Notes under the pieces: model-generated
The model's input: the letters and a program-made list of their open reading frames with translations, nothing else
Told to the model about the DNA's origin: nothing
The model's database searches: none
Made by a program: the position numbers and the translations under genes
From: a virus
DNA: 64,000 nt
Strand: one strand, 5' to 3'
Virus record (IMG/VR): IMGVR_UViG_3300050343_000256
Coordinates: 1 to 64,000 of that record
In this document: one piece after another, positions 1 to 64,000 of the stretch
How the letters are laid out: each line of letters opens with the position of its first letter
How positions within the stretch are numbered: position 1 is the first letter of the stretch

Positions 1-60
1 AACACCCCCTCACAGCTCGAATACCGGTCAAACAAAAAAAGAAGTAGGCACTAACAGCAA

Positions 61-400
61 CCGCAGCCGCGACCGCGTTCTCGCTACGCGAGTGAACGCA
101 GTGTCGCTGTGATGCATGTGATAACCGAGGAGTACACGAGTAAGCGACGCGATGAGCGACGCGGTTACCGCGACTGTGTTCGCGCAATTCGCTGCCGCGA
201 TTCCGCTCTCACTCGTGTCGCTGGTTACCTAAGTAAGCGACGCGATCCGCGCAAGCGACGCGTTCATTCGTACAACGATCAGTATTACTTATGCTTCGGC
301 TGCATCCACGCGCCCTCAACAGACACCCCGCACGCTCGCGAATGCGCGATCCGCGGTCCACCACCCCCGCGATGACGCGATACGCGCCCGCCAAATCTCC
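61..400. repeat. GC-rich iteron-like repeat region, possible origin
   Basis: No credible gene is seen in the first 480 bases. The stretch is GC-rich compared with the neighbouring DNA. AGCGACGCG occurs four times in direct orientation (143-151, 155-163, 236-244, 254-262), and two copies sit inside a longer 15-bp repeat AGTAAGCGACGCGAT (139-153 and 232-246). A hairpin with a CTCGC/GCGAG inner stem, TAC loop and GCGTT/AACGC outer stem lies at 75-99. Repeated short motifs beside a hairpin resemble iterons of a replication origin or a structured RNA. Neither role is proven. Confidence 0.5.
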
Positions 401-485
401 TGTTAGTCACTTGACGTTACTGTTCCGTCACGTATCCGTGCCTACCACACCCACCAAATATCATCGCGATTCACATGATTACGGG

Positions 486-507
486 TGTACACATACAACA
501 GTGCATT
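486..507 (+). promoter_or_regulatory. conserved upstream element, copy 1
   Basis: First copy of the CAAC-N-GTGCATT element, read as CAACAGTGCATT and ending 6 bases before the ATG at 514. Unlike the later copies it is not preceded by a terminator T-tract. Promoter or 5' leader function is inferred. Confidence 0.6.
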
Positions 508-513
508 CAAATC

Positions 514-699
514 ATGGACTCCGCTTTCTGGTTCGAGATCACTTGGTTCCAATCAACACAGCTCGACATTCACGGCGGACAATACGCACTACTGCTCAGC
601 AGGGATGAATGCCGAGTGGACGACTGCAAAGAGGTGCTGTCCGGTCCCGAGACAGCTCCACTCCATTACGTCTACTCCGACGGCGAAATTCCCTTCTAA
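514..699 (+). CDS. hypothetical protein, 61 aa
   Basis: Small acidic protein of unknown function. The ATG at 514 was chosen because it directly follows the conserved CAACAGTGCATT element, the same arrangement as at the next ten or so genes; the in-frame ATG at 475 would place the element inside the gene. The protein has two cysteines and no membrane segment. A terminator follows at 708-734, so it appears to be a single-gene transcription unit. No family was recognised. Confidence 0.6.
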   Translation: MDSAFWFEITWFQSTQLDIHGGQYALLLSRDECRVDDCKEVLSGPETAPLHYVYSDGEIPF

Positions 700-707
700 A
701 TCACACG

Positions 708-734
708 AGCCCTGGCGAAAGCTGGGGCTTTTTT
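708..734 (+). terminator. Rho-independent terminator
   Basis: AGCCC/GGGCT stem followed by TTTTTT. The T-tract runs directly into the next conserved upstream element. Confidence 0.75.
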
Positions 735-735
735 A

Positions 736-758
736 TTGACCACTTACAACAGTGCATT
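736..758 (+). promoter_or_regulatory. conserved upstream element, copy 2
   Basis: TTGACC followed by CAACAGTGCATT, ending 3 bases before the ATG at 762. The very short distance to the start codon means that transcription would be leaderless if the element were wholly upstream of the start site. Confidence 0.7.
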
Positions 759-761
759 CAA

Positions 762-1079
762 ATGTCTACAGAGGTTTACACGCTCTTCAAGTACGACACC
801 TGTTGGGATCCAAACCAGCTCGAGTTGATCCCGGTCGGACCGCCAGGCCCTGCGCAGTCAGTGACTTTCAAAATCCTGACCGGCACAGGCGTCGACTGGA
901 ATGGCAAGTCCTTCCCTAGCTGGGACGATGCCTACATCACCTGGACTGGCGACGGCGGTCTGCCAATAGCCGACTTGGAAGATGCCAATTGCTGCGACGC
1001 AGATCGCGTTTCAGCCCGAGACATCTACCGACAGCTTGAAACTCTTGGCTACCAGCGACATCTCCTTGGATCGCACTAA
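762..1079 (+). CDS. hypothetical protein, 105 aa
   Basis: Unknown protein. The start at 762 is set by the conserved element ending at 758 and the terminator at 708-734; upstream in-frame codons belong to the previous unit. The sequence is acidic and rich in Gly, Trp and Asp, with a central stretch (VDWNGKSFPSWDDAY) that looks like a compact soluble domain. A terminator at 1097-1131 closes the unit. No family recognised. Confidence 0.65.
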   Translation: MSTEVYTLFKYDTCWDPNQLELIPVGPPGPAQSVTFKILTGTGVDWNGKSFPSWDDAYITWTGDGGLPIADLEDANCCDADRVSARDIYRQLETLGYQRHLLGSH

Positions 1080-1096
1080 TGACGTACGCCCGCACA

Positions 1097-1131
1097 TCCC
1101 CTCAGTGACTCCGGTTGCTGGGGGGATTTTT
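1097..1131 (+). terminator. Rho-independent terminator
   Basis: TCCCC/GGGGGA stem with a long loop followed by TTTTT, leading straight into the next element. Confidence 0.6.
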
Positions 1132-1154
1132 AGTGCCCATATTCAACTGTGCAT
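1132..1154 (+). promoter_or_regulatory. conserved upstream element, copy 3
   Basis: AGTGCCC, then TTCAACTGTGCAT, one base before the ATG at 1156. Confidence 0.7.
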
Positions 1155-1155
1155 C

Positions 1156-1383
1156 ATGAATTCATTCACCTTTATCTGCGCAACTGTAGTGGCCTCAGCC
1201 ACAGTCACCTGGGGAATCATCCCCGCTATCAATAACAGGCTTCACGCAGATACTGCCAAACAATGCATCACTCACGCATGGCCTGCTGAAAAGCATGATC
1301 TCCGCGTGGACTTCTGCAGAAGCTACGGCTTCAAGACAGAGCCCAAGCAATACATCACCACCAACGCGATCAAAGCGTTCTGA
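1156..1383 (+). CDS. small secreted or membrane-anchored protein, 75 aa
   Basis: The N-terminus (about residues 3-25) is hydrophobic and looks like a signal peptide or membrane anchor, followed by a short charged domain with paired cysteines (C-x3-HAW ... C-x3-YGF). The next gene (1505-1699) has the same plan: hydrophobic N-terminus, then C-x3-AW and C-x3-GY. The two are probably diverged paralogs. The start was chosen by the adjacent conserved element. Function unknown; a small envelope-directed effector is one guess. Confidence 0.6.
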   Translation: MNSFTFICATVVASATVTWGIIPAINNRLHADTAKQCITHAWPAEKHDLRVDFCRSYGFKTEPKQYITTNAIKAF

Positions 1384-1385
1384 CT

Positions 1386-1478
1386 ACCCACCAAATCCCG
1401 GCGGGGCTTCGCCCCGAACAGCCGGGCTCCGAGACGGCCTGTTTTCTATTAGCCCTGCCAAAAGGTGGGGCTTTTTTA
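1386..1478. repeat. 93-bp direct repeat, copy A
   Basis: Near-identical (two mismatches seen) to 1725-1817. It contains the GCGGGGC-TTC-GCCCCG hairpin and the AGCCCTGCC/GGTGGGGCT terminator that separates one gene from the next. It shows that terminator cassettes have been duplicated or exchanged between genes. Confidence 0.9.
1451..1477 (+). terminator. Rho-independent terminator
   Basis: AGCCCTGCC - AAAA - GGTGGGGCT stem-loop, 9 pairs with two G-U, then TTTTTT. Confidence 0.85.
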
Positions 1479-1501
1479 GTGCCCACATTCAACTGTGCAT
1501 T
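1478..1501 (+). promoter_or_regulatory. conserved upstream element, copy 4
   Basis: AGTGCCCACATTCAACTGTGCATT, ending 3 bases before the ATG at 1505. Confidence 0.75.
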
Positions 1502-1504
1502 CAA

Positions 1505-1699
1505 ATGAAGAATCATTGGCCATCCATCACCTTGCTTGCAATGTTTGCGTTACCGGCTGCGTTGTTTGCTTTCATCCCTCACCAAATAGCTTGGCTCGAA
1601 GAAGCCACAGCTGCCGAGTGTAAAGCCAACGCCTGGACAGAAGCCAAAGCTGCTGCCACAAAGGCGTGGTGTATTCATAACGGTTACTCCGTTGAGTGA
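1505..1699 (+). CDS. small secreted or membrane-anchored protein, 64 aa
   Basis: Hydrophobic residues 7-28 form a signal peptide or single membrane segment. The remaining Ala-rich segment carries two cysteines in the pattern C-x3-AW ... WC-x3-GY, shared with the 75-aa product of 1156-1383. Lying in neighbouring cassettes, the two genes are probably paralogs that arose by cassette duplication, although the 93-bp repeat itself lies downstream of each. Function unknown. Confidence 0.6.
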   Translation: MKNHWPSITLLAMFALPAALFAFIPHQIAWLEEATAAECKANAWTEAKAAATKAWCIHNGYSVE

Positions 1700-1724
1700 T
1701 CAACCCACCCAACATTCTCTATCA

Positions 1725-1817
1725 ACCCACCAAATCCCGGCGGGGCTTCGCCCCGAACAGCCGGGCTCCGAGACGGCCTGTTTTCTATTAGCCCTGCCGC
1801 AAGGTGGGGCTTTTTTA
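1725..1817. repeat. 93-bp direct repeat, copy B
   Basis: Second copy of the repeat at 1386-1478, offset by 339 bp. It carries the intergenic GC hairpin and terminator upstream of the gene at 1842. Confidence 0.9.
1790..1816 (+). terminator. Rho-independent terminator
   Basis: AGCCCTGCC - GCAA - GGTGGGGCT stem-loop followed by TTTTTT; same stem as the terminator at 1451-1477. Confidence 0.85.
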
Positions 1818-1840
1818 TTGACCATTTACAACGGTACATT
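1817..1840 (+). promoter_or_regulatory. conserved upstream element, copy 5
   Basis: ATTGACCATTTACAACGGTACATT, one base before the ATG at 1842. Confidence 0.7.
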
Positions 1841-1841
1841 C

Positions 1842-2273
1842 ATGGGAACTCGTCTCTATCCCAAGACCACTGACCCGAGCAAGCTCGAAAGATTGGCTTG
1901 CGTCTCATCTGGGACCGCCAAGCTAGTTCCTTTTAAAGAGGAGTTGGAAAAGTACTTCTTGAAGATGCGCGAAGGCGCCACCTCTACCGATGAAGACGGT
2001 ATTGAATGGCCGGTCGACACTGAATACGAGTTTTTCAAGCTGTTCTCCGGCTCCAATGTTGATACCTACGAAGGCTTCAAACTTTTTGGCTGGGGCAAGT
2101 TCGACCTCGACCTTGTTCCAAACGACCAGGACCGATACGGCGGTGAGACCACGGACACAGATCTCATGCTCGACATGCTGCTCTCTTCCGGCTGGGATTC
2201 AATGCCTTGGAAGCCAGGGAACCCTGACGTCACCCAGGTGATCCAGCTCTCTGAAGGCTTTTACTGGGTCTAA
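1842..2273 (+). CDS. hypothetical protein, 143 aa
   Basis: Acidic soluble protein of unknown function. The start at 1842 directly follows the conserved element. The C-terminal half is rich in Trp and Asp. There is no signal peptide, membrane segment or recognised motif. It forms a single-gene unit closed by the terminator at 2282-2316. Confidence 0.65.
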   Translation: MGTRLYPKTTDPSKLERLACVSSGTAKLVPFKEELEKYFLKMREGATSTDEDGIEWPVDTEYEFFKLFSGSNVDTYEGFKLFGWGKFDLDLVPNDQDRYGGETTDTDLMLDMLLSSGWDSMPWKPGNPDVTQVIQLSEGFYWV

Positions 2274-2281
2274 CCCACCTA

Positions 2282-2316
2282 TCCCCTCATTAGCTCCGGC
2301 TGGTGGGGGGATTTTT
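2282..2316 (+). terminator. Rho-independent terminator
   Basis: TCCCC/GGGGGA stem with loop, then TTTTT; same architecture as 1097-1131. Confidence 0.6.
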
Positions 2317-2340
2317 AATGCACCACTACAACGGTGCGTT
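2317..2340 (+). promoter_or_regulatory. conserved upstream element, copy 6
   Basis: AATGCACCACTACAACGGTG core. Here GCACC and GGTGC are self-complementary. It is followed by a second conserved leader, ACTTCGCTTGATTACTCATG, which recurs with variation at 3317, 5342 and about 11563. Confidence 0.75.
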
Positions 2341-2367
2341 TCAGTTCATTACTTCGCTTGATTACTC

Positions 2368-2859
2368 ATGACCACCAAAACTGACCTCGAAGCACAAGTC
2401 GCTCAACTTCAGGAACAACTGGCTGCTGCCCAGGCTGCAACGCCAGACTCTGCTCCTCGCCTGCCCGGTTTCGCCGGTCGTGTCTGGCTTCCTGAAAATA
2501 TTGACGAGGTTGTAACCAACCAAGATGGAACCACCTGGCAACCCGTCAAATACGGTACAACCAGGAACGGCTCCCGCTATTTCGAATGGAAGGCTCAAGT
2601 CTCTCATTTTGATAAGGAGACCAACAAGCGGATCTACTCCAAGACCCGAATTCCTTTCAAAGCCTGGAACGAACAAGCTAATCAGATCATGAACATGATC
2701 AAAGATGGCACCCGCCTTGTCGACATTACTGCCAACTACCTTCCAGAAGCTTGGTCTTACGAGGGCAAGGTTTACAGCAGGGATTTTTGGCACGTCGTCT
2801 CGGTCGATCCTTTCGTCCGTGATGAAGTAACCGAAGTCCAAGGCGAACTCAACGCTTGA
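2368..2859 (+). CDS. OB-fold, possible ssDNA-binding protein, 163 aa
   Basis: Residues 5-25 form a short Gln/Ala-rich coiled coil. The C-terminal two thirds has an order of features like an SSB OB fold: strand with KAQVSH, then IPFKAWNEQAN, then a GTRL turn and SYEGKVYSRDFWHV. The IPFKAWNEQAN to GTRL segment parallels the V-W-G-K-Q-A to K-G-S-V region of SSB. It is expressed from its own element and closed by the terminator at 2866-2896. The family call is tentative. Confidence 0.45.
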   Translation: MTTKTDLEAQVAQLQEQLAAAQAATPDSAPRLPGFAGRVWLPENIDEVVTNQDGTTWQPVKYGTTRNGSRYFEWKAQVSHFDKETNKRIYSKTRIPFKAWNEQANQIMNMIKDGTRLVDITANYLPEAWSYEGKVYSRDFWHVVSVDPFVRDEVTEVQGELNA

Positions 2860-2865
2860 CACATC

Positions 2866-2896
2866 AGCCCTGCCCTTCACCGGGTGGGGCTTTTTT
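2866..2896 (+). terminator. Rho-independent terminator
   Basis: AGCCCTGCCC - TTCAC - CGGGTGGGGCT stem-loop then TTTTTT. Confidence 0.85.
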
Positions 2897-2917
2897 AGTG
2901 CACCAACACAACGGTGC
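2897..2917 (+). promoter_or_regulatory. conserved upstream element, copy 7
   Basis: AGTGCACCAACACAACGGTG: the core is kept but the GTGCATT end has drifted to GTGCCAC. The gene start is about 45 bases downstream. Confidence 0.65.
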
Positions 2918-2961
2918 CACAAACTATTTATCAACCTGTTCACCTTATTAACGTAAATCAA

Positions 2962-3246
2962 ATGACTATTGCCATCCCACAATTGAACATCCAAGACCAG
3001 GCTTACTCTCTCATCGACACACTCAAAGAGATCAACTATCGCAAGCACTATGAGCAAACAATTTCTACCATCTTGCTCATCGCTGCCTGGATAGTTGTCA
3101 TCGCCCAAACCATCTACAAAGGCTGGCAATTCGCCGCCCCTCACATCATCAATGGCGCTCGCCAACTAGCCAACTTCATCGAATCACTTGACGACTCGCC
3201 GCCGCCCATACCACTGATACCGGAGACAGACAAAATCCCCTTTTAG
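2962..3246 (+). CDS. small membrane protein, 94 aa
   Basis: One clear membrane segment (about residues 35-58, ISTILLIAAWIVVIAQTIY) between polar ends, and a Pro-rich C-terminus. The ATG at 2962 was preferred to an in-frame GTG at 2914 that lies inside the conserved element; other genes in this array also have leaders of 20-50 bases. Function unknown. It forms a single-gene unit with the terminator at 3264-3292. Confidence 0.6.
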   Translation: MTIAIPQLNIQDQAYSLIDTLKEINYRKHYEQTISTILLIAAWIVVIAQTIYKGWQFAAPHIINGARQLANFIESLDDSPPPIPLIPETDKIPF

Positions 3247-3263
3247 ATCCCAACACTCCCTCT

Positions 3264-3292
3264 ACCCCTGCCCTACCGGGTGGGGGTTTTTT
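3264..3292 (+). terminator. Rho-independent terminator
   Basis: ACCCCTGCCC/GGGTGGGGGT stem followed by TTTTTT. Confidence 0.85.
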
Positions 3293-3316
3293 ATTGCACC
3301 ACTTCAACGGTGCATT
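3293..3316 (+). promoter_or_regulatory. conserved upstream element, copy 8
   Basis: ATTGCACCACTTCAACGGTG then CATT. TGCACC/GGTGCA forms a perfect 6-bp inverted repeat. It is followed by the ACTTCGCT leader motif before the ATG at 3335. Confidence 0.75.
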
Positions 3317-3334
3317 TACTTCGCTAGTTCCTTC

Positions 3335-3523
3335 ATGGCTCTTACACACATCAGTATTCCTCTGTTCGACGCCGCAGTCCAACTCGAGGAGGTCTATACC
3401 GATCACAAGGCTCAAACCTTGACCATCGAGCAAGAAGAGATCCTTGCAGAAGATGCATATCACAAGAGGACAAGCCATGAAAGAAGCTGTGCCCACCTCA
3501 TGGGCAATCAATCAAGCTTCTGA
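3335..3523 (+). CDS. hypothetical protein, 62 aa
   Basis: Small, mostly helical, acidic protein with no recognised motif. The start is fixed by the upstream element plus the ACTTCGCT leader. A terminator follows at 3560-3592. Function unknown. Confidence 0.55.
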   Translation: MALTHISIPLFDAAVQLEEVYTDHKAQTLTIEQEEILAEDAYHKRTSHERSCAHLMGNQSSF

Positions 3524-3559
3524 ATCACGCTCTCCTTACAACGTCGTCTTCTGACGCTT

Positions 3560-3592
3560 ACCCCTGCCGGTACTGCCGGTGGGGGTTTTTTT
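3560..3592 (+). terminator. Rho-independent terminator
   Basis: ACCCCTGCCGG - TAC - TGCCGGTGGGGGT stem followed by TTTTTTT. Confidence 0.85.
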
Positions 3593-3611
3593 CGTACAAC
3601 AACTATGCATT
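3593..3611 (+). promoter_or_regulatory. degenerate upstream element, copy 9
   Basis: CGTACAACAACTATGCATT: shorter and diverged, but in the same place between the T-tract and the start codon. Confidence 0.5.
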
Positions 3612-3618
3612 ACTAACC

Positions 3619-4140
3619 ATGGGAACACGTTCAGCTATCGGCCACGAATTACCGTCCGGCAAGATCAAAGCCGTCTACTGCCACTGGGATGGCTATCCCA
3701 AGCACCATCTGCCAATTCTGATCAAGCACTACAACACGCTCGAGAAAGCAAAGGCACTTATCAAGCCAGGCTCCATGTCCACACTTAGGACCAGAGAAAC
3801 CTGGAACTGCGGCCCTCGACTCAAATACAACGAGACCTATCTCCAGGACCCTGAAGGACTACAGATGTTTCAAGGCGACAGGGAGCCGCAACCCCTGTAC
3901 CACCACGAACGTGGAGATGGTCCCTGGAATGCAACCGACTCCGACTACGCAGATCCACCACATGTGAACGCATCACTCAAGGCTGCCCGTAAATGGTGGG
4001 CTGACTCTTGCTGCGAGCACATGTACATCTTCGAGATCAACGTCGGCTGGATTCACTACGACCTGAACGAACCTGAGCCCAAGCACAAGTTCACCAAGGT
4101 CAGTCAACTTCTATGTAACCAAATAGATCAAAGCCCATAG
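3619..4140 (+). CDS. conserved phage protein, MGTRS-type, 173 aa
   Basis: The N-terminus (MGTRSAIGHE ... VYCHWDGYP ... HYNTLEKAKALI) matches a family of uncharacterised phage proteins that typically begin MGTRS-x-IG and contain a YCHWDGYP box; I know no established function for it. The protein is complete and soluble. It is the last plus-strand gene before the minus block at 4148-5261 and has no terminator directly behind it. Confidence 0.8.
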   Translation: MGTRSAIGHELPSGKIKAVYCHWDGYPKHHLPILIKHYNTLEKAKALIKPGSMSTLRTRETWNCGPRLKYNETYLQDPEGLQMFQGDREPQPLYHHERGDGPWNATDSDYADPPHVNASLKAARKWWADSCCEHMYIFEINVGWIHYDLNEPEPKHKFTKVSQLLCNQIDQSP

Positions 4141-4147
4141 ACTCACC

Positions 4148-4354
4148 TCAGGTTGGTAAGTCCAGGCAATAACCAGACATCCCGTACTCAGGCTCACTGT
4201 TCTCTGGCGCCATCTCATTAAAGTCAGAAACGAGTGACCTGGGTATCAACTTATCCCTACGGAATGCCCTACGCATTTCGTTCAAGTTGAAAGGCGACAG
4301 CCCATCACGGATATCTAATTCCAACTCCGTCCCGGCCAGTCTGAAATCATCCAT
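4148..4354 (-). CDS. hypothetical protein, 68 aa
   Basis: Small soluble protein, last gene of a four-gene minus-strand block. It overlaps the gene upstream (4347-4550) by 8 bases, which indicates translational coupling. No motif recognised. Confidence 0.5.
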   Translation of the reverse strand: MDDFRLAGTELELDIRDGLSPFNLNEMRRAFRRDKLIPRSLVSDFNEMAPENSEPEYGMSGYCLDLPT

Positions 4355-4550
4355 CGATCAATTTCTCAAGCTTGGCCTTGCCAACAATTGTCTCTCCCTG
4401 CTGGTAGTAAAAGCTGTCGGTCTTCCCGGCAGCCTTTAATGCCTTGCAAATGCTTACCCATTTATCAGCTTCCGTATCAACCCAAAGACCCTTATGTAAT
4501 TCATCAGGACTACTCAAGAAATCATCAGTCATCAGGCTGAACAATCTCAT
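4347..4550 (-). CDS. hypothetical protein, 67 aa
   Basis: Small soluble protein in the minus block. The ATG at 4550 has a weak GAAG ribosome site; an in-frame ATG at 4532, overlapping the end of the 50-aa gene upstream, is the alternative start. Function unknown. Confidence 0.5.
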   Translation of the reverse strand: MRLFSLMTDDFLSSPDELHKGLWVDTEADKWVSICKALKAAGKTDSFYYQQGETIVGKAKLEKLIDG

Positions 4551-4677
4551 GTTCTTCGCACAATCTAATGCACTCCTTCACAAGCGCATAGTACGAACTA
4601 TCAGTTTTATGACCTTCTTCCAGAGTCAATACAACCCTGGAATACAAGTCACATTCCCACTGCTGGGGAGTAGTCAT
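4525..4677 (-). CDS. hypothetical protein, 50 aa
   Basis: Short gene that fills the gap between 4674 and 4550 on the minus strand. Its ATG overlaps the stop of the 195-aa gene as ATGA, and its stop overlaps the start of the next gene. The protein begins MTTPQQWECD and has four cysteines. The tight overlaps at both ends support its reality. Function unknown. Confidence 0.55.
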   Translation of the reverse strand: MTTPQQWECDLYSRVVLTLEEGHKTDSSYYALVKECIRLCEEHEIVQPDD

Positions 4678-5261
4678 GAAGGCAATACTTGGTCGCGCTC
4701 CTGGTCAACTGCCTGGCCCTGGCTCAGGAAATTCATCAGGTCAATCAAGCCTGCTCCACTTGCAGTTACGCCTAACGAGACACCACTAACAGCGCCAACC
4801 CTGGCGATGTCTCCTTTTGTGCCTGGATCAGCAAGAGCTCCTGCTATTTGCGCTTTTGCCTGAGAAATACCTTCCCTAGTCATAATGCCTGGGCCCTCAG
4901 CACGAGCAATGGTTTCACCCATTTGCTGAAGCTGCCCACTATTCATTTGACCCATGCGCCCTAGCAAGTCCTTGGCTGCGACTTTGGACAAGCTTTCTTG
5001 ATTCAAAGGAGGCCGACCACTGGGGATGCCCATTGACTGAAAAAGGTCACGAGTGTTGTTCGCACTATCACCTCTCCTAAATGACTCTCTACGAATAATA
5101 TCTGCAGCTGCTAAAGCGCGATCGTTCTGACTACGACCCATCGTTGCTTTAAGCCGCCCTGCTTTTTCTTTGTCAGCAACCCCACCGTGCTTTGCGGCCT
5201 CATCCGCAAAATAGTTAATCATTCTCCCTCTATTGCTAGGGATTAAATCTTGTGGTCGCAC
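4674..5261 (-). CDS. hypothetical protein, possible virion protein, 195 aa
   Basis: First gene of the minus block. Basic and Gln/Gly/Ala-rich N-terminal two thirds, then a hydrophobic Gly/Ala stretch (about residues 155-180) that could be a membrane-interacting helix. The composition resembles the small virion-associated proteins of the 40-44 kb region rather than the small plus-strand genes, hinting that the block was moved here. Function unknown. Confidence 0.5.
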   Translation of the reverse strand: MRPQDLIPSNRGRMINYFADEAAKHGGVADKEKAGRLKATMGRSQNDRALAAADIIRRESFRRGDSANNTRDLFQSMGIPSGRPPLNQESLSKVAAKDLLGRMGQMNSGQLQQMGETIARAEGPGIMTREGISQAKAQIAGALADPGTKGDIARVGAVSGVSLGVTASGAGLIDLMNFLSQGQAVDQERDQVLPS

Positions 5262-5307
5262 GACTTAAATGAGCATTTTCTGTGTTCATTCTAGGTCGTG
5301 TTTTTTT
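5258..5307 (+). terminator. Rho-independent terminator
   Basis: CACGAC/GTCGTG outer stem with an A/T-rich inner stem, followed by TTTTTTT on the plus strand. It lies next to the start of a minus-strand gene, so it looks like a terminator stranded when the minus block was inserted. Confidence 0.7.
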
Positions 5308-5331
5308 ATGCCCCTCTTCAACAGTGCGTTT
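5308..5331 (+). promoter_or_regulatory. conserved upstream element, copy 10
   Basis: ATGCCCCTCTTCAACAGTGC then GTTT, followed by the ACTTCGCTTAATGATCCATG leader that ends in the start codon at 5360. Confidence 0.75.
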
Positions 5332-5359
5332 TAGAGGGTTTCACTTCGCTTAATGATCC

Positions 5360-5698
5360 ATGAGCTTTAAATTGCCACGTATTTGGCGCTTTCAATGCAG
5401 GTACTACAACGATCCATCTGATTTCAACAACGTCACGTTCGCTTACGTCGACGAAGACCATCTTGAAAGCGCAATTCAAGTTGGCGTTAAATCAGATCAC
5501 ATTGTCCACCAATTCGGAGAAGACAACAAAGACGACTCGTTCATCGACGAGAAAACGGGTACTACCCACTACGGCAAGTCCCACCCACTAGGCACAGTCA
5601 GCCCTCAAAGGGTGTTTGCAATCAAGAAACGCAAAGAGCGTCAAGAAGCTGAAAAGCTTGCGCATAACGCCGACATTGCTCGGCTGACCAGCACCTAA
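5360..5698 (+). CDS. hypothetical protein, 112 aa
   Basis: Soluble protein with an N-terminal beta-rich part (IWRFQCRYY ... VTFAYVDED) and a charged helical C-terminus (KKRKERQEAEKL). The start follows the conserved element and leader. No family recognised. Confidence 0.6.
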   Translation: MSFKLPRIWRFQCRYYNDPSDFNNVTFAYVDEDHLESAIQVGVKSDHIVHQFGEDNKDDSFIDEKTGTTHYGKSHPLGTVSPQRVFAIKKRKERQEAEKLAHNADIARLTST

Positions 5699-5784
5699 CC
5701 CTCTCGGCCCCGGCAGGCGTCATGCTTGCTGGGGCTTGCGCGTCTCCTATTTTCGTGCATCATATGCATGACTGGTCACACGAC

Positions 5785-5958
5785 ATGAATGCTAATCCTG
5801 AGATTTACTGCCTTCGCTCTCTCCGCCATGCAGCGGCTGAGCTCCTGGCGCTCATCGAGGCAGAAGACCCCAGCCAAGCATCCACTGGAGACAGCGAAAA
5901 AGCACGACTCATCAGTCAATTCATCCATGACGCAGACGAACGGCTTCAACTCAAGTAA
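5785..5958 (+). CDS. hypothetical helical protein, 57 aa
   Basis: Small acidic all-helical protein. In-frame ATGs at 5764 and 5785 are both possible; 5785 was taken as the simplest. It overlaps the next gene by 29 bases. Function unknown. Confidence 0.45.
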   Translation: MNANPEIYCLRSLRHAAAELLALIEAEDPSQASTGDSEKARLISQFIHDADERLQLK

Positions 5959-6175
5959 CCGCTACCTTCCTCAACTCTATGGCACTGACACCACTCGACT
6001 CCAGGTCACAGACAGAAAGACTGGACTTATCTGTTTGTATAAAACCAAGGATGTCTATCAACAAATTGAGATTATCAAGCATCTCAGGGATCAAAAGCCT
6101 CTGGACTTGGTCCCGTACTGCCTTATCAATCCGCAAGGCACCATCCAATCAACGCCTCGTCGACGAGCTGATTAA
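5930..6175 (+). CDS. hypothetical protein, 81 aa
   Basis: Starts inside the end of the previous gene. The sequence TRLQVTDRKTGLICLYKT ... YQQIEIIKHLRDQ looks like a genuine soluble domain. The C-terminus loses protein character just where the overlapping frame (6051-6443) gains it, so the two may be one gene with a +1 frameshift near 6130-6150. Function unknown. Confidence 0.45.
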   Translation, partial: TQTNGFNSSNRYLPQLYGTDTTRLQVTDRKTGLICLYKTKDVYQQIEIIKHLRDQKPLDLVPYCLINPQGTIQSTPRRRAD

Positions 6176-6443
6176 CCACGTAAAAGTCAGACAACCGCTG
6201 CAAATTCGGTTGCATGCTCATGACGACTACCCGCAAAGAATATCTTTTGACTGCTTCGTCGATCAAAAGATTCGGGTCGTTGAACGCATGCACAAGTTTG
6301 GTGGCAATGCTTGTAAAAAGCTTGCCGCTTTCATGTTGGCTGCCGATGACACAAACCTTGAGGCCCTTATCGACTCCAAAGTTATCTTCGAGAATCTTGT
6401 CTCTAAGTACCTAGACGGTGGGATCTTCGATCGTGGAACCTGA
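6051..6443 (+). CDS. hypothetical protein, 130 aa, start uncertain
   Basis: The convincing part starts around 6145 (RLVDELINHVKVRQPLQI ... FVDQKIRVVERMHKFGG ... KKLAAFMLAADD). The region between the ATG at 6051 and 6145 overlaps the previous gene in another frame and looks non-coding, and no start codon exists nearer. Either the gene uses 6051 or it is the C-terminal part of the preceding gene after a frameshift. Function unknown. Confidence 0.4.
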   Translation: MSINKLRLSSISGIKSLWTWSRTALSIRKAPSNQRLVDELINHVKVRQPLQIRLHAHDDYPQRISFDCFVDQKIRVVERMHKFGGNACKKLAAFMLAADDTNLEALIDSKVIFENLVSKYLDGGIFDRGT

Positions 6444-6966
6444 CTTCATACTCTGCGAAACGCCTAACAAATACTATTGCTTAACTCCCTTGTCGAACTT
6501 CGGCAAGGAATTAATCAAGCAATTTGAAGGCTATCCAACCCTAGGCTCCGCTCTGCTTCTCAACCAGGAGCAGAGCTTTTTAGTCAATGGACTAATTAAA
6601 CAGCTAGGGCACTCAGTCGCACAAAGAAGTTATCACCATCAGCCGATCTCAACTGACATGCCTGCTGTCAAACCTTCAGCTGCACCAACAGTTGTAAAAG
6701 ACACGCGGTACAAGTCAAGAACGCGCCACTTCACAAGCTACAGCGACAACTTCTTCCCAAACCAAAACGGATCAACAAAATGTTTATCAGACAAAGAATT
6801 ATGTGTAATCCAATCGCTTGAAAACTACCAAGTCGCTAACCCAAGGCTGATTACAGCCTCCCTTGACTCCTTTCAACTGACACCTACGAATGATTATCCC
6901 ATCAACTGCTCACACAACACAGGCTCGCCGCACACCACCAAGATCACAAGAGAAAAGATCAACTAA
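6418..6966 (+). CDS. hypothetical protein, 182 aa
   Basis: Begins with GTG at 6418 or 6433, overlapping the stop of the previous gene. The first 80 residues (CETPNKYYCLTPLSNFGKEL ... GSALLLNQEQ) look structured; the C-terminal half is Ser/Thr/Asn-rich and may be disordered. Function unknown. Confidence 0.5.
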   Translation: MGSSIVEPDFILCETPNKYYCLTPLSNFGKELIKQFEGYPTLGSALLLNQEQSFLVNGLIKQLGHSVAQRSYHHQPISTDMPAVKPSAAPTVVKDTRYKSRTRHFTSYSDNFFPNQNGSTKCLSDKELCVIQSLENYQVANPRLITASLDSFQLTPTNDYPINCSHNTGSPHTTKITREKIN

Positions 6967-7205
6967 AAGCAAACGACCTTGCAACAGGTCAAAATCGTAA
7001 GCGAGCCTGGGCGATCCATTAAAGACTGATGGACCGGTGACTGGTATTTCTTCCGCGTAGATCACGGTCAAAGGAATGCAAGGGCAATGGCAATTAACTG
7101 CAGGAGAGGAGCAGATATCTTGGGTTCTAGAGCCATGGAATGCAATGTGCAACTTCTGCAGAAGGTTTCACTTCAACTTCATCAAAGGCGCGGTGCAAGT
7201 TGAGA

Positions 7206-7640
7206 ATGGCTGGGCTCCAGCGCTACGTTCTTCGACAAGGATTCTTAATCCTAGAAGAGCCCGAGCCTGAGGAAGAACCCATGACTTGGTCCCAACCGGG
7301 GCAGGAAGTTCCGGTTGTCGTGCAACCCCAAACACCTAACCAAATCGTGGCTCAGGCATCAGAGCACATGATCAACAGTTGGCTGGCAGTTCGCCAGACA
7401 TATCCAAGAGTTCGCAGGTATTACAGGACTTCGATGACATCGCATTCACGTGGGAAGTCAGTTAAGGGCGCAACTGATCTCTGTCAATCGCAACTCATGA
7501 CATCAAACATCACGCATCAATCACCATCCATCTACCCAGAAGATTATCCAGGCAATGAATGGTACGACGCTGAAATCGCTTACTTAAAAAGTAAACGACC
7601 TGATCCTGACGATCTCGAGGACTCAGACGATGGGCTGTAA
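7206..7640 (+). CDS. hypothetical protein, 144 aa, boundaries uncertain
   Basis: Possible starts are ATG 7206, 7281 and 7497. The acidic C-terminus (YPEDYPGNEWYDAEIAY then a DDLEDSDD tail) looks genuine. The middle section is poorly protein-like, while another frame at about 7345-7465 reads better (QVLQDFDDIAFTWEVS then stop), so this stretch may hold a frameshift or two small genes. The preceding 6967-7205 holds no gene I can support. Confidence 0.4.
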   Translation: MAGLQRYVLRQGFLILEEPEPEEEPMTWSQPGQEVPVVVQPQTPNQIVAQASEHMINSWLAVRQTYPRVRRYYRTSMTSHSRGKSVKGATDLCQSQLMTSNITHQSPSIYPEDYPGNEWYDAEIAYLKSKRPDPDDLEDSDDGL

Positions 7641-7658
7641 GCACCTAACAGTTTGAGT

Positions 7659-7694
7659 GGCTCGGATCTTTAACTTCCGGGCCTTTTCCTTTTC
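7659..7694 (+). terminator. Rho-independent terminator
   Basis: GGCTCGGA/TCCGGGCC stem, 8 pairs with a 9-base loop, followed by TTTTCCTTTT. Confidence 0.7.
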
Positions 7695-7713
7695 AGCTTT
7701 AAGCCGAATCATC

Positions 7714-7905
7714 ATGTCTAAATTAATTGCTCGCATGCTCAGCCCACCCACCGAGAGTACGCCACTCCTCGGTACACAAAGGTCACTTCACGCAGAACAC
7801 CAGTTCCTGACTGGCGACCAGAAGCTTGCCACTTACGTGTCGACATCTGAAGTCTCTCAAACAGCAACGCCCCCGTCGTATGGCGCTGATGGTTGCGGCT
7901 ATTAA
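7714..7905 (+). CDS. hypothetical protein, 63 aa
   Basis: Small Ser/Thr-rich protein beginning MSKLIARML, first gene after a terminator. It lacks a recognisable domain and the reading frame is only moderately convincing. Confidence 0.4.
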   Translation: MSKLIARMLSPPTESTPLLGTQRSLHAEHQFLTGDQKLATYVSTSEVSQTATPPSYGADGCGY

Positions 7906-7943
7906 GCCCGACGATTTCTACAACTCTAACAACATTAATTCCA

Positions 7944-8240
7944 ATGATTGCCAAGCTTCATCCCAGGTTCACGATGCTCACAGACGCAAGTCACAAATGG
8001 GTCAAAGTCAGGAAGTCATACCTAGAAGACTTAATTGGCAATGACTGGCGCAAGTACTTCACTTGCTCTAGCTACGAAAGAACTGACTTTGTCTACCTCG
8101 AGGAACAGAAAGACACGGTTACCTTTTTAAAGGAATGCCGCAAGAAAGACATCCACCCTGAGTTTGTCTGCGCCGAACACAAAACAGATCGACCCTCAAA
8201 GATTCGCGGCTACGAACCCTTGGCTCCCATGGATTTATGA
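7944..8240 (+). CDS. hypothetical protein, 98 aa
   Basis: Basic soluble protein with aromatic and charged residues (KWVKVRKSYLEDLIGNDWRKYF ... ERTDFVYLEEQKD). Its stop overlaps the next start as ATGA (8237), so it is in an operon with the following genes. Function unknown. Confidence 0.55.
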   Translation: MIAKLHPRFTMLTDASHKWVKVRKSYLEDLIGNDWRKYFTCSSYERTDFVYLEEQKDTVTFLKECRKKDIHPEFVCAEHKTDRPSKIRGYEPLAPMDL

Positions 8241-8818
8241 CTTCATCACAAACAGACCAGTCGTTTGTCAAAGATCTATTTGACACATTATTTGGGACCG
8301 TCGATACAGAAATGATCGACCTGTCCGATGACGACACGGCTGGCATTGAAGCTATTGACCTCGAAAAACTAGTCGTAACTGACATGACTGCATCCACTAA
8401 AGACAAGATCTCTGACGAATCAATCAGAGCAGCTCAACGCAAATTTGCCAAGGTTTACCAAGCCTTCTTCGAACAGTGGGAAACCCAGCAAGAACGTAGT
8501 GACTACGCAGACAGCGCTGGTGGTAAAGGCTGGATCGGTTCTCATTCCTGCAGTACTGCCAATGAGCACAGTTCCGTTGTTGCTTGGAGCTCAGACAGCG
8601 ACAAGATCTACACCATGGGACCCAAGTTCTACGTCGCCTTGGCGCGGTGGAACAGAAAAGCAGAGAAAGATGGATTCACTCCAATCAGATTCTCAAACTT
8701 ACACACGACTCCTTACATGCACACAAACTCAGAACGACGCCCCCTTCCCAAGGCAAGCGACTTCTGGAGTGCATTTCACGGTATCGGCGAACCACTTAGC
8801 TTCGCAATCACGTCATGA
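8237..8818 (+). CDS. hypothetical protein, 193 aa
   Basis: Acidic N-terminus (about residues 1-50, many Asp), then a helical segment (RAAQRKFAKVYQAFFEQW) and a C-terminal domain rich in Ser, His and aromatic residues. It overlaps both neighbours by ATGA junctions at 8237 and 8815. Function unknown. Confidence 0.6.
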   Translation: MTSSQTDQSFVKDLFDTLFGTVDTEMIDLSDDDTAGIEAIDLEKLVVTDMTASTKDKISDESIRAAQRKFAKVYQAFFEQWETQQERSDYADSAGGKGWIGSHSCSTANEHSSVVAWSSDSDKIYTMGPKFYVALARWNRKAEKDGFTPIRFSNLHTTPYMHTNSERRPLPKASDFWSAFHGIGEPLSFAITS

Positions 8819-9459
8819 ACCACTTAACTAAGACAATAACAATCAAGATCAAATCAAATGAACTTGAGCGAATTGATAAGGCAGCAGTAGAGCGCGGAAT
8901 TAGCCGTAGCGCTTTTATGCGTGAATGCTGCTTTAAGACCATAGAAGGGCCTCTCGCGGATAGCAACACTATTCGTTCAATTCTTCAGCGACTTGATCAC
9001 CTTGACACCCATCTACTAGCTAATGAGCTACACCTACACCACACTCCCATCACTCAGCCTGCTGAATTCAAAGTCATCAAGCTCAAGCGCAGTGGTCCCA
9101 GCCCGGTCAATCTGTTTCTTCCTGGGAAGCAGGTAAATGCCTGGCTGACGGTGGGACAAGCAGCGCGATCTCAATCTCTACAAACTTCTATGACTAACTA
9201 CACCACACCCATCACCAGCCTCAACGGCACAAGCCGTTCTGACTTGCATGAAGAATGGCTATCTGCCAGGACACTTCTGTCCCAGGCGCTAGAAGAACTG
9301 AAAGCAGCTACTTGTCATCCAAGAGACTTTCAGTTCCAAGAAAGTGGAGCTTGGGACAAAGCACAGCAAGAGAAGTCAACAGTTCTTGCATACGCAGAAG
9401 ACGCCTTGGATCTTGCGTCCGCATGGGTCGTTGCGACTCAACCTTCTAAGGAGAACTAA
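8815..9459 (+). CDS. ribbon-helix-helix protein with C-terminal extension, 214 aa
   Basis: Residues 5-45 (KTITIKIKSNELERIDKAA then GISRSAFMRECC) fit a ribbon-helix-helix DNA-binding fold: a short basic beta strand, helix, G-x-S-R-S-x-F turn and second helix. The remaining 170 residues are mostly helical and unassigned; an in-frame ATG near 9190 could start a separate 89-aa protein. Likely a DNA-binding regulator. Coupled to both neighbours by overlapping start and stop codons. Confidence 0.6.
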   Translation: MNHLTKTITIKIKSNELERIDKAAVERGISRSAFMRECCFKTIEGPLADSNTIRSILQRLDHLDTHLLANELHLHHTPITQPAEFKVIKLKRSGPSPVNLFLPGKQVNAWLTVGQAARSQSLQTSMTNYTTPITSLNGTSRSDLHEEWLSARTLLSQALEELKAATCHPRDFQFQESGAWDKAQQEKSTVLAYAEDALDLASAWVVATQPSKEN

Positions 9460-9632
9460 TGAAACACTTCAAAGTCGCTTACGAGCAACGCCTCTGGATT
9501 AACGGTCACGGCTACTCAACCAGCAGGCACTTCCAAGACATCTACGCCAAAGACATGGACCGCGCCCTGGGCAAGTGGTCTAACCAACAACTCGACAATC
9601 AATCGCTGCTCTGCATTACCGAACAATCATGA
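9459..9632 (+). CDS. hypothetical protein, 57 aa
   Basis: Short gene between the ribbon-helix-helix gene and 9629. Its ATG overlaps the upstream stop (TAATG) and its stop overlaps the next start (ATGA). The protein begins MKHFKVAYEQRLWINGHGYS and looks like a compact soluble domain. Function unknown. Confidence 0.6.
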   Translation: MKHFKVAYEQRLWINGHGYSTSRHFQDIYAKDMDRALGKWSNQQLDNQSLLCITEQS

Positions 9633-9853
9633 ACATTCATCTCATCGTCTCCGAGGCTGAGCAAATGGCCATCGTCAATGCTCTTGCTTTCTACAACGAC
9701 ATGCACATGTCGGATACAAACCGACTACTCGCTAAAGGTCACGCATTCCCCGACCTAAATCAATGGCGCACGGTCTTCACAGAAGACAATCGCGGCAACG
9801 ACTGCGAAGGCCCGATCGATCAGCTTGCTACCAAAATCGCTAACTGCGCATGA
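9629..9853 (+). CDS. hypothetical protein, 74 aa
   Basis: Small acidic protein (VSEAEQMAIVNALAFYNDM ... NDCEGPIDQLATKI) in an operon with the preceding genes via an ATGA overlap. No family recognised. Confidence 0.6.
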   Translation: MNIHLIVSEAEQMAIVNALAFYNDMHMSDTNRLLAKGHAFPDLNQWRTVFTEDNRGNDCEGPIDQLATKIANCA

Positions 9854-9904
9854 CACTACATGGACTTGTCATCATTCTGAACACACACCTTATCCAACCA
9901 ACCA

Positions 9905-10174
9905 ATGACCCTCTCAACCAACTTCATCGTTAAACTCACAGCAACAAAAGCTTCCCACAAACGTATTGGCTACGTCAACAACTCTGGTGACATAACTGAT
10001 CATATTTTTGAAGCAAGGATTTTTACTTTTAAAGAGCAAGCGCAAGCCATTGCTACTGCCTACTCAAGCAAGTCAAGCAAAGTTTCAGCTCGAGTTATCA
10101 AAGCACCTTCAGTTGGCAAGACACTTGAAAGTTTCAGTCGACACTTAGACAAATGCATTTCCACATCCAACTAA
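9905..10174 (+). CDS. hypothetical protein, 89 aa
   Basis: Small basic protein with a beta-rich N-terminus (NFIVKLTATKASHKRIGYVNN) followed by helix. It lies 3 bases before the next gene. Function unknown. Confidence 0.6.
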   Translation: MTLSTNFIVKLTATKASHKRIGYVNNSGDITDHIFEARIFTFKEQAQAIATAYSSKSSKVSARVIKAPSVGKTLESFSRHLDKCISTSN

Positions 10175-10177
10175 CCC

Positions 10178-10513
10178 ATGGAATTCACAGATCAAGACGC
10201 TCTTGACGCGATTGCACGTCTGATGAATGGCAATGAATGGGACTCAGAACTGGTCTCCCAAATTGCTGAAATCATTCATCACACCGGTCGCCCTCTTAAA
10301 GAGCCCGTGTATTTCCACAACACCACTCTTATCCAAGACATCGAGGGCTACCTCGCAGACAACCACACCCACCTATCCGAGCAACAGATCAAAGATGTTG
10401 CCCCCACCATTCAAGGGAAGCTTTCCTATGAAGGCATCTACACCCAGATCGATTCTCTTGTCTTGTATCTTCTGGGTAACTTAGGAGATAGCGAACAGAC
10501 TCCTCCTGAATAA
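10178..10513 (+). CDS. hypothetical protein, 111 aa
   Basis: Acidic helical protein (DQDALDAIARLMNGNEW ... SEQQIKDVAPTIQGKLSYEG). Same strand and closely spaced to both neighbours. Function unknown. Confidence 0.6.
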   Translation: MEFTDQDALDAIARLMNGNEWDSELVSQIAEIIHHTGRPLKEPVYFHNTTLIQDIEGYLADNHTHLSEQQIKDVAPTIQGKLSYEGIYTQIDSLVLYLLGNLGDSEQTPPE

Positions 10514-10544
10514 CTCTGAAGCTTGCGATGCCGCCGCAATCCCG

Positions 10545-10739
10545 ATGTACGACTTACTCGACATCGCCTGTGCTGCAATGGCTGCACTTGAATTAGACCG
10601 TATCAGCGATAAAGAACATGCTTTTAAACATGTAATGAATCGCGTTTACGGCTACATGACTCCTGCCGCCAGGGCGGACTACCAAGAGTGGGTAGAACGC
10701 AAAGGCTGGAAAGAGAAAGAGCAAATCATCCTGCCTTAA
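10545..10739 (+). CDS. hypothetical protein, 64 aa
   Basis: Small helical protein ending near a convergent minus-strand gene, which it overlaps by 4 bases. There is no terminator behind it on the plus strand before the inverted block. Function unknown. Confidence 0.5.
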   Translation: MYDLLDIACAAMAALELDRISDKEHAFKHVMNRVYGYMTPAARADYQEWVERKGWKEKEQIILP

Positions 10740-11275
10740 ACGCAGCGAAGCGTGGCCTTTAAATACCACGTTGTTTTGTTGGCGTCAGCCATCAACTCGG
10801 CGAGGTAGTTGGCCACGTCCAAGGCTTTCATTTCGATTGCCTCTGGCTCCAGCTCACAGATCATCTCGCACAAATCACAAAGATTTGCGTGATAGGTCAT
10901 CAGCATGTCCCTGCCGTCATGGCTGGTGACATTGTTGAAACACGCAGGCATCTCATCCTTCAGACCACATGCACACATCGGCATGTAAAAGTCCATCGCC
11001 CGAACAAACTCAGCGATTGTGTCGAACTGTTCCTGGTGAGCTTCATACCTCTCCTTTAGGAATCCATGCACAGCAATGAAGTTTGAACCCTCATAATTCA
11101 GGTGAATCAAGTGTGACTGAGTCTGCATCTCTTTCAAGAATGAAGCCAGTCGCACTAGATCCTGAACCAATGAGGAACAAGGGACCATAGCTTTCTCGTG
11201 AGGCACCACCATTACGCCATCTAAGGCAGTCGCTGGCATGTCAGCGTTATGCATCACAAGAGAATCTCTCAACAC
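10736..11275 (-). CDS. dps: Dps-like miniferritin, 179 aa
   Basis: Predicted Dps-family ferritin, which in bacteria assembles into a 12-subunit shell, oxidises and stores iron and can coat DNA. The core (QSHLIHLNYEGSNFIAVH, then EAHQEQFDTIAEFVRAM) aligns well with Dps. All four ferroxidase residues are present at the right spacing: H58, H70 (12 apart), D85 (15 further) and E89 (4 further), matching E. coli Dps H51, H63, D78 and E82. The length is typical. An insertion rich in Cys (about residues 101-142) is unusual. The gene sits on the minus strand with a small secreted-protein gene upstream. It probably protects host or phage DNA from iron-driven oxidation during infection. Confidence 0.85.
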   Translation of the reverse strand: MLRDSLVMHNADMPATALDGVMVVPHEKAMVPCSSLVQDLVRLASFLKEMQTQSHLIHLNYEGSNFIAVHGFLKERYEAHQEQFDTIAEFVRAMDFYMPMCACGLKDEMPACFNNVTSHDGRDMLMTYHANLCDLCEMICELEPEAIEMKALDVANYLAELMADANKTTWYLKATLRCV

Positions 11276-11293
11276 AGTTTAGTAACTACAGCT

Positions 11294-11494
11294 TCAGGCA
11301 AGCACCTCAACATCGCATGAAACGGGAGTCACATTTTTGAGCTCTCTATAAATCTCTATTTTGAGCTTTTGGTCTATGGACTCAGTACGAATCAAGCGCC
11401 TGACTACGGCTTGGACGGAGCTACATTCCATCTCGTAGGAAGCTTGCATAGGCGCAGGTGCCAGCAAAAGCCCTGCAATTAGAAACACTGTCAT
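11294..11494 (-). CDS. small secreted protein, 66 aa
   Basis: N-terminal signal peptide (MTVFLIAGLLLAPAPMQAS) with likely cleavage after about residue 18; two cysteines in the mature part could form a disulphide. It lies 18 bases upstream of the Dps-like gene in the same orientation, so the two are probably cotranscribed. Function unknown. Confidence 0.55.
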   Translation of the reverse strand: MTVFLIAGLLLAPAPMQASYEMECSSVQAVVRRLIRTESIDQKLKIEIYRELKNVTPVSCDVEVLA

Positions 11495-11505
11495 CTGTAA
11501 ATATT

Positions 11506-11533
11506 AGCTCTGCCGAAAGGTGGAGCTTTTTTT
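11506..11533 (+). terminator. Rho-independent terminator
   Basis: AGCTCTGCC - GAAA - GGTGGAGCT stem-loop then TTTTTTT. As at 5258-5307 it stands directly behind a minus-strand block, not behind a plus-strand gene. Confidence 0.8.
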
Positions 11534-11556
11534 ATGCACTTTTTCAACAGTGCATT
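11534..11556 (+). promoter_or_regulatory. conserved upstream element, copy 11
   Basis: ATGCACTTTTTCAACAGTGC then ATT, followed by a diverged ACTTCGCTT-like leader (TTCCTTCGTTTAATG) ending at the start codon 11578. Confidence 0.75.
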
Positions 11557-11577
11557 TTCAATTGATTCCTTCGTTTA

Positions 11578-12243
11578 ATGACTGATTCATCCGTGCTTGA
11601 TTTCATCCCGCAAAACTCGCCCCTCAGAACACTTAATTCTCCGAAAAGCGCATTTGGCTCAAAGCTAATACAAGTAGTCCAACCTGTCATGATCTTTTTG
11701 AGCTTTGAGAGCAGGTTCTACAAAGCCGAAAAGGTCTTCAACAAACACTCAAAAACAAGAGAGTATATCCCAAATGTTCACGGAAAAATCGAAGCAGTAA
11801 CCATAGTCAACCCAAAAAACACACAGCGGGTCAATGTTCAGGGTTCCTGCCTAAACGAAGAGACAAACGAGAAGGAACGCTGGATTCTCTCCTTTTCAAC
11901 TGTGAAGAAGCAACAAACCTACCTGTCTCTTCTGCCAAAGCTAAAAGTCGTTAACTTGCCTGAACAGTCGCTCACAATTCAGCCTCGGCTTGGAAACAGA
12001 GCAACGTTCATGGATGTATTTATCAATGGGGATCCAAGGCAAAGTGTTTACGCAAAGTCGATTGACTGCAGTGATAACGCACTCAACGAGACAGTTAACG
12101 CAATTAGGGAGCAGCTGGGTCTCCAACCGGAGTACCCAGAATGGATGAATCTAAGGACGGATCTTTCCCAGACTCAATCAGTCCCAACCAACTGCGAGAC
12201 CTACTCGGAAGAGCCGGAATCCAGCTCCCAGTCTCAGATCTGA
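11578..12243 (+). CDS. hypothetical protein, 221 aa
   Basis: Soluble protein with mixed alpha/beta composition; the first 170 residues look structured, the tail is Ser/Gln/Glu-rich. The start is placed by the conserved element. It overlaps the next gene by about 100 bases. Function unknown. Confidence 0.6.
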   Translation: MTDSSVLDFIPQNSPLRTLNSPKSAFGSKLIQVVQPVMIFLSFESRFYKAEKVFNKHSKTREYIPNVHGKIEAVTIVNPKNTQRVNVQGSCLNEETNEKERWILSFSTVKKQQTYLSLLPKLKVVNLPEQSLTIQPRLGNRATFMDVFINGDPRQSVYAKSIDCSDNALNETVNAIREQLGLQPEYPEWMNLRTDLSQTQSVPTNCETYSEEPESSSQSQI

Positions 12244-12704
12244 TCCCCAGGCTGAGCTTCAAAGACAGCAAGCTCGATAGTGGCGGTATCTGCGATTTGC
12301 AGTACGTCATTATCCAGCTCATTCAAAACTCAGAGGACGGGGTTGAGTTCATTCAGCTCTTGACCCTGGCTCTCTACATGAGTGAGCTGTGTTTCACAGC
12401 CATGGAGGGCTCCATCGACGAAGCCAACGAGCTGTACGAAGGAGCAGACAAACTGAGCGTCATCAAAGAGCTTGTAAGCCTTCGGGACTCATTTAAGCGT
12501 TCATTGAGCGAACTCTCGACGATCCATCTAACCCTGATGGCATCAGCAACGTTCGATCGGATCAACCGACTACGCCCATCACTAGGCAGCGCAGCAGGAC
12601 AGAAGGACTTCCATTCCCATCTGCTTCTCAGCGATGCATTACTCGAATCACTAAAACAAACCCGCAAAGACGCGGAACCATTTCTCGACGCAAACCAACC
12701 ATGA
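12141..12704 (+). CDS. hypothetical helical protein, 187 aa
   Basis: Mostly helical acidic protein with Leu-rich helices (IIQLIQNSEDGVEFIQLL, ELVSLRDSFKRSLSEL). The start at 12141 gives a long overlap with the upstream gene; a later start would shorten it, but no clear ribosome site decides. The stop overlaps the DUF932 gene start (ATGA). Function unknown. Confidence 0.55.
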   Translation: MDESKDGSFPDSISPNQLRDLLGRAGIQLPVSDLIPRLSFKDSKLDSGGICDLQYVIIQLIQNSEDGVEFIQLLTLALYMSELCFTAMEGSIDEANELYEGADKLSVIKELVSLRDSFKRSLSELSTIHLTLMASATFDRINRLRPSLGSAAGQKDFHSHLLLSDALLESLKQTRKDAEPFLDANQP

Positions 12705-13693
12705 CGATCACCCTCGACCGCAAACTCTTCAAAGGCAACGCAGCTCTTGTTGCTCCTGGCTCAAGCACGACCGAAATCCTTGAATCGGTAGATGCCAACT
12801 TCAACGTCAACGCCGTATCCCCCGAGTTTGGAGGTCGCACCTACAACGACTACAAGCTGTGGCTTCGTTCAGATAACGGCGACTCACTCGGCCAATTCGG
12901 CAACAGAAGGCAGCCGCAAGACCCTCAGGTCATTGGGGACTTCTTCCAAAGCTTCTGCGACAACTCTGAAAAACGCATCTCCTTAGATGTTGTTGGCTCG
13001 ATCAATAAGGGCAAGACCCTTTATATGGCAAGCCGATTGGCTGGTGACACCACACAGCTAAACGATCCGACAGACCTCAGAGGTATGGCGATCAAACGCG
13101 AGGACAGCGAGCACTACATCGCTCGAGCCGATCGCACTGAACACTGGCTCATGCTTCTCGTCCACTACGGCGAAAGCCTCTCAACCAAAGCGGTTGTGTT
13201 CAGCAATGAGCTGGTCTGCACCAATGGCATGGCTCTCAAGACCGTCGACAAATCAATGGTGATTCCGCACCGGTCCTTAGCTGACGGCTTCCAAGTCGAG
13301 CAGATCCTCAACCAAGGCCTCCGCAGCAGCCAGGCCTACATGCTGATGAAAAACCGCTTTCAAAACGAACCACTTCAAATTGCTGATGGCTGCAGTCTCA
13401 TTCGAGAATTCCACGACGATCCAGAAGGCGATAGCCAGGTCGTCAAGAACCTCGAGCGCATCTACCGCTATGGATTAATCGGCGGCGATCTACCAGAACG
13501 CACCAACAACTTCTGGCGTCTTGCAAATGCACACACCCAATACACTTCGCACTCCTATGTGAGCAAGGCTGACCCAGGCAAGACTCTTCTGTCTCAACTG
13601 GAAGGCAGCAAAGCAAGAAGCAACAGGGATTGGATGCAGTTCCTTGAGTCTCAATTCACAGCTGGCGCCGACAGAACCTTAGTCCTCGCCTGA
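12701..13693 (+). CDS. DUF932 (phage/plasmid-like) protein, 330 aa
   Basis: Resembles the DUF932 family found in phages and plasmids. Visible features are the YNDYKLWLRSDNGDSLGQFG segment followed by QPQDPQVIGDFFQSF, and the central VVFSNELVCTNGMALKT. The length is near that usual for the family. The molecular function of DUF932 is not established, but members often lie near recombination and replication genes, which agrees with the SSB and clamp-like genes downstream. A strong terminator follows at 13728-13750. Confidence 0.75.
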   Translation: MTITLDRKLFKGNAALVAPGSSTTEILESVDANFNVNAVSPEFGGRTYNDYKLWLRSDNGDSLGQFGNRRQPQDPQVIGDFFQSFCDNSEKRISLDVVGSINKGKTLYMASRLAGDTTQLNDPTDLRGMAIKREDSEHYIARADRTEHWLMLLVHYGESLSTKAVVFSNELVCTNGMALKTVDKSMVIPHRSLADGFQVEQILNQGLRSSQAYMLMKNRFQNEPLQIADGCSLIREFHDDPEGDSQVVKNLERIYRYGLIGGDLPERTNNFWRLANAHTQYTSHSYVSKADPGKTLLSQLEGSKARSNRDWMQFLESQFTAGADRTLVLA

Positions 13694-13727
13694 AGCATCA
13701 GGCAAATAAAACAGAAAACACCGCATG

Positions 13728-13750
13728 AGGGGGTTGCGCACCCCCTTTTT
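13728..13750 (+). terminator. Rho-independent terminator
   Basis: AGGGGGT - TGCGC - ACCCCCT stem-loop followed by TTTTT; closes the DUF932 operon. Confidence 0.9.
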
Positions 13751-13806
13751 CATGTGCAAAATGCGTGCTCAGTCTTTCGACATCATCCTTGTGCTTCCCA
13801 CCAGCC

Positions 13807-14013
13807 ATGCAACGTATGACCAGCAGAAACAGTGAACGCCTACTTGGTGTGTCAGTCCTGATTGCCTCCCTCACAGCATTCTTTGTCAGCCCTTGGCCTA
13901 ATGACCGCATCATTCTTCAACAAAGAGAACGCTCAACTCAGGAGGTGTACTCAATGCGGATCGATGAAGGTGTTCGTAGTCGAATGCAGACACAGTTCGA
14001 TATACGGACTTGA
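13807..14013 (+). CDS. possible small membrane protein, 68 aa
   Basis: One hydrophobic segment (LLGVSVLIASLTAFFV, about residues 10-26) and a charged C-terminus. It overlaps the next gene out of frame, so it is uncertain. Function unknown. Confidence 0.35.
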   Translation: MQRMTSRNSERLLGVSVLIASLTAFFVSPWPNDRIILQQRERSTQEVYSMRIDEGVRSRMQTQFDIRT

Positions 14014-14302
14014 CGCAAAAGCGAGACGTCGTCGTCTTAAATGCCAAAAATGCGGCCATCGAAGTACGACAAAAGAAATAAGCAAGGACTTGTTAGATCA
14101 TCTAATTGGATGTCACCGAAATCTTGAAAAGATTAAGGCACTAACACTTGCGCAATCAACCAGCAAAGCGTCGCCCCCCAGGTCGTTATGCAGAAACTGC
14201 ATCTTCAATGAGAACCATAGCTGTTCATTGGAACTGCCTGAGTTCAAAACGAAGGAATCAGCGGATTGCTCCATGCATCAATACATACCAACATCATCAT
14301 GA
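13901..14302 (+). CDS. zinc-ribbon protein, NrdR-like N-terminus, 133 aa
   Basis: The N-terminal half carries two C-x2-C pairs (CTQC and, after RRRR, CQKC followed by GHRSTTKE). The RRRRLKCQKCGHRSTTKE stretch resembles the zinc ribbon of NrdR (RRR-x-C-x2-CGxRFTTYE). A second Cys cluster near the C-terminus (C-x2-C ... C ... C) suggests another metal site. The ATP-cone of NrdR is absent. It could be a DNA-binding regulator. Coupled to the next gene by ATGA overlap. Confidence 0.6.
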   Translation: MTASFFNKENAQLRRCTQCGSMKVFVVECRHSSIYGLDAKARRRRLKCQKCGHRSTTKEISKDLLDHLIGCHRNLEKIKALTLAQSTSKASPPRSLCRNCIFNENHSCSLELPEFKTKESADCSMHQYIPTSS

Positions 14303-14460
14303 AAACAAAGACCACTGGTAACAAGTTTCGACCAACACGTCTTCTCGCGAGAACGTGCCATAACTGCAGGGTCAGGCTCATGAAAACACGACCAAGACAA
14401 GCATCTGGAGCTACCAAGTTCTTGGTGTACAGAGGACTGAGGTACGAGTGGAAGCCATGA
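14299..14460 (+). CDS. small basic Cys protein, 53 aa
   Basis: Very basic protein with one C-x2-C pair (CHNC), ending LVYRGLRYEWKP. ATGA overlaps at both ends place it in the operon 13901-14930. The function is unknown; half of a zinc site suggests dimerisation or a partner. Confidence 0.55.
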   Translation: MKTKTTGNKFRPTRLLARTCHNCRVRLMKTRPRQASGATKFLVYRGLRYEWKP

Positions 14461-14699
14461 GAAGTCTTCACTACCACAAGAACTCAGAAACGATCATTGC
14501 CGAGGCTAAATTCAAAGCCCTTGAGGCAATACGCAAAAACGATCCGACTCAACTAACTAAACTACAACGTGCTTTTTACGATGCCAATCACCCAGACTCA
14601 AGGTCACCAGTACACGGAACGTGTCGTCAGCACACAAATCAGAGGCCTTCTATCCGCTGCCAGGGAGTACATAAACCAAAAAGATGTAAAACCAACTGA
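14457..14699 (+). CDS. hypothetical protein, 80 aa
   Basis: The helical N-terminus (SETIIAEAKFKALEAIRKN ... LTKLQRAFYDANHP) looks genuine. The last 30 residues are Arg/Cys/His-rich and overlap a better frame (14581-14742). Its true end may be shorter, or the two frames may be linked. Function unknown. Confidence 0.5.
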   Translation: MRSLHYHKNSETIIAEAKFKALEAIRKNDPTQLTKLQRAFYDANHPDSRSPVHGTCRQHTNQRPSIRCQGVHKPKRCKTN

Positions 14700-14742
14700 G
14701 CATATAGACCAAACCGATAGAAGCAAAGGAGGCGCACGATGA
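14581..14742 (+). CDS. hypothetical protein, 53 aa
   Basis: Short frame overlapping the end of the previous gene. The protein starts MPITQTQGHQYTERVV and contains GLLSAAREYINQ. Its stop overlaps the next start as ATGA at 14739, the arrangement used by all neighbours, which supports it being real. Function unknown. Confidence 0.5.
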   Translation: MPITQTQGHQYTERVVSTQIRGLLSAAREYINQKDVKPTEHIDQTDRSKGGAR

Positions 14743-14930
14743 GCCACGAGACAGTAAGGCTGCAAAAACTAGAAGAGCAAATGAAGTCCTTGGCATACGA
14801 ATTCGCCAACATCAAAGAGACACACAACTACAACGTCAAAAGATATACCTGGATATCAGAGAAGTGCGACAGGATACAGAAAGAGTTTGACGAGCTCAAA
14901 AAAGGTGACAGCAACCTAGAAACCGTTTAA
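14739..14930 (+). CDS. coiled-coil protein, 63 aa
   Basis: Heptad-like spacing over nearly its whole length (VRLQKLEEQMKSLAYEFANI) points to a short coiled coil. It is preceded by a good AAAGGAGG ribosome site. Last gene of its operon, before the terminator at 14952-14975. Function unknown. Confidence 0.6.
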   Translation: MSHETVRLQKLEEQMKSLAYEFANIKETHNYNVKRYTWISEKCDRIQKEFDELKKGDSNLETV

Positions 14931-14951
14931 CCGCTTTCCACTGAGATAGCT

Positions 14952-22077: not shown

Positions 22078-22845
22078 ATGGATGAACCAACAAGGTTCGA
22101 AATAGATGGTGCCAGGCACTACCGAACTGATAAGCCTGGAAAAATTTACCCAAGTGTGACGACTATCCTCGGCAAAACTGCGAGCGAACATTCCAAGAAA
22201 ATTCTGGCCAACTGGGGCAAGAAGAACCCCGGCGGAATGGAGAAGGCAGCGGCCAGAGGCACTGCAATACATAAAGCCTGCGAGGATTACATTCGTGGCT
22301 TTCCTGTTGACGTACCAGATGACTACCTGCCGTTCTGGCGAGGCATCAGCAAACACTTGGATAAATACGATTACTTTGTATGGTCTGAGAAACCGCTAAA
22401 GCCAGAGTGGAATTACTGCGTTGGGCATGACGGAATTGCCAGGGTCTGGAGCCACGAATACGGCTTCGTCGGTTGCCCAGATATCGTAGGAGTGAGAAGT
22501 GGGGTTGTTATCCTGGGAGATTTTAAAACCTCAAACCAACCTTATTGCCGGTACTACGGTAAGGAGAATCCAGTATGGAAAGCCAACTTTACTGGCTGGA
22601 GCAAATTAAACAAATGCGGTCTGCAGCTCGGTGCTTACGCCCTTGCGGTCGAGGAGACTTTGGGACTCAAAGTGGACTGTGCGCAAATAATTGTTTCCAC
22701 GCCAGAGATCGATCAGTCGTTCATGTTCCAAGGCGACGAGCTATCTAGGTTTCAAACGAAATGGCTTCAACGAGTCAGGCGCTACAAAGAGCTCAAGGAG
22801 ATCGAGCACCAGGAGGAAATTGAGCGGCAAGCTAATGAAAGCTAG
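22078..22845 (+). CDS. PD-(D/E)XK nuclease, RecB/Cas4-like, 255 aa
   Basis: The motifs of the RecB-type nuclease fold are visible: HKACEDYI (about 65-72), D135 in GCPDIVG, the D148-F-K150 of GDFKTS, and Q183-x3-Y187 in GLQLGAYALA. The length fits a single-domain exonuclease. Phage members of this superfamily process double-strand ends for recombination or degrade host DNA. It lies between a structured RNA region and the cupredoxin gene, close to the replication genes. Confidence 0.8.
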   Translation: MDEPTRFEIDGARHYRTDKPGKIYPSVTTILGKTASEHSKKILANWGKKNPGGMEKAAARGTAIHKACEDYIRGFPVDVPDDYLPFWRGISKHLDKYDYFVWSEKPLKPEWNYCVGHDGIARVWSHEYGFVGCPDIVGVRSGVVILGDFKTSNQPYCRYYGKENPVWKANFTGWSKLNKCGLQLGAYALAVEETLGLKVDCAQIIVSTPEIDQSFMFQGDELSRFQTKWLQRVRRYKELKEIEHQEEIERQANES

Positions 22846-22879
22846 ACGAATTTAGAATAATGGATATTACTAACTGATA

Positions 22880-23626
22880 GTGTCTAATAACTTTCTCCCA
22901 ACTCTCTACGACGCACGCAACAATCGACTATTTGGTGCTCGCCCTGATGGCACATATGCTTACGTAGATCCCAACCCCACGACAAGGAATAGTCAGAACC
23001 CTGACTACATTTACGTTTCAGATACAGAAAATATAATCGAATTCGAAGTCCCAACAGGGAAGCATTACGTTGTTTACCTACCTGATGGGACCCTCGATAA
23101 TTACATCAATAACTCTTACCCAACTAACAGCGAAATCCAAGTCGTCAACATCGGACAGGGCTCGCTCGAGGTCATTTTCTTTGGTTATACCTACGAACCC
23201 AAGTCTGTAAACGGCACTCAGCTCACCGGCCAATGGGCGGAAGCAAAGCTGCGATGCCGTGGCGAAAACGACTGGATCGTCAATGGTCAAGTCGGACCAT
23301 CAAACGCCAAGAATTACTCAGTAGTCAACAGTGGTTCTGGCGCCTACGCTTTTACCGGCGAGGGCCTCACAAGCGAGTCAAATCCAAGCTTGACACTCAT
23401 GGTGAACCAGGAACTTATCCTTACCGTGGACGCCACTGGACATCCACTATGGATAAAAGATGTCGGAGAGACTGGCGAAGGGACTGCAAGTATTGATGGT
23501 GCGGGACCTGTCGATAACAACGGCGCACAAACAGCGGTTATCAGGTTCCGTGCGTTCACTGCTGGCACTTACTATTACAACTGCCAGTACCACGCTGGAA
23601 TGAGGGGAACAATTACGGTCAGCTAA
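22880..23626 (+). CDS. cupredoxin (plastocyanin-like) domain protein, 248 aa
   Basis: The C-terminal 110 residues form a type-1 copper domain: H188 (TGHPLWIKD), then C235-x2-H238-x2-M241 in YYYNCQYHAGMRG, the classical His-Cys-His-Met ligand set. The N-terminal 140 residues are beta-rich with repeated Asn/Gly/Tyr turns and a WIVNGQVGPSN segment like those of phage virion fibres. No signal peptide is seen, unlike host plastocyanin. The start is GTG at 22880. It could be a virion or cytoplasmic copper protein, or a non-metal fold relict, though all ligands are kept. Confidence 0.75.
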   Translation: MSNNFLPTLYDARNNRLFGARPDGTYAYVDPNPTTRNSQNPDYIYVSDTENIIEFEVPTGKHYVVYLPDGTLDNYINNSYPTNSEIQVVNIGQGSLEVIFFGYTYEPKSVNGTQLTGQWAEAKLRCRGENDWIVNGQVGPSNAKNYSVVNSGSGAYAFTGEGLTSESNPSLTLMVNQELILTVDATGHPLWIKDVGETGEGTASIDGAGPVDNNGAQTAVIRFRAFTAGTYYYNCQYHAGMRGTITVS

Positions 23627-24253
23627 TTAACCCAGAGCAGCTTTCGCACTAAAGGCTGCAGTGATGTCCTCGGCAGTCTCGTCAAGAATCCAGGCGAAAC
23701 TCTCGACGCAATCATTGTCAAACTTTCCGTGCGACAGATCTTCCAAAACTTCACCTGTCAACCCAAGTTTCGTGAGAATTTTCTGGCTGACATTCTTAGC
23801 TTTTAGCTGCTCAGCTGGCCATGTATAAAGAGGGTCTTCATGAACGACCTCAACGTTTTCAGCAAAGGGGAGACTGTAAGCATCACTCGCACTGGCCGCT
23901 GCGAGGATCTTTGGCATATCAGCTTGCACGCTTTCCTTGCGTATCCAAGACGTTACATCCTCAATGGTTACCTGTGATACATATTCTCCTGTCTTGTAGT
24001 AAGCACTCAATGCAGTCAGGCTGACCCCTAAGGTCTTTGCAAGGTTCTCCTGAATCTCCAAACCGACCTTGAAAGGCGATATAGAACCCCTCAAATACTT
24101 TGTCAGTGTTCCAATCGTGATCGATATTTCAGCACACAACTCTCGCTGCGACAGCCTGTTGGTGATCATGCTTTGCTTTAACGCATTAACAAAGCGTTGA
24201 TTGACCTCAGAGCAACTGTCGTGTGTTAGGTGTCGTTCGATTTGCGCGTTCAT
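23627..24253 (-). CDS. Cro/CI-family helix-turn-helix regulator, 208 aa
   Basis: Residues 25-80 (KQSMITNRLSQRELCAEISITIGTLTKYLRG ... NLAKTLGVSLTALS) form an XRE-type helix-turn-helix. The C-terminal domain is unassigned, without the Ser-Lys peptidase signature of CI/LexA that I could detect. It is divergently placed from the PrimPol-VapE genes and convergent with the cupredoxin gene. An inverted repeat at 24280-24295 just upstream of its start is a candidate operator. Probably a repressor of the replication module. Confidence 0.75.
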   Translation of the reverse strand: MNAQIERHLTHDSCSEVNQRFVNALKQSMITNRLSQRELCAEISITIGTLTKYLRGSISPFKVGLEIQENLAKTLGVSLTALSAYYKTGEYVSQVTIEDVTSWIRKESVQADMPKILAAASASDAYSLPFAENVEVVHEDPLYTWPAEQLKAKNVSQKILTKLGLTGEVLEDLSHGKFDNDCVESFAWILDETAEDITAAFSAKAALG

Positions 24254-24475
24254 GAAAAGAAGTTTACGACCAACCGCAATAGGCGTGAATGCCTAGCAGC
24301 CTCACTTTGTACATCACTTTTTATAGCTGAATGCGAAGGGTAGTAGTACAAGGCTTTATACGTTTTTTGCATTTCCGTCAGAAACACGCACTATCGGGAT
24401 CAAAGCTCGTCTTACGCATTGATTGCCAAGAGCAAATAACTCGCCATAATCGAGGTGACATGTCACTCATTTTGT
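24254..24475. promoter_or_regulatory. divergent control region between repressor and PrimPol genes
   Basis: A 220-base gap between divergent genes. It holds the inverted repeat TAGGCGTGAATGCCTA (24280-24295), a candidate repressor operator, and A/T-rich tracts including TTTTTATAG and TTGTAC boxes on either strand that could be promoters. No single promoter is clear. Confidence 0.45.
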
Positions 24476-24889
24476 ATGCCAGACCAAAGTTGTATCGTCG
24501 AATACAGTATTCATAGCACCTGCTACCAGAAACGTCATAAGAAAAGTGATTTTTCGGACTCTTGGTCCCGTGATTGGCAACCAAAGGAAACCCCTTTAGA
24601 GGAACTCAGGGACTGGGTTGGATCTGGTATGGCTTTCATTGGTGCTCGAATGTCCTCACACCATAGGTCCAGCAGTGCGTTTGAGTGCAGCGATCTTGCA
24701 GTTGTTGATATCGACCACGGCTTGTCGATCAAAGAGTTTCTCGAACACCCACTAGCTGCAAGTGCGGCCTGGTCATATACACGAGCTCTCGCCATGGCCA
24801 AATGCCGGAAGATCGATTTCGAGTCGTGTTCAGACTGCCGCAGCGAATCCACGATCCTGAAATCTATAAGGGTGTCGTCACCCTTTTGA
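24476..24889 (+). pseudogene. PrimPol N-terminal part, frameshifted from the next frame
   Basis: The first 95 residues are the start of an archaeo-eukaryotic primase-polymerase: TPLEELRDWVGSGMAFIGAR ... LAVVDIDHGLSIKEF, with the catalytic D-I-D at 24707-24715. After about 24765 this frame turns to nonsense, while the frame one base back continues the domain as GLVIYTSSRHGQMPEDRFRV. The gene is therefore split by a missing base, a sequencing error or programmed -1 frameshifting between 24761 and 24775. GTG 24455 or ATG 24476 are possible starts. Confidence 0.65.
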
Positions 24890-26973
24890 TCAGGTCACTC
24901 GGCAGTGATAAGAGCTGTTCTGACCCCTGCCGCATCTTCTATGGCAGCGATCCAACAGAGCATATTTTGTGGCAGCCAGAGGCTCAACTACCTGATTCAA
25001 TTCTTGACGCTGCGGAAGATCATGCTCGGAAAATGGCAGCGCGAGCAGCTGTCTCTACAAACACGATTGATCAGCAATCAATCGACCAAGCCGTCTTCGT
25101 TCTCGAGCAAGTCCTCGAGCCGACTGTTGATGGAGACCGAGACAGATTCCGATGCATCACCGCATCAGCAGCAACTGCTGGCTCAGCACTGTTTCCGGCC
25201 TGGAGCGACTGGGCGAGCAGAGGGCATCACGGCAAAGGAAAGAATGCAAAACAATCAACTGAGAAATTCTTCAGAGGATTCCGTGGTTCAGGCCTCGGAA
25301 CTCTGTTTTTCTGGGCATCAAAAGAGGACCCTGACTGGAGATCCAGGCTCCCTGCAGAGCTTCGACGATCCAGTGAAAGCTCTTCCCAATGCTTTGGGTC
25401 GGCACTTGGTTATGACCACAGCGATTTCATTGGAGATCCTGATGATGATTTCTTCTATGAGGGACCAACTCCCAACACCGGAACCACTCAAGGTCTCTTT
25501 GACGCCGAGCGCCCATGGACCCAAGTGGCAGTCATTGAAAGACCGCCGGTAGAAGCACCGCCTATCAACACGAGTGATTCAGATGACGACGATGGAGGCG
25601 ATGGTTTCGGGGGTGATAACGAACCGCCTACAGAAGAAGGAGTTCCTCGAGTTCGAGCTGGTCGGGGCAGACCTCGCGGAGATGGTGAGGTTCAAGTTGT
25701 CGTCGATATCAAAACGAGACTGCAGCGCCTCTATCCAGGCTTGCGAATGAACTCCATGTCTCAAGACTTGGAATATGGATCAGTCGAGAAACCAATCAAA
25801 GTTGACGACGCATCAACCGCTTATGTCCGCATCAGCAATGGGGCGGGGCAAGTATTCCCAAAGACGCTTACTTATGACACCGCTTTAATTGTCGGCAGAG
25901 AAAATGCCTATCACCCAGTTACCGCCTACCTAGAGAAGTGTGCCCTTAAAGGAGAGACCTGCGGCTATTTCGATCGGATCGCATCGGAGCTACTCGGACT
26001 CAGGGGCGACGAGCTCACTAATCCAACGATGCCCTGCGGGAATCTGCTCGCCGATGTGATCATGAAACGCTTTCTGGTGGGAGCCGTTGCTCGAGTCTTG
26101 GAACCAGGCTGCACTCATGACTGGATGCCGATTCTCATTGGCTCTCAGAACTCAGGCAAGACAACATTTTTCCAATACCTCACTCCTCCTGCTCCTGACT
26201 CACCGGGTTCCCACCCTTGGGTAAGCACTGTGCAGCAAGGGATCAATCTCCTGAAGGACCGGCCTCACATCCTCCACGCAGGCTGGTTGGTTGTTATGGA
26301 TGAATGCGAGCGCTATTTCCGGCGTCAGTACACCGAGGAGCTCAAAAACATCGTCTCAATCGGAGTCGATCGCAGCGCAAGAAAATACGAGAACGAACGC
26401 AACTTCCTCCGCTCCTTTGTCCTAGCTGGTGCAACGAACTCAACCGATTTCCTGGTCGATCCAACCGGTAATCGCAGGTTCATGCCAATCGTCGTTGACG
26501 GCAAAGTTCCCAGCAAGGAAAACCCCAACATCCGCATCATTGACCTGGACCGTCTCAAAGAAGACCGGGACAAGATCTGGACGTCTGCGTATCAGGCCTA
26601 TTTAGATAAACCGGTCCATACCTTCAGCAGCTATGAGCTGTCGTTCATGAAGGAGTATATGGAAACGTTCCAGTCAGATAGTCCTCTGGAGTACCAGCTT
26701 GACCTAGTTATGACGACCAAGCACTCGGGTGAGCATGGCTCCGACCAAAGGAAGCAGCGGTACTGGCTGATGGCTGATCTCTTTGAATGGCTCGAGATCC
26801 CTCTCAAAGAGGAACGGTCCATGGCTCGACACATCTCAGACGCCTTGAAGAAGAAGGGATTCACAAAGCGCCGTGTCAAGGTGCGGGGCAAGGTTCTCAA
26901 TATGTGGCTGACAAGCGATCCGCTTTACAACGAGAGCCTTGGATCCGCTGCTCCGATGTCTCGAAACTGGTAA
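24802..26973 (+). CDS. PrimPol C-terminal part fused to VapE/SF3-type helicase, 723 aa
   Basis: The first ATG of this frame is 24802, but the coding potential begins before it (see preceding entry). Residues 1-50 finish the primase domain (EDRFRVVFRLPQRI ... DPCRIFYGS). After an acidic linker (about 255-300) comes a VapE/virulence-associated-E helicase: Walker A GSQNSGKTTF near 26140, Walker B VVMDECE near 26292, and the sensor-like NSTDFLVDPTGNRRFMPI. It is probably the replicative primase-helicase of the phage, initiating and unwinding at the origin. A terminator follows at 27013-27041. Confidence 0.8.
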   Translation: MPEDRFRVVFRLPQRIHDPEIYKGVVTLLIRSLGSDKSCSDPCRIFYGSDPTEHILWQPEAQLPDSILDAAEDHARKMAARAAVSTNTIDQQSIDQAVFVLEQVLEPTVDGDRDRFRCITASAATAGSALFPAWSDWASRGHHGKGKNAKQSTEKFFRGFRGSGLGTLFFWASKEDPDWRSRLPAELRRSSESSSQCFGSALGYDHSDFIGDPDDDFFYEGPTPNTGTTQGLFDAERPWTQVAVIERPPVEAPPINTSDSDDDDGGDGFGGDNEPPTEEGVPRVRAGRGRPRGDGEVQVVVDIKTRLQRLYPGLRMNSMSQDLEYGSVEKPIKVDDASTAYVRISNGAGQVFPKTLTYDTALIVGRENAYHPVTAYLEKCALKGETCGYFDRIASELLGLRGDELTNPTMPCGNLLADVIMKRFLVGAVARVLEPGCTHDWMPILIGSQNSGKTTFFQYLTPPAPDSPGSHPWVSTVQQGINLLKDRPHILHAGWLVVMDECERYFRRQYTEELKNIVSIGVDRSARKYENERNFLRSFVLAGATNSTDFLVDPTGNRRFMPIVVDGKVPSKENPNIRIIDLDRLKEDRDKIWTSAYQAYLDKPVHTFSSYELSFMKEYMETFQSDSPLEYQLDLVMTTKHSGEHGSDQRKQRYWLMADLFEWLEIPLKEERSMARHISDALKKKGFTKRRVKVRGKVLNMWLTSDPLYNESLGSAAPMSRNW

Positions 26974-27012
26974 TATGAGACTGTTGTGAGACGGGACTCA
27001 TCTGAGACTCAT

Positions 27013-27041
27013 GCCATTCCCTTGCTGGGAGTGGCTTTTTT
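27013..27041 (+). terminator. Rho-independent terminator
   Basis: GCCATTCCC - TTGCT - GGGAGTGGC stem (9 pairs, one G-U) followed by TTTTTT. Confidence 0.9.
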
Positions 27042-27044
27042 ATT

Positions 27045-27528
27045 TAGGGGCTGATCCAATCACCTGCTGGTTTGCTATCAAGACACCGCTTAATCGCTGT
27101 TCACGATATGAGTCTCATCAGGTGACACTAGGTGCCATGCTCCTACAACCTTTCTCCAGGAAAATAAATTCAAATCACCCTTCTTTTCTTGCTGTCTTCC
27201 CTCTAGCGAATAGCTTTCATTTCGCTAGACTCATCACACGATTGGAAGCGGTTTCTTGGTTGTCCGTATAAACCAAGAGGGAAAGGAATTACCTGGAGAA
27301 AGGTGGGAGGCACGCGACACCGCATGTCACCTGAAAGGAACCCAGTCATATCAACGGATCTGCGGTGACATGCCAAACGGGCAGGTTACAAGATCTGCAA
27401 AGGAGGGCAAACGCATTGCAGCGCAACGAGTTACGGCGAACTGCATTTGACAAAATGACAACTAAAACCAAAACAGCTTGCAAAACGCCTGACATCTTTT
27501 ACTATTCCGGCACCAGCGAAGAGCATCC
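27045..27528. other. 480-bp intergenic region with strong helices
   Basis: No convincing gene. Perfect helices: 27203-27210/27221-27228 (CTAGCGAA/TTCGCTAG), 27254-27261/27271-27278 (TCTTGGTT/AACCAAGA), and a 10-bp stem 27322-27331/27364-27373 (GCATGTCACC/GGTGACATGC) with a 32-base loop. A TTG-initiated 64-codon frame (27256-27450) overlaps these; it is an alternative reading of the same region. It could be a 5' regulatory leader of the gene at 27529 or a separate RNA. Confidence 0.45.
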
Positions 27529-27822
27529 ATGGCAAATCTGACAATCAATCACCCCCTGTACGCAACTGATCGAGAGATAGTGGATGGGCTCCTCGCTCAA
27601 TCGCAGCCAGACACGCTCGCACTCAGTCATGCAGGGCGGCTTTTCATCCGGTATGAAGGATTCCCTGGCGCATACGATATTAAAGAAGACTTGGCCAAAT
27701 GCCTAAACAATTGGGGCATGGATCGGGATCAAATGAATGCATCCTGCATCAAGCTTTGGGGCGAAGGGTTTCGACCTGGCGATGCCTCAAATGAACTTTC
27801 TATAGGCTCTGGCGCAAGCTAA
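27529..27822 (+). CDS. hypothetical protein, 97 aa
   Basis: Soluble protein with a C-terminal pattern (DIKEDLAKCLNNWGMDRDQMN) that resembles that of the next gene (LIGQALDRWGISKDELR). The two may be distant tandem paralogs. Function unknown. Confidence 0.55.
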   Translation: MANLTINHPLYATDREIVDGLLAQSQPDTLALSHAGRLFIRYEGFPGAYDIKEDLAKCLNNWGMDRDQMNASCIKLWGEGFRPGDASNELSIGSGAS

Positions 27823-27824
27823 CG

Positions 27825-28082
27825 ATGAACGGATCATTCGAGATAAAAGCCATGCTGCGTAGCACTGAGCCTTCCTGTCATGTGCTTCTCGAATGTCAAA
27901 GGGCATTAGAAGCCAGCAAAGACATTAAGCTCCACCGACTTATCGGCCAAGCATTGGATCGCTGGGGAATTTCGAAGGATGAACTGAGGATACGGAATCG
28001 CCTATGTGAGCTGGACTTTAATGCTTCTCCAGTTTCCGAAGCCTGCTCTCGTGATCTTGCAATCGAGTATCAAGGGCATTAA
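27825..28082 (+). CDS. hypothetical protein, 85 aa
   Basis: Lies two bases after the previous gene and shares the L-x3-W-G-(I/M)-x-(K/R)-D motif with it. It overlaps a minus-strand frame at its 3' end. Function unknown. Confidence 0.5.
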   Translation: MNGSFEIKAMLRSTEPSCHVLLECQRALEASKDIKLHRLIGQALDRWGISKDELRIRNRLCELDFNASPVSEACSRDLAIEYQGH

Positions 28083-28224
28083 TATCCTGGCCAATATCAA
28101 TACGAAGCAATTGGACTTCTTTTAATATTGCTTCCATACCGCGCTGCATTTTGCCTTGCTCGAACGCCATGCGCCACAGAGCTCCAACAGCAGCAACACC
28201 AATAAGAGCACCAACTTCAAGCAT
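28018..28224 (-). CDS. small membrane protein with coiled coil, 68 aa
   Basis: N-terminal hydrophobic helix (VGALIGVAAVGALWRMAF) followed by a heptad-patterned helix (IGQDINALDTRLQDHESRLRKL), the layout of XhlA-like or spanin-like phage membrane proteins. It is convergent with and overlaps the previous gene by 65 bases. The gene at 35128-35481 has the same plan. Function unknown. Confidence 0.5.
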   Translation of the reverse strand: MLEVGALIGVAAVGALWRMAFEQGKMQRGMEAILKEVQLLRIDIGQDINALDTRLQDHESRLRKLEKH

Positions 28225-28264
28225 TTTATTTGCTTGTATTTTCTCCTTCTATTCTAAGAAGAAC

Positions 28265-28771
28265 ATGGACAATCTTCGTGCTCCAAAAGCTCCAACTCAT
28301 TGGGATCAAAGATTTCTCGTCATCGCTTCTCACTTTGCTGGCTGGTCGAAAGATCCATCCACAAAAGTAGGCGCAGTAGCGGTACGCAATAGAAGAATTC
28401 TTGCGCAAGGGTACAACGGACTACCCGCTGGAGTTTCTGATACAGAGGCGAGACTTATGGACCGGACGACAAGACTTGCGATGACTGTGCATGCAGAAAC
28501 CAATTGCATCTGTCATGCCGCACAGAACGGAGTGTCGTTGATTGCAGCCACCATGTATGTATGGCCTTTGATGACATGCAGTAACTGCGCATCAATGCTG
28601 ATCCAGTCAGGAATTATCAAGGTAGTGGTTCCAAACTTTGTAGAGCCGCAGCGCTGGCAGGATTCATTTGACCTAGCTCGAACGATGTTCCTAGAAGCTG
28701 GAGTTTCGGTTGACCGAATCCCAATGTCAGGCCCAATCAATCCAATGGAAGAAGATGATTCAGCGCTCTGA
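28265..28771 (+). CDS. dCMP deaminase, 168 aa
   Basis: Zinc-dependent deaminase converting dCMP to dUMP. The H76-A-E78 motif (TVHAETN) and the paired zinc cysteines C105-x2-C108 (MTCSNC) are present, with the SKDPSTKVGAVAV and GYNGLPAG segments typical of the dCMP deaminase family. The length is normal. It feeds dUMP to the ThyX encoded 2 kb downstream. It starts at the ATG following GAAGAAC. Confidence 0.9.
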   Translation: MDNLRAPKAPTHWDQRFLVIASHFAGWSKDPSTKVGAVAVRNRRILAQGYNGLPAGVSDTEARLMDRTTRLAMTVHAETNCICHAAQNGVSLIAATMYVWPLMTCSNCASMLIQSGIIKVVVPNFVEPQRWQDSFDLARTMFLEAGVSVDRIPMSGPINPMEEDDSAL

Positions 28772-28828
28772 AATAGCAAGCAACGAAAAATGACTAACCT
28801 ATCTTGCAGAGCGCAAGACTTCTGATTA

Positions 28829-29071
28829 ATGTTGGCTTTACAGGTTGGACATCGAATCCTGCATAAGGTCACCGGCCAGGCAGGGTTTGTGACGTCCGCT
28901 TCTTCAGCCACTGGCTGGAATAAAGGATTAGTCACCGTCACACTTGAAGGTTCAACGCGATCGGAAGATTGGCCTCTAAGCCAAGTCCGCCTTCGCCAAA
29001 GCTCTGAGCAGCTGGCAATTCATGGCGGCGAGTTCATTCCACCAAAGGGTTTTCCCCTAAATACAAAATGA
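28829..29071 (+). CDS. hypothetical SH3-like protein, 80 aa
   Basis: Small beta-rich protein (VGHRILHKVTGQAGFVTSAS ... LVTVTLEGS ... WPLSQVRL), compatible with an SH3/KOW-like barrel. The next gene has a similar layout and they are coupled by ATGA. Function unknown. Confidence 0.55.
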   Translation: MLALQVGHRILHKVTGQAGFVTSASSATGWNKGLVTVTLEGSTRSEDWPLSQVRLRQSSEQLAIHGGEFIPPKGFPLNTK

Positions 29072-29364
29072 GCACAAAAGAGTCAAGACGACAGGCGCCG
29101 CGCTTTGGTATTGGCGACCGTGTCGTCGAGGTAAAAAACTTTGGCGACCACTGTATTCGGCCAAGTCATCCTGACTTTGAGAAAATTACACGGATGATTC
29201 ACCACCGCCGGCAAGGCTGCGTTGTCGGATTTAAGACAGCGAAGAACACTCGTGGCCATGCCATTAATTATGCGCTTGTGATTTGGGATCAATTCAAAAC
29301 ACCAACTCAACACTGTGTGTCGAGATTGCGCCGAATGGAAGCACCCGAAACTGTCAACGCATGA
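29068..29364 (+). CDS. hypothetical SH3-like protein, 98 aa
   Basis: FGIGDRVVEVKNF ... GCVVGFKTAKN ... YALVIWDQF then LRRME fits a small SH3-like barrel. Coupled to the previous gene. Possibly a nucleic-acid-binding accessory protein. Function unknown. Confidence 0.55.
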   Translation: MSTKESRRQAPRFGIGDRVVEVKNFGDHCIRPSHPDFEKITRMIHHRRQGCVVGFKTAKNTRGHAINYALVIWDQFKTPTQHCVSRLRRMEAPETVNA

Positions 29365-29396
29365 AATCGATACATTCTCAGCATTAGGAATCACAT

Positions 29397-30086
29397 ATGG
29401 CACAGTGGCCGCTACCACCTGATCTGCATTCAAGAACAGAGGCTGGTCCGCTGTGCCCTTTCAGCGACCACTCCCTTGGGAGTAGAGACGGACGAATCGC
29501 GAGATATGACGACAGCCATGCTTGCGTGAGATGCGTCTCAGCACTAACAGAGGGAAGGCTGACTCTGGATGTTCACAAGATTCACCGCAATCATCGTCGT
29601 CGTTTTCTCGAGTTCTGGTCGTTCGTAGAAATAAATGAACCAGATGAATGCTGGCCATGGCGAGGCAAGCAGCATTCAAAGACTCACTCTACATATTTCT
29701 CTATCCCACGATTCTGGGGAAGCGCACGTCAATACTCCGCTCAGCGTGCTGCTTTCTGGTACAGCTGGGGTGACGTTGGGAGACTTCCCATTAAGGCAGT
29801 TTGCGGAAATAATCAGTGCTGCAATCCGTTACATCTGAAAGCAAAGGGAGTTCCCCACTTTCATCACAACAGACATATGAGCAAAATTGACTTGGAGTAC
29901 AACTCAAACAAACTCGAGCACGATACGCTTTTATTCTTAGAAGCAACCAAGGAGAAAGACTCAAGACGCTTTGAAAAGATTCAAAAAACCAACAAGCTCT
30001 GGATTGATTTCCGGATGTCATCAGACAAGCCAGTCCAAATTGAAGACCTGATAAAGGCTGCGATGACAGAAGAAGACAGTCCTTAG
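29397..30086 (+). CDS. HNH endonuclease-like protein, 229 aa
   Basis: The N-terminal Cys pair (ACVRC) and CWPWRGKQ are followed by QRAAFWYSWGDV and AVCGNNQCCNPLHLKA, the C-x-N-x-x-C-x-N-P-x-H-L end of HNH_3-type homing nucleases. The usual His-Cys preceding this is Val-Cys here, so the first catalytic His may be lost. The C-terminal 80 residues are a helical, probably DNA-binding extension. Free-standing phage HNH enzymes commonly drive homing of nearby DNA or introns. Confidence 0.65.
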   Translation: MAQWPLPPDLHSRTEAGPLCPFSDHSLGSRDGRIARYDDSHACVRCVSALTEGRLTLDVHKIHRNHRRRFLEFWSFVEINEPDECWPWRGKQHSKTHSTYFSIPRFWGSARQYSAQRAAFWYSWGDVGRLPIKAVCGNNQCCNPLHLKAKGVPHFHHNRHMSKIDLEYNSNKLEHDTLLFLEATKEKDSRRFEKIQKTNKLWIDFRMSSDKPVQIEDLIKAAMTEEDSP

Positions 30087-30130
30087 AATTAGTCAATTAG
30101 AAAAGAAACTTACACAGTACGTTTAGAGCT

Positions 30131-30829
30131 ATGGGATCAAGCGCAAACTACGACACCAGAACAGGCAATTCAAACAACTACGATGCAGGGCATTGGGGAA
30201 AAGGCAACTTTGATATCAAGGAATTAGCCGAGCGCTATGGCCTTGACACCAGTAATCCAGGCAGAACAGAGCATGACATCTACGGGAAAGATGCAGATGG
30301 CAATGAGGTCTACATTGGGCGATCCAATATGGGCATGGCGTCCAACAAGGATCTAATCAGAGCACACTCAAATCAAGCGCATCCAGATGAGGGCGATCAT
30401 TTCGCTGAAGGCTCAAACCTAAGCAGCAGTGGAGATATTCGAGGTGCAATTCTCAATCAATGGAATAGAGGTGCAGCTGCTAAAGCAGAGCCAGAGCCAG
30501 AGCCAGAACCCGACCTTGTCCTTGAAGAGTCGACTCAAAAGTACAAAGACACTCGACTAGATCTACCTGAAAACGCGCAACCAGAATTCGGTTACTCAGA
30601 CGACGTTTACAAGGACGCCATCAGCCACGGAGACGATTTAAACAAGCACTATGCACGAAAATTTCTTCCAAGTCTTGAAGCAGAAGCGAAGCTGACTGCT
30701 CACGAGATAGGAAGAAGCGGCCTAAAGCACATGCAAAATATGAAGGGCACAGTCGGAGGGCAACTAGGTGACGGAAAAGATTTGTTTGAGTATTACGCCA
30801 ACTATTTAAATGACGCCTACGACGCGTAA
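30131..30829 (+). CDS. hypothetical protein with EP repeat, 232 aa
   Basis: Asn/Gly/Tyr/His-rich N-terminal half (TRTGNSNNYDAGHWGKGNFD ... YGKDADGNEVYIGRS), an EPEPEPEPD linker near residue 122, and a helical C-terminus. The composition resembles a virion protein, but it sits among nucleotide-metabolism genes. Function unknown. Confidence 0.55.
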   Translation: MGSSANYDTRTGNSNNYDAGHWGKGNFDIKELAERYGLDTSNPGRTEHDIYGKDADGNEVYIGRSNMGMASNKDLIRAHSNQAHPDEGDHFAEGSNLSSSGDIRGAILNQWNRGAAAKAEPEPEPEPDLVLEESTQKYKDTRLDLPENAQPEFGYSDDVYKDAISHGDDLNKHYARKFLPSLEAEAKLTAHEIGRSGLKHMQNMKGTVGGQLGDGKDLFEYYANYLNDAYDA

Positions 30830-30900
30830 CAATTCTTTGCACGACTGAGCAAGCATTTTGCACGACAACCCGGTAACTTCTGCTCAGTTGCATTTCCGAC

Positions 30901-31626
30901 TTGGAAGCCCCGGCATTCGAACCGTTCAAAGCCACTTTTGTTGATGGCAATCAGTTCCCCCAGCGATTGGCCTATACGGCTTTGCATGCTGATTACTCAG
31001 AGAACTTTTCTGATAGCAGCGAGCTCCCTGAAGACAAAGCTGGACGAATCGTTGTTGATCGATTACTGAAGGGCGGCAAAGGCCACTGGGGGCCTCTCGA
31101 GCACCCGTCCATGAGCCTGATGCTTAGGGCAGATCACAACACCATGATGCAGCTGCGAACTCACCGCGTGGGCTGCACGTTCGATTATCAGTCAATGCGG
31201 TATAGCGGTGAGCGCATTCGTAAATGTGCCCAACGAAAAATCAGGCCTGAAGAAGTCTTTTACGTGCGGCCACCTGGCACTTATTGGGACCGCCAGGGCG
31301 ATAAATATATCTGGACAAATAGTCAAGCCGAAGAGACATTGGCGATGTGTCTTTCGTCTGCAATTGATTACGACCGTCTACGACAATCAGGAGCCTCAGA
31401 AGAACACTCGCGGTCAGTGCTGGCAACTGGATACCTTCAGCATGGGCTAGTAACTGGAACGCTCAGGTTCTGGCTTCATCTTCTAGATGTACGAGCGAAA
31501 GCCGATGCTCAAATGGAAATTCGAGACTTAATGAACTTAATCGAGTTACAAGTTCAGCGCTGGGTCCCCGAAATATGGGGATGGTATCAACAACACCGCC
31601 ACCACAAAGCACTACTCGCTCCGTAA
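30901..31626 (+). CDS. thyX: flavin-dependent thymidylate synthase ThyX, 241 aa
   Basis: FAD-dependent methylation of dUMP to dTMP using methylene-tetrahydrofolate. The ThyX motif is visible as R86-T-H88-R89 ... S98-M-R100-Y-S102 (QLRTHRVGCTFDYQSMRYS), in the arrangement seen in cyanobacterial ThyX, preceded by HWGPLEHPSM. The length is as expected. The start is TTG at 30901; no ATG precedes the conserved region. It works with the dCMP deaminase at 28265 to supply dTTP during infection. Confidence 0.92.
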   Translation: MEAPAFEPFKATFVDGNQFPQRLAYTALHADYSENFSDSSELPEDKAGRIVVDRLLKGGKGHWGPLEHPSMSLMLRADHNTMMQLRTHRVGCTFDYQSMRYSGERIRKCAQRKIRPEEVFYVRPPGTYWDRQGDKYIWTNSQAEETLAMCLSSAIDYDRLRQSGASEEHSRSVLATGYLQHGLVTGTLRFWLHLLDVRAKADAQMEIRDLMNLIELQVQRWVPEIWGWYQQHRHHKALLAP

Positions 31627-31887
31627 ATGCCATTGAACGCCACTCGCAATTCCATTGTTATGGATCAAATAAAAAAAGCTGAACTCTATGGTCCCGTAAA
31701 AACTGACGAGACCGAACAGCAGATCATGCTGATATCCGCTTACGGAGAGTTGCAGGCTTTCTGCCAAGCGACACAAGACAATCCGTGGCAACGCGAACTA
31801 CGAGGTACTGCACAAGCTGCGCTGTTAATCGTGGACAACCTTCTCGACACTTTTGAATCTTTAAGGGATCTTAGAAAAAATGATTAG
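31627..31887 (+). CDS. hypothetical protein, 86 aa
   Basis: Helical acidic protein starting directly after the thyX stop, so coexpressed with it; an internal ATG gives a 75-aa version. It overlaps the next gene by 8 bases. Function unknown. Confidence 0.55.
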   Translation: MPLNATRNSIVMDQIKKAELYGPVKTDETEQQIMLISAYGELQAFCQATQDNPWQRELRGTAQAALLIVDNLLDTFESLRDLRKND

Positions 31888-32323
31888 ACCAGAACCAATT
31901 GAAATGCTTGCAAGCTTGTTCCCAGAGCTGCTTAAGGCGAAATCAAAATCTGAACGCGAATCTACAGTCAAGTACAGCCTTCTGGCTTCTGAGGTTGTAT
32001 GCCTGGACCTAATCCGACTATTCGACCAGGGCCTGCAGCGCTATGGCCGTGGCGTCTTGGTGATGCGTCTAAACAAGGGAGCAAGGGACTCAACCTATCT
32101 CACTAATAACGACTTAAGCCAGGACTATGAAATAGCTAAAGCTGATGGCGACAAGAAGACGGCTGAGGCCTTGAAGCAGGTAATCAAATTGATCGACAGC
32201 ACAAATCCTGAGAAGTGGGCAATTCTGATGCGTGTCGACAATTCAGGTATCTCTGCGATGCGAATCAACCGAGAAAATCCGACTGAAAACCTCGAAGCAA
32301 AATTGGAGCAAATCGCAGAATGA
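31880..32323 (+). CDS. hypothetical protein, 147 aa
   Basis: Mixed alpha/beta protein (DLIRLFDQGLQRYGRGVLVM ... KWAILMRVDNSG). Coupled to both neighbours by overlapping codons. Function unknown. Confidence 0.6.
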   Translation: MIRPEPIEMLASLFPELLKAKSKSERESTVKYSLLASEVVCLDLIRLFDQGLQRYGRGVLVMRLNKGARDSTYLTNNDLSQDYEIAKADGDKKTAEALKQVIKLIDSTNPEKWAILMRVDNSGISAMRINRENPTENLEAKLEQIAE

Positions 32324-32427
32324 GTGACTCCAGTCTTGGCTATTTCACAGTTGGCATATTACTGGGCCTGGTAATTGCCATCACAGCCGATCTTGCACTC
32401 ACACCCTTAATGGCATATGGGGGTTGA
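32320..32427 (+). CDS. single-pass membrane peptide, 35 aa
   Basis: ATGA overlap with the previous stop. Almost the whole sequence is one membrane helix (GYFTVGILLGLVIAITADLA). It overlaps the next start by 11 bases. Function unknown; small membrane peptides are common in phage early regions. Confidence 0.5.
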   Translation: MSDSSLGYFTVGILLGLVIAITADLALTPLMAYGG

Positions 32428-33049
32428 ACATCGGATCGAGCTTGGCCCTCCAAAGAATTTAGTGGAAGCCGCTAAAGCAGTGATGGGGGCAATCGACTTT
32501 GACCCCTTCTCTACAAAAGACATTAATCGTCTTGTTCAAGCGGCAAGGTTCTTAGACAGAGACCGTGACGCTGAGCCAGAGATTGCGCTTGAAAACGTAT
32601 TAGCTCCTGACTGGGATCTACCTGGAGAGAAACGAGCCTTTATCGCACCAGCTCATGGGGCTCAGTGGAGTCGCAAACTGATTAATAAAACTCTGCGGGA
32701 ATACCAAAGAGGCAGAGTTGATCAGGCTGTTATCTGGATAAGCAATAACGAAACGCTTACCAAAGTCCCCTGGATCTGGAATTTTCCAGTCTGCATACCA
32801 TTCAAGCGATTACGTGCAACATGGTATGACGACGAATTGGAAAAATTTAAGAACACAGTCCCTGCAAGTTGGTCATCGGTTGTTTATCTGCCGCCTTCAG
32901 ATCCACAACGCTTTCATTCCAAGGTCTCGCTTTTTCATGCCTCATTTTTCACGATGGGCGCGATCATCTTCAACGAGATGAGCGGGCACACTGACTGGGA
33001 AAAAGCTTACGAGCTAGGCATGAAAAAGAAATACAACTATTACACCTAA
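32417..33049 (+). CDS. degenerate Dam-like DNA methyltransferase, 210 aa
   Basis: The layout resembles phage DNA N6-adenine methyltransferases (DNA_N-6 family): DFDPFSTKDINRLVQAARF near the N-terminus, RGRVDQAVIWISNNETLTKVPWIW in the middle, then an Arg-rich strand (FKRLRATW). The catalytic (D/N)PP(Y/F) box expected after ENVLAPDW appears instead as APAHG. It may be catalytically dead, have a changed activity, or be a different Rossmann protein. Confidence 0.5.
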   Translation: MGVEHRIELGPPKNLVEAAKAVMGAIDFDPFSTKDINRLVQAARFLDRDRDAEPEIALENVLAPDWDLPGEKRAFIAPAHGAQWSRKLINKTLREYQRGRVDQAVIWISNNETLTKVPWIWNFPVCIPFKRLRATWYDDELEKFKNTVPASWSSVVYLPPSDPQRFHSKVSLFHASFFTMGAIIFNEMSGHTDWEKAYELGMKKKYNYYT

Positions 33050-33477
33050 TGCTCTTACCATTTTCACATTCGGAATTAGATGAGTTCTGCATGCCGGACG
33101 GGGAAATTTTCTACGTCTTGCGCTCTATCGTGTACGACTCATGGCTTACATGGCAAGACGCACTGCCTGAGCCAATAGAACAGAGAACGCTGCTTAACGA
33201 AGACGTAGTTTCTAATGTCGTCAAGTTGGCATCTTCTCTTCATTCGTTTCATCAAAGCCTTCCCGACTATCGACCTCTTACAAAAACACCTTTTAAGGTG
33301 ACTCGATGGTGGGACCCAGACGATAGAGATGAACGCTGGAATAGCGGATCCGCTTGTTTATTTTCAATGACAGACTATTCTGCCACTGATTTAGTACGGC
33401 TGATTCAGAAGAAGACAGAGCTAGCAGTAACACCAGTATCTAAGCGCTACGTTGAGGCATACCTTCCTGACTCGTAA
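33049..33477 (+). CDS. hypothetical protein, 142 aa
   Basis: Soluble protein with a Trp/Asp-rich centre (VTRWWDPDDRDERWN). It overlaps the previous stop by one base (TAATG). Function unknown. Confidence 0.55.
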   Translation: MLLPFSHSELDEFCMPDGEIFYVLRSIVYDSWLTWQDALPEPIEQRTLLNEDVVSNVVKLASSLHSFHQSLPDYRPLTKTPFKVTRWWDPDDRDERWNSGSACLFSMTDYSATDLVRLIQKKTELAVTPVSKRYVEAYLPDS

Positions 33478-33482
33478 AAGGT

Positions 33483-33665
33483 TTGTACGTAATACTGAAC
33501 TTTGTAAGCTCATTCTTTACGACCGTTGTCCTGTCCTGCGCAGATCCAGTCAACTGGGACAACTGCTATCCGCCTGACAAGTGGCTTGTCCCTTGGATAC
33601 ACGATGTGGTCCACTTGCATAAAGATGGCGCTTATCACGAAGAGAAATGTGCGCTAAATCAATAA
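33483..33665 (+). CDS. small possibly secreted protein, 60 aa
   Basis: TTG start at 33483. Residues 1-19 are a signal-peptide-like hydrophobic stretch followed by three Cys in a Trp/Pro-rich mature part. It converges on the minus-strand gene at 33659. Function unknown. Confidence 0.45.
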   Translation: MYVILNFVSSFFTTVVLSCADPVNWDNCYPPDKWLVPWIHDVVHLHKDGAYHEEKCALNQ

Positions 33666-34132
33666 GCGGAATAAGTACCACCACTTAGACCACTCAACCC
33701 AGTCGAGTCCAGACCAGTTGAGTCGGCCTTGGGCTCGTCATCAAAATCGTCTCGATCTTTGCTGAACTGTCTATCGATCATTGCTTTGCGCTGCTCAGGA
33801 TCGAATTGCTTGCCAATCCATGACTCCTTGCGAGCACCGAAGCGGCCAGTTCCTTGCTGATCAAAGATCTTACGGTTATCGGCTTGCTTGGCTTGGCGCT
33901 GCTGGATAACACGAGTACCGGTTCTTCTGCCTTCTAGAGATTTTCTTCCTCCTGTACTGCCACCATAATTTTCGGCCTTACGTGCCGTAGCTTTGATATT
34001 GCTCATGTAACGACCAAGCAAAGCTTCACGTTGATCTACGGTTTTATTAGAAGCTTTGACTCCGTTATAGAAGCGCATCCCTGAATATCTTCTATCCATG
34101 ACCAGTCTTTTTATCTGAGGTATCCACGACAT
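33659..34132 (-). CDS. basic, probably virion-associated protein, 157 aa
   Basis: Arg/Lys/Gln-rich, low-complexity protein with a Gly/Ser-rich C-terminus ending GGTYSAY. Similar composition to the disordered virion-associated proteins of 42-43 kb and 56-59 kb. It overlaps the 34171-34515 upstream region but not its frame. Function unknown. Confidence 0.55.
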   Translation of the reverse strand: MSWIPQIKRLVMDRRYSGMRFYNGVKASNKTVDQREALLGRYMSNIKATARKAENYGGSTGGRKSLEGRRTGTRVIQQRQAKQADNRKIFDQQGTGRFGARKESWIGKQFDPEQRKAMIDRQFSKDRDDFDDEPKADSTGLDSTGLSGLSGGTYSAY

Positions 34133-34170
34133 ATCACATACGTCTCATCTATCCTAGTTCTAATAGCAGA

Positions 34171-34515
34171 ATGTTCTTGACGGTGAAGACGCGATACGAC
34201 CTTATCCCCTTCAAATCCATAGGAGAAATCGCAGACGTTCTCGCCTATGGAGCTGATAAATACACAGCCAACAACTGGTGTCGAGGCACAAACTGGGGCC
34301 GGTATTTCGCTGCTCTGTGCAGGCACATCTTTGCCTGGTGGGCTGGAGAAGACAAAGACCCAGAGACTGGCTTCTCCCATCTCGCTCATGCAGGGTGCTG
34401 CTTGATCTTCCTAATGGAATATCAACGCAATCAGTGGGGAGAAGACGATCGCTTCTCCGGTCCCGATGGGAAACACTTCACTAAATACGACGGTATCGAT
34501 TTAGATCTCAGCTAG
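34171..34515 (+). CDS. DUF5664 dATP/dGTP diphosphohydrolase-like (MazG-type) protein, 114 aa
   Basis: The family signature is complete: RYDLIPFKSIGEIADVLAYG, A-x-KYTANNWCRG, CRHIFAWWAGEDKDPETG then SHLAHAGCC. DUF5664 proteins are MazG-like all-alpha enzymes, and relatives in phage S-2L (MazZ) hydrolyse dGTP/dATP. The acidic metal-binding residues (GED-x-D) are kept. It is a plus-strand gene surrounded by minus-strand genes. With dCMP deaminase and ThyX it implies dNTP-pool remodelling; no PurZ partner was found in the window. Confidence 0.8.
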   Translation: MFLTVKTRYDLIPFKSIGEIADVLAYGADKYTANNWCRGTNWGRYFAALCRHIFAWWAGEDKDPETGFSHLAHAGCCLIFLMEYQRNQWGEDDRFSGPDGKHFTKYDGIDLDLS

Positions 34516-35128
34516 TATGAATCGCTCTTGCGTTGAAGGCAATAGACCACCGCTCACCCTCACCTTTGAACGGACCTACCGAATGCTGCTGTAAAGCAGG
34601 GAACACATAGAAGTCTCGCTCAACAGGTGTAAACGTAGTTTTCATTCCCATTTGGAACTTGTCTGGGTTGAAGCTTTCTGGCCCATGGAATTCAATACAG
34701 CCTCCTTGTTGTTCCAAGATTTGCTCCGGTACTTTTAGATACAAAACACCAGAAAATTCTTGACTATGAACATGGGGAGGGTTGTAATCACCAGCCTCCT
34801 GCACATTCAGCCACATATCATTTACTTGGATTGAATATGTACCTGCAGTCCAATACATTTGCCCCATAAGCGGCCAGTCTTTCTTGGATTCTTCAATCCA
34901 ATCGACGCATGACTTGCTAAAGAGAATGTCTAGCTCATTCCACGTGAAATGATTGGTTGGTATTGCAAGCTGCTGCTTAAGGCTCCCTGCAAGATCGTTC
35001 GATTTGTCAATGGCATCCGGGCTATCTATGAGCTCTTCACAGAGGACAACTAGATCCTCATGCAGCACTTCGCTGATCACACCTTTCCCGACGTTCCTCG
35101 GGAACAAGTGAAACATTTTCGCAAGCAT
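34508..35128 (-). CDS. 2OG-Fe(II) oxygenase family protein, 206 aa
   Basis: The C-terminal two thirds is a double-stranded beta-helix: SIQVNDMWLNVQEAGDYNPPHVHSQE (metal His region) then SGVLYLKVP, and the distal QHSVGPFKGEGERWSIAFN with the second metal His and the Arg that holds 2-oxoglutarate. This subfamily (TIGR02466-like) is common in cyanophages; substrates are unknown. It overlaps the membrane-protein gene start upstream by one base. Confidence 0.8.
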   Translation of the reverse strand: MLAKMFHLFPRNVGKGVISEVLHEDLVVLCEELIDSPDAIDKSNDLAGSLKQQLAIPTNHFTWNELDILFSKSCVDWIEESKKDWPLMGQMYWTAGTYSIQVNDMWLNVQEAGDYNPPHVHSQEFSGVLYLKVPEQILEQQGGCIEFHGPESFNPDKFQMGMKTTFTPVERDFYVFPALQQHSVGPFKGEGERWSIAFNARAIHTS

Positions 35129-35481
35129 TACTCTGGAGCGAACTGACTATTTAGTTGGTTCATCCGCTCACCAAGAGCAGCAAGCTGTTCATTGATCTTC
35201 TTATTCATTGCAGCAGGTGTCTGTTCGTTCCCACCGAAAACTGCTGATTGCCTAGCAATCTGCTGTTGCTGCTGTTGCTGTTGTGCCATTCGTTGGGCCT
35301 CGATCTGAGCTACTTGCTGAAATGCGCTCTGCACTTCGTTTCGGGTAATCAGCTCAGGAACAGATTCTTCGAGCAATGCAAGTCGCTTACTAAGTTGACC
35401 GCTACGAAACACGGCGCTCATTCCTTGCCCGGAAAGAACGCCGATCAGCGCAGCTAGCGCTCCAATTGCAACTGAGCCCAT
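35128..35481 (-). CDS. membrane-anchored coiled-coil protein, lysis accessory candidate, 117 aa
   Basis: N-terminal membrane helix (VAIGALAALIGVLSGQG), then a long Gln-rich coiled coil with an uninterrupted Q tract (about residues 68-76). It sits directly downstream of the endolysin gene, so a spanin-like or holin-accessory role is likely. No lipoprotein partner was seen. Same plan as the 68-aa product of 28018-28224. Confidence 0.55.
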   Translation of the reverse strand: MGSVAIGALAALIGVLSGQGMSAVFRSGQLSKRLALLEESVPELITRNEVQSAFQQVAQIEAQRMAQQQQQQQQIARQSAVFGGNEQTPAAMNKKINEQLAALGERMNQLNSQFAPE

Positions 35482-35513
35482 GAATAAATATGATTCTCAG
35501 CTGAATGTAACAA

Positions 35514-36152
35514 CTAAAGACCTACGATCTCCCTGACACGATTCAAGACATTACCTATAGCCCCAAAGCGTTGTACCTCTTCGGGAGGGATATTTTTCAT
35601 TTTATCCATTGCCATTCTGTTCTTTCCCGCAGGTGATGAAGGCAAGTTGAGAGAAGCCCCTCCCATGTTCTGATACTGACCTCCATACACTGCTTGCAGC
35701 TCGTTAAGAGACTTGCCCCCTTGGCCGTAATACGAGGTGCCTGTTGCTGCTGTGGGGAATGATGCCCATTCCGGAGCTAAGGCATCAGCTACCCTCTCGC
35801 TCATCCCGTCACTTGTAATTACATCCAAGCCTCCCAACCCTTGTAGCCGGCGATCCGCTAACGCCAACGCAGCAATATCTTGATTGATCGGAGAGAAATC
35901 GTTGAGGCCTAGGCTTTTCGCCAAGGGCTCATATGTCGTGCTTAGGAATTGGTACGCTCCTGCCGCATCGCTAGAAAGGCCATTACCAGATTGAATAAGC
36001 CGTGGGTGCCTACTTAAATCATTAAACTTGGCACCTGTGAACATGGTGTTATAACCATCCTCCCCCGCTGTCCCTTCAGCGAACCGTATCGTTTGCAGAA
36101 GCTTTTGCCCCGCAGGAGTATTTCTAAATTGTTCGTAGTAACCCCTACTCAT
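35514..36152 (-). CDS. endolysin, lambda R-type lytic transglycosylase (GH104), 212 aa
   Basis: Degrades peptidoglycan at lysis. The N-terminal 150 residues follow lambda R: the catalytic Glu is E26 in IRFAEGTAGEDGY, then NTMFTGAKFNDLSRHPR, SSDAAGAYQFLSTTYEPLAKSL, and DFSPINQDIAALALADRR. The C-terminal 60 residues are Gly/Ser/Met-rich and may anchor it. There is no signal peptide, so it needs a holin; candidates are at 35128 and 44410. It overlaps the upstream gene by 8 bases. Confidence 0.88.
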   Translation of the reverse strand: MSRGYYEQFRNTPAGQKLLQTIRFAEGTAGEDGYNTMFTGAKFNDLSRHPRLIQSGNGLSSDAAGAYQFLSTTYEPLAKSLGLNDFSPINQDIAALALADRRLQGLGGLDVITSDGMSERVADALAPEWASFPTAATGTSYYGQGGKSLNELQAVYGGQYQNMGGASLNLPSSPAGKNRMAMDKMKNIPPEEVQRFGAIGNVLNRVREIVGL

Positions 36153-36486
36153 TGTCTACGCCTAAAACAATTTCGTCCATGTCCAACTCCATTGTGGCAG
36201 ATTCATAGACATCCTTTATGTAATTAACAGCTTCTTCTTCTGTAGGTTCGTAGCCAAATATTGATTCCAGATCTTCCATGCTGTCAGGGGAGAAAGGATC
36301 CCTTTGCTCATCAACCCGGAAAACTATTCCAGCCCCTCTACTGAATTCCATGAAGCTCTGCTTCAGCTGAAACCTCACCTCCCAACAACCCAGCAAGGCT
36401 TCGACGAGTTCCTCCCTGTTGAGATCTTTCGCTTCTAGCTCGACCCGTTTTAGGATGAACTTCTGTTCTTGCGTTAGTTCGTACAT
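36145..36486 (-). CDS. NblA-like domain protein candidate, 113 aa
   Basis: The first 45 residues, LTQEQKFILKRVELEAKDLN then REELVEALLGCWEVRF, match the NblA helical-pair pattern (EQ-x-F-x-L ... REE-x-x-E-x-L-L-x-x-W/Y). The acidic C-terminal 65 residues are extra. It lies between the HNH and endolysin genes. If NblA-like it would act on phycobilisomes; otherwise it is a small helical phage protein. A second candidate lies at 20483-20761. Confidence 0.4.
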   Translation of the reverse strand: MYELTQEQKFILKRVELEAKDLNREELVEALLGCWEVRFQLKQSFMEFSRGAGIVFRVDEQRDPFSPDSMEDLESIFGYEPTEEEAVNYIKDVYESATMELDMDEIVLGVDNE

Positions 36487-36859
36487 TTAAAGCCTCGCCG
36501 ATTGTCCAATGCGTCGAGATGGGCGCGACCCACGCGGACACCTTGTCGGCTCGCTTTTGACAAAACCAAGACGTCGACCTCCACCAATCTAAGTAATTCG
36601 GACTAGACCCTTTGGCCCGATTGCAGCGAACGCAGCATGGAACGATGTTGGTTCGAGCCCATCGGTCACCGCCCCACCTTCTGGGTAGAACGTGATCCAA
36701 TGTCATTTCCAATGTAGTGCCTTCAGAATCTTGGGATCGACCGCAGTAAGCGCATCCGTCCCAGGCATCTTTTATTGCTTGCCTATATCTTCTGATCGCT
36801 GCCCTTGGTTGCAAATCTTGCAGAGTGATTATGTACCACTCGGGATGTTCAGGCGTCAT
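36338..36859 (-). CDS. HNH endonuclease, 173 aa
   Basis: A complete HNH motif: CAYCGR, then LEMTLDHVLPRRWGGD, then NIVPCCVRCNRAKG, with two C-x2-C zinc pairs. The last 50 residues overlap the next gene (36145-36486) in another frame and look non-native, so the natural end may be near 36490. It may be a phage packaging-associated HNH or a free-standing homing endonuclease. Confidence 0.8.
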   Translation of the reverse strand: MTPEHPEWYIITLQDLQPRAAIRRYRQAIKDAWDGCAYCGRSQDSEGTTLEMTLDHVLPRRWGGDRWARTNIVPCCVRCNRAKGSSPNYLDWWRSTSWFCQKRADKVSAWVAPISTHWTIGEALNVRTNARTEVHPKTGRARSERSQQGGTRRSLAGLLGGEVSAEAELHGIQ

Positions 36860-36939
36860 AAGCTAGCAATAGCTATATGGCAACCCTAAATATATTTTTT
36901 AGTGAACAAAATACATCAACACCCAAGCTCGATTAGCCT

Positions 36940-37080
36940 GGGCATTCGACTTAATTCTTCCAGGTGCGGCTAAGGCCCCATCAAAACCTTGAAGTCCTTA
37001 CGGATACTTCACACCTGGAGGCTCAGAGGCTTCGCCACCCCACCGAGCTCCCAAAGCATAGCGAGTAAGCATGCATAGTG
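36940..37080 (-). ncRNA. candidate structured RNA or leader
   Basis: No gene is seen at 36860-37097. A TCCAGGTG/CACCTGGA stem (36958-36966 with 37011-37019) encloses a hairpin that on the minus strand reads TGAAGT-AT-CC-GTAA-GG-ACTTCA, a stem capped by a GNRA tetraloop, and a short AAGG/CCTT element. It lies downstream of the porin-like gene's terminator. The strand was chosen because of the GNRA loop. Confidence 0.35.
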
Positions 37081-37097
37081 CAAGAGCTTTCTCGCAT

Positions 37098-37132
37098 AAA
37101 AAAGCCCCTCTGGTGGCGGCCAGAAGGGCTTT
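37098..37132 (-). terminator. Rho-independent terminator
   Basis: On the minus strand AAAGCCCTTCTGG - CCGCCA - CCAGAGGGGC then TTTTTT, directly behind the porin-like gene. Confidence 0.9.
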
Positions 37133-37146
37133 CGTTTTGAATGCTA

Positions 37147-37506
37147 CTAGAACGAGTACTTGGCTCCGAGCTTAGTGCCGTAGGAATTAAGCTCGTCTCC
37201 GGTCAAAAATGCTGCTTCCCAATAGGCAGAAAGCTTTTCGGTGACGCCAATACTGCCGCCCACCTTGCCGCTGAGTTCTACCTCCCCGTCAGCTCCTGCA
37301 GGAGTCACGTAGGCCGGTCCAGCCTGGGCGTAGACAGCCATTGCGCCGAGCTGGCCTTCAGCACCAATGGCCAGCTCAGTGATCGCACCGGAGTGGTCTT
37401 GTCCAACGAATCCGTCGTTGCGTTCGCCGTTCACGTAGAAGCCACCGGCTTGGGCGGGAATAGCCAGGGCGAAAGCACCGGCCAAAGCGAAAATAGATTT
37501 AAACAC
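37147..37506 (-). CDS. outer membrane porin-like protein, 119 aa
   Basis: Signal peptide (about residues 1-20, ending AIPAQA) followed by beta-strand repeats with alternating hydrophobic residues (SGAITELAIGAEGQLG, LSAYWEAAFLTG) and a C-terminal strand ending KLGAKYSF, whose final Phe is the usual BAM insertion signal. At 119 aa it is small for a barrel: four to six strands, or an oligomeric pore. The start is GTG at 37506; it has its own terminator. Probably an acquired bacterial gene altering the host outer membrane. Confidence 0.75.
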   Translation of the reverse strand: MFKSIFALAGAFALAIPAQAGGFYVNGERNDGFVGQDHSGAITELAIGAEGQLGAMAVYAQAGPAYVTPAGADGEVELSGKVGGSIGVTEKLSAYWEAAFLTGDELNSYGTKLGAKYSF

Positions 37507-37615
37507 TGCGTAGGTAAAAATACGTCAATACAATTTTAGTAATAATCTTGCGTTATGAAATCCTTGTCATGCGGACAAGCAATCGCTACGCTGCACGACA
37601 AGTCACACACGGCGC

Positions 37616-37891
37616 ATGACCGATAACGCCACAGCTGCTCGGCTCCGTCGAGAGTTTTACCTTGCCAAGGCGCAAAAGGTCCGCGACCGCCCTGGGCTCA
37701 AGTACTCATTTACTGAGAACGGCAAGATACGCTTCGGCTTCGCTTCAGGCAGCTGCAAGCGCCAGATTCGTGATGCTGTGCTGAAGGCTCACCCCGACGC
37801 CACTTTTATTCCGTCAGGGTCACACCTTCCTCGGTCGTCACAGTCGTTAAAGAGTGACCGCCCTCTGCAAGCAGCTCATAAGCGGCACTGA
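37616..37891 (+). CDS. hypothetical basic protein, 91 aa
   Basis: Arg/Lys-rich protein (AARLRREFYLAKAQKVRDRP ... SCKRQIRDAVLKAHPDATFI). Its last 28 codons overlap the 3' end of the recombinase gene and look non-native, so its original end may have been replaced. Function unknown. Confidence 0.5.
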   Translation: MTDNATAARLRREFYLAKAQKVRDRPGLKYSFTENGKIRFGFASGSCKRQIRDAVLKAHPDATFIPSGSHLPRSSQSLKSDRPLQAAHKRH

Positions 37892-39581
37892 AGTCGATTG
37901 GCTGCCAGTCGATCTCCCCCTCGCCAATCGAAAGGCCAAGAAGCAATGCTTCGCTGTCGACATGAATGCCAATGCCGAGTTGCTTTAAAGCTGCATTGGC
38001 TTGATGACGTTGCTCCTGAGAGCTAGTTCCGTTAATTAGATCAAACTTCAGGGGTTCAATAATTGTCTCCACAGCTTCGAGAGCTAATGGATTTTCGTTC
38101 CTCGACAGCTTGGCCCGTATATCAGCCAGCCGTATGTCGACACTTCGCTCTTCCTGATCTTTGTCTGCGATCCGATGCTGCAGAGTGCTGAAAATACTGT
38201 CGAAAGCTGGACCTCCAATTTCAGCGGCACGGCCAATGCTTTCCTGAATGTTTAAACGTTCGGTGTTGACCTGTTCTTTCTTAAGTAAAAGTCGATCTAC
38301 TTGAGATCGCAGGTTCACAGCTTCTCCTTCTACGTTTCCACTGCCGCTTAATTGCAGCAAGGAATTTAGGTTTATCCGGGACAAGACAATTGCCAATACG
38401 TCACGCATCGGCAAGTAGGGACGTCGACATTCTTCGCTGTTCATTCGTGAGCGACATGCGATATATCTGATCAATGCATTCGGTGGATGGCCTCCGACAC
38501 ACGTGGACATCGAGCCGCCGCATGCACAACGAGTCAGGCCGCGCCCAATCCAATGCATCTTGGTGTTTGGGCCTGGACGATTTTTTGTTCTATTCCGAGC
38601 GGCGATGATCGAGATCACTTCTTCGACTTCTCGCTTTGGAAGAACAGGAGGAAATACGCCCTCAACGATTTCTTTTGGCTCTTGCGCAGCTCCACGAACA
38701 ACGCCTTGCTGAGCGCGTGGGTCGTAGTAATTACCACTGCCATCCTTCAGCTCTCCATTTGGACCCCGCTTAAGAGGCTTCCACGCCCCTTTCGGCTTGA
38801 TCGCTACAGCTCCATAAATCTGGTGTGACGCACGGATCATTGAAGAGAGATTGCTAGCCGTCCACATAGATGCCTTCATCGGCTTGTGGCCCTCTTCGTT
38901 GAGAACTTTTGCCGTCTGCGAGTACCCGTAATTCTTAAGCAGTTCCATCGCCTTGGCGATAGCAACCGCCTTTTCGTTCAGCTCCCAACGCTGACGCTTC
39001 TCATCCCAGCTCACCCAACAAGGAGCGTTTTGCTTCTTCCTGCTTACAACACCACTGGCTAATTGTTTACGAACCTCTTCCCAGTTGTATTCCTGTCGAC
39101 GCGCAAGCCGCAGCGAATACTCATGAGCAGCTTGACATTTCAGGACCAGCATTATGAGTGCTGCGCCATCCCCATCGATTTTCTCTTTGTTGTAAAAATT
39201 ATTGTCTTCTATCGTCACGATCGTGACGTCTGCGTTGATGAGCCTTAGGAAGACTCCTTCCAGCGCCTTGCGACTCTTCATCCGAGATACCCGATCGACA
39301 GCTTCGATAAGAAGTACCGGGTTAGTACCAAGCAAGCGCCGATCAGCCATCTCTAGAAAGCGGTCCAGGGGGCTTCCTTTCCGCATGTGCTTGGCGTGAT
39401 ATGCCGATTTACCTGGATCGCTTAGCGCTCGATCGTCAGCCAGTTCGAGCCCATGCCGATCGCACCAGTTGAGAGCGTCGGATCCCTGCCGGGCAAGGCC
39501 AGAACCTTTGGTCTGAATGATATGAGAGACCCTCTCGAAAGACCAGATCGTGCCTGCCTTGAAGCCCAGATCTCTGTCCAC
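37806..39581 (-). CDS. large serine recombinase (integrase), 591 aa
   Basis: Site-specific recombinase. The N-terminal catalytic domain has the nucleophile S19 in SFERVS and later NPVLLIEAVDRVSRM; the recombinase domain follows, with an Arg-rich helix and NEEGHKPMKASMWTASNLSSMI. A zinc ribbon (CACGG ... C ... ACRSRMNSEEC) and a long coiled coil (about 430-490) complete the large-serine plan. The GTG start at 39581 gives a slightly short N-terminus. Probably phage integration, or inversion of a local segment. Confidence 0.88.
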   Translation of the reverse strand: MDRDLGFKAGTIWSFERVSHIIQTKGSGLARQGSDALNWCDRHGLELADDRALSDPGKSAYHAKHMRKGSPLDRFLEMADRRLLGTNPVLLIEAVDRVSRMKSRKALEGVFLRLINADVTIVTIEDNNFYNKEKIDGDGAALIMLVLKCQAAHEYSLRLARRQEYNWEEVRKQLASGVVSRKKQNAPCWVSWDEKRQRWELNEKAVAIAKAMELLKNYGYSQTAKVLNEEGHKPMKASMWTASNLSSMIRASHQIYGAVAIKPKGAWKPLKRGPNGELKDGSGNYYDPRAQQGVVRGAAQEPKEIVEGVFPPVLPKREVEEVISIIAARNRTKNRPGPNTKMHWIGRGLTRCACGGSMSTCVGGHPPNALIRYIACRSRMNSEECRRPYLPMRDVLAIVLSRINLNSLLQLSGSGNVEGEAVNLRSQVDRLLLKKEQVNTERLNIQESIGRAAEIGGPAFDSIFSTLQHRIADKDQEERSVDIRLADIRAKLSRNENPLALEAVETIIEPLKFDLINGTSSQEQRHQANAALKQLGIGIHVDSEALLLGLSIGEGEIDWQPIDFSAAYELLAEGGHSLTTVTTEEGVTLTE

Positions 39582-39663
39582 GTCCCAAACCGGTAATGTA
39601 CTTCGATCACCGTAGTGAGGACACTGCCACCGGTCAAGTACATCGCTTAAGTGCCTGGTATCA

Positions 39664-39855
39664 CTACATCCAGGGCCAACTAATTACTACATCTCCCTTC
39701 CAGAGCTCGGGGTCGATGGGAGTCTTCTTGACATAATTTCTAAATGCCTGCTGAAATTCAGCCAGCGGCATCCCGACATTTTTCGCCGCATGGGCGACAT
39801 TTGTTTGGCCTCTGTAGCAATCGTGCAGGGCTTCCTCCAGAGAGGTAATCATCAA
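39664..39855 (-). CDS. hypothetical helix-turn-helix-like protein, 63 aa
   Basis: Short protein with TNVAHAAKNVGMPLAEFQQAF, a pattern like a simple helix-turn-helix, ending WPWM. Lies 82 bases upstream of the recombinase gene on the same strand, so it could be an excision or regulatory factor. Function uncertain. Confidence 0.45.
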   Translation of the reverse strand: MMITSLEEALHDCYRGQTNVAHAAKNVGMPLAEFQQAFRNYVKKTPIDPELWKGDVVISWPWM

Positions 39856-39917
39856 GAAAAATCCGTAGAAAGAACGCTAACGATTTCGCTAAGGCCTACT
39901 CGGCACTGCCCCTGGAT

Positions 39918-40118
39918 TTAGCACTCCATATTTTCAAGGTTGTAATCCAGTAGACATCGGTAAACCTGATCCTTTTTCTTAACGAGAAATGCTTGCTCAG
40001 CTGGGTCCCCTCCAGGCCAGAGCTCAAGCGCCTTGCATGTCGTTCTGTACTCAAGCCTGAGGCTGTTAATGCAGTAAGAGAAACTAGCGACTGGCTGAGA
40101 GTCCATTACTAATAACAA
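39918..40118 (-). CDS. hypothetical protein, 66 aa
   Basis: Small protein with five cysteines or more and a central acidic patch; a start at 40106 gives 62 aa. Function unknown. Confidence 0.45.
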   Translation of the reverse strand: MLLVMDSQPVASFSYCINSLRLEYRTTCKALELWPGGDPAEQAFLVKKKDQVYRCLLDYNLENMEC

Positions 40119-40142
40119 TTAGTTGAGTTCATCACAGTTATT

Positions 40143-41015
40143 TTATGGAATCCTAATGTCAATGTCATACGGCTTGGGCTTGAACGGTGACAAATACAAG
40201 GCTGCACGCGCTGCTCGAGTCAGCGGAGATGCGGTTGAGTCTTTACCAGCGGCGTGCATTTTTTGCTTGTAGTTGCGACTGTCCGCAGGAGGACGCATCA
40301 TCATTCTCTCTGGCGTGTTTTGCTCTTCTGAAATCAAGTTATTAAGTCGAACCTTGGCTTCAGGGTCGTAGATGCTTTGGACCTGCAGCAAGGCCTTGTC
40401 GGGGCGGAAGGAGCCTGAAACAAGATCGGGATCCTCTGCCTCATTGACCATGTCGTAGGTATCTTTAATTCGAACAGAACCGTCATCACCGACGTCAGCC
40501 ATGAAACGACCCAGCGTCTGCGTAACAGCTTTGTCGCTTGTCAATCCGTAAGGATTAACAGGGCCAGACGTCGGCACACCAGGCCCCGCTTTCATAGTGA
40601 TTTTCTGAACGGGTTCTTTACTAAGGCCTCCAGGGAACAGTGAGTCAAAGTCCCCGCTTCGCGCTGCTTGGCTCTTTCGCAGCCTTTCAGCAAGCGATTG
40701 GTCCAAGGGGGTGACTTCGGGAAGCCCTAGCTGTTTGTTTTCCAGCTTGCGTGCATCGGTTTTTGCTTCATCAACCATGGCTGCAAAACGAGATTCCTCT
40801 TCTGGGCTCATCAGGAACAAATCTCGAGCGACTTCTTTGGTGTCGACATATTCGACAGTCTGATCAGGCTGTTCCGTAGCCGCCCTGAGCGAACGGATTG
40901 TTGAGTCATCAAGCTCCAAGCTTTCATTGCCGACACCAGACACGTACCTAAGGAACAGGTTCATGCGGTCGGGAAGAATATTTAGAGCATGACCTGCCAA
41001 ACGCTTTAAGGGCAT
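40143..41015 (-). CDS. hypothetical phage structural or internal protein, 290 aa
   Basis: Soluble protein with a flexible middle and the segment TLGRFMADVGDDGSVRIKDTYDMVNE, which resembles the LG-x-F-x-V-x-x-DG-x-x-x-x-DTYDF box of some uncharacterised phage proteins. It ends in basic and Pro residues (KPKPYDIDIRIP). Upstream neighbours are small conserved phage genes. Function not assigned. Confidence 0.5.
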   Translation of the reverse strand: MPLKRLAGHALNILPDRMNLFLRYVSGVGNESLELDDSTIRSLRAATEQPDQTVEYVDTKEVARDLFLMSPEEESRFAAMVDEAKTDARKLENKQLGLPEVTPLDQSLAERLRKSQAARSGDFDSLFPGGLSKEPVQKITMKAGPGVPTSGPVNPYGLTSDKAVTQTLGRFMADVGDDGSVRIKDTYDMVNEAEDPDLVSGSFRPDKALLQVQSIYDPEAKVRLNNLISEEQNTPERMMMRPPADSRNYKQKMHAAGKDSTASPLTRAARAALYLSPFKPKPYDIDIRIP

Positions 41016-41021
41016 CTTTAC

Positions 41022-41309
41022 TTACCAGGAGTAATTACAGGACCAATAGCCAGGCGTCGTCTTATCTTTTTTCTCTGAACAATTGTGGCGACTGCGAAAG
41101 TTTTTTCTCCGATCAGCATCACCATGACCGGAGCCTTTTTTTCCGCCCTCGGAATGATGCTCCATATTTGGATCACCAAAGCGGACGATTTTATCTTTAC
41201 CGTTCTTGTCTTTGACTAAGACTGCAAACTTCTTATTTTCGCCAGGAGTTTTTTTGGGCTTGTTGTAGCCACTAAATACTTCTCCTGCATAGCGAATTTT
41301 CTTGCTCAT
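41022..41309 (-). CDS. conserved phage protein with Cys/His tail, 95 aa
   Basis: The core VRFGDPNMEHHSEG ... DADRRKNFRSRHNCSEKKDK then YWSCNYSW matches a small phage and plasmid family (FGDPNM ... RR-x-F-R-x-RH-x-C ... YWSC). Function unknown; the Cys/His pattern may bind a metal. Coupled to the next gene by ATGA overlap. Confidence 0.7.
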   Translation of the reverse strand: MSKKIRYAGEVFSGYNKPKKTPGENKKFAVLVKDKNGKDKIVRFGDPNMEHHSEGGKKGSGHGDADRRKNFRSRHNCSEKKDKTTPGYWSCNYSW

Positions 41310-41512
41310 GATTTACTCCGGTACGCAGTGGCACGCCGACGAGCCTCCGCTGCTGCCTTTGTGTTCTTGACCTGATGATTCACTGGCTTGCCTTTCGACG
41401 CACGCTTCTTCTTGTCGTCAGTCGCTTTGCGCTCCTCTTTCGTCATCGAGGCCCAGGCTGCCTTGGGGAGGTAACGCTCTGTACGACCTTTCTCGCGTGC
41501 TTTATCAGTCAT
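41306..41512 (-). CDS. conserved basic phage protein, 68 aa
   Basis: Lys/Arg-rich protein with RYLPKAAWASMTKEERKATD and KKKRASKGKPV, a pattern common in small cyanophage and other phage proteins of unknown function. It overlaps both neighbours. Confidence 0.65.
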   Translation of the reverse strand: MTDKAREKGRTERYLPKAAWASMTKEERKATDDKKKRASKGKPVNHQVKNTKAAAEARRRATAYRSKS

Positions 41513-41874
41513 TAAAAGGGCATGTCCGAATCATTGGGTACAAGGTTTTTTGATTGCAGGTAACTTGCAATGCGGACAATTTGCTCAGCCGCTGCTCGCT
41601 TCGTCTCAGGCGTTTTTAGGTATTCCGGTCCTTGGCCACTAGGGTCTACATATCGATAATCTGGATTAGCGCTAAGGGCCTCTAGGATCTGACGAAGTTC
41701 CAACTCATGGTCTGCAATCTCCTGGATCGATGGTGATTCGACCATGCCGTATTGGTCGTAACCAAGATCTTCGTCCGATAAATACATCGGTCGACCCTTT
41801 GCATCTCGACCACCCTTATCTTCAGCCAAAAGCCGAAGGACATCAACATTGCCAGCCAGACGTTGAGCAATCAT
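41512..41874 (-). CDS. hypothetical protein, 120 aa
   Basis: Acidic helical protein (SIQEIADHELELRQILEAL ... ETKRAAAEQIVRIASYL). Coupled upstream and downstream. Function unknown. Confidence 0.6.
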   Translation of the reverse strand: MIAQRLAGNVDVLRLLAEDKGGRDAKGRPMYLSDEDLGYDQYGMVESPSIQEIADHELELRQILEALSANPDYRYVDPSGQGPEYLKTPETKRAAAEQIVRIASYLQSKNLVPNDSDMPF

Positions 41875-42101
41875 TATTTCTTCCCCTCGTACTCCTCTTT
41901 AGTCTGCCAATCTTCTTTGGACCACTTACTTAATTTATTGCTAGAAGATTTCTTCCCTTCATACTGACCACCTTCCTGTTTGTAATATTTAGTGGCAAGT
42001 TGCATCGCACGAGCAGAATGCCCACCCATTTTTTTCTGGGCTTTAGCTTTTGCTTTTGCCCAAAGCTCGGGGTTCTTTTTCTTAGCAGTACCGTCTGACA
42101 T
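41874..42101 (-). CDS. DUF5872-type protein, 75 aa
   Basis: Lys-rich protein with HSARAMQLATKYYKQEGGQY and KLSKWSKEDWQTKEEY, matching the DUF5872 pattern (QLA-x-KYYK-x-x-GG-x-Y ... KW-x-KEDW). This family is frequent in marine phages and algal viruses; its function is unknown. Confidence 0.75.
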   Translation of the reverse strand: MSDGTAKKKNPELWAKAKAKAQKKMGGHSARAMQLATKYYKQEGGQYEGKKSSSNKLSKWSKEDWQTKEEYEGKK

Positions 42102-43072
42102 CAGGAAAAACGCTGGTTGTAATAATCACGAGTCGAATTTGTCAGCCCACGAGTTAATTCGCCCCTGTTCCGCTTGAGCTGACCAGGGACGTAATTCTTA
42201 GCGGAACCTGTACTGCCGCTGATAGGTTTCACCACGCTTGAGGATTCAGCATCGCCAGGTGTCGGACCAGCTGAAGTTACGTCCTGAACAGATACCGATG
42301 TTTTAGGCCCAGAGGAGATTTGATCGCCACCAGTATCAAAAGTTCCAGTAATATTTTCTGGCACATCTCTAGGAGACCCGTCTTCATTAAATGTACTAAT
42401 TCTCCCTGAGGCTGAAATGGGAACCGTATTAGGCATGCCCCCACCTTCGGCAACAACCTCGTTGAACTTGTCTTGATATTGCTGCGGAGCGTTGCTTGCC
42501 GCCTTAGCCCGAATGGACTCGACGTATCCAGCAGGGGCCTGGTCGCCAGGCTTCAATGAACGTAGTGGATGGGTGCTTTCCTTTGCAGCCCTGTCGTCTT
42601 TAATCTTTTTAATCGTTTTTTCGTAAGAGCTTAGTTGTGGTCCAGCTTCGACATCAGCTTGCACTTGCGAATAGTAAGCATTGTCCCGATACTTGGGGGC
42701 AACGTACTTTGAAGGCCCGACACTGGAACGCTTGGGACTCGCTACTGCCTCCTCAATGGATTCACCAACATAACCAGCTTTCCTGATCTGGTTATCATCC
42801 ATCCCCCTGTATTTAGCTTGCAAGTAAGCCGCTTTGCTCGTGGCTCTCGCTCCTCGGAATGGATTGTGATACTGCTGAAAACTGGCATGATTTCCGCCCG
42901 GTGTTTGGGCGTACATGTCTTGTTTCGCCGCATGAATCTCTGCATTATGTTCTTTATGCGCTTTTGCAAAGTTGGCCATCCTGGCCCAACCGTCAACCGC
43001 ACCTTTATTAAGTTGTGCTTGACGCGCCTTAACCTTGGCCATGGCGGCGTCATAGCGGGAATAGTTAATCAC
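42101..43072 (-). CDS. probable virion-associated protein ending DYYNQRFS, 323 aa
   Basis: GTG start at 43072. Low-complexity Ala/Lys/Gln-rich N-terminus, a middle Gly/Ser/Pro-rich part and a C-terminal end RGELTRGLTNSTRDYYNQRFS. This end resembles those of the proteins at 56750, 57484 and 58671 (GYYxSRFG type). The shared tail suggests a common assembly partner. Function unknown. Confidence 0.6.
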   Translation of the reverse strand: MINYSRYDAAMAKVKARQAQLNKGAVDGWARMANFAKAHKEHNAEIHAAKQDMYAQTPGGNHASFQQYHNPFRGARATSKAAYLQAKYRGMDDNQIRKAGYVGESIEEAVASPKRSSVGPSKYVAPKYRDNAYYSQVQADVEAGPQLSSYEKTIKKIKDDRAAKESTHPLRSLKPGDQAPAGYVESIRAKAASNAPQQYQDKFNEVVAEGGGMPNTVPISASGRISTFNEDGSPRDVPENITGTFDTGGDQISSGPKTSVSVQDVTSAGPTPGDAESSSVVKPISGSTGSAKNYVPGQLKRNRGELTRGLTNSTRDYYNQRFS

Positions 43073-43109
43073 TTAATTTGCCCTCGGCTTGTTTATCTTG
43101 AGTTGCCAT
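43065..43109 (-). CDS. possible 14-codon leader peptide
   Basis: MATQDKQAEGKLSD, preceded at good spacing by AAAAGGAG, with its stop overlapping the GTG start of the next gene. It could couple translation of the 323-aa protein. Marginal because of size. Confidence 0.3.
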   Translation of the reverse strand: MATQDKQAEGKLSD

Positions 43110-43110
43110 A

Positions 43111-43440
43111 TCAGACTCCTTTTAAAAATCCAGGAAGCGCTGTCTTGCCTCTAATTTGCCTGTGCTTTTCTTCTGCTAAACCACTATTAGGAAGCTCCTC
43201 AAGGGCTTGTTTAGTCATGTATTCCAATCCACCCCGGCGTGGATTGATTTGACCGTAGTCTCCACCACGGAAACCACCTGCGACTAGCTCACCGGAGAGG
43301 GCATCAAGAAAACCTTCTGCAATAGCCTCCTCCATAGCAGCATCTTGCGGCCTAGCGCCCTGGGCAGCTTCACCCATATAGACAACAACGTCAGGACTCA
43401 GTCCTAACCCTGCTCCTGCCAATCGCGAAACAGAGTTCAA
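43111..43440 (-). CDS. hypothetical protein, 109 aa
   Basis: Gly/Ala-rich helical N-terminus and a basic C-terminus (INPRRGGLEYMTKQALEELP). The start is TTG at 43440 and is uncertain. Function unknown. Confidence 0.5.
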   Translation of the reverse strand: MNSVSRLAGAGLGLSPDVVVYMGEAAQGARPQDAAMEEAIAEGFLDALSGELVAGGFRGGDYGQINPRRGGLEYMTKQALEELPNSGLAEEKHRQIRGKTALPGFLKGV

Positions 43441-43472
43441 AATACAACGGTCTAAGTATTGACACTATTCTA

Positions 43473-43688
43473 TTATTTTTTAACACCCAAACCTTTTTCC
43501 AGCACTGGCCTTAGCTCAGATGCAATGGGAAAATGCCGAAGCAAAGCTCTGGCTTCCCGGCGTATTTCGCCAGGAACGCGAGGACTTTCCTTGGTATCTG
43601 TAAGTCTCAGGAGAAAATCCCTAGTCGCAACCACAGCACTGACCTGCTGCATTGGATTGGAAATGAAACGACGAACTCTTTCAAGCAT
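43473..43688 (-). CDS. BPSL0761-family-like protein, 71 aa
   Basis: RDFLLRLTDTKESPRVPGEIRREARALLRHFP matches the BPSL0761 pattern (R-x-FL-x-x-L-x-D ... PRVP-x-x-(V/I)R-x-x-A-x-x-LLRH-(Y/F)P), a small bacterial and prophage family of unknown function. It overlaps the upstream gene by 8 bases. Confidence 0.7.
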   Translation of the reverse strand: MLERVRRFISNPMQQVSAVVATRDFLLRLTDTKESPRVPGEIRREARALLRHFPIASELRPVLEKGLGVKK

Positions 43689-43869
43689 CTTTCAAATGCC
43701 AGTTACGAACTTCTTGATCAGCAGCTTCTTCACCAATGAGAAGGCAGTGAGCTTTATACAGACCCGTATATGTACTGCGAAGGCCTAGAGGCGCTTTTTC
43801 TCTGTTGTACAGGTTGTAAAGATACTGGATATGTGCGGCCCTATTTCTTTGCAGCTGTACGTCCGACAT
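43681..43869 (-). CDS. hypothetical protein, 62 aa
   Basis: Tyr/Arg-rich small protein (IQYLYNLYNREKAPLGLRS). First gene of the minus run that ends with the recombinase. Function unknown. Confidence 0.5.
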   Translation of the reverse strand: MSDVQLQRNRAAHIQYLYNLYNREKAPLGLRSTYTGLYKAHCLLIGEEAADQEVRNWHLKDA

Positions 43870-43968
43870 CAGAGATAAATGCTTTTCGAAAGCCTAGGCA
43901 CTCACGAGCCGTGTCAGGCAATCAAATCGAAAGACTATTGCCATAATGTGGTGAAAATCCACGGTCCC

Positions 43969-44148
43969 ATGACGAAGCCGACGCCAATCGAGATCGATGA
44001 CTTCTACAAAACATGGTGGCTTGAAAATTACATGACGCCATTAAACAGGACCCCCATGGGGCTTGTTGAATTCGCTGAGGCTTTTCATGACAAGTATTGC
44101 AGCACTCAGGAATCAAGCGACTGCATAAAGCCAGGATTGACGGATTAA
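43969..44148 (+). CDS. hypothetical protein, 59 aa
   Basis: The ATG at 43969 gives a compact acidic protein (PTPIEIDDFYKTWWLENYMT ... GLVEFAEAFHDKYC); the upstream in-frame extension to 43879 looks unlike protein. It begins the plus-strand island to 46.4 kb. Function unknown. Confidence 0.5.
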   Translation: MTKPTPIEIDDFYKTWWLENYMTPLNRTPMGLVEFAEAFHDKYCSTQESSDCIKPGLTD

Positions 44149-44182
44149 AAGTTTCTAGACTTGGCACAGCAAGTTACACGTC

Positions 44183-44326
44183 ATGTCTAGCGAACACCTC
44201 GCTCTGATTGCCATCATCGTGGCAGCAGCAAGCGAAATCATCGGGATGAACAAAAAGCTCAACAGCAACAGCGTTGTTCAGCTTGTCTTGTCTGGCTTGA
44301 AGTCAGCTTTCCCGAAAAAGAAGTAG
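44183..44326 (+). CDS. small membrane protein, 47 aa
   Basis: N-terminal hydrophobic helix (LALIAIIVAAASEIIG) followed by MNKKLNSNSVVQLVLSGLK and a basic KKK end, the layout of small cyanophage membrane proteins of unknown function. It could contribute to lysis. A GCTTGG/CCAAGC hairpin at about 44348-44370 follows. Confidence 0.55.
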   Translation: MSSEHLALIAIIVAAASEIIGMNKKLNSNSVVQLVLSGLKSAFPKKK

Positions 44327-44409
44327 ACATGCGGTGACGAAAAACTGCTTGGGACTCATCATTCCAAGCGGCTTCGTGGCGTAGCTTGTCGCCTCTTCGC
44401 CGTCTCAAA

Positions 44410-44697
44410 ATGTCCATCGAACAAACGGTTAAACCCAAACCAAAGACAAAAGAAAATAAATTTGAATGGGCCGACGAGGGCGTATCTGTTCTTGTACGAG
44501 TCGTCATCCTGGGCTGGTCAGCAGCAATTCTGACCCTCAACTATGTAACTGTCCCAGGGATCCCACAAAAGAATATAGATCCGACTTTTATTGCCAGCGT
44601 CTTCACAACGACCTTGACGACATTCGGCGTCATGGCAGCTAAGAAAAAAGAAGAGAAGCAACCCGAACCCCAAAAAACTGAAGGCCTTACCAAATGA
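44410..44697 (+). CDS. holin-like protein, 95 aa
   Basis: Two predicted membrane helices (VSVLVRVVILGWSAAILTL and FIASVFTTTLTTFGVMA), an acidic loop region and a strongly basic C-terminus (KKKEEKQPEPQK): the plan of a class II holin. It starts at ATG 44410 and is coupled to the next gene by ATGA. The endolysin gene is 8 kb away on the other strand, which is unusual. No sequence family was assigned. Confidence 0.5.
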   Translation: MSIEQTVKPKPKTKENKFEWADEGVSVLVRVVILGWSAAILTLNYVTVPGIPQKNIDPTFIASVFTTTLTTFGVMAAKKKEEKQPEPQKTEGLTK

Positions 44698-45209
44698 AAA
44701 AGCATCTCATTGTCTTAGCAGTGATTGGAATGGCATCGGCAATTCCAGCTCATGCTGATATCACTCATCGAATCCAGACATCGGTCCAGATGTCAGTTGA
44801 CGCTGCTGCCTCTGCGGCGACCAGAATCGGTAGCACCTATTCAGTCAGTGGTTCAAACTTGACCACGACAGATGGAACGACTGCAGGCAACATCGGAAGA
44901 CTGGGAACACTTTCATCTGGTAGCGGTGTTGGCTTTACTGGTACAACCGCCTCGGTGAAAGATGCAGGAGAAAGCTTTAACTTTGCCGAGACGTATATCG
45001 AAGGCGATGCGCATCATGCCGGTAGCTCTGTTTCATCAGGTGTTGTCGGAACTCTTCCCGTCTACGGCGTGACGGTTACTCAAGCTGGCGGTGTGGCAGG
45101 GAATCTAGCCGGGACCATCGGTACAGACGGGGCTATGACCTTGACTCCAGGGGGAGCAGGCACTTCTATCACTGGGCAGCACGTGAGCGAAATCTCTATT
45201 TTTAATTAG
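44694..45209 (+). CDS. secreted protein, 171 aa, paralog of the next gene
   Basis: Signal peptide (residues 1-21, ending IPAHA), then a Ser/Thr/Gly-rich mature part. Motifs TYSVSGSNL, ESFNFAETY and the end SEISIFN correspond to TYSVSGENV, GSFQFVEHY and DTVSIFQ in the next gene, so the two are tandem paralogs. No known domain; a cell-surface or periplasmic role in infected cells is inferred. Confidence 0.65.
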   Translation: MKKHLIVLAVIGMASAIPAHADITHRIQTSVQMSVDAAASAATRIGSTYSVSGSNLTTTDGTTAGNIGRLGTLSSGSGVGFTGTTASVKDAGESFNFAETYIEGDAHHAGSSVSSGVVGTLPVYGVTVTQAGGVAGNLAGTIGTDGAMTLTPGGAGTSITGQHVSEISIFN

Positions 45210-45214
45210 TCATA

Positions 45215-45646
45215 ATGCTGATCTTTTTCTTGGCACTGTTTGCAATAACCGCAAACGAAGCGAAAGCTGTCCCAGTAGTGCCCTCATTTACACAAGGAAG
45301 CATGAATTCCCATACGGAAACGAGCACTAAAATAACCGAGCTCATTAAGTCTGTAGATTACAACACAGGTTATACGTACTCAGTCAGCGGAGAGAATGTT
45401 GCACCAAGCTCTGGGCGAATAAGTCCAAACGCTGCCGCAACAAACATCCAAGTTGACGCGGAGACGCAAGCAACGTGGACACAAGCAGATTTAGCCAGCA
45501 AGCCGGATTGGAAGATCGTCAGCCCTGGCGGCAGCTTTCAATTCGTCGAACATTACACAGCACCGGGACTGGCAAACGTAACCCTGATCGATCGAACAAT
45601 CGAGACGCAAAGCGTAACCGATACCGTAAGTATCTTTCAGCGCTGA
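45215..45646 (+). CDS. secreted protein, 143 aa, paralog of the previous gene
   Basis: Hydrophobic signal peptide (about residues 1-18), then the same three motifs as the preceding gene. Lies 5 bases behind it. Its 3' end overlaps the frame of the next secreted protein. Function unknown. Confidence 0.65.
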   Translation: MLIFFLALFAITANEAKAVPVVPSFTQGSMNSHTETSTKITELIKSVDYNTGYTYSVSGENVAPSSGRISPNAAATNIQVDAETQATWTQADLASKPDWKIVSPGGSFQFVEHYTAPGLANVTLIDRTIETQSVTDTVSIFQR

Positions 45647-46404
45647 TTGCAATCTGTGTGACACCAACTTCCGCCTTCGCCAACAACGTAGGCGGAGTTA
45701 GTGCAACAGCTAACCCTATTGCCCAGTCATCTTCTTCAGTACAGAACCAGGCCATTCAGGTACTGCAGGGGCCGTACATCAACTCTGCGGTCACAGCGGG
45801 AGTTCAGTGCCAAGGCCCGACACTAAATATCACCCCGTTTGTGACGCATTCGCATTCGTATCAGATGCCATTCGAGGGGGTATACCAAGAGCCGGTGTAC
45901 AACACAATTGATATTGTCGGCGCTTTCGATGAAGACGGGAATGCAATACCTGACGGAATACCAGACAACGGCTGGGGCAGTGTTGCTTACTACAAGCCAG
46001 TGAGAACCGGGCAAAAGGCAAGCAACAACCTGAACCTAGGTCTGTCAGCAACGGTTTCATTCCCTCTTGATGGTGGGATTCAAGAGCGTTGCAAAGCTGC
46101 AATGAGTACTCAAAACAAGATTCAAGAGCAGATCCTTGCTAACAAAGCACTTGATTACACCTTGGCTCGATTACGTCATTGCGGTGAACTCAGCCAAAAG
46201 GGCATTCAGTTTGCAGCCAACTCACCGTTTTATACGGTCTGCTCTGACGTGATTGCCAACCCGAAGAGAGTCAGCATTGCGCCTCATAAGCATGAGGTCA
46301 CAATTACCCCATCAGATCTCGGGCTTGACGAATCAACTGATTCCTTGAACGCTGGGCAAGGGTCCTCTCCCGAAGCGATCGAGGTTTCACCTGTTTCCCC
46401 ATAG
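45475..46404 (+). CDS. secreted protein, start unclear, up to 309 aa
   Basis: The real product appears to begin near 45620 with a signal peptide (RYRKYLSALIAICVTPTSAFA), but that frame has no ATG, GTG or TTG there; the only start is GTG 45475, inside the previous gene and giving a nonsense-like first 50 residues. Either a rare start codon, a frameshift from the upstream gene or a sequence error is involved. The mature part contains several Cys and the HSHSYQMPFEG and KPVRTGQKASNNLNLGLS segments. Function unknown. Confidence 0.5.
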   Translation: MDTSRFSQQAGLEDRQPWRQLSIRRTLHSTGTGKRNPDRSNNRDAKRNRYRKYLSALIAICVTPTSAFANNVGGVSATANPIAQSSSSVQNQAIQVLQGPYINSAVTAGVQCQGPTLNITPFVTHSHSYQMPFEGVYQEPVYNTIDIVGAFDEDGNAIPDGIPDNGWGSVAYYKPVRTGQKASNNLNLGLSATVSFPLDGGIQERCKAAMSTQNKIQEQILANKALDYTLARLRHCGELSQKGIQFAANSPFYTVCSDVIANPKRVSIAPHKHEVTITPSDLGLDESTDSLNAGQGSSPEAIEVSPVSP

Positions 46405-47059
46405 CTTTTTTAATCTTGGCAATGATCTTTTTGATCATTGGCTTAATTAGTTTTAGCAAAAAATTAGATATTGGCTTAGCTAATAGTGCAGATACCGTTG
46501 CAATAATTGCAATCGTCGCAGTAGTCGTTGCAGCCTCGAGTGGCGGCAAATATTGCGTTACTGTCTCAATAGCTTTATTTTCTGGTTTCGCAACTGTAAT
46601 ACATTTGCCTTTCACTAGTATCTCTTTGTCTTTGCAACGAGGCTTTGAACTACTACTATTTTCAGTATTAGCAGTATTAATCGAATGCTTAGGCGTTGTC
46701 ATTGCAGGGGGTATAGCTGGTGCTTCGGGCTTGTCCGCCTCTGCATTGCCGCCAACTTTCGGAACTTCAGTCTTTGGATGAATTACGCTTAGCTCTGGCG
46801 TGTAATTCATTGAATTAAACGTTGGCATTCCTGCGTCACAGAAAATTGCAACTCGAGACGGATCGTTCTCAGTTAACGCTGGTGACAACTCCGAATCAAT
46901 ATGAGCCTCAACGCATCCAGGCATTTGAATGATTGGCAGCTGCATGCTGACACCATCTGGCAGGGACGGAATGGCTTCCGTGTAGAAGCTGATCGGAATA
47001 TCCTTTATATCTACGTCTTTAACGGTATTAGCATTTATGCCAATATCCGGTATGGACAT
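46304..47059 (-). CDS. hypothetical membrane protein, 251 aa
   Basis: Pro/Asn/Glu-rich N-terminal domain with a few Cys, one hydrophobic segment (TTTATIAIIATVSALLAKPI, about residues 180-200) and a very basic C-terminal tail. Convergent with the secreted-protein gene, overlapping it by 101 bases. Coupled upstream to 47059-47319. Possibly a virion membrane-interacting protein. Confidence 0.55.
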   Translation of the reverse strand: MSIPDIGINANTVKDVDIKDIPISFYTEAIPSLPDGVSMQLPIIQMPGCVEAHIDSELSPALTENDPSRVAIFCDAGMPTFNSMNYTPELSVIHPKTEVPKVGGNAEADKPEAPAIPPAMTTPKHSINTANTENSSSSKPRCKDKEILVKGKCITVAKPENKAIETVTQYLPPLEAATTTATIAIIATVSALLAKPISNFLLKLIKPMIKKIIAKIKKAMGKQVKPRSLRERTLAQRSRNQLIRQARDLMG

Positions 47060-47319
47060 TATTTAAACACTGGTAGTCCAGTCATAACCTTGCCACCTTT
47101 CGGCATAAGTTTTTCTTGAGACTTAAGCAAGTCAGTTTTCATGGCTTCCATATCTTTCGTGATATAACCAAACTCTTCCGTCAATCTTTCTTCGACTTGA
47201 AGAGCAACATCAGCCTGAAACAGCATAAGCTTCGCCAGTACAGTTTTATAAGCCCCATAAAAAACCAAGTTCAATGCGACTAAATTTGCAGTAACTAACA
47301 ACTTAAATATTAGATTCAT
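47059..47319 (-). CDS. membrane-anchored coiled-coil protein, 86 aa
   Basis: N-terminal membrane helix (LIFKLLVTANLVALNLVFYG) and a charged coiled coil (ALQVEERLTEEFGYITKDM). It overlaps neighbours by one base each. Function unknown; similar plan to the proteins at 28018 and 35128. Confidence 0.55.
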   Translation of the reverse strand: MNLIFKLLVTANLVALNLVFYGAYKTVLAKLMLFQADVALQVEERLTEEFGYITKDMEAMKTDLLKSQEKLMPKGGKVMTGLPVFK

Positions 47320-48437
47320 TATTCTGATCCGTCAACAATTATTCTGGCGTATTGAACAATTACCAAGCCATCGCCACCGGCAGGAACTCCAGTCATTTTG
47401 TAATACCCAGTACCACCACCACCACCGGCATTACCGCCTGATCCGGGCTGAGCGTAGCCAGGAGAACCACCACCACCACCAAGCATCCCTCCATTTCCAG
47501 AATTTGGTGGATACTCAGTGGTGGTATATTTTCCACCACCGCCACCACCAGCTCCAGGCCCACCGTCAGTGCCAGGAACTTGCTGTCTGTAACTGCTTTT
47601 TACGGTGTACATACCTGATGTTCCACCACCACCGCCTAAAAAAATTAAATTTGCATCGATAATCGAATTACCTTTACCTGATTCGCCTCTTGATTGGCAG
47701 CCATCTCCATAAGTGGTGTAATTCATAGAAATGCATCCAGAGCTGCCGCCGGCTCCTGAAAGTCCACCACCTGCCGGGTCGGGATGGTAGGAAGTCGAAG
47801 GAGACGCATTCTTCGGACATGTACTCATTGAGCCGCCACCTGAGCCCCCTGTGTAGTTTCCATTACTACCTACTCCTCCAATTCCGCCACCACCGCCACC
47901 TGCATATGTACTGCCTGAACCACCGGCAAAACCATCGCTAACTCCATAAGGAGCAGGGGCCGAACCGCCTCCGCCTCCACCTGCATTGTTAGAAGCAGCG
48001 TAATAACCACTTCCTCCAGATCCACCTCTTTTATTTACATCTCCACCGACACCTAGTCCGCCAACTCCATAACCACTAGAGCCTTGATTGGCCGTATTAA
48101 ATGAACCTCCATTTCCACCAGTCGCAGAGCAGTGACTGCCAAAACTTGAAGATCCTGCAACTGCATTGGCATTATTTGTGCCGCTGCCAATCGTTACCGC
48201 TTCGGTACTACCAAGTGCGCTTACGTCAATCAATTTGACCGCAAGTCCACCACCACCTCCGCCATACGCAGTAGTGGGAGAAAAACTGTAGTAGTCGTCT
48301 CCCATACCTCCAGCTCCCCAGACATGGACCAAGACTGGCTTTGTTTCGTCTATGTCAGAAGGCTTTGTCCATGTGAATGAACCTCTGCGAGTATAGATTC
48401 TGTATTCGTTGTATAAGTAAGAATTAAAATTCGCCAT
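47319..48437 (-). CDS. glycine-rich fibre-like protein, type A copy 2, 372 aa
   Basis: Starts MANFNSYLYNEYRIYTRRGSF and continues with FTWTKPSDIDETKPVLVHVWGAGG, the phage glycine-rich domain that opens many tail-fibre-like proteins, then about 300 residues of GGGGG-bounded repeats, and the end GGDGLVIVQYARI. Paralog of 49629-50741. Likely a receptor-contacting virion fibre tip or adhesin. Confidence 0.8.
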   Translation of the reverse strand: MANFNSYLYNEYRIYTRRGSFTWTKPSDIDETKPVLVHVWGAGGMGDDYYSFSPTTAYGGGGGGLAVKLIDVSALGSTEAVTIGSGTNNANAVAGSSSFGSHCSATGGNGGSFNTANQGSSGYGVGGLGVGGDVNKRGGSGGSGYYAASNNAGGGGGGSAPAPYGVSDGFAGGSGSTYAGGGGGGIGGVGSNGNYTGGSGGGSMSTCPKNASPSTSYHPDPAGGGLSGAGGSSGCISMNYTTYGDGCQSRGESGKGNSIIDANLIFLGGGGGTSGMYTVKSSYRQQVPGTDGGPGAGGGGGGKYTTTEYPPNSGNGGMLGGGGGSPGYAQPGSGGNAGGGGGTGYYKMTGVPAGGDGLVIVQYARIIVDGSE

Positions 48438-48438
48438 C

Positions 48439-49563
48439 TCAGGCCACCTTGTACTGAATAATAATTAGGCCATGTCCGCCAAATCCGGGATAGCTGGTAG
48501 CACCACCACCACCGCCAGCGCTACCTCCATATCCTGCAGAGTTTTGTCCAGCAGCTCCACCACCACCGCCAAGGATTCCACCACCGCCGGCAACTAGGTA
48601 GGGATTGACTTCGCCATGGGTGCCGCATCCACCACCACCACCACCAGGGCCCCCTGGTGCGCCTGATGAATAAGCAGTTCCACTGCTGACCAACTTGGAA
48701 GTTCCGCCACCTCCACCACCGCCGCCAAACAAGATCTGGTTAGGAGTAAGTTTTACGCCTCCATCTCCTGATTTTGCGGGTGTCCCGTTACCGCCGCCGT
48801 AAGTGACATAGCCGTAATAGAGGCAACCTCCTGATCCACCGCCTCCTAATAAGCCTGGACCTCCATTACCGCAAGCGGCATACGAGCTGTTATCTGCGTA
48901 TTGTCCTGCCCCAGCGGATCCACCGCCTCCGCCTCCTGTGTAAGACCCGTATCCACCAGGCCCTCCGATTCCGCCTCCGCCGCCAGCGCCATACGAGCTA
49001 GTACCGCCACCGGGGAAGCCATCAGAATCGCCATAAGGAGCAGGGGCTGAACCACCACCACCACCGCCACAGTTAGTACCTGTGGAGTAATACGCACTGC
49101 CACCTGTTCCACCACGCTTATTAATATCTCCGCCGATACCTAGTCCGCCAACACCCCAATTAGCCCCAGAACCTTGATTGGCAGTGGAATTACTACCACC
49201 ATTTCCGCCAGTCGCAGAACAATGAGACCCGAAAGATGAAGATCCGCCTGTACCACTTGTCGACTGGTTTCCTGTGCCAATTGCTAAAGATTCAGAAGAA
49301 CCTAAGGCGCTTGCATTTATGTATTTAACGGCGAGTCCGCCACCGCCTCCCCCATAGAGACTACTACTACTACCTCCAGAGCCTCCAGCTCCCCAAACAT
49401 GAACAAGAATTCTCGATCCATCAACTAAACCAGCTGGCTTTTCCCAGGTTATAGAACCTGGATGCCAAAACATTTCAAATTTATTAAATTCTCCTGGGAG
49501 TCCGCCACCGCCGCCGCCGCCGCCTCCGCCTGATCCACCTGTGCCCGGAAATCTTCTGCCCAT
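48439..49563 (-). CDS. glycine-rich fibre-like protein, type B copy 2, 374 aa
   Basis: Type B N-terminus MGRRFPGTGGSGG and a linker LPGEFNKFEMFW, then ITWEKPAGLVDGSRILVHVWGAGG and the glycine-rich body, ending GGHGLIIIQYKVA. Paralog of 50742-51890. It alternates with the type A genes. Confidence 0.8.
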   Translation of the reverse strand: MGRRFPGTGGSGGGGGGGGGGLPGEFNKFEMFWHPGSITWEKPAGLVDGSRILVHVWGAGGSGGSSSSLYGGGGGGLAVKYINASALGSSESLAIGTGNQSTSGTGGSSSFGSHCSATGGNGGSNSTANQGSGANWGVGGLGIGGDINKRGGTGGSAYYSTGTNCGGGGGGSAPAPYGDSDGFPGGGTSSYGAGGGGGIGGPGGYGSYTGGGGGGSAGAGQYADNSSYAACGNGGPGLLGGGGSGGCLYYGYVTYGGGNGTPAKSGDGGVKLTPNQILFGGGGGGGGTSKLVSSGTAYSSGAPGGPGGGGGGCGTHGEVNPYLVAGGGGILGGGGGAAGQNSAGYGGSAGGGGGATSYPGFGGHGLIIIQYKVA

Positions 49564-49628
49564 TTAATTAATTAACGCGCAACAATTGAGCGTCGGCTCT
49601 TGACTAAGTTTAGCGGTTACAGGAATTA

Positions 49629-50741
49629 CTAAGATTCGTGCAATCGTGCGTACTGGATGATAACAAGACCATCTCCGCCTTTTGGCGCTCGATATGACGA
49701 ATAGCCGTTCCCGCCTGATCCACCAGCATTGCCGCCGTCAGCAGAGGTGTAGCCACTGCCAGAGGCACCACCGCCGCCACCAAGAACTCCGCCGCTGCCG
49801 GGGCTTTGGAAAACGTAGTTTGCTGCATCGCTATGGCCTGTCCCCCCACCTCCAGCACCGGGGCCTCCACATGTGCCATGTGCGTGAGCATTGCCGTTAC
49901 TTGTGAAATTCATGCCGCCAGTGCCACCTCCGCCCCCGAAAAAGATTTGATTGGGGGTAAGGATCATTCCGCCTTTTGCATTTTCTGGCTCTTGCGCTAC
50001 GCCGCCGCCGTAAGTTGTGTAGTGATGCCTGGGGGCGCCACCACTGCTCCCAGCCCCGAAAAGCCCACAACCACCTGGAACTTGGTTGTAAGAACTGCTA
50101 GGAGATGCTGAAGACGCAGGTGCAGACATCGAGCCGCCGCCAGAACCAGCGACATAACTCCCATTAGTACCTGATCCCCCTATACCTGCTCCACCGCCAC
50201 CTGCATATGTACTGGCTGAACCACCGGTGAAACCATTACTAGTTCCGTAAGGAGCAGGGGCCGAACCGCCTCCGCCTCCCCCGGAATTTGAGTTGGTTGA
50301 GAAATAACCACTGCCACCTGTTCCACCACGCTTATTAATATCTCCGCCAACGCCCATCCCGCCGACAGCGTAATCAGCCGAAGAACCTTCATTAGCAGCG
50401 GAATATGCGCCGCCATTTCCGCCAGTCGCAGAACAATGAGACCCGAAAGATGAAGATCCGCCACGGGCATTGGAATTATTACTACCTAAGCCGCAGACAA
50501 CAGTTTCGGTAGAGCCAAGTGCGCCCACATTAACCAATTTGACAGCAAGGCCACCGCCACCACCACCATTGCGAGTTTTGGTTGATTGATGATAATTTGC
50601 GCAACCTCCCCCACCAGCTCCCCAAACATGCACCAAGATTGGCTTTGATGCATCTATATCAGATGGCTTTGTCCAGACATGAGCGCCTTCAAACGAGAAA
50701 ATCTCAATAGCTGTATAAAGATAGGAGTGAAAGTTAGCCAT
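49629..50741 (-). CDS. glycine-rich fibre-like protein, type A copy 1, 370 aa
   Basis: MANFHSYLYTAIEIFSFEGA then HVWTKPSDIDASKPILVHVWGAGG; the glycine-rich body and the end GGDGLVIIQYARL are as in 47319-48437. A 65-base gap separates it from the following type B gene, the only real gap in the four-gene array. Confidence 0.8.
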   Translation of the reverse strand: MANFHSYLYTAIEIFSFEGAHVWTKPSDIDASKPILVHVWGAGGGGCANYHQSTKTRNGGGGGGLAVKLVNVGALGSTETVVCGLGSNNSNARGGSSSFGSHCSATGGNGGAYSAANEGSSADYAVGGMGVGGDINKRGGTGGSGYFSTNSNSGGGGGGSAPAPYGTSNGFTGGSASTYAGGGGAGIGGSGTNGSYVAGSGGGSMSAPASSASPSSSYNQVPGGCGLFGAGSSGGAPRHHYTTYGGGVAQEPENAKGGMILTPNQIFFGGGGGTGGMNFTSNGNAHAHGTCGGPGAGGGGTGHSDAANYVFQSPGSGGVLGGGGGASGSGYTSADGGNAGGSGGNGYSSYRAPKGGDGLVIIQYARLHES

Positions 50742-51890
50742 TTACGCGATTACTTTGTACTGGATGATGATGAGGCCGTGACCACCTCTTCCAATCGTTA
50801 CTGAGCTAGGTGAATACCCGGCGCCGCCACCGCCGCCGCCGTTACCGCCAGCACCTGCATACTGATTTTCACTGGCGCCTCCACCACCGCCAAGCATTCC
50901 TCCGTTCCCTGCGTAGTACCTGAAGGCATGCCCATTAGTGGAACCCATGCCACCACCACCACCGCCAGGGCCTCCATCAGCTGCGTTAGCTCCTACGTGA
51001 TATGTAGAGCGAACAGCAGTTGTAGAACCGCCGCCACCTCCACCGCCAAACCATATGAAGTTTGGCTCGATCAAGGCACCACCTGACCCAGTGGTCGCAT
51101 TAATACCAGCACCACCGCCGTAGCTGTAATAGAGATAATCAGTAGACGCGCCTACTCCTCCAGAACCATCCCAACCGGGCCCGCCTTGAGCGCCGCCACA
51201 ATAATTTTGGAAAGCATCACCACCGCGACCGCACGATCCACCGCCGCCACCACCTGCGTGATTAATAGATGTTCCGCCTTCTCCACCTATGCCCGCACCT
51301 CCTCCCGCTGCCGAGGTCGAAGTTCCGCCCCCTCCGCCGTAGCCATTTCGCAACCCGTCAGGATGTGGAGCTGATCCGCCACCTCCGCCTCCTGCATTAG
51401 TCGATCCTCCGTTATAACCAACGCCTCCAGTACCACCTCTTTTATTTACATCTCCACCGACACCTATTCCGCCAATTCCATAACCAGTAGAGCCTTGATT
51501 GGTAGTGTTATAGCATCCACCATTTCCGCCAGTCGCGGAACAATGAGAACCGAAAGATGAAGATCCGCCTAAAGTACCTGGATTTGAATTGCCAAGCCCA
51601 ATAACCAAAGACTCAGTAGCTCCAAGGCTTCCTACGTCGATGTACTTAATAGCTAACCCACCGCCGCCTCCTCCATGTCCAATTGGAGTGCCTTGGTTTC
51701 CTCCACTGCCTCCAGCGCCCCAGACATAAACACGAATACGATTACCACCTAAATTAGATGGCTTCGTCCATGTGAAACTACCAGCGTGACTGTAAGAGCG
51801 AACCATATTAAATTCGCCGAGGCCGGCTCCGCCGTCCCCGCCGGCATTACCGCCACCGCCACCGCCGCTGCCAGGAAATCTGCGTCCCAT
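50742..51890 (-). CDS. glycine-rich fibre-like protein, type B copy 1, 382 aa
   Basis: MGRRFPGSGGGGGGNAGGDG then GEFNMVRSYSHAGSFTWTKP and the glycine-rich body ending GGHGLIIIQYKVIA. First of the four paralogs in transcription order. The very high GGN codon density and internal repetition make this DNA prone to recombination. Confidence 0.8.
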   Translation of the reverse strand: MGRRFPGSGGGGGGNAGGDGGAGLGEFNMVRSYSHAGSFTWTKPSNLGGNRIRVYVWGAGGSGGNQGTPIGHGGGGGGLAIKYIDVGSLGATESLVIGLGNSNPGTLGGSSSFGSHCSATGGNGGCYNTTNQGSTGYGIGGIGVGGDVNKRGGTGGVGYNGGSTNAGGGGGGSAPHPDGLRNGYGGGGGTSTSAAGGGAGIGGEGGTSINHAGGGGGGSCGRGGDAFQNYCGGAQGGPGWDGSGGVGASTDYLYYSYGGGAGINATTGSGGALIEPNFIWFGGGGGGGSTTAVRSTYHVGANAADGGPGGGGGGMGSTNGHAFRYYAGNGGMLGGGGGASENQYAGAGGNGGGGGGAGYSPSSVTIGRGGHGLIIIQYKVIA

Positions 51891-51893
51891 CCT

Positions 51894-52319
51894 TTAATCC
51901 AATACTGAATTAAGCTTGTCTACGGACGATTGAGAAATAGTTTTTGCTGCAAGCAGATCGGCGATCAAATCCTTATTATCTGCATCATCGTATTGGTAGT
52001 GATTTGTGTCTTGCATGAACTCAAGAAGTTCAACCACGTCTTCATCTGTGCTGGCTTTAAGAGCTTTACGCTCAATCCGAGTGAAACACTCTAAAAATTG
52101 CTGTCGAGTGATCCTCCGGTCAGTTTCTTTGACGATTGGAGGAGGCTCGGGAGCTACGTACTTAGTTACCTTCCCATCAGCGACAGTGTCGCCAGGCTCG
52201 GACCCATCAGGCAGGTCGACAAACTGTTTCGCAAGATCTGGGTGGAAGCTGGTAGCTACATCTCCAGAACACGTTTCAAGAACAATTCCGTCTTCTGCAA
52301 GACGACCTTTAATAGACAT
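51894..52319 (-). CDS. hypothetical protein, 141 aa
   Basis: The ATG at 52319 follows directly on the previous stop; an upstream in-frame extension to 52376 would run into that gene. A small beta-rich N-terminal half and a helical C-terminal half (RQQFLECFTRIERKALKA) resemble phage tail-fibre-associated or chaperone-like proteins. Function unknown. Confidence 0.6.
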   Translation of the reverse strand: MSIKGRLAEDGIVLETCSGDVATSFHPDLAKQFVDLPDGSEPGDTVADGKVTKYVAPEPPPIVKETDRRITRQQFLECFTRIERKALKASTDEDVVELLEFMQDTNHYQYDDADNKDLIADLLAAKTISQSSVDKLNSVLD

Positions 52320-52320
52320 A

Positions 52321-52656
52321 TCAGGACTCCAAGCCGTAAGCAACGAATGAAAGACTTCCAGCGCCAGAACCGACAATCAATCGGGCGCCAGATTCAAGAG
52401 TTACGCCAGTTCTCTCCATTGCAGCATTAGCGCCCAAAGAGAAGTCAAACTCAATGTAATATTGCGTAGCGATTGCGCCAGAGCTGGCAGATTCTGAAGC
52501 AGGAACAACCGCAACCCGTACAGTGTCAGCCGCTGCAGACTGATTGCAAACTGACAAGATCAATGTTGTCGTCGCAGTCGCAGTAACTAAAGCCGTTGAT
52601 GCATAGGTTGGAGCGCCACCGCCGGGTTTCGAGGTCCCCTTAATACCTGAAGCCAT
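52321..52656 (-). CDS. small virion protein, 111 aa
   Basis: Ser/Thr/Ala/Val-rich beta protein (ALVTATATTTLILSVCNQS ... TQYYIEFDFSLG ... TLESGARLIVG), a pattern typical of small phage decoration or fibre proteins. Similar in style to the protein at 53864-54211. Function inferred from composition and position. Confidence 0.55.
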   Translation of the reverse strand: MASGIKGTSKPGGGAPTYASTALVTATATTTLILSVCNQSAAADTVRVAVVPASESASSGAIATQYYIEFDFSLGANAAMERTGVTLESGARLIVGSGAGSLSFVAYGLES

Positions 52657-52714
52657 GTAATAAAAGCGATCAGTCGGGCAGATTCACTGCCTCTTCTCCT
52701 AAGTATAAAGTTTA

Positions 52715-52873
52715 TTAGCTCTGCTCGTTTTCCGCTTGGACATGTGAGCGTAATTGCTGCCTGGAAATGATACGCTCTCCAGGTGATTGCCTGTTCACAG
52801 CGTTTACTCTTTTCTTGCGAGCAGTAAGCGCCCGTTGCTGCTTAGCCTTTTGTGCAGCAGCTCGTTTAAACAT
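52715..52873 (-). CDS. small basic protein, 52 aa
   Basis: Short gene filling the gap before 52656. MFKRAAAQKAKQQRALTARK, basic throughout. Its start overlaps the stop of the upstream gene (TAATG). Function unknown. Confidence 0.5.
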   Translation of the reverse strand: MFKRAAAQKAKQQRALTARKKRVNAVNRQSPGERIISRQQLRSHVQAENEQS

Positions 52874-53601
52874 TAGCCGGAAAGACCCATGAAGAACGAA
52901 TACTGCTTATCAGCAACAGAGGACGTGTACTCACCAGCAATTAGTCGTGTCCACTCGGAAGACTCAGGAGCTGTGCCAGGGTCGGCAGTGCTGTTCGAAG
53001 TGTGATCTGTCAGGCAAATGAAGTGATCGAGGTTAGGCGCAGTACCTGTCTGAACTAGATCACCTTTGAAGTAATCAGTACTAGTGGCATAAACAGTACG
53101 ATTTTCAGTGCCCTGTGCATACCGTTCCCAGTTACTGCCTGACAAGTCTGCTAGGAAAGTCCCAGCTGACGTGTGATTGGTAAGGGCTCTGTAGCTCTGC
53201 CCTAAATAGACAACTGAATCGTCTTTTTTATAGGCAGTAGCGGTAACCCAAGTGCCTCGGAAGTTGTAACCACCTACGAGAACTTCCCAGAAAGAAGCAT
53301 TGGGCGGGATTTCATTGGTACTCGCGGCAATTGCTCTATAGCTCGAACCGCCTTGGATTACGACATCATTGACTTGATATGCAGTCGCTGAGCTCCAAGC
53401 ACCCTTGGCCGCTAGGCCTGATACCATCAGCGACCAATACGTGGTATCGCTTGGCGCATTCCCTACAGTTGCCGAAACATTGATGTAGCAGTAAACATTG
53501 CCACCATACTTGACAACATCGTTGTACTCGTACTGAGTAGTTGCAACGTAATCTCCTCGGTACTGAAAACGAAGCTTGCCGAGATCAATAATAGTACTCA
53601 T
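52873..53601 (-). CDS. tail fibre protein with CBM5/12-like repeats, 242 aa
   Basis: At least three repeats of the form G-x-W/Y-x-x-x-T-x-Y-x-x-x-D-x-V-x-x-G-x-x-Y (YRGDYVATTQYEYNDVVKYG; KGAWSSATAYQVNDVVIQGG; RGTWVTATAYKKDDSVVYLG), each followed by a W/F at the end of the module. These chitin-binding-like modules are common in cyanophage tail fibres and probably bind surface polysaccharide. Confidence 0.75.
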   Translation of the reverse strand: MSTIIDLGKLRFQYRGDYVATTQYEYNDVVKYGGNVYCYINVSATVGNAPSDTTYWSLMVSGLAAKGAWSSATAYQVNDVVIQGGSSYRAIAASTNEIPPNASFWEVLVGGYNFRGTWVTATAYKKDDSVVYLGQSYRALTNHTSAGTFLADLSGSNWERYAQGTENRTVYATSTDYFKGDLVQTGTAPNLDHFICLTDHTSNSTADPGTAPESSEWTRLIAGEYTSSVADKQYSFFMGLSG

Positions 53602-53864
53602 ACGATCTCACAGTTCAGGTGTCCGAGGTTTGCTGTTGACCAGCTAAAATTCAAAAGCTTGTCAGACCACACAGTTGCCTTGTAGTCCTCAATATTGATT
53701 ATAGAAAGGTCAGGCTGCTTGAACTCTGAACCTCCTGGGTTTCTAACGATCTGAAGATTGCCCGTAGCGACATTCAGATTAAAACTGTATGAGTTCTTAC
53801 CAGCCGGGGGAGCGAACTCATGAATTTGAGGGCTTACGACCTCTTTAATTAACTGGATAGACAT
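53598..53864 (-). CDS. small virion protein, 88 aa
   Basis: The start at 53864 (TAATG) abuts the previous stop. Beta-rich (NSYSFNLNVATGNLQIVRNP). Coupled to the fibre gene by ATGA. Function unknown. Confidence 0.55.
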   Translation of the reverse strand: MSIQLIKEVVSPQIHEFAPPAGKNSYSFNLNVATGNLQIVRNPGGSEFKQPDLSIINIEDYKATVWSDKLLNFSWSTANLGHLNCEIV

Positions 53865-54211
53865 TAGACGTCTTCGTAAACAGAGAGCCAAACGACGAAC
53901 GTGTCAACGGAATTGCCATCAACGGTGGGGGCGTCAGACTTGACAATGTCCTCCGCACCGAGAACCATCTTCTCCATGCCAGTCAGTCGCTTTTGTTCGC
54001 CTGGGCCAACACGCAGATTCTTTGCCAAGTAATAATCGTCAGATCCGATAGTTACAAGTAAGCTGATAGGCAGCTCGAAATCAGAGACATTCGAAACAGT
54101 CAAACCAGTGACGACAGATGTCATCGAGCTGGGAACGGTGTAAACCGTCGTCGCTGAAGGTGCAGACGTTGGACTACCGACAGATGCCTGAAATCTTTTA
54201 AAAGTTGCCAT
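53864..54211 (-). CDS. small virion protein, 115 aa
   Basis: MATFKRFQASVG ... TVYTVPSSMTSVVTGLTVSN ... LLVTIGSDDYYLAKNLRVGP is the pattern of small beta-barrel phage proteins that decorate the virion or join fibres. The start overlaps the previous stop. Function inferred. Confidence 0.6.
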   Translation of the reverse strand: MATFKRFQASVGSPTSAPSATTVYTVPSSMTSVVTGLTVSNVSDFELPISLLVTIGSDDYYLAKNLRVGPGEQKRLTGMEKMVLGAEDIVKSDAPTVDGNSVDTFVVWLSVYEDV

Positions 54212-54708
54212 CAACCAAAAGCAAGAATATCTGTCACAGAAAGCTGTGAACCCATCACAACCCAACTATTCGTTGAGCCTGCTATGTACATGCTAAAGGT
54301 CCCAAGCAAAGGCGAATACCAGATATCGCCTTGCATCATTCCCGAAGACGGGGCAGCATCCTGAACGAAAAATGTCATCTGACACGGCACCCATTCCACC
54401 GTGCTCGCTAAGTAGACCTGTAGAAATCCATTTGTAGTGTCATACCAAAGACTTCCATTCGCTGGGGTGGTAGGAGCCGTGGGAGACACAACGACTGATC
54501 CACCTCCACCACCACCGCCGACTGACGTCCAACTAGCACCGTCGTAAACCTTTAGCAGATTATTGGCAGTGTCAAACCAAAGATCACCGGTAACTGCAGA
54601 GCCAGGAGCGGTCCCTTGACTAGGAACATTTCCCCCTCCTTCGACTCGATCTGTTGCAGATATCTCTTGAGGATATCCATTGACAAGAACTAAGGGATAA
54701 CGATTCAT
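54211..54708 (-). CDS. tail fibre-like protein, 165 aa
   Basis: Two modules of the type GDLWFDTANNLLKVYDGASW and GSLWYDTTNGFLQVYLAST separated by a Gly-rich linker; a third weaker copy is GDIWYSPLLGTFSMYIAGS. These W-(F/Y)-D-T repeats are typical of cyanophage fibre proteins. Confidence 0.75.
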   Translation of the reverse strand: MNRYPLVLVNGYPQEISATDRVEGGGNVPSQGTAPGSAVTGDLWFDTANNLLKVYDGASWTSVGGGGGGGSVVVSPTAPTTPANGSLWYDTTNGFLQVYLASTVEWVPCQMTFFVQDAAPSSGMMQGDIWYSPLLGTFSMYIAGSTNSWVVMGSQLSVTDILAFG

Positions 54709-55280
54709 CAGGTAGTGAGCATTGGGGGCAAAGGCTGGACGTCCATAACGGTGTCTGTGATGGCTTGCCCAACCAAGACTGAATAGATGCCACCACCCCC
54801 TGGGGCAGTGGTTGTTTTACCACCGTCGACATCTAAAAAATAATCAGAACCAACTTCAAGCCCCGTATAACCATCAAAAGGACCTCTGGCTACGATCGTT
54901 ACCGGCAGGCCTGCCTCGGCGGCTGAATTTTTAGCGACTCCAACAATGTTGGCTTGTTCTCTGCTGAAAATATTAGTTGCTTTATACGCTCGTCCATCAG
55001 AAGCTTTGACATAGATCGCATCACCAGACGCGAATGTTTCACCAGATGTAGAAGGGACAAGCGTGGCTACTGACTGAGAGCCAGATCCACCACCGCTGAT
55101 GGCAAGCTGTAGGTCAATTAACGCCTGAATAATGCCAGCGGTATTAGCGGGATATGCCTTCAATGAACCTCCAGCGGCTTGGATGCAAGTTGTAATTGCT
55201 GCAATAATGCCTGACGTGTTTTCAGCAAATCGCCCCTGGAATAATGGGGTTACTGAAGGATTAAGAGGCTCTGTTGTCAC
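54708..55280 (-). CDS. tail fibre or baseplate-associated protein, 190 aa
   Basis: Alpha-helical N-terminus with phage-like LNPSVTPLFQGRFAENTSGI, then a Gly/Ser linker and a beta domain with GETFASGDAIYVKASDGRAYKA and VTIVARGPFDGYTGL, similar to cyanophage virion proteins that end in a repeated DG-x-x-Y-K-A module. Overlaps the fibre gene downstream by one base. Confidence 0.65.
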   Translation of the reverse strand: MTTEPLNPSVTPLFQGRFAENTSGIIAAITTCIQAAGGSLKAYPANTAGIIQALIDLQLAISGGGSGSQSVATLVPSTSGETFASGDAIYVKASDGRAYKATNIFSREQANIVGVAKNSAAEAGLPVTIVARGPFDGYTGLEVGSDYFLDVDGGKTTTAPGGGGIYSVLVGQAITDTVMDVQPLPPMLTT

Positions 55281-55316
55281 GGCTTAAAAAATGCCTCCTC
55301 ATGTATTCTATTAAAA

Positions 55317-56747
55317 TCACGGAACAATTACTGGACTGCCTGGATCGCCTGGGTCAAGAAAACTAATGACAGGGTATTCGACTCCACCTTTCGAAACTGT
55401 CTTACTGAACGAATTGGTTGATTGATTAAAAGATTGCAGGCTTTGGGTTCCACGTTCCATCCACCAATCATTATTTCTGCACCAGCTTGAAAGAGGTTCA
55501 GCTTTATCGTTCCACAGCATTGGCGCAACATTCGGTCTGATATTGTCACGAACGTCACCACCTGGGAAAATAACGAGCCCCGATGATTCCGCAAGAGTAA
55601 GAATAAACCTGTCCCAACTAAGTTGACGATTACGAAAATACGACATGAACTCGTCGGGTTTCATCGACCTCTCTGATTCAGACAGAAACTCAAGAAAGTC
55701 TCTATCGGTCTGAGTGGGGTAATCATCTGGCTCGAGCCAAGGACAACCGCAGGCCCACCTTTGAGCATGAATATGCTTGCACTCACGTCGATCGTCGCGC
55801 CTGTTTCCAAGCGATCTCCACTGCCTGTAATAACCAACACCTTCTTTTTCCCAAGCCGAAAAGACGCTCCTGTTGGCATTTGGCAATGGAAATGTTTCGA
55901 GCGTTGCCTTTGGCTCAGGCGAATCTAAGTTCGCTAAAGCGCCCCCCAGGTGATCAGGGCAGCAACAGAAGAACGAGAAAGAAGAACACAAGTGCCGACT
56001 GCCATCCGTTCTCCATGTCGGAGGCTCTTCGGGGTCGTACTTCTCTTTCGACCAATACATGGTCTTATTACGCTCGACACGTCTATACGGCCTGGACAAG
56101 TCGAAAGTCAGTGTCATGCTGCCTAAGCTGACGCCGATCAAAGTAAAACCCAGACTGCCTACATCCTTGCGGACGAGGTCATCAGGGAAATTAGGGCCAC
56201 TAGCAGAGTCTTCGAAAACATCGCCAATAACCGAGTAAAAAATAGCAAGCTGATCCGTGTTGTACTGGGAGGAGACGTTGTAAGTAAAGGTATGTTTTGT
56301 CGGGTCAGGGTCGGCATTGTTAATCGTAATATCAGATGACTGGATAGCGCCAGGGAACATAAAACTACCCCTAACTCTGGTAGCCACGTACCATGTATTT
56401 TCTGGGCTTACATCACTAGGGAAAAGGGTTACAACTTCTTTACTTCCTTGAGAGTTGATCTCATCAGTAAGAGAAGCATTGGCGTTATGAAAACGTGCAA
56501 GGATGTTGAGTTGCAAGTCGCCCCAAGTCCTCCCTTCACCGAAATAGTATTCCTGGCCAAGTTTCCAGCGCTTGTAATCAGACTGACGGTTGTATTGTTC
56601 AATGATCGTAGGAAACTGAATTGATCCATACTGACCAAGACCAGTTTCTGCGTTTGGATATAACCCCTTTGCCCTGCGCTTGACACTTTTCTTGAATGGG
56701 CGGAGGGCAAAGCTATTGCCCATGTCGGAGCCAAGGCCTTTAGCCAT
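55317..56747 (-). CDS. hypothetical virion protein, 476 aa
   Basis: Long soluble protein without transmembrane segments; contains YKRWKLGQEYYFGEGRTWGD and a Cys-rich centre (SSFSFFCCCPDHLGG). The gene lies between fibre genes and coiled-coil virion proteins, so it is probably structural. No family recognised. Confidence 0.55.
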   Translation of the reverse strand: MAKGLGSDMGNSFALRPFKKSVKRRAKGLYPNAETGLGQYGSIQFPTIIEQYNRQSDYKRWKLGQEYYFGEGRTWGDLQLNILARFHNANASLTDEINSQGSKEVVTLFPSDVSPENTWYVATRVRGSFMFPGAIQSSDITINNADPDPTKHTFTYNVSSQYNTDQLAIFYSVIGDVFEDSASGPNFPDDLVRKDVGSLGFTLIGVSLGSMTLTFDLSRPYRRVERNKTMYWSKEKYDPEEPPTWRTDGSRHLCSSFSFFCCCPDHLGGALANLDSPEPKATLETFPLPNANRSVFSAWEKEGVGYYRQWRSLGNRRDDRRECKHIHAQRWACGCPWLEPDDYPTQTDRDFLEFLSESERSMKPDEFMSYFRNRQLSWDRFILTLAESSGLVIFPGGDVRDNIRPNVAPMLWNDKAEPLSSWCRNNDWWMERGTQSLQSFNQSTNSFSKTVSKGGVEYPVISFLDPGDPGSPVIVP

Positions 56748-56749
56748 TC

Positions 56750-57481
56750 CTATCTGAATCGAGACTGGTAATACCCGCTGGTAGAACCAGATGAAAGGCC
56801 TTGACTAGGTGCTTGCGTAGGCCCTCGCTGCCTTTGTGTATTAGTCTGCATTCGCTCAACAACAGGGCCTTTTCTGTTTAAAACGCTGTCAGTTAAACCA
56901 CCTTCTGCCTTAACTCTCTCGGTCAATGATTCATTGTCCCCTGCCTGGAATCTTGGACCTCCCGCCGCAAGTCCTCCAGCTCCTCCGCCTGTCGTCGCGT
57001 TCGAGCTTGTAGTGCTCGCGCCGCTTCGCAATGACTGCAGCTGCCTACCAACCGCCTCATTGCGATAACGCTCTGCTTCGTCGTTAGCCTTGTCGTAGTC
57101 AGCAGACTTTGTTTTAAATTGATCTTGCCAGTCATCTGATTGCTTCTTGTATTCAGCCGACTGAGCTAATGCACCTTGATATTGATTGGTGAGATTGTTG
57201 ACTTGTGATTGATAGTTTGAAAGCTGACTTTTGTATCCAGATATTTGACTTTCATACTGATTGCGTACACTCGCCGCTTGCTGCTGGGCTTGCCGCTGAG
57301 CTGCGGCTCCCGCATTGACTGCGTTAGCAGCATCCCTAAGCCTCCAGCCAACACTAAGACCTGAGCCACCAACGGCAGCTGCGATTTGCTGCGGAGAGTA
57401 ACCATCATCGATGGCTCGATCCCAGGAGCCCATTCCGGTTCCGCCGCCAGGCCCTTTGTACCTTGTAAACCAATTAGCCAT
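56750..57481 (-). CDS. coiled-coil virion protein ending GYYQSRFR, 243 aa
   Basis: A Gln-rich coiled coil (about 65-145, including QISGYKSQLSNYQSQVNNL) is followed by DEAERYRNEAVGRQLQSLRSG and a disordered tail ending SGSTSGYYQSRFR. The product of 58671 shares the coiled coil, the DEAERYRNEAVG box and the GLxSGSTxGYYxSRF end. Probably an internal or tail protein. Confidence 0.65.
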   Translation of the reverse strand: MANWFTRYKGPGGGTGMGSWDRAIDDGYSPQQIAAAVGGSGLSVGWRLRDAANAVNAGAAAQRQAQQQAASVRNQYESQISGYKSQLSNYQSQVNNLTNQYQGALAQSAEYKKQSDDWQDQFKTKSADYDKANDEAERYRNEAVGRQLQSLRSGASTTSSNATTGGGAGGLAAGGPRFQAGDNESLTERVKAEGGLTDSVLNRKGPVVERMQTNTQRQRGPTQAPSQGLSSGSTSGYYQSRFR

Positions 57482-57483
57482 GA

Positions 57484-58668
57484 CTAACCAAACCGAGACG
57501 AGTAGTAATTACGAATACGGCCAGAAGTTAATTTGCCAACATTGCTATCAAGCTGCTTAATCTCGTTCCTGGCTTCAGCTTGTACCTTAATCGGCTCGAC
57601 GACGGCATTATTATCTGCATCGCCAGGAGCCGGTGCCTCGGAGGTGGGTTCTTCAGCAACTGCTTTTACCGCCGAACCCACAGTGCCGACCGGAGCTTGA
57701 GTGGGAGTACCACCACCACTTTCGACAGCTTTATTAAATGTGTCCTTATACCTTAATTCTGGTGGAGTGTTATCAGTCCCTGCAATGGCGTTGCCTCTTG
57801 CGTCGACGCTGGGGAAAGCGCTGTTGTAACCGTTCTCACCTGTAAAGCTTTTCCACTCAGGCTCCGAATAAGAGCCATACTCCGCTTGGCTAGGCACCGA
57901 TCCATAGTTGGACATAGTCTCGCCGTCGCTCTCACCACCAGCCACGAACAAATAGTTGCTCGAAAAAGGCTTGTCGATTAGACGGTTATAGGCGTCTTTA
58001 GGAAGTAAGACAGGCCTAGATCTTCTATCGCCAGCTTGACCAGAGTATGAATACTCTGTGTTATCAGGGCGCTGCTTTCCTTGGGGTCCTGTGTAATAAG
58101 TCTTGCCGGCCATTACACCCAGCTGATCAGCAGCTTTGCCGCCAATTGTGACACCTGACGCAGCCAATGTTGAGCGAATTTGAGCATCGGTATACCCCGA
58201 ACCTCTAGCCCGCGCTAAAGCCGAGGCCCCAAAGCCTCCATTCCCCATCGAATCATTGGTAGCACTGGAAAAATTGGTCGGGTCAAAGAATCTTCCGGTT
58301 TGCGGAAGGCCCCGATTGGCAGAATAATCAGCACCGCGATTAGCAGCATTGCTAAACATCGCCTGCGCTTTAGCGCCAACTGTGTAGCCCTTCTGCGCTG
58401 CTTCGTTTTGAATCTGCTGCAAGCTTTTGCCTGCATCCATCTGCTGCTGGACGTAAGTGGCGCCAATGCCAGTCCTTTGGGCTGGGGCTGGAGCGGGGGC
58501 AGGGGCGCCTCCGCCTCCACCACCACCGCCGCCAGACGAAAACATCGCTGCAGCTGCTGGGCCAATTTGATATCCATTAGCAGCAGCTTCGTTTTGAATA
58601 GAAGCCATTGACCGACCTGCGGCCATTTGCCTTTGGACGTAGCTTGCGCCGATGCCTGTTCTTGCCAT
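57484..58668 (-). CDS. repeat protein ending NYYSSRFG, 394 aa
   Basis: Two clear and one weak tandem modules of about 45 aa near the N-terminus: RTGIGASYVQRQMAAGRSM ... QNEAAANGYQIG, RTGIGATYVQQQMDAGKSL ... QNEAAQKGYTVG, and GFGASALARARGSGYTDAQI. A Gly/Pro-rich linker separates the first two. The C-terminus RNYYSSRFG matches that of its neighbours. Likely a virion structural protein. Confidence 0.65.
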   Translation of the reverse strand: MARTGIGASYVQRQMAAGRSMASIQNEAAANGYQIGPAAAAMFSSGGGGGGGGGAPAPAPAPAQRTGIGATYVQQQMDAGKSLQQIQNEAAQKGYTVGAKAQAMFSNAANRGADYSANRGLPQTGRFFDPTNFSSATNDSMGNGGFGASALARARGSGYTDAQIRSTLAASGVTIGGKAADQLGVMAGKTYYTGPQGKQRPDNTEYSYSGQAGDRRSRPVLLPKDAYNRLIDKPFSSNYLFVAGGESDGETMSNYGSVPSQAEYGSYSEPEWKSFTGENGYNSAFPSVDARGNAIAGTDNTPPELRYKDTFNKAVESGGGTPTQAPVGTVGSAVKAVAEEPTSEAPAPGDADNNAVVEPIKVQAEARNEIKQLDSNVGKLTSGRIRNYYSSRFG

Positions 58669-58670
58669 GA

Positions 58671-59450
58671 TTAACCGAAGCGGGAAGCGTAATAACCGTT
58701 TGTGGAGCCGGAAGCTAACCCTTGGTTTGGATTACCTTGAGGTGCGGTCTGGCGGCGTTTAGCGGTAGACATCTTCGCCACAACTGCCCCCTTAGATGAC
58801 AGTGCACCACTCTCTGCAGTTATATTTTTCTCAACATCAATGCCATCATCACGTGAAGTTTGATACTGAGATCTACCACTAGCTAATCCACCTTGCTGGG
58901 CTGTTGAATTAGAGCCACCAGAGGTAGCTCCAGACTTCATCGCACGAAGCTGTTGCCCAACCGCTTCATTCCTATATCGCTCGGCCTCATCACGAGCAGT
59001 CTCGTACTCTTGTGATTTAGTAGTGAACTGATCCTCCCAGTCACGCGCTGAAGTCTCAAATTCACCAGCTTTAGTTTGCCAAGTTTGGACTTGCCCCAAG
59101 GCATCATTGTATTGATTCTGTAACCCACTAACTTGATTCCGATAGTCACCAATCTGACTTTCAAATCCTGCGATCTGGCTTTGGTAACCACCAAGCTGTG
59201 CCTGTAAGGCAGCATTTGCAGCTTGCGCACTCGAAAGCTGGCCGGCTTGTGCTTGAGCTTGCCGCTGAGCGTTTTGGGCCTGCGTAGAGCGTCTGTTACG
59301 GGCTTCAGATGAATTCTGAATATCAGCGGCTACTTCATAGATATTATGCCCTGAATTCAGGCGATTCATGTAGTGGTCGTAGCCGCCTTGATCAGGAGCA
59401 CGCCCTAAATAGTTTTGATACCATTCTCTAATATTGGCGTCGTAACTCAT
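58671..59450 (-). CDS. DUF4214 plus coiled-coil virion protein ending GYYASRFG, 259 aa
   Basis: The N-terminal segment IREWYQNYLGRAPDQGGYDHYMN then SSEARNR resembles DUF4214, a module also found in cyanobacterial phycobilisome linkers and secreted proteins. It is followed by a long Gln-rich coiled coil with DEAERYRNEAVG (paralogous to 56750-57481) and the end NQGLASGSTNGYYASRFG. Confidence 0.7.
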   Translation of the reverse strand: MSYDANIREWYQNYLGRAPDQGGYDHYMNRLNSGHNIYEVAADIQNSSEARNRRSTQAQNAQRQAQAQAGQLSSAQAANAALQAQLGGYQSQIAGFESQIGDYRNQVSGLQNQYNDALGQVQTWQTKAGEFETSARDWEDQFTTKSQEYETARDEAERYRNEAVGQQLRAMKSGATSGGSNSTAQQGGLASGRSQYQTSRDDGIDVEKNITAESGALSSKGAVVAKMSTAKRRQTAPQGNPNQGLASGSTNGYYASRFG

Positions 59451-59986
59451 TAAAAGAATCCTCCTTGTGCGAAGACATGAACTCGAGTAGAGGAGCTGGG
59501 TGCGGTTAGCGCAGCACTTACTCCTACGTATAAAACTGCACCAGATGGGACATATAAACCGGTATTCTTCTTGTCTGTCTCTGAAGCGAACGTCGTCGTC
59601 GTTGCAGCGGGTCCTGCCAAGTTAGGGACAGGAACGCTTAGTGGCGGGAGTGAAATATTAGTACGCTCGCCAGCAGCACTTGAGCTAATTGCATTACTGG
59701 CGACTACGACTGTATTGGCAGAAGTAATAGATGACGCTGAACCCGCAATACTTAGAAAAACAAGAACATGAGCTGCTGTAGTACTAGCCTCATTGGACAT
59801 AATTGACAAACTGTCAACTACTGCACCATCATTGCTCAAACAATCAACAAGTAAGACACAGCCGCCTCCGTTTGGAGTGTTGTAGTCCGTAGCTGTGGTC
59901 AGTGCTGCCGCGCCGCCGAGCGTTGCGAACGAATGCAGCGGTCTGTCAACCAGCAGCGGCATCTTATTAGAACTACTGGTTGCCAA
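59450..59986 (-). CDS. virion protein, 178 aa
   Basis: Ser/Thr/Ala/Val-rich beta protein (LVDRPLHSFATLGGAAALTT ... TRVHVFAQGGFF), typical of small virion decoration or tail proteins. It overlaps the downstream start by one base. Function inferred by position. Confidence 0.6.
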   Translation of the reverse strand: MATSSSNKMPLLVDRPLHSFATLGGAAALTTATDYNTPNGGGCVLLVDCLSNDGAVVDSLSIMSNEASTTAAHVLVFLSIAGSASSITSANTVVVASNAISSSAAGERTNISLPPLSVPVPNLAGPAATTTTFASETDKKNTGLYVPSGAVLYVGVSAALTAPSSSTRVHVFAQGGFF

Positions 59987-60038
59987 GGCATCTCCTCTTC
60001 TTTAACTATGTTACTTAATTGATTCGATCGATATTTAA

Positions 60039-60545
60039 TCAAGCAGGTCGTTTCTTGCCGCCTCTTGGTTCATTACGTCGTGCACCTGTACCGAATGCTG
60101 ACATTCCAGTATTCATTCCACGAGGCGGATCCATAGACCTAGGAGTGCTCATCTCAGAGCCAGGACCTGGTGTCTGAAGAAAGTTTGGTTTGTCAACATC
60201 TTTTGCTATTTTTGATCCATAGCCGTAACCGCCCCACTGGGTAGGACGCTTATAAGTGGGACCTTGGGCTCGCTCTATCCGCTCAGCATCACCGTAAGGA
60301 TTGCGACTGAATACAACGTCAGCATCGGACTCACTATTAGGAGCGAACCGAGAAGCAACAGGAGTGAATGTCTGATAGTTGGTGGGATTATTAGGAACAC
60401 CATCTTTAGTTGCTGAGAAAAAATCCTGAGCCTCCTTATGGCCTTTTGCATCCATGTACCACTCATTTATCCGAGCTTGGCGCTTAGGCCCTTCACGGTT
60501 CTTGAAGAAGTCGGTGCTTGAATAATTTCGCTTTGAATTAGCCAT
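60039..60545 (-). CDS. hypothetical virion-associated protein, 168 aa
   Basis: Polar, Pro/Gly/Arg-rich, probably disordered protein with a C-terminus of basic residues (RRNEPRGGKKRPA). Lies in the structural operon. Function unknown. Confidence 0.55.
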   Translation of the reverse strand: MANSKRNYSSTDFFKNREGPKRQARINEWYMDAKGHKEAQDFFSATKDGVPNNPTNYQTFTPVASRFAPNSESDADVVFSRNPYGDAERIERAQGPTYKRPTQWGGYGYGSKIAKDVDKPNFLQTPGPGSEMSTPRSMDPPRGMNTGMSAFGTGARRNEPRGGKKRPA

Positions 60546-60548
60546 GAT

Positions 60549-61370
60549 TTAAAAAAGACGTTCAGCTTCTGCTGCGTTCTGAAAATGCTTTCTCATTGTT
60601 TCTCGAAGCGTATTCATTCCATTGAGCCCAGGAATGCTTTGAGCTTCTGGGTTTTGCAGCTCACTAGTCTTTTGATTATTGCTCTCGGTAATCCGCCCCG
60701 TGCCGCCCATGATCGCTGCGGCATTCTTTATTGCTGCTGCCTGGTCTGCGCCTGCGGTCATGCCGTTTGCAAGAACGCTATTGGCATCACCTGAACCCTC
60801 ACCTTCGTATGAGTTGCCGAACTTCTTGTTGTATTCACGCATCGCCAAAGCTGGATTGGCCTTAGCCCAAGTCTCCATGGGGCTGCCCTTTTCGTAGCCA
60901 AGGGCCTCGATGATTTCGGGATTAGCGCCAATACCAGCTTGACGTTGCTGAGTATTGAACTGGGCTAGTCCAGCGGCATCACCGCCGTAGCTGTTGGTCC
61001 TGGCAGCTTCGAGGATTGCCTTACCTTCATCAGTACTCCAGATGTCAGCACCTGGGGCGTACTGCTGCCTCATTGAGGTCAGCGCAGAATCACTGGAGTT
61101 GGCATCGTCACTGCGAACTGGAGGTTTTAAATCATTAGGAGGTGCTGGCTTGTCAAATTCAGCAGCTAGACGCTTAATCGCATCCATGTCCAGGTCAGCG
61201 CCCTGGTCGTCACGGCCCGAAGAGTCGAGTACCGCCTCTGTCGGAGAAACCGGCTTAACAGGTTTTTGCCTGTTAGTGCGTGAGTACCCGTCAGGGTTGC
61301 GATTATTTATGCCGCCGCTAATGGCGTCAAAAATTTCACCAAGTAATGTGCGGCTATACCGTTCTGCCAT
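60549..61370 (-). CDS. hypothetical structural protein, 273 aa
   Basis: Ala/Asn/Gln/Asp-rich protein with ordered helical centre (NPEIIEALGYEKGSPMETWA). Could be an internal, scaffold-like or tail protein. Part of the structural operon. No family recognised. Confidence 0.55.
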   Translation of the reverse strand: MAERYSRTLLGEIFDAISGGINNRNPDGYSRTNRQKPVKPVSPTEAVLDSSGRDDQGADLDMDAIKRLAAEFDKPAPPNDLKPPVRSDDANSSDSALTSMRQQYAPGADIWSTDEGKAILEAARTNSYGGDAAGLAQFNTQQRQAGIGANPEIIEALGYEKGSPMETWAKANPALAMREYNKKFGNSYEGEGSGDANSVLANGMTAGADQAAAIKNAAAIMGGTGRITESNNQKTSELQNPEAQSIPGLNGMNTLRETMRKHFQNAAEAERLF

Positions 61371-61373
61371 GAG

Positions 61374-61859
61374 TTACCTCCAGTTCATTGATCCTTGGGC
61401 TTGCATCACTCGAGTGCCCACGGCAGTGTCTGCGGGGCCTGGTACGGACATGATGAATTCCGAACCAGCTCTGTCGTAGGCGTAGCGCCTAACTTCATCG
61501 CGGCGATAATTAGCCACGTACAAGACTTCGGCGAGACGATCACACTCACGTGTGTAAATCTCCCAGTAATCTTTGTCCGCTTTTAACGGCTCGGACTGGA
61601 AGATTGCACGATCCGTGTCACCCGTAATGCGCTCGACACGACTGGGCTGTGGCTGATCTTCAACGCGAAAAACCTGCGAAACCTTAAAAGATTTATCGCA
61701 GCGATCCATGTGTTCCAGGATGCGCGAATAGAAATAACTATCCGGCACTCTGGCCATCGCCTCTTCCAGACGGGCAATATCACCCGCCGGGAGGTTAGCT
61801 CCGACGTTGTATCCCAAATGGAAGCGACAACGGCTTTTGTCGTAGTCGTTGAGCTCCAA
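61374..61859 (-). CDS. conserved cyanophage structural protein, 161 aa
   Basis: Helical protein with MELNDYDKSRCRFHLGYNVG, PAGDIARLEEAMARVPDSYF and LAEVLYVANYRRDEVRRYAY, a set of motifs I associate with a conserved gene near the capsid and tail genes of cyanophages, possibly a head-tail connector component. The function is not experimentally known to me. Confidence 0.6.
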   Translation of the reverse strand: MELNDYDKSRCRFHLGYNVGANLPAGDIARLEEAMARVPDSYFYSRILEHMDRCDKSFKVSQVFRVEDQPQPSRVERITGDTDRAIFQSEPLKADKDYWEIYTRECDRLAEVLYVANYRRDEVRRYAYDRAGSEFIMSVPGPADTAVGTRVMQAQGSMNWR

Positions 61860-61894
61860 TGTTATTCAGCGACCTTTCAGTAATTCTATGCGAA

Positions 61895-62326
61895 TCAGTC
61901 GATGTAAATTAAGTCAGCTCCGATCACCTCGTCCCAGTCGACACGACCGATCTTTTTAAGCTGCTCAAGATTCTTGAATCGTTCGCCAGGAAGAGACAAC
62001 CTCAGCTCAACAATCTTCTTAGCCGTTGCGTAGCCGATGCCTTTGACATGCTTGGCGATACCTTCAGCAGTACCGAGATTGAGATTCAATCTCGTGTCGG
62101 AAGGAATGATTGTTTCGGGAAGCTTGTCTTCGTCTACTTCGACCTCTGCACTCTGAGGTTCGATTGAGACTCCAGTTCTACCTTTCCCCGCCTCGTAGCC
62201 GACTAAGTCAGCAAGAGCTACATAAGCAACTGCCCCGCTGGAGTTCTTCACCATTGCCCACTCTTTGTCGTGGTGTGAAATGAACTCGACCAACTGGCCA
62301 GTCTTGGTGTTTTGAAACAGCGCCAT
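61895..62326 (-). CDS. helix-hairpin-helix (ComEA-like) DNA-binding protein, 143 aa
   Basis: The C-terminal 65 residues form a ComEA-like helix-hairpin-helix pair: LNLGTAEGIAKHVKGIGYATA, KKIVELRLSLPGERFKNLEQ, LKKIGRVDWDEV. The N-terminal part (LVEFISHHDKEWAMVKNSS ... VAYVALADLVGYE) looks like an SH3-like barrel. Placed beside capsid genes it may bind DNA in the virion or during packaging. Confidence 0.7.
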   Translation of the reverse strand: MALFQNTKTGQLVEFISHHDKEWAMVKNSSGAVAYVALADLVGYEAGKGRTGVSIEPQSAEVEVDEDKLPETIIPSDTRLNLNLGTAEGIAKHVKGIGYATAKKIVELRLSLPGERFKNLEQLKKIGRVDWDEVIGADLIYID

Positions 62327-62332
62327 ACATGC

Positions 62333-62367
62333 AATAAAAGAGGGCGGCTGGTGGCCCAGACGCCCTC
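62333..62367 (-). terminator. Rho-independent terminator
   Basis: On the minus strand GAGGGCG - loop - CGCCCTC followed by TTTTATT, directly behind the capsid-operon gene at 62391. It separates capsid from tail transcription. Confidence 0.8.
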
Positions 62368-62390
62368 ATACTAGAGAAAAGATTTGAGAA

Positions 62391-63038
62391 TCAGCTCTCA
62401 GTCAAGTAAGGCAGCATCGTGTTATCGGCGCTGGCTACTTCGTCATCGAGATAGTACGAGACTTCACAGATGATTGGAGTGCCGCCAGATGCAGTAGAGC
62501 TCAGAGTGTTAGAGCTGGCTACGTTGCCTGCGGATGTGCAGAGGAACACTTTCAGCGTCAGATCGCTGGAAAGAGTTGCACCTGCAGCGCTGCTTGCTCG
62601 GCCAGTGCCAGGAGCAATAGTTGTACTTGCAACGGTCAATGAAGCGGCCACAGTACCGAGAGCGGTAGCGGCGATTTGACCAGTTGCAGTTGCAGTTGCA
62701 GCTGAAGCAAGCTTCAAGGTCTCGGTGTTAGTGCCAACGAGACCAGAAGTTGCAGTGCCTACGCCTTTTTCTTTGCGAGTGTCAGACACACGCAGTCCAA
62801 GGGAATAAACAGTTGCGCCCTGAGGCACAGTCAGTCCAGTGATGTCAGGGCGAACCTTGTCATCAGCACGCATGTCGGGGCTAGGGATGACAACGTCGAA
62901 TGACGCTGCACCAGTAGAACCAACGAGCGCATAACCAACCTTGTGGTAGTACACACGGCCAGGAACGGCTACAACAGGCTGACCCTGGTAGCTACTCAGA
63001 TCGGTAACCCAGTTACCGGGGAAAATTTTCTTTGCCAT
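62391..63038 (-). CDS. capsid-associated virion protein, 215 aa
   Basis: Begins MAKKIFPGNWVTDLSSYQGQ and is beta-rich with a long Ala/Thr/Gly-rich middle (LASAATATATGQIAATALGT) and a C-terminus with ICEVSYYLDDEVAS. It follows the major capsid gene by 16 bases. Likely a head decoration or minor head protein. Confidence 0.6.
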   Translation of the reverse strand: MAKKIFPGNWVTDLSSYQGQPVVAVPGRVYYHKVGYALVGSTGAASFDVVIPSPDMRADDKVRPDITGLTVPQGATVYSLGLRVSDTRKEKGVGTATSGLVGTNTETLKLASAATATATGQIAATALGTVAASLTVASTTIAPGTGRASSAAGATLSSDLTLKVFLCTSAGNVASSNTLSSTASGGTPIICEVSYYLDDEVASADNTMLPYLTES

Positions 63039-63054
63039 TGTTTAGTTACTCCTA

Positions 63055-64000
63055 TCAATAAACGAAGGAATAAGCAATGGTGATGAAGTCGCGGTTAAGC
63101 ACTTCAAAACCAGCAAACAGCGACCAGATCATGATGATGAATCGTGAGAAATCATCATTGTTGTTCAACAAGATCTGAGCGTTGTTACCACCAATGCCAA
63201 CGCCGACTGCCTGAGGACCGAAGAAAATCATCGGAGCAGCAGTGGTCACCGTGTTGGTGATCGATGCGTCGTTAACAGTTACTTGCAGAGATTTCTCAGC
63301 AAGGTTGGTGGATTCAAACCAGCGAACTCCCTCAAATAGGAATCCCGTAGGCATGATTGGCTGTCCAGCCACGAAACCAGCCTGTCCGTAAGCGGGACCC
63401 ATGCCATAGAAGAAGTTGGCATTAGGAGCCTGCTCAGGTTGCAGGGGGTTGACCATGCCATTACCCGCGTAGCGAGCAATTTCACGGAAGGCGTCATTCT
63501 GCAGTGTTGTTATCCCAGAAGCTCTTTATCTCCTGGTTCTCAATCTTTGTCATCGATTGAGCTCAGACTATATCTTCATCCCTGTGGGATGGAGGGCACT
63601 CGTGGATCCATTACTGAGTTTCCTCTCGGGATCTAGTCGTTGAACCTTCCAGATTGTGATCTGGCTTGGCTGCTGATTCCCCGAATGTGTGAAGGGGTCC
63701 CAGCAATTCACCCTCTGTTCACCCGGCTGTTACCAACCGAGGGCGCAAGAATCGTTTACGCAGGTGCATCATTGCAGTTGGATCTGCAATGCAACGGTAA
63801 TAACCATCAGCAAAGGTTGGGACGTTGCGCTTCCGCATGTCCTTAACAACCTGCAGCAAGTCTGTCTTTACGTCAAACTTGGCTGATTCACCGGCTGCGT
63901 AGTTAAGGAACGGAGCGGCGGATGCCTTGGTTTTGCCGAGTGGGTAGTAATAACCACCAGCATTATCGCTAGCAGGACCAGCAGCTTCTGCTTTGAAAAG
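63055..64000 (-). CDS. major capsid protein, N4-gp56-like, split by a group I intron (partial)
   Basis: Exons join at 64000-63758 (81 codons, 5' end outside the window) and 63501-63055. Exon 1 ends VPTFADGYYRCIADPTAMMHLR and exon 2 starts QNDAFREIARYAGNGMVNPL, giving an uninterrupted capsid sequence through the Y-x-C-I-x-D/H-P ... D-x-F-R-x-x-A-R-Y box typical of N4-gp56-like and related capsid proteins. The later FFYGMGP ... GFLFEGVRWFESTNL part also fits. Frame is kept only if the 256-nt intron is removed; without splicing the protein would end soon after MMHLR. Forms the icosahedral shell. Confidence 0.85.
63502..63757 (-). ncRNA. group I self-splicing intron in the capsid gene
   Basis: 256 nt without an open reading frame. 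The 5' splice site follows a U (exon CTGCGU), pairing with an internal guide GCGC to give the conserved U-G in P1 (GCGU-AA/UU-GCGC, 7-base loop). On the minus strand the core elements are present in order: P AATTGCTGGGA (63708-63698), Q AATCAGCAGCCAAGCC (63678-63663), R GGTTCAACGACTAGA (63645-63632 region) and S AAGATATAGTCT (63576-63565), giving P4 and P7. P8 (63577-63591) and P9 (63539-63561) hairpins are perfect. The intron ends in G at 63502. No homing endonuclease is encoded inside. Confidence 0.95.

Follow-up and report, generated by a model that had tools for sequence, protein, structure and literature searches.

The window analysed here, a 64,000-nt stretch that makes up bases 1-64000 of an 84,978-base IMG/VR virus record, encodes a Dps-family miniferritin whose iron site, as aligned sequences indicate, is remodelled across a clade of cyanophage proteins (hereafter, clade A) in a way absent from the ordinary bacterial Dps compared. 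On balance we favour the view that this is a virus-evolved Dps, i.e., an iron-oxidising, iron-holding cage that is probably made during infection of a cyanobacterium.

The open reading frame (ORF) matched Pfam Ferritin (E = 1.3e-8, over the cut-off) and PHROG 3636 (E = 2.5e-24), and a six-member profile searched against PDB sequences retrieved solved Dps proteins, with Campylobacter 3kwo at the top (9.1e-13). Profile-profile comparison (hhalign) of the phage family with cellular Dps gave a probability of 98.6 (E = 1.1e-15), and the NCBIfam Dps models matched the window protein far under their cut-offs (25.8 vs 114 bits). AlphaFold2, supplied with 46 aligned sequences, returned a monomer model (mean pLDDT 89.5; block means of 95-99 for residues 41-179) with predicted helices at residues 34-60, 66-93, 102-107, 121-148, and 152-178, forming a four-helix bundle with a short BC helix in the Dps arrangement. 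Structural comparison of the model (Foldseek/VIA-align) recovered Dps chains at Z 20-22, among them MrgA 2chp (Z 22.4, 1.4 Å, 145 residues). The initial annotation had asserted that the helices surrounding the iron ligands match Dps and had proposed structure prediction as a check, with a model lacking the four-helix ferritin fold as the refuting outcome; the predicted four-helix Dps fold agrees with the annotation, and that outcome did not occur. With this model and the Pfam and PHROG matches, we regard the ORF as genuine and, as far as sequence and model go, its product is a Dps-family miniferritin.

Translation from the GTG gives the product listed in Table 1, and an alternative start, the in-frame ATG at position 11254 (codon 8), would give a 172-aa product. 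Among clade-A pairs restricted to 75-93% protein identity and dS <2, the median dN/dS was 0.11 (maximum 0.28; 627 pairs; median dS 1.05); limited to dS <1 (284 pairs), the median was 0.13. The clade-A Dps gene is under purifying selection.

Table 1 Coordinates of the Dps gene, its diagnostic codons and its neighbours in the window, and of a clade-B Dps. Counts refer to 71 distinct phage sequences.
Feature	Position	Strand	Remarks
Dps-family miniferritin gene	10736..11275	minus	179 aa from GTG
H58 codon	11102..11104	minus	aligned with E. coli Dps H51; His 71/71
H70 codon	11066..11068	minus	aligned with E. coli H63; 71/71
K74 codon	11054..11056	minus	aligned with E. coli D67; changed position; K 58, G 13 of 71
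H80 codon	11036..11038	minus	clade-specific His, 71/71
D85 codon	11021..11023	minus	aligned with E. coli D78; 71/71
E89 codon	11009..11011	minus	aligned with E. coli E82; 71/71
C101 codon	10973..10975	minus	only invariant Cys in the BC segment, 71/71
Y128 codon	10892..10894	minus	clade-specific, 71/71
Y157 codon	10805..10807	minus	clade-typical, 68/71
64-aa ORF	10545..10739	plus	convergent with dps
66-aa ORF	11294..11494	minus	18 nt upstream of dps; signal-peptide-like start (by eye); PHROG 504 E = 1.7e-4, weak
Two terminator-like stem-loops	11506 and 11534 (11506-11555)	plus	between the dps side and the divergent 221-aa ORF
221-aa ORF	11578..12243	plus	divergent neighbour; 32% homologue divergent from dps in locus L007
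DUF932 protein	12701..13693	plus	syntenic; 53% to the ORF upstream of dps in locus L008
Clade-B Dps	L333, 1480-1938	plus	also loci L334-L375; HWN and Gln/Glu at position 67

The iron site was compared across 71 distinct phage rows (the window, Synechococcus phage S-EIV1, and 69 IMG/VR sequences) and 65 cellular rows (34 cyanobacterial and 31 other Dps), with sites aligned to E. coli Dps and eight plasmid-borne Dps, to which the window protein has ~20% identity. An "intact ferroxidase centre" made of H58, H70, D85, and E89 at the Dps spacing had been claimed for the window protein. The four residues are indeed present at that spacing and invariant in all phage rows (Table 1). The first 80 loci were recruited by motifs containing H80 or H55/H58, which biases the counts; in a recount based on C-terminal motifs (80 loci, ORF recovered in 79, 60 distinct sequences, locus L459 dropped), which shares many contigs with the first locus set and whose ORF filter required P-x-C, W-x-x-K/R-A/S, and an NF or N-x-E string, the four were kept in 60/60. 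The word "intact" fits these main ligands; the centre as a whole is not canonically so, because its second iron position and surroundings are altered. Canonical Dps (E. coli Dps, Bacillus MrgA, Listeria Dps) share the fold and the H51/H63/D78/E82 equivalents with the phage proteins, whereas the latter have Lys or Gly at position 67 (residue 74 of the window protein; K 45, G 14, and R 1 in the recount), Leu (62/71) or Phe (9/71) for Trp52, the residue following the first His, and the additional H80, Y128, and Y157. The position of E. coli Arg83 is mostly Phe in clade A. In cellular Dps, position 67 is Glu in 43/65 rows (22/34 cyanobacterial, 21/31 other) and K or G in 0/65. Since accepted Dps can also be non-acidic there (Met in 9/31 other rows, N/Q/S/H in 9/34 cyanobacterial rows), the missing acidic residue is no ground for exclusion from the family.

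In the mechanism we prefer, Dps would be expressed in the infected cyanobacterium and, going by its predicted fold, would assemble into a 12-subunit cage. Fe2+ would enter at the dimer-interface site, with H58, D85, and E89 (plus H70) as putative ligands in a geometry suggested by the alignment, be oxidised there and then be stored in the cavity. Such a cage would lessen Fenton damage to replicating phage DNA, with host photosynthesis as the presumed source of peroxide, and could set iron aside during the failure of photosystems and other iron proteins. The second iron position would be altered by the Lys or Gly that replaces acidic residue 67; with Lys67, each site may retain a single firm iron position, and slower or oxidant-specific chemistry is expected as a result. 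The His80/Tyr128/Tyr157 set, apparently buried, may assume electron trapping from the absent Trp.

Loss of the acidic residue 67 need not abolish activity, because NpDps4 is non-acidic there (Asn67) and is nonetheless a working cyanobacterial ferroxidase, which binds two irons aided by His78, His63, and His164, according to an excerpt of PMC6675082. Several features speak against the preferred reading, however: the phage Lys67 differs from the neutral Asn67, the aligned phage proteins have no equivalents of the compensating His78 and His164, and the Trp adjoining the first His is lost. The His-type cyanobacterial centre (NpDps4, TeDpsA; same excerpt) shares the non-acidic position 67 with the phage proteins, and the folds are similar to the model (2vxx, Z 20.9; 5hjh, Z 21.3). 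It was rejected as a description of the phage site, which is not of the NpDps4 type because the 78 equivalent is Asp (D85) in 71/71 rows and position 171, the 164 equivalent, is M/F/Y/K and never His in 21 clade-A rows.

Two further properties of the protein had been raised or could be expected. A Cys-rich insertion, described as unusual for Dps, did not stand up: the stretch that runs from D95 up to helix C (residues 95-121) is 27 residues long in the window protein, compared with 26-28 across the 71 phage rows, 26-27 among 34 cyanobacterial Dps, and 26 in 30 other Dps, so there is no insertion beyond one residue. Apart from C101, its cysteines are less conserved (C103 in 31/71, C112 in 8/71), and C133, C136, and C140 in helix C are private to the window sequence among the 71 rows. 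DNA binding via a basic or Lys-rich tail is unlikely for the window protein, judging from its composition, because the tail has a charge of -2 and the whole protein -13 (K+R minus D+E); the 71 rows span tail charges of -6 to +3, with 23 rows at +2 or more and 15 at 0 or less. The title of PDB 1o9r indicates that DNA protection by Dps does not always involve binding to the DNA.

The genomic context of dps bears on whether the cage might instead be mainly virion- or head-associated, packaged with the phage head or helping to build it, with iron chemistry secondary. A same-strand gene of one family lies upstream of dps in 55/85 loci, with a gap of 26-49 nt in 52 of these 55, and its member in locus L003 matched PHROG 1645 "virion structural protein" (4.8e-142). 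This upstream protein occurs mainly in cyanophages, as the names of the matching phage records start with Synechococcus in 130/173 and with Cyanophage in 29/173. BFVD phage proteins named prohead protease also match the Dps model. Despite this linkage we regard such a role as unlikely, though the best of the alternatives. The upstream gene was not seen in 30/85 loci including S-EIV1 (a few of these end early upstream), and the window dps sits amid plus-strand ORFs without structural annotation, 63 kb from the terminase gene of the record. PHROG 1645 had no match in the window record, in a search whose control was likewise without a match, and the upstream virion family had none by blastp against ORFs of at least 70 aa in bases 1-84000. 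The virion association is, moreover, known here from annotation.

The 66-aa ORF next to the window dps (Table 1) is a possible operon partner; by eye, no ORF resembling it was found beside dps in eight relatives, and other small signal- or membrane-like ORFs lie on the dps strand just downstream of dps in loci L034 (10528-10734) and L082 (10461-10664). An ORF similar to the convergent one lies 3' of dps in loci L008 (~1 kb away) and L059 (~0.25 kb). The DUF932 gene and dps are on opposite strands in both the window and L008. No promoter was detected in a scan between 10500 and 11700, where 1.3 would be expected, the two terminator-like stems compare with 0.8 expected, and an Rfam search of 8000-14000 gave no match.

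A different site of chemistry was also considered, in which the interface centre is degenerate and the reaction has moved to a buried intrabundle site made of His80, Tyr128, Tyr157, and nearby acids, comparable to the bacterioferritin-type centre of DpsL proteins with its intrasubunit E/E/H/E/E/H ligands. Eight positions (T52, Y61, H80, S118, Y128, E143, Y157, T175) each carry one polar residue in at least 80% of 21 clade-A rows and are mostly hydrophobic in the 65 cellular rows, H80 and Y128 being without exception in the phage rows. In the cellular rows, position 80 is V/I/L/M/F/W in 89%, position 128 Leu in 54/65, and position 157 Leu in 45/65. DpsL proteins show that an intrasubunit centre is possible in the Dps fold, as described in an excerpt of PMC11150526. 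The invariance of H58/H70/D85/E89 would, however, be needless for a dead site, and no ExxH ligand pair was seen on helix B; hhalign against cyanobacterial ferritin ORFs (loci L186-L208) did not place the ferritin ligands (probability 0.3%). We give this relocation a small chance. A combined scenario is somewhat less likely again: clade A would have been rebuilt with the second iron position off, the Trp gone and the buried His-Tyr-Tyr as a new redox or metal site, in a cage delivered in or made with the head, whose iron chemistry would act on the genome, whether packaged or freshly injected.

To return to the favoured reading of an iron-oxidising cage, its setting in a cyanobacterium is deduced from the terminase. 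That of the record has 50.7% identity over 94% of its length to the S-EIV1 terminase, and the other 14 matches listed (of 261 matching records) have 22.8-23.8%. Because of this kinship the window phage likely infects a cyanobacterium, which supports the photosynthetic host that the initial annotation had assumed; the support comes via kinship, with no PF00124 photosystem match anywhere in the record. The record's own terminase is a 510-aa protein with no insert. Three S-EIV1-like terminases (S-EIV1 itself, L460 281-2821, 846 codons; G404, open frame of 1101 aa; G409, 895 aa) were matched in pieces inside one long frame, as inteins would give.

The claim that the Dps is phage-encoded was borne out, and the gene belongs to an S-EIV1-like cyanophage lineage. 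In IMG/VR, a profile search matched relatives in 335 stretches; the 80 best were retrieved. S-EIV1-type terminase was present on 24/24 long Dps contigs tested (24 of the 26 loci among L003-L086 on contigs of at least 70 kb). In a tree of 88 rows, the phage proteins formed one clade (100/100) apart from 37 cyanobacterial and 30 other rows, with warnings about long branches that meet and the letter make-up of the window row. In a tree of 99 rows, from which the long-branch cyanobacterial sequences L255, L216, and L223 were left out and whose bootstrap was not settled, the phage clade (100/99) again stood apart from 34 cyanobacterial and 31 other rows. The clade sits on a very long branch. Across 84,980 genomes of bacteria and archaea, the clade motifs gave 35 pattern matches and no relative, and with a looser pattern the top cellular relatives, among the matches listed, had ~25% identity (E = 4e-10). 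Of 386 genomes in the cyanobacterial phylum, only 8 matched the phage profile at E ≤ 1e-3, the lowest value being 4.6e-12; in four phage records the values were 9.5e-78 to 1e-97.

By these sequence criteria, the clade-A Dps is a long-standing gene of the S-EIV1-like lineage and no recent host theft. A recently captured host Dps, i.e., an ordinary auxiliary metabolic gene, would fit the PF00210 matches in 59/59 cyanobacterial genomes sampled, which indicate that ferritin-superfamily genes are common there, and the Synechococcus host of S-EIV1, but it was rejected as highly improbable on both trees and the search of cyanobacterial genomes, even though the very long stem could mask true kin. Against a universal gene of the lineage, 12/16 terminase-bearing contigs (20-67 kb, including 66.6 and 59.1 kb), which may be fragments, had no Dps.

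Clade A has a sister (100/96) in clade B, a second type of phage Dps represented by 42 loci. Clade B keeps HWN with Q/E at position 67, has AEH for the ordinary AER, has neither H80 nor Y128, and is a bridge to ordinary Dps. S-EIV1-type terminase was found in 6/12 clade-B records tested, the other six being 40-61 kb, and in a further clade-B record of 86 kb (G391). Of the Dps-bearing records, 16 were tested (12 B, 4 A), and all had a single Dps gene; types A and B are thus sister Dps that replace each other, one per record. Exactly one Dps in 16/16 records suggests that iron or peroxide control matters in cyanophage infection.

Phage Dps genes as such are already known, including the S-EIV1 homologue, and the window gene falls within PHROG 3636, "DNA binding protein", a label silent on the altered centre (6/6 members of the first alignment match it). 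The S-EIV1 protein (AHV82153.1, "DNA-binding ferritin-like protein", KJ410740) has 45.5% identity over 88% of the window query and shares its invariant residues, and the terminases are also related, but it differs in having G at position 74 and a Pro/Lys tail. Its gene adjoins a sulfate adenylyltransferase gene, whereas an ATP sulfurylase search of the window record gave no match. The Dps of phage S-SRM01 (QPX48251) has Gly at the residue 67 position, as in part of clade A, so this change also occurs outside the clade; the S-SRM01 protein keeps HW, has neither H80 nor Y128, and falls outside clade A on a long branch. Lactobacillus phage Semele has another phage Dps (Dps fold or family), an excerpt of PMC6669764 describes Dps or ferritin-like proteins in Lactobacillus phages, and several BFVD phage entries are named Dps. 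That Dps genes are "rarely reported in phages", as had been stated, is therefore too strong.

Starvation, Dps, and ferritin are not mentioned in the main text of the S-SRM01 paper (PMC8557907), and a full-text literature search for S-EIV1 with ferritin found nothing. Among the papers listed, none concerned Dps in S-EIV1-like phages or the altered centre by its title or abstract start; a prior mention in Chenard 2015 is possible. With that proviso for the S-EIV1 paper, we found no description of a centre remodelled throughout the clade, of two sister types A and B, or of a virion gene closely linked to dps (52/85 clade-A loci). These findings provide a case, open to experiment, in which a virus lineage has retained an iron-handling cage and redesigned it; the conserved changes pinpoint residues for mutation, and the virion gene linked to dps in some of the clade prompts one to ask whether the cage travels in the virion.

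Other features of the phage and its relatives were also observed. Three of the BFVD entries named prohead protease (A0A6J7WPK9, A0A6J7XDU5, A0A6J7WIS1) matched the Dps model with TM 0.69-0.76 on query length and are possible natural Dps-protease fusions. Four adjacent look-alike Gly-rich ORFs of 370-382 aa (47319-51890, minus), one with a weak, under-cut-off match to Pfam Gly_rich_2 (2.1e-4), could be paralogues with a tail or receptor-binding role. A temperate lifestyle is possible for the phage, which encodes a large serine-recombinase-like protein (37806-39581, minus; Pfam Recombinase 1.2e-4, just over the cut-off) and a Cro/CI-type HTH protein (23627-24253, minus; HTH_3 5.8e-5). The last 35 residues of the ORF at 22880-23626 (plus) resemble the copper-binding end of plastocyanin/cupredoxin (E 0.003-0.005, under the cut-off). 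Redox enzymes of the same phage include a 2OG-Fe(II) oxygenase (34508-35128, minus; 6.8e-19) and ThyX (30901-31626, plus; 1.9e-30).

What the first reader, a model, noticed from the sequence alone, without database searches (positions are those of the whole stretch)
63502..63757. ORF-less group I intron interrupting the major capsid protein gene
All four core elements (P, Q, R, S), a P1 with the U-G pair exactly at the exon boundary, P8, P9 and a terminal G are visible on the minus strand. Removing 63502-63757 restores an uninterrupted capsid frame (MMHLR|QNDAFRE). Group I introns in phage genes are known, mostly in DNA metabolism genes and often with a homing endonuclease. An intron of about 256 nt without one, inside the capsid gene of a probable cyanophage, is uncommon. 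Splicing of the most abundant late transcript could be a regulatory step.
Basis: seen in the sequence. Interest (0 to 1): 0.85.

Follow-up and report, generated by a model that had tools for sequence, protein, structure and literature searches.

The report
Capsid-gene group I intron family
The flagged stretch is a small self-splicing group I intron inside a cyanophage capsid gene, and it belongs to an intron family that sits almost only in capsid genes: at about 20 positions, up to six per gene, and in three different capsid protein families of cyanophages.

Summary
Window 63502-63757(-) is an ORF-less group I intron (RF00028, 66.8 bits, E 9e-15) in a major capsid protein (MCP) gene. Removing it joins CGT|CAG; intronless relatives (up to 99% identical MCP) are continuous there.

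The 84,978-base record carries a second group I intron (210 nt, 86.2 bits) after codon 6 of the same gene, outside the window. The nearest isolate is Synechococcus phage S-EIVl.

In related contigs this MCP gene has introns at about 20 positions, up to six per gene. Some positions also have long versions carrying LAGLIDADG endonucleases. A gene-blind scan with the intron-2 core listed 80 contigs: 79 are in MCP genes, spread over three MCP families. Introns in different families are up to 91% identical. A broader intron pattern hit psbA, RNR, polymerases and other genes, so capsid preference is not general. Eighty introns show strong covariation.

MCP introns were already known (LittleE, Tuc2009, crAss-like phages, Faustovirus). 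What I did not find described is a capsid-specialist intron family crossing phage lineages. Splicing was not tested. A regulatory role is unsupported, because near-identical intronless alleles exist.

The parts
63502..63757 (-). ORF-less group I intron (intron 2 of the MCP gene, 256 nt), after codon 232, phase 0
   Evidence: RF00028 66.8 bits; U|...G| boundaries and restored frame; covariation
63758..64000 (-). MCP exon 2, part in the window. The exon runs on to record position 64435; intron 1 (64436-64645, 210 nt) and exon 1 (64646-64663, ATGTGGATTGATAACGAT) follow outside the window
63055..63501 (-). MCP exon 3 (QNDAFRE...SFVY stop)
   Evidence: phrog_1357 major head protein
63743..63746 (-). 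P1 3' strand (internal guide sequence GCGC) pairing with exon GCGU 63758-63761; U.G pair at the splice site
63748..63752 (-). P10 strand AUUCU pairing with 3' exon AGAAU at 63496-63500
   Evidence: and sequence
63719..63721 (-). in-frame UGA that stops translation before the ribozyme core
   Evidence: 100 of 104 unique introns have an in-frame stop in their first 48 nt, before P4 in 99 of 100
63711..63715 (-). P3 5' strand GAGGG
   Evidence: 99.5% paired over 80 introns, 4 of 5 pairs with double compensatory changes
63701..63706 (-). P4 5' strand UUGCUG (element P)
   Evidence: 99.4% paired, 3 pairs with double compensatory changes
63634..63638 (-). P7 5' strand GACUA (element R)
   Evidence: 100% paired but invariant
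63566..63570 (-). P7 3' strand UAGUC (element S)

Best explanation
The segment is an IA-like self-splicing group I intron. The ribozyme aligns exon end GCGU on its guide GCGC (P1), cleaves after the U with a guanosine cofactor, and joins CGU to CAG (P10, terminal G), restoring the 380-aa MCP frame. An early in-frame stop keeps ribosomes out of the core of unspliced RNA. It and intron 1 are members of mobile intron lineages that colonise MCP genes of cyanophages. Most likely LAGLIDADG endonucleases, carried by intron versions at several of these MCP positions in relatives, cut intronless capsid alleles during co-infection, and break repair copies introns in. Small introns like this one are versions that lost (or never had) the gene and are moved in trans or by co-conversion. 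Shown by sequence: intron identity, frame restoration, structural covariation, site polymorphism, spread over three MCP families. Inferred: actual splicing, homing, and why MCP genes are favoured.
For: RF00028 hits with exact boundaries for both introns. Compensatory changes in P2-P6, P7.1, P8, P9, P9.1 over 80 introns. Spliced reading restores the MCP in dozens of contigs, with about 20 sites, all joints U|...G| (the U/G rule was imposed by the aligner, but the sites were first located without it). Presence/absence differs between near-identical MCPs: L067 is 98% identical, has intron A identical to ours, lacks E, has B. Intron cores resemble each other across sites and across MCP families, up to 90.9%. 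79 of 80 gene-blind hits lie in MCP genes. In 94 whole records (2.46 Mb) RF00028 hits lie in MCP except the two of one record. LAGLIDADG genes inside long versions at codons 30, 48, 107, 139, 283, 290.
Against: No transcript or splicing data. No endonuclease is encoded in either intron of this record. The LAGLIDADG gene next to the MCP is present in intronless relatives too, so it is not shown to mobilise these introns. Endonuclease homing explains copying to the same site, not jumps to new sites. P1 of intron 2 is only 4 bp.
Confidence: 0.85

Rival explanations
1. The introns spread by RNA-level transposition: excised introns reverse-splice into the most abundant late transcript, the capsid mRNA, wherever a short guide match (GCCU, GCGU, GACUU) exists, and are then copied back into DNA.
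For: Many sites in one highly expressed gene. Closely related introns at different sites with changed P1 and near-identical cores (E132 vs E232 about 90% outside P1; 81-83% overall). The same short P1 target GCCU at sites in three unlike MCP genes. E35 and E349 share GACUU/GAGUC and are 77% identical. Restriction to MCP.
Against: Needs a reverse transcriptase and recombination of the cDNA; none was looked for here. Intron-borne endonucleases exist at several sites, giving a known DNA route. A short guide match is expected for any working intron.
Confidence: 0.3
2. Splicing of the capsid transcript is a regulatory step kept by selection.
For: Introns keep intact, covarying cores and lie in the capsid gene.
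Against: Most relatives, including MCPs 95-99% identical to ours, have no intron. Number and position vary from none to six. A working core is needed simply to make capsid.
Confidence: 0.07
3. The intron is dead or an assembly artefact, and the record's MCP gene is broken.
For: Metagenomic contig; no expression data.
Against: Two introns each restore the frame exactly. Intron 1 is identical in two other contigs (L067, L099), and introns at the E site recur in L109, L086, L141, L162, L183, L194. Core pairs are conserved.
Confidence: 0.04
4. The apparent MCP preference is an effect of one successful intron clone and of how I searched.
For: The narrow core pattern samples one branch; several contigs are near-duplicates; a broader pattern finds introns in psbA, RNR, polymerase, portal and scaffold genes as well as MCP.
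Against: The narrow pattern contains no exon sequence, yet hits three MCP families and more than 25 sites in all. Whole-record searches found no intron elsewhere in these genomes apart from one record.
Confidence: 0.2

Closest known systems
MCP group I intron of mycobacteriophage LittleE, and the capsid intron of lactococcal phage Tuc2009 (PMC3706429)
   Same: Self-splicing intron in a major capsid gene; U before the 5' site and G at the 3' end; LittleE splicing shown by RT-PCR and protein sequencing.
   Different: Single introns; LittleE's is 819 nt with an endonuclease gene on the opposite strand. Neither phage is among the few isolate records similar to intron 2. Here: two ORF-less introns and a multi-site family.
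MCP introns of crAss-like phages, Delta and Zeta groups (PMC7886860)
   Same: MCP gene split into up to five fragments by group I introns; nearest precedent for several introns in one phage MCP.
   Different: Other hosts; many other genes are hit too; introns were found through their endonuclease genes. Ours are mostly ORF-less and nearly confined to MCP.
MCP gene of Faustovirus E12 (PMC6247863)
   Same: Virus capsid gene with five group I introns.
   Different: Giant virus of amoebae, unrelated capsid protein, mixed with other intron types; introns 396-3256 nt.
psbA group I intron of cyanophages S-PM2, S-RSM88 and S-SRM01
   Same: Intron 1 of this gene is 76-80% identical over about 150 nt to the intron stretch of these phages (psbA annotated for S-PM2 and S-RSM88, reported for S-SRM01 in PMC8557907).
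   Different: Sits in the photosystem gene psbA, not in a capsid gene. Intron 2 has no comparable match among isolate phages.

Membership tests
Group I intron | Covariance-model match above the family cut-off | tested here: met
   66.8 and 86.2 bits against cut-off 50
Group I intron | P1 with U.G pair at the 5' splice site, terminal G at the 3' end, P10 | tested here: met
   GCGU/GCGC, terminal G, AGAAU/AUUCU
Group I intron | Conserved P3-P8 core with P7 (R and S elements) | tested here: met
   Pairing and covariation over 80 introns; P7 itself invariant
Group I intron | Exon joint restores the gene and equals the intronless allele | tested here: met
   MMHLR|QNDAFRE, intronless relatives
Group I intron | Self-splicing activity | not testable with these tools
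   No transcript data or bench work
Subgroup IA (phage type) | Extra helices P7.1/P7.2 between P7 and P3 | tested here: met
   P7.1 GAUCC/GGAUC 98.2% paired, 4 of 5 pairs with double changes; the P7.2 register I tested was uninformative. IA1/IA2/IA3 not resolved
Mobile (homing) intron | Intron-borne homing endonuclease | tested here: not met
   Neither intron of this record holds an endonuclease ORF; related long versions do (LAGLIDADG)
Mobile (homing) intron | Patchy presence among near-identical alleles | tested here: met
   10 of 69 full-length MCPs have introns; 99%-identical MCP without
Synechococcus phage S-EIVl lineage (the virus that holds it) | MCP and terminase closest to S-EIVl | tested here: met
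   68% and 51%, next phage terminase 24%

The most novel reading that the evidence does not exclude
A lineage of small group I introns is specialised on major capsid genes and moves between unrelated cyanophages that share hosts, inserting at about 20 positions of one gene. Transcript abundance (RNA-level insertion) or the conservation of capsid genes would drive the choice of target, and the introns serve as weapons or shields in competition between co-infecting phages.
Probability: 0.35. Interest if true: 0.8.

Novelty: new variant of a known kind. Interest (0 to 1): 0.62.

Why it matters
Why phage group I introns sit where they do is called mysterious in recent work, which notes a preference for nucleotide and DNA metabolism genes (PMC12350094). 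Here is a natural data set with one gene, about 20 sites, zero to six introns, closely related introns at different sites, and endonuclease-bearing and empty versions side by side. It makes the question testable. It also means that MCP genes of these environmental phages are often fragmented in annotation, so MCP surveys will miss or split them.

Tried and rejected
Rfam's own P1 for intron 1 lies in the start-codon region and lacks a U.G pair; comparison with relatives showed the real 5' exon is ATGTGGATTGATAACGAT and P1 is AUAACGAU/GUCGUUGU. I first suspected a displaced 5' exon (trans-splicing); rejected once relatives showed that the MCP starts MWIDND. A first version of the core pattern was off by one base and found nothing. 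Three predicted introns (L263, L265, L237 codon 16) had no intron-profile support and were dropped; 5' boundaries in L146/L199/L205 (codon 2-4) and L087 are unresolved. The structure prediction of the MCP was too poor to use (mean pLDDT 35), and no PDB chain matched, so MCP identity rests on PHROG profiles and gene order. The adjacent LAGLIDADG gene was considered as mobiliser but is present with and without introns. The relatives mode of the genome search does not work for virus records.

Full report
Check of the observation. The only Rfam match in the window is RF00028 at 63539-63767(-), full model length, 66.8 bits, E 9.1e-15. P1 (GCGU/GCGC) and a 5-bp P10 (AGAAU/AUUCU) fit. An in-frame UGA stops translation 36 nt into the intron, before P3 and P4.

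A second intron. The window is part of an 84,978-base virus record. RF00028 finds a stronger match (86.2 bits) at record 64445-64674(-) in the same gene. The MCP start was found from relatives, which read MWIDNDFPKLLGAELY without a break. Exon 1 is ATGTGGATTGATAACGAT, intron 1 is 210 nt (record 64436-64645), and P1 is AUAACGAU/GUCGUUGU. Together the three exons give a 380-aa protein matching phrog_1357, major head protein, E 1.1e-18; all 16 relatives tested match it too. S-EIVl is the nearest isolate in MCP (68%, intronless) and terminase (51%, next phage 24%).

An intron hotspot. Scans for the two sites and for the intron cores brought in many contigs. A spliced protein-to-DNA alignment that requires U before and G at the end of each intron gave introns after codons 4, 6 (two phases), 17, 30, 35, 40, 48, 85, 88, 107, 132, 138, 139, 144, 209, 215, 232, 238, 283, 290 and 349 of the S-EIVl-like MCP, each supported by an intron profile. 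L147 has six introns in one gene, L183 five, L141, L185 and L194 four. In a set ranked only by a C-terminal segment that avoids most of the sites, 12 of 69 full-length MCPs were called intron-bearing; two of these calls (L263, L265) had no intron-profile support, leaving 10. Long versions (922-1218 nt) at codons 30, 48, 107, 139, 283 and 290 hold LAGLIDADG_2 or LAGLIDADG_3 proteins.

A capsid-specialist family. The narrow core pattern holds no exon sequence. Of the 80 contigs listed (95 matched), 43 are S-EIVl-like MCPs and 36 are MCPs of two other families: phrog_247 (nearest isolates KBS-S-2A, S-H1) and phrog_267 (T7-like, nearest S-SRP02). One contig (L191) is not an MCP. phrog_1357 and phrog_267 are at most distantly related. 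The closest introns across families are 90.9% (T7-like codon 311 vs KBS-like codon 52) and 86.9% (S-EIVl-like codon 40 vs T7-like codon 311) identical, and the intron tree mixes the families (branch support not examined). Many of these sites share the P1 target GCCU with guide GGGC. The single match in bacterial genomes is again a KBS-like MCP. As a control, a broader pattern was scanned and 19 interrupted 5' exons were profiled: 3 are MCP by profile; the rest include psbA, RNR, DNA and RNA polymerases, portal and scaffold. RF00028 searches of 94 whole records (2.46 Mb) gave hits in MCP genes and the two of L191's record.

Structure. On 80 unique introns of the family the helices P2, P3, P4, P5, P6a, P7.1, P8, P9 and P9.1 are 87-99% paired, above shuffled partners in every case, with double compensatory changes in most pairs; P7 is invariant. 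In 100 of 104 unique introns an in-frame stop falls in the first 48 nt, against 82 and 77 in the other frames.

How it most likely works. Shown by sequence: intron identity, exact joints, conserved fold, patchy presence, relatedness across sites and gene families. Inferred: that it splices; that LAGLIDADG endonucleases drive copying into empty alleles during co-infection; that ORF-less forms ride in trans or by co-conversion. Jumps to new sites need something more: relaxed endonuclease cutting, or RNA-level insertion into abundant capsid mRNA. The data do not separate these.

Known or new. Capsid introns are known from LittleE and Tuc2009 (PMC3706429), crAss-like phages including one MCP in five fragments (PMC7886860), and Faustovirus (PMC6247863). 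Intron 1 is kin to the S-PM2 psbA intron. I found no description of a group I intron family concentrated in MCP genes and shared by several cyanophage lineages; the paper library held here is incomplete (the S-EIV1 paper itself is not in it). I file it as a new variant of a known kind.

Limits. Contigs are metagenomic and partly redundant. The U/G rule is built into the splice aligner. P1 of intron 2 is too short to be strong evidence alone. Nothing here measures RNA.

Noticed in passing
L003:4749-5937 (+), i.e. record 64748-65936, outside the window: A LAGLIDADG_2 gene (PF03161, 6e-9) and a second overlapping LAGLIDADG-like ORF lie divergently next to the MCP in nearly all relatives, with or without introns; the second ORF is in a shifted frame in 95 of 95 loci. 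The likely catalytic acids of the first are conserved (D 109/109; E 92/108) but our record has Q at the second.
   Followed up: partly
L191:4091-4572: Two group I introns of this family about 40 nt apart in a gene that is not an MCP and matches no PHROG; the one exception to the capsid pattern.
   Followed up: partly
L199, intron after codon 48: The LAGLIDADG ORF is frame-shifted relative to the intact one in L146 and L205: a snapshot of endonuclease decay (or a sequencing error).
   Followed up: no
L099:8041-8254: Intron 1 identical to ours but the first 3' exon base is G instead of T, so either the joint slides by one base or residue 7 becomes V.
   Followed up: no
L086, L141, L162, L183, L194, site after codon 232: Introns of 370-371 nt at the same site as ours, with extra sequence at both ends and a divergent core (70% identity to ours for L086).
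   Followed up: no
window 37806-39581 (-): Large integrase/recombinase (phrog_95, 1.5e-31) in a cyanophage-like genome: possibly temperate.
   Followed up: no
window 47319-51890 (-): Four tandem, similar glycine-rich proteins of 370-382 aa, perhaps virion surface proteins.
   Followed up: no
KJ410740.1 60784-62010 (L085): In the S-EIVl record the MCP reading frame is covered by two hypothetical proteins, one annotated on the opposite strand.
   Followed up: no
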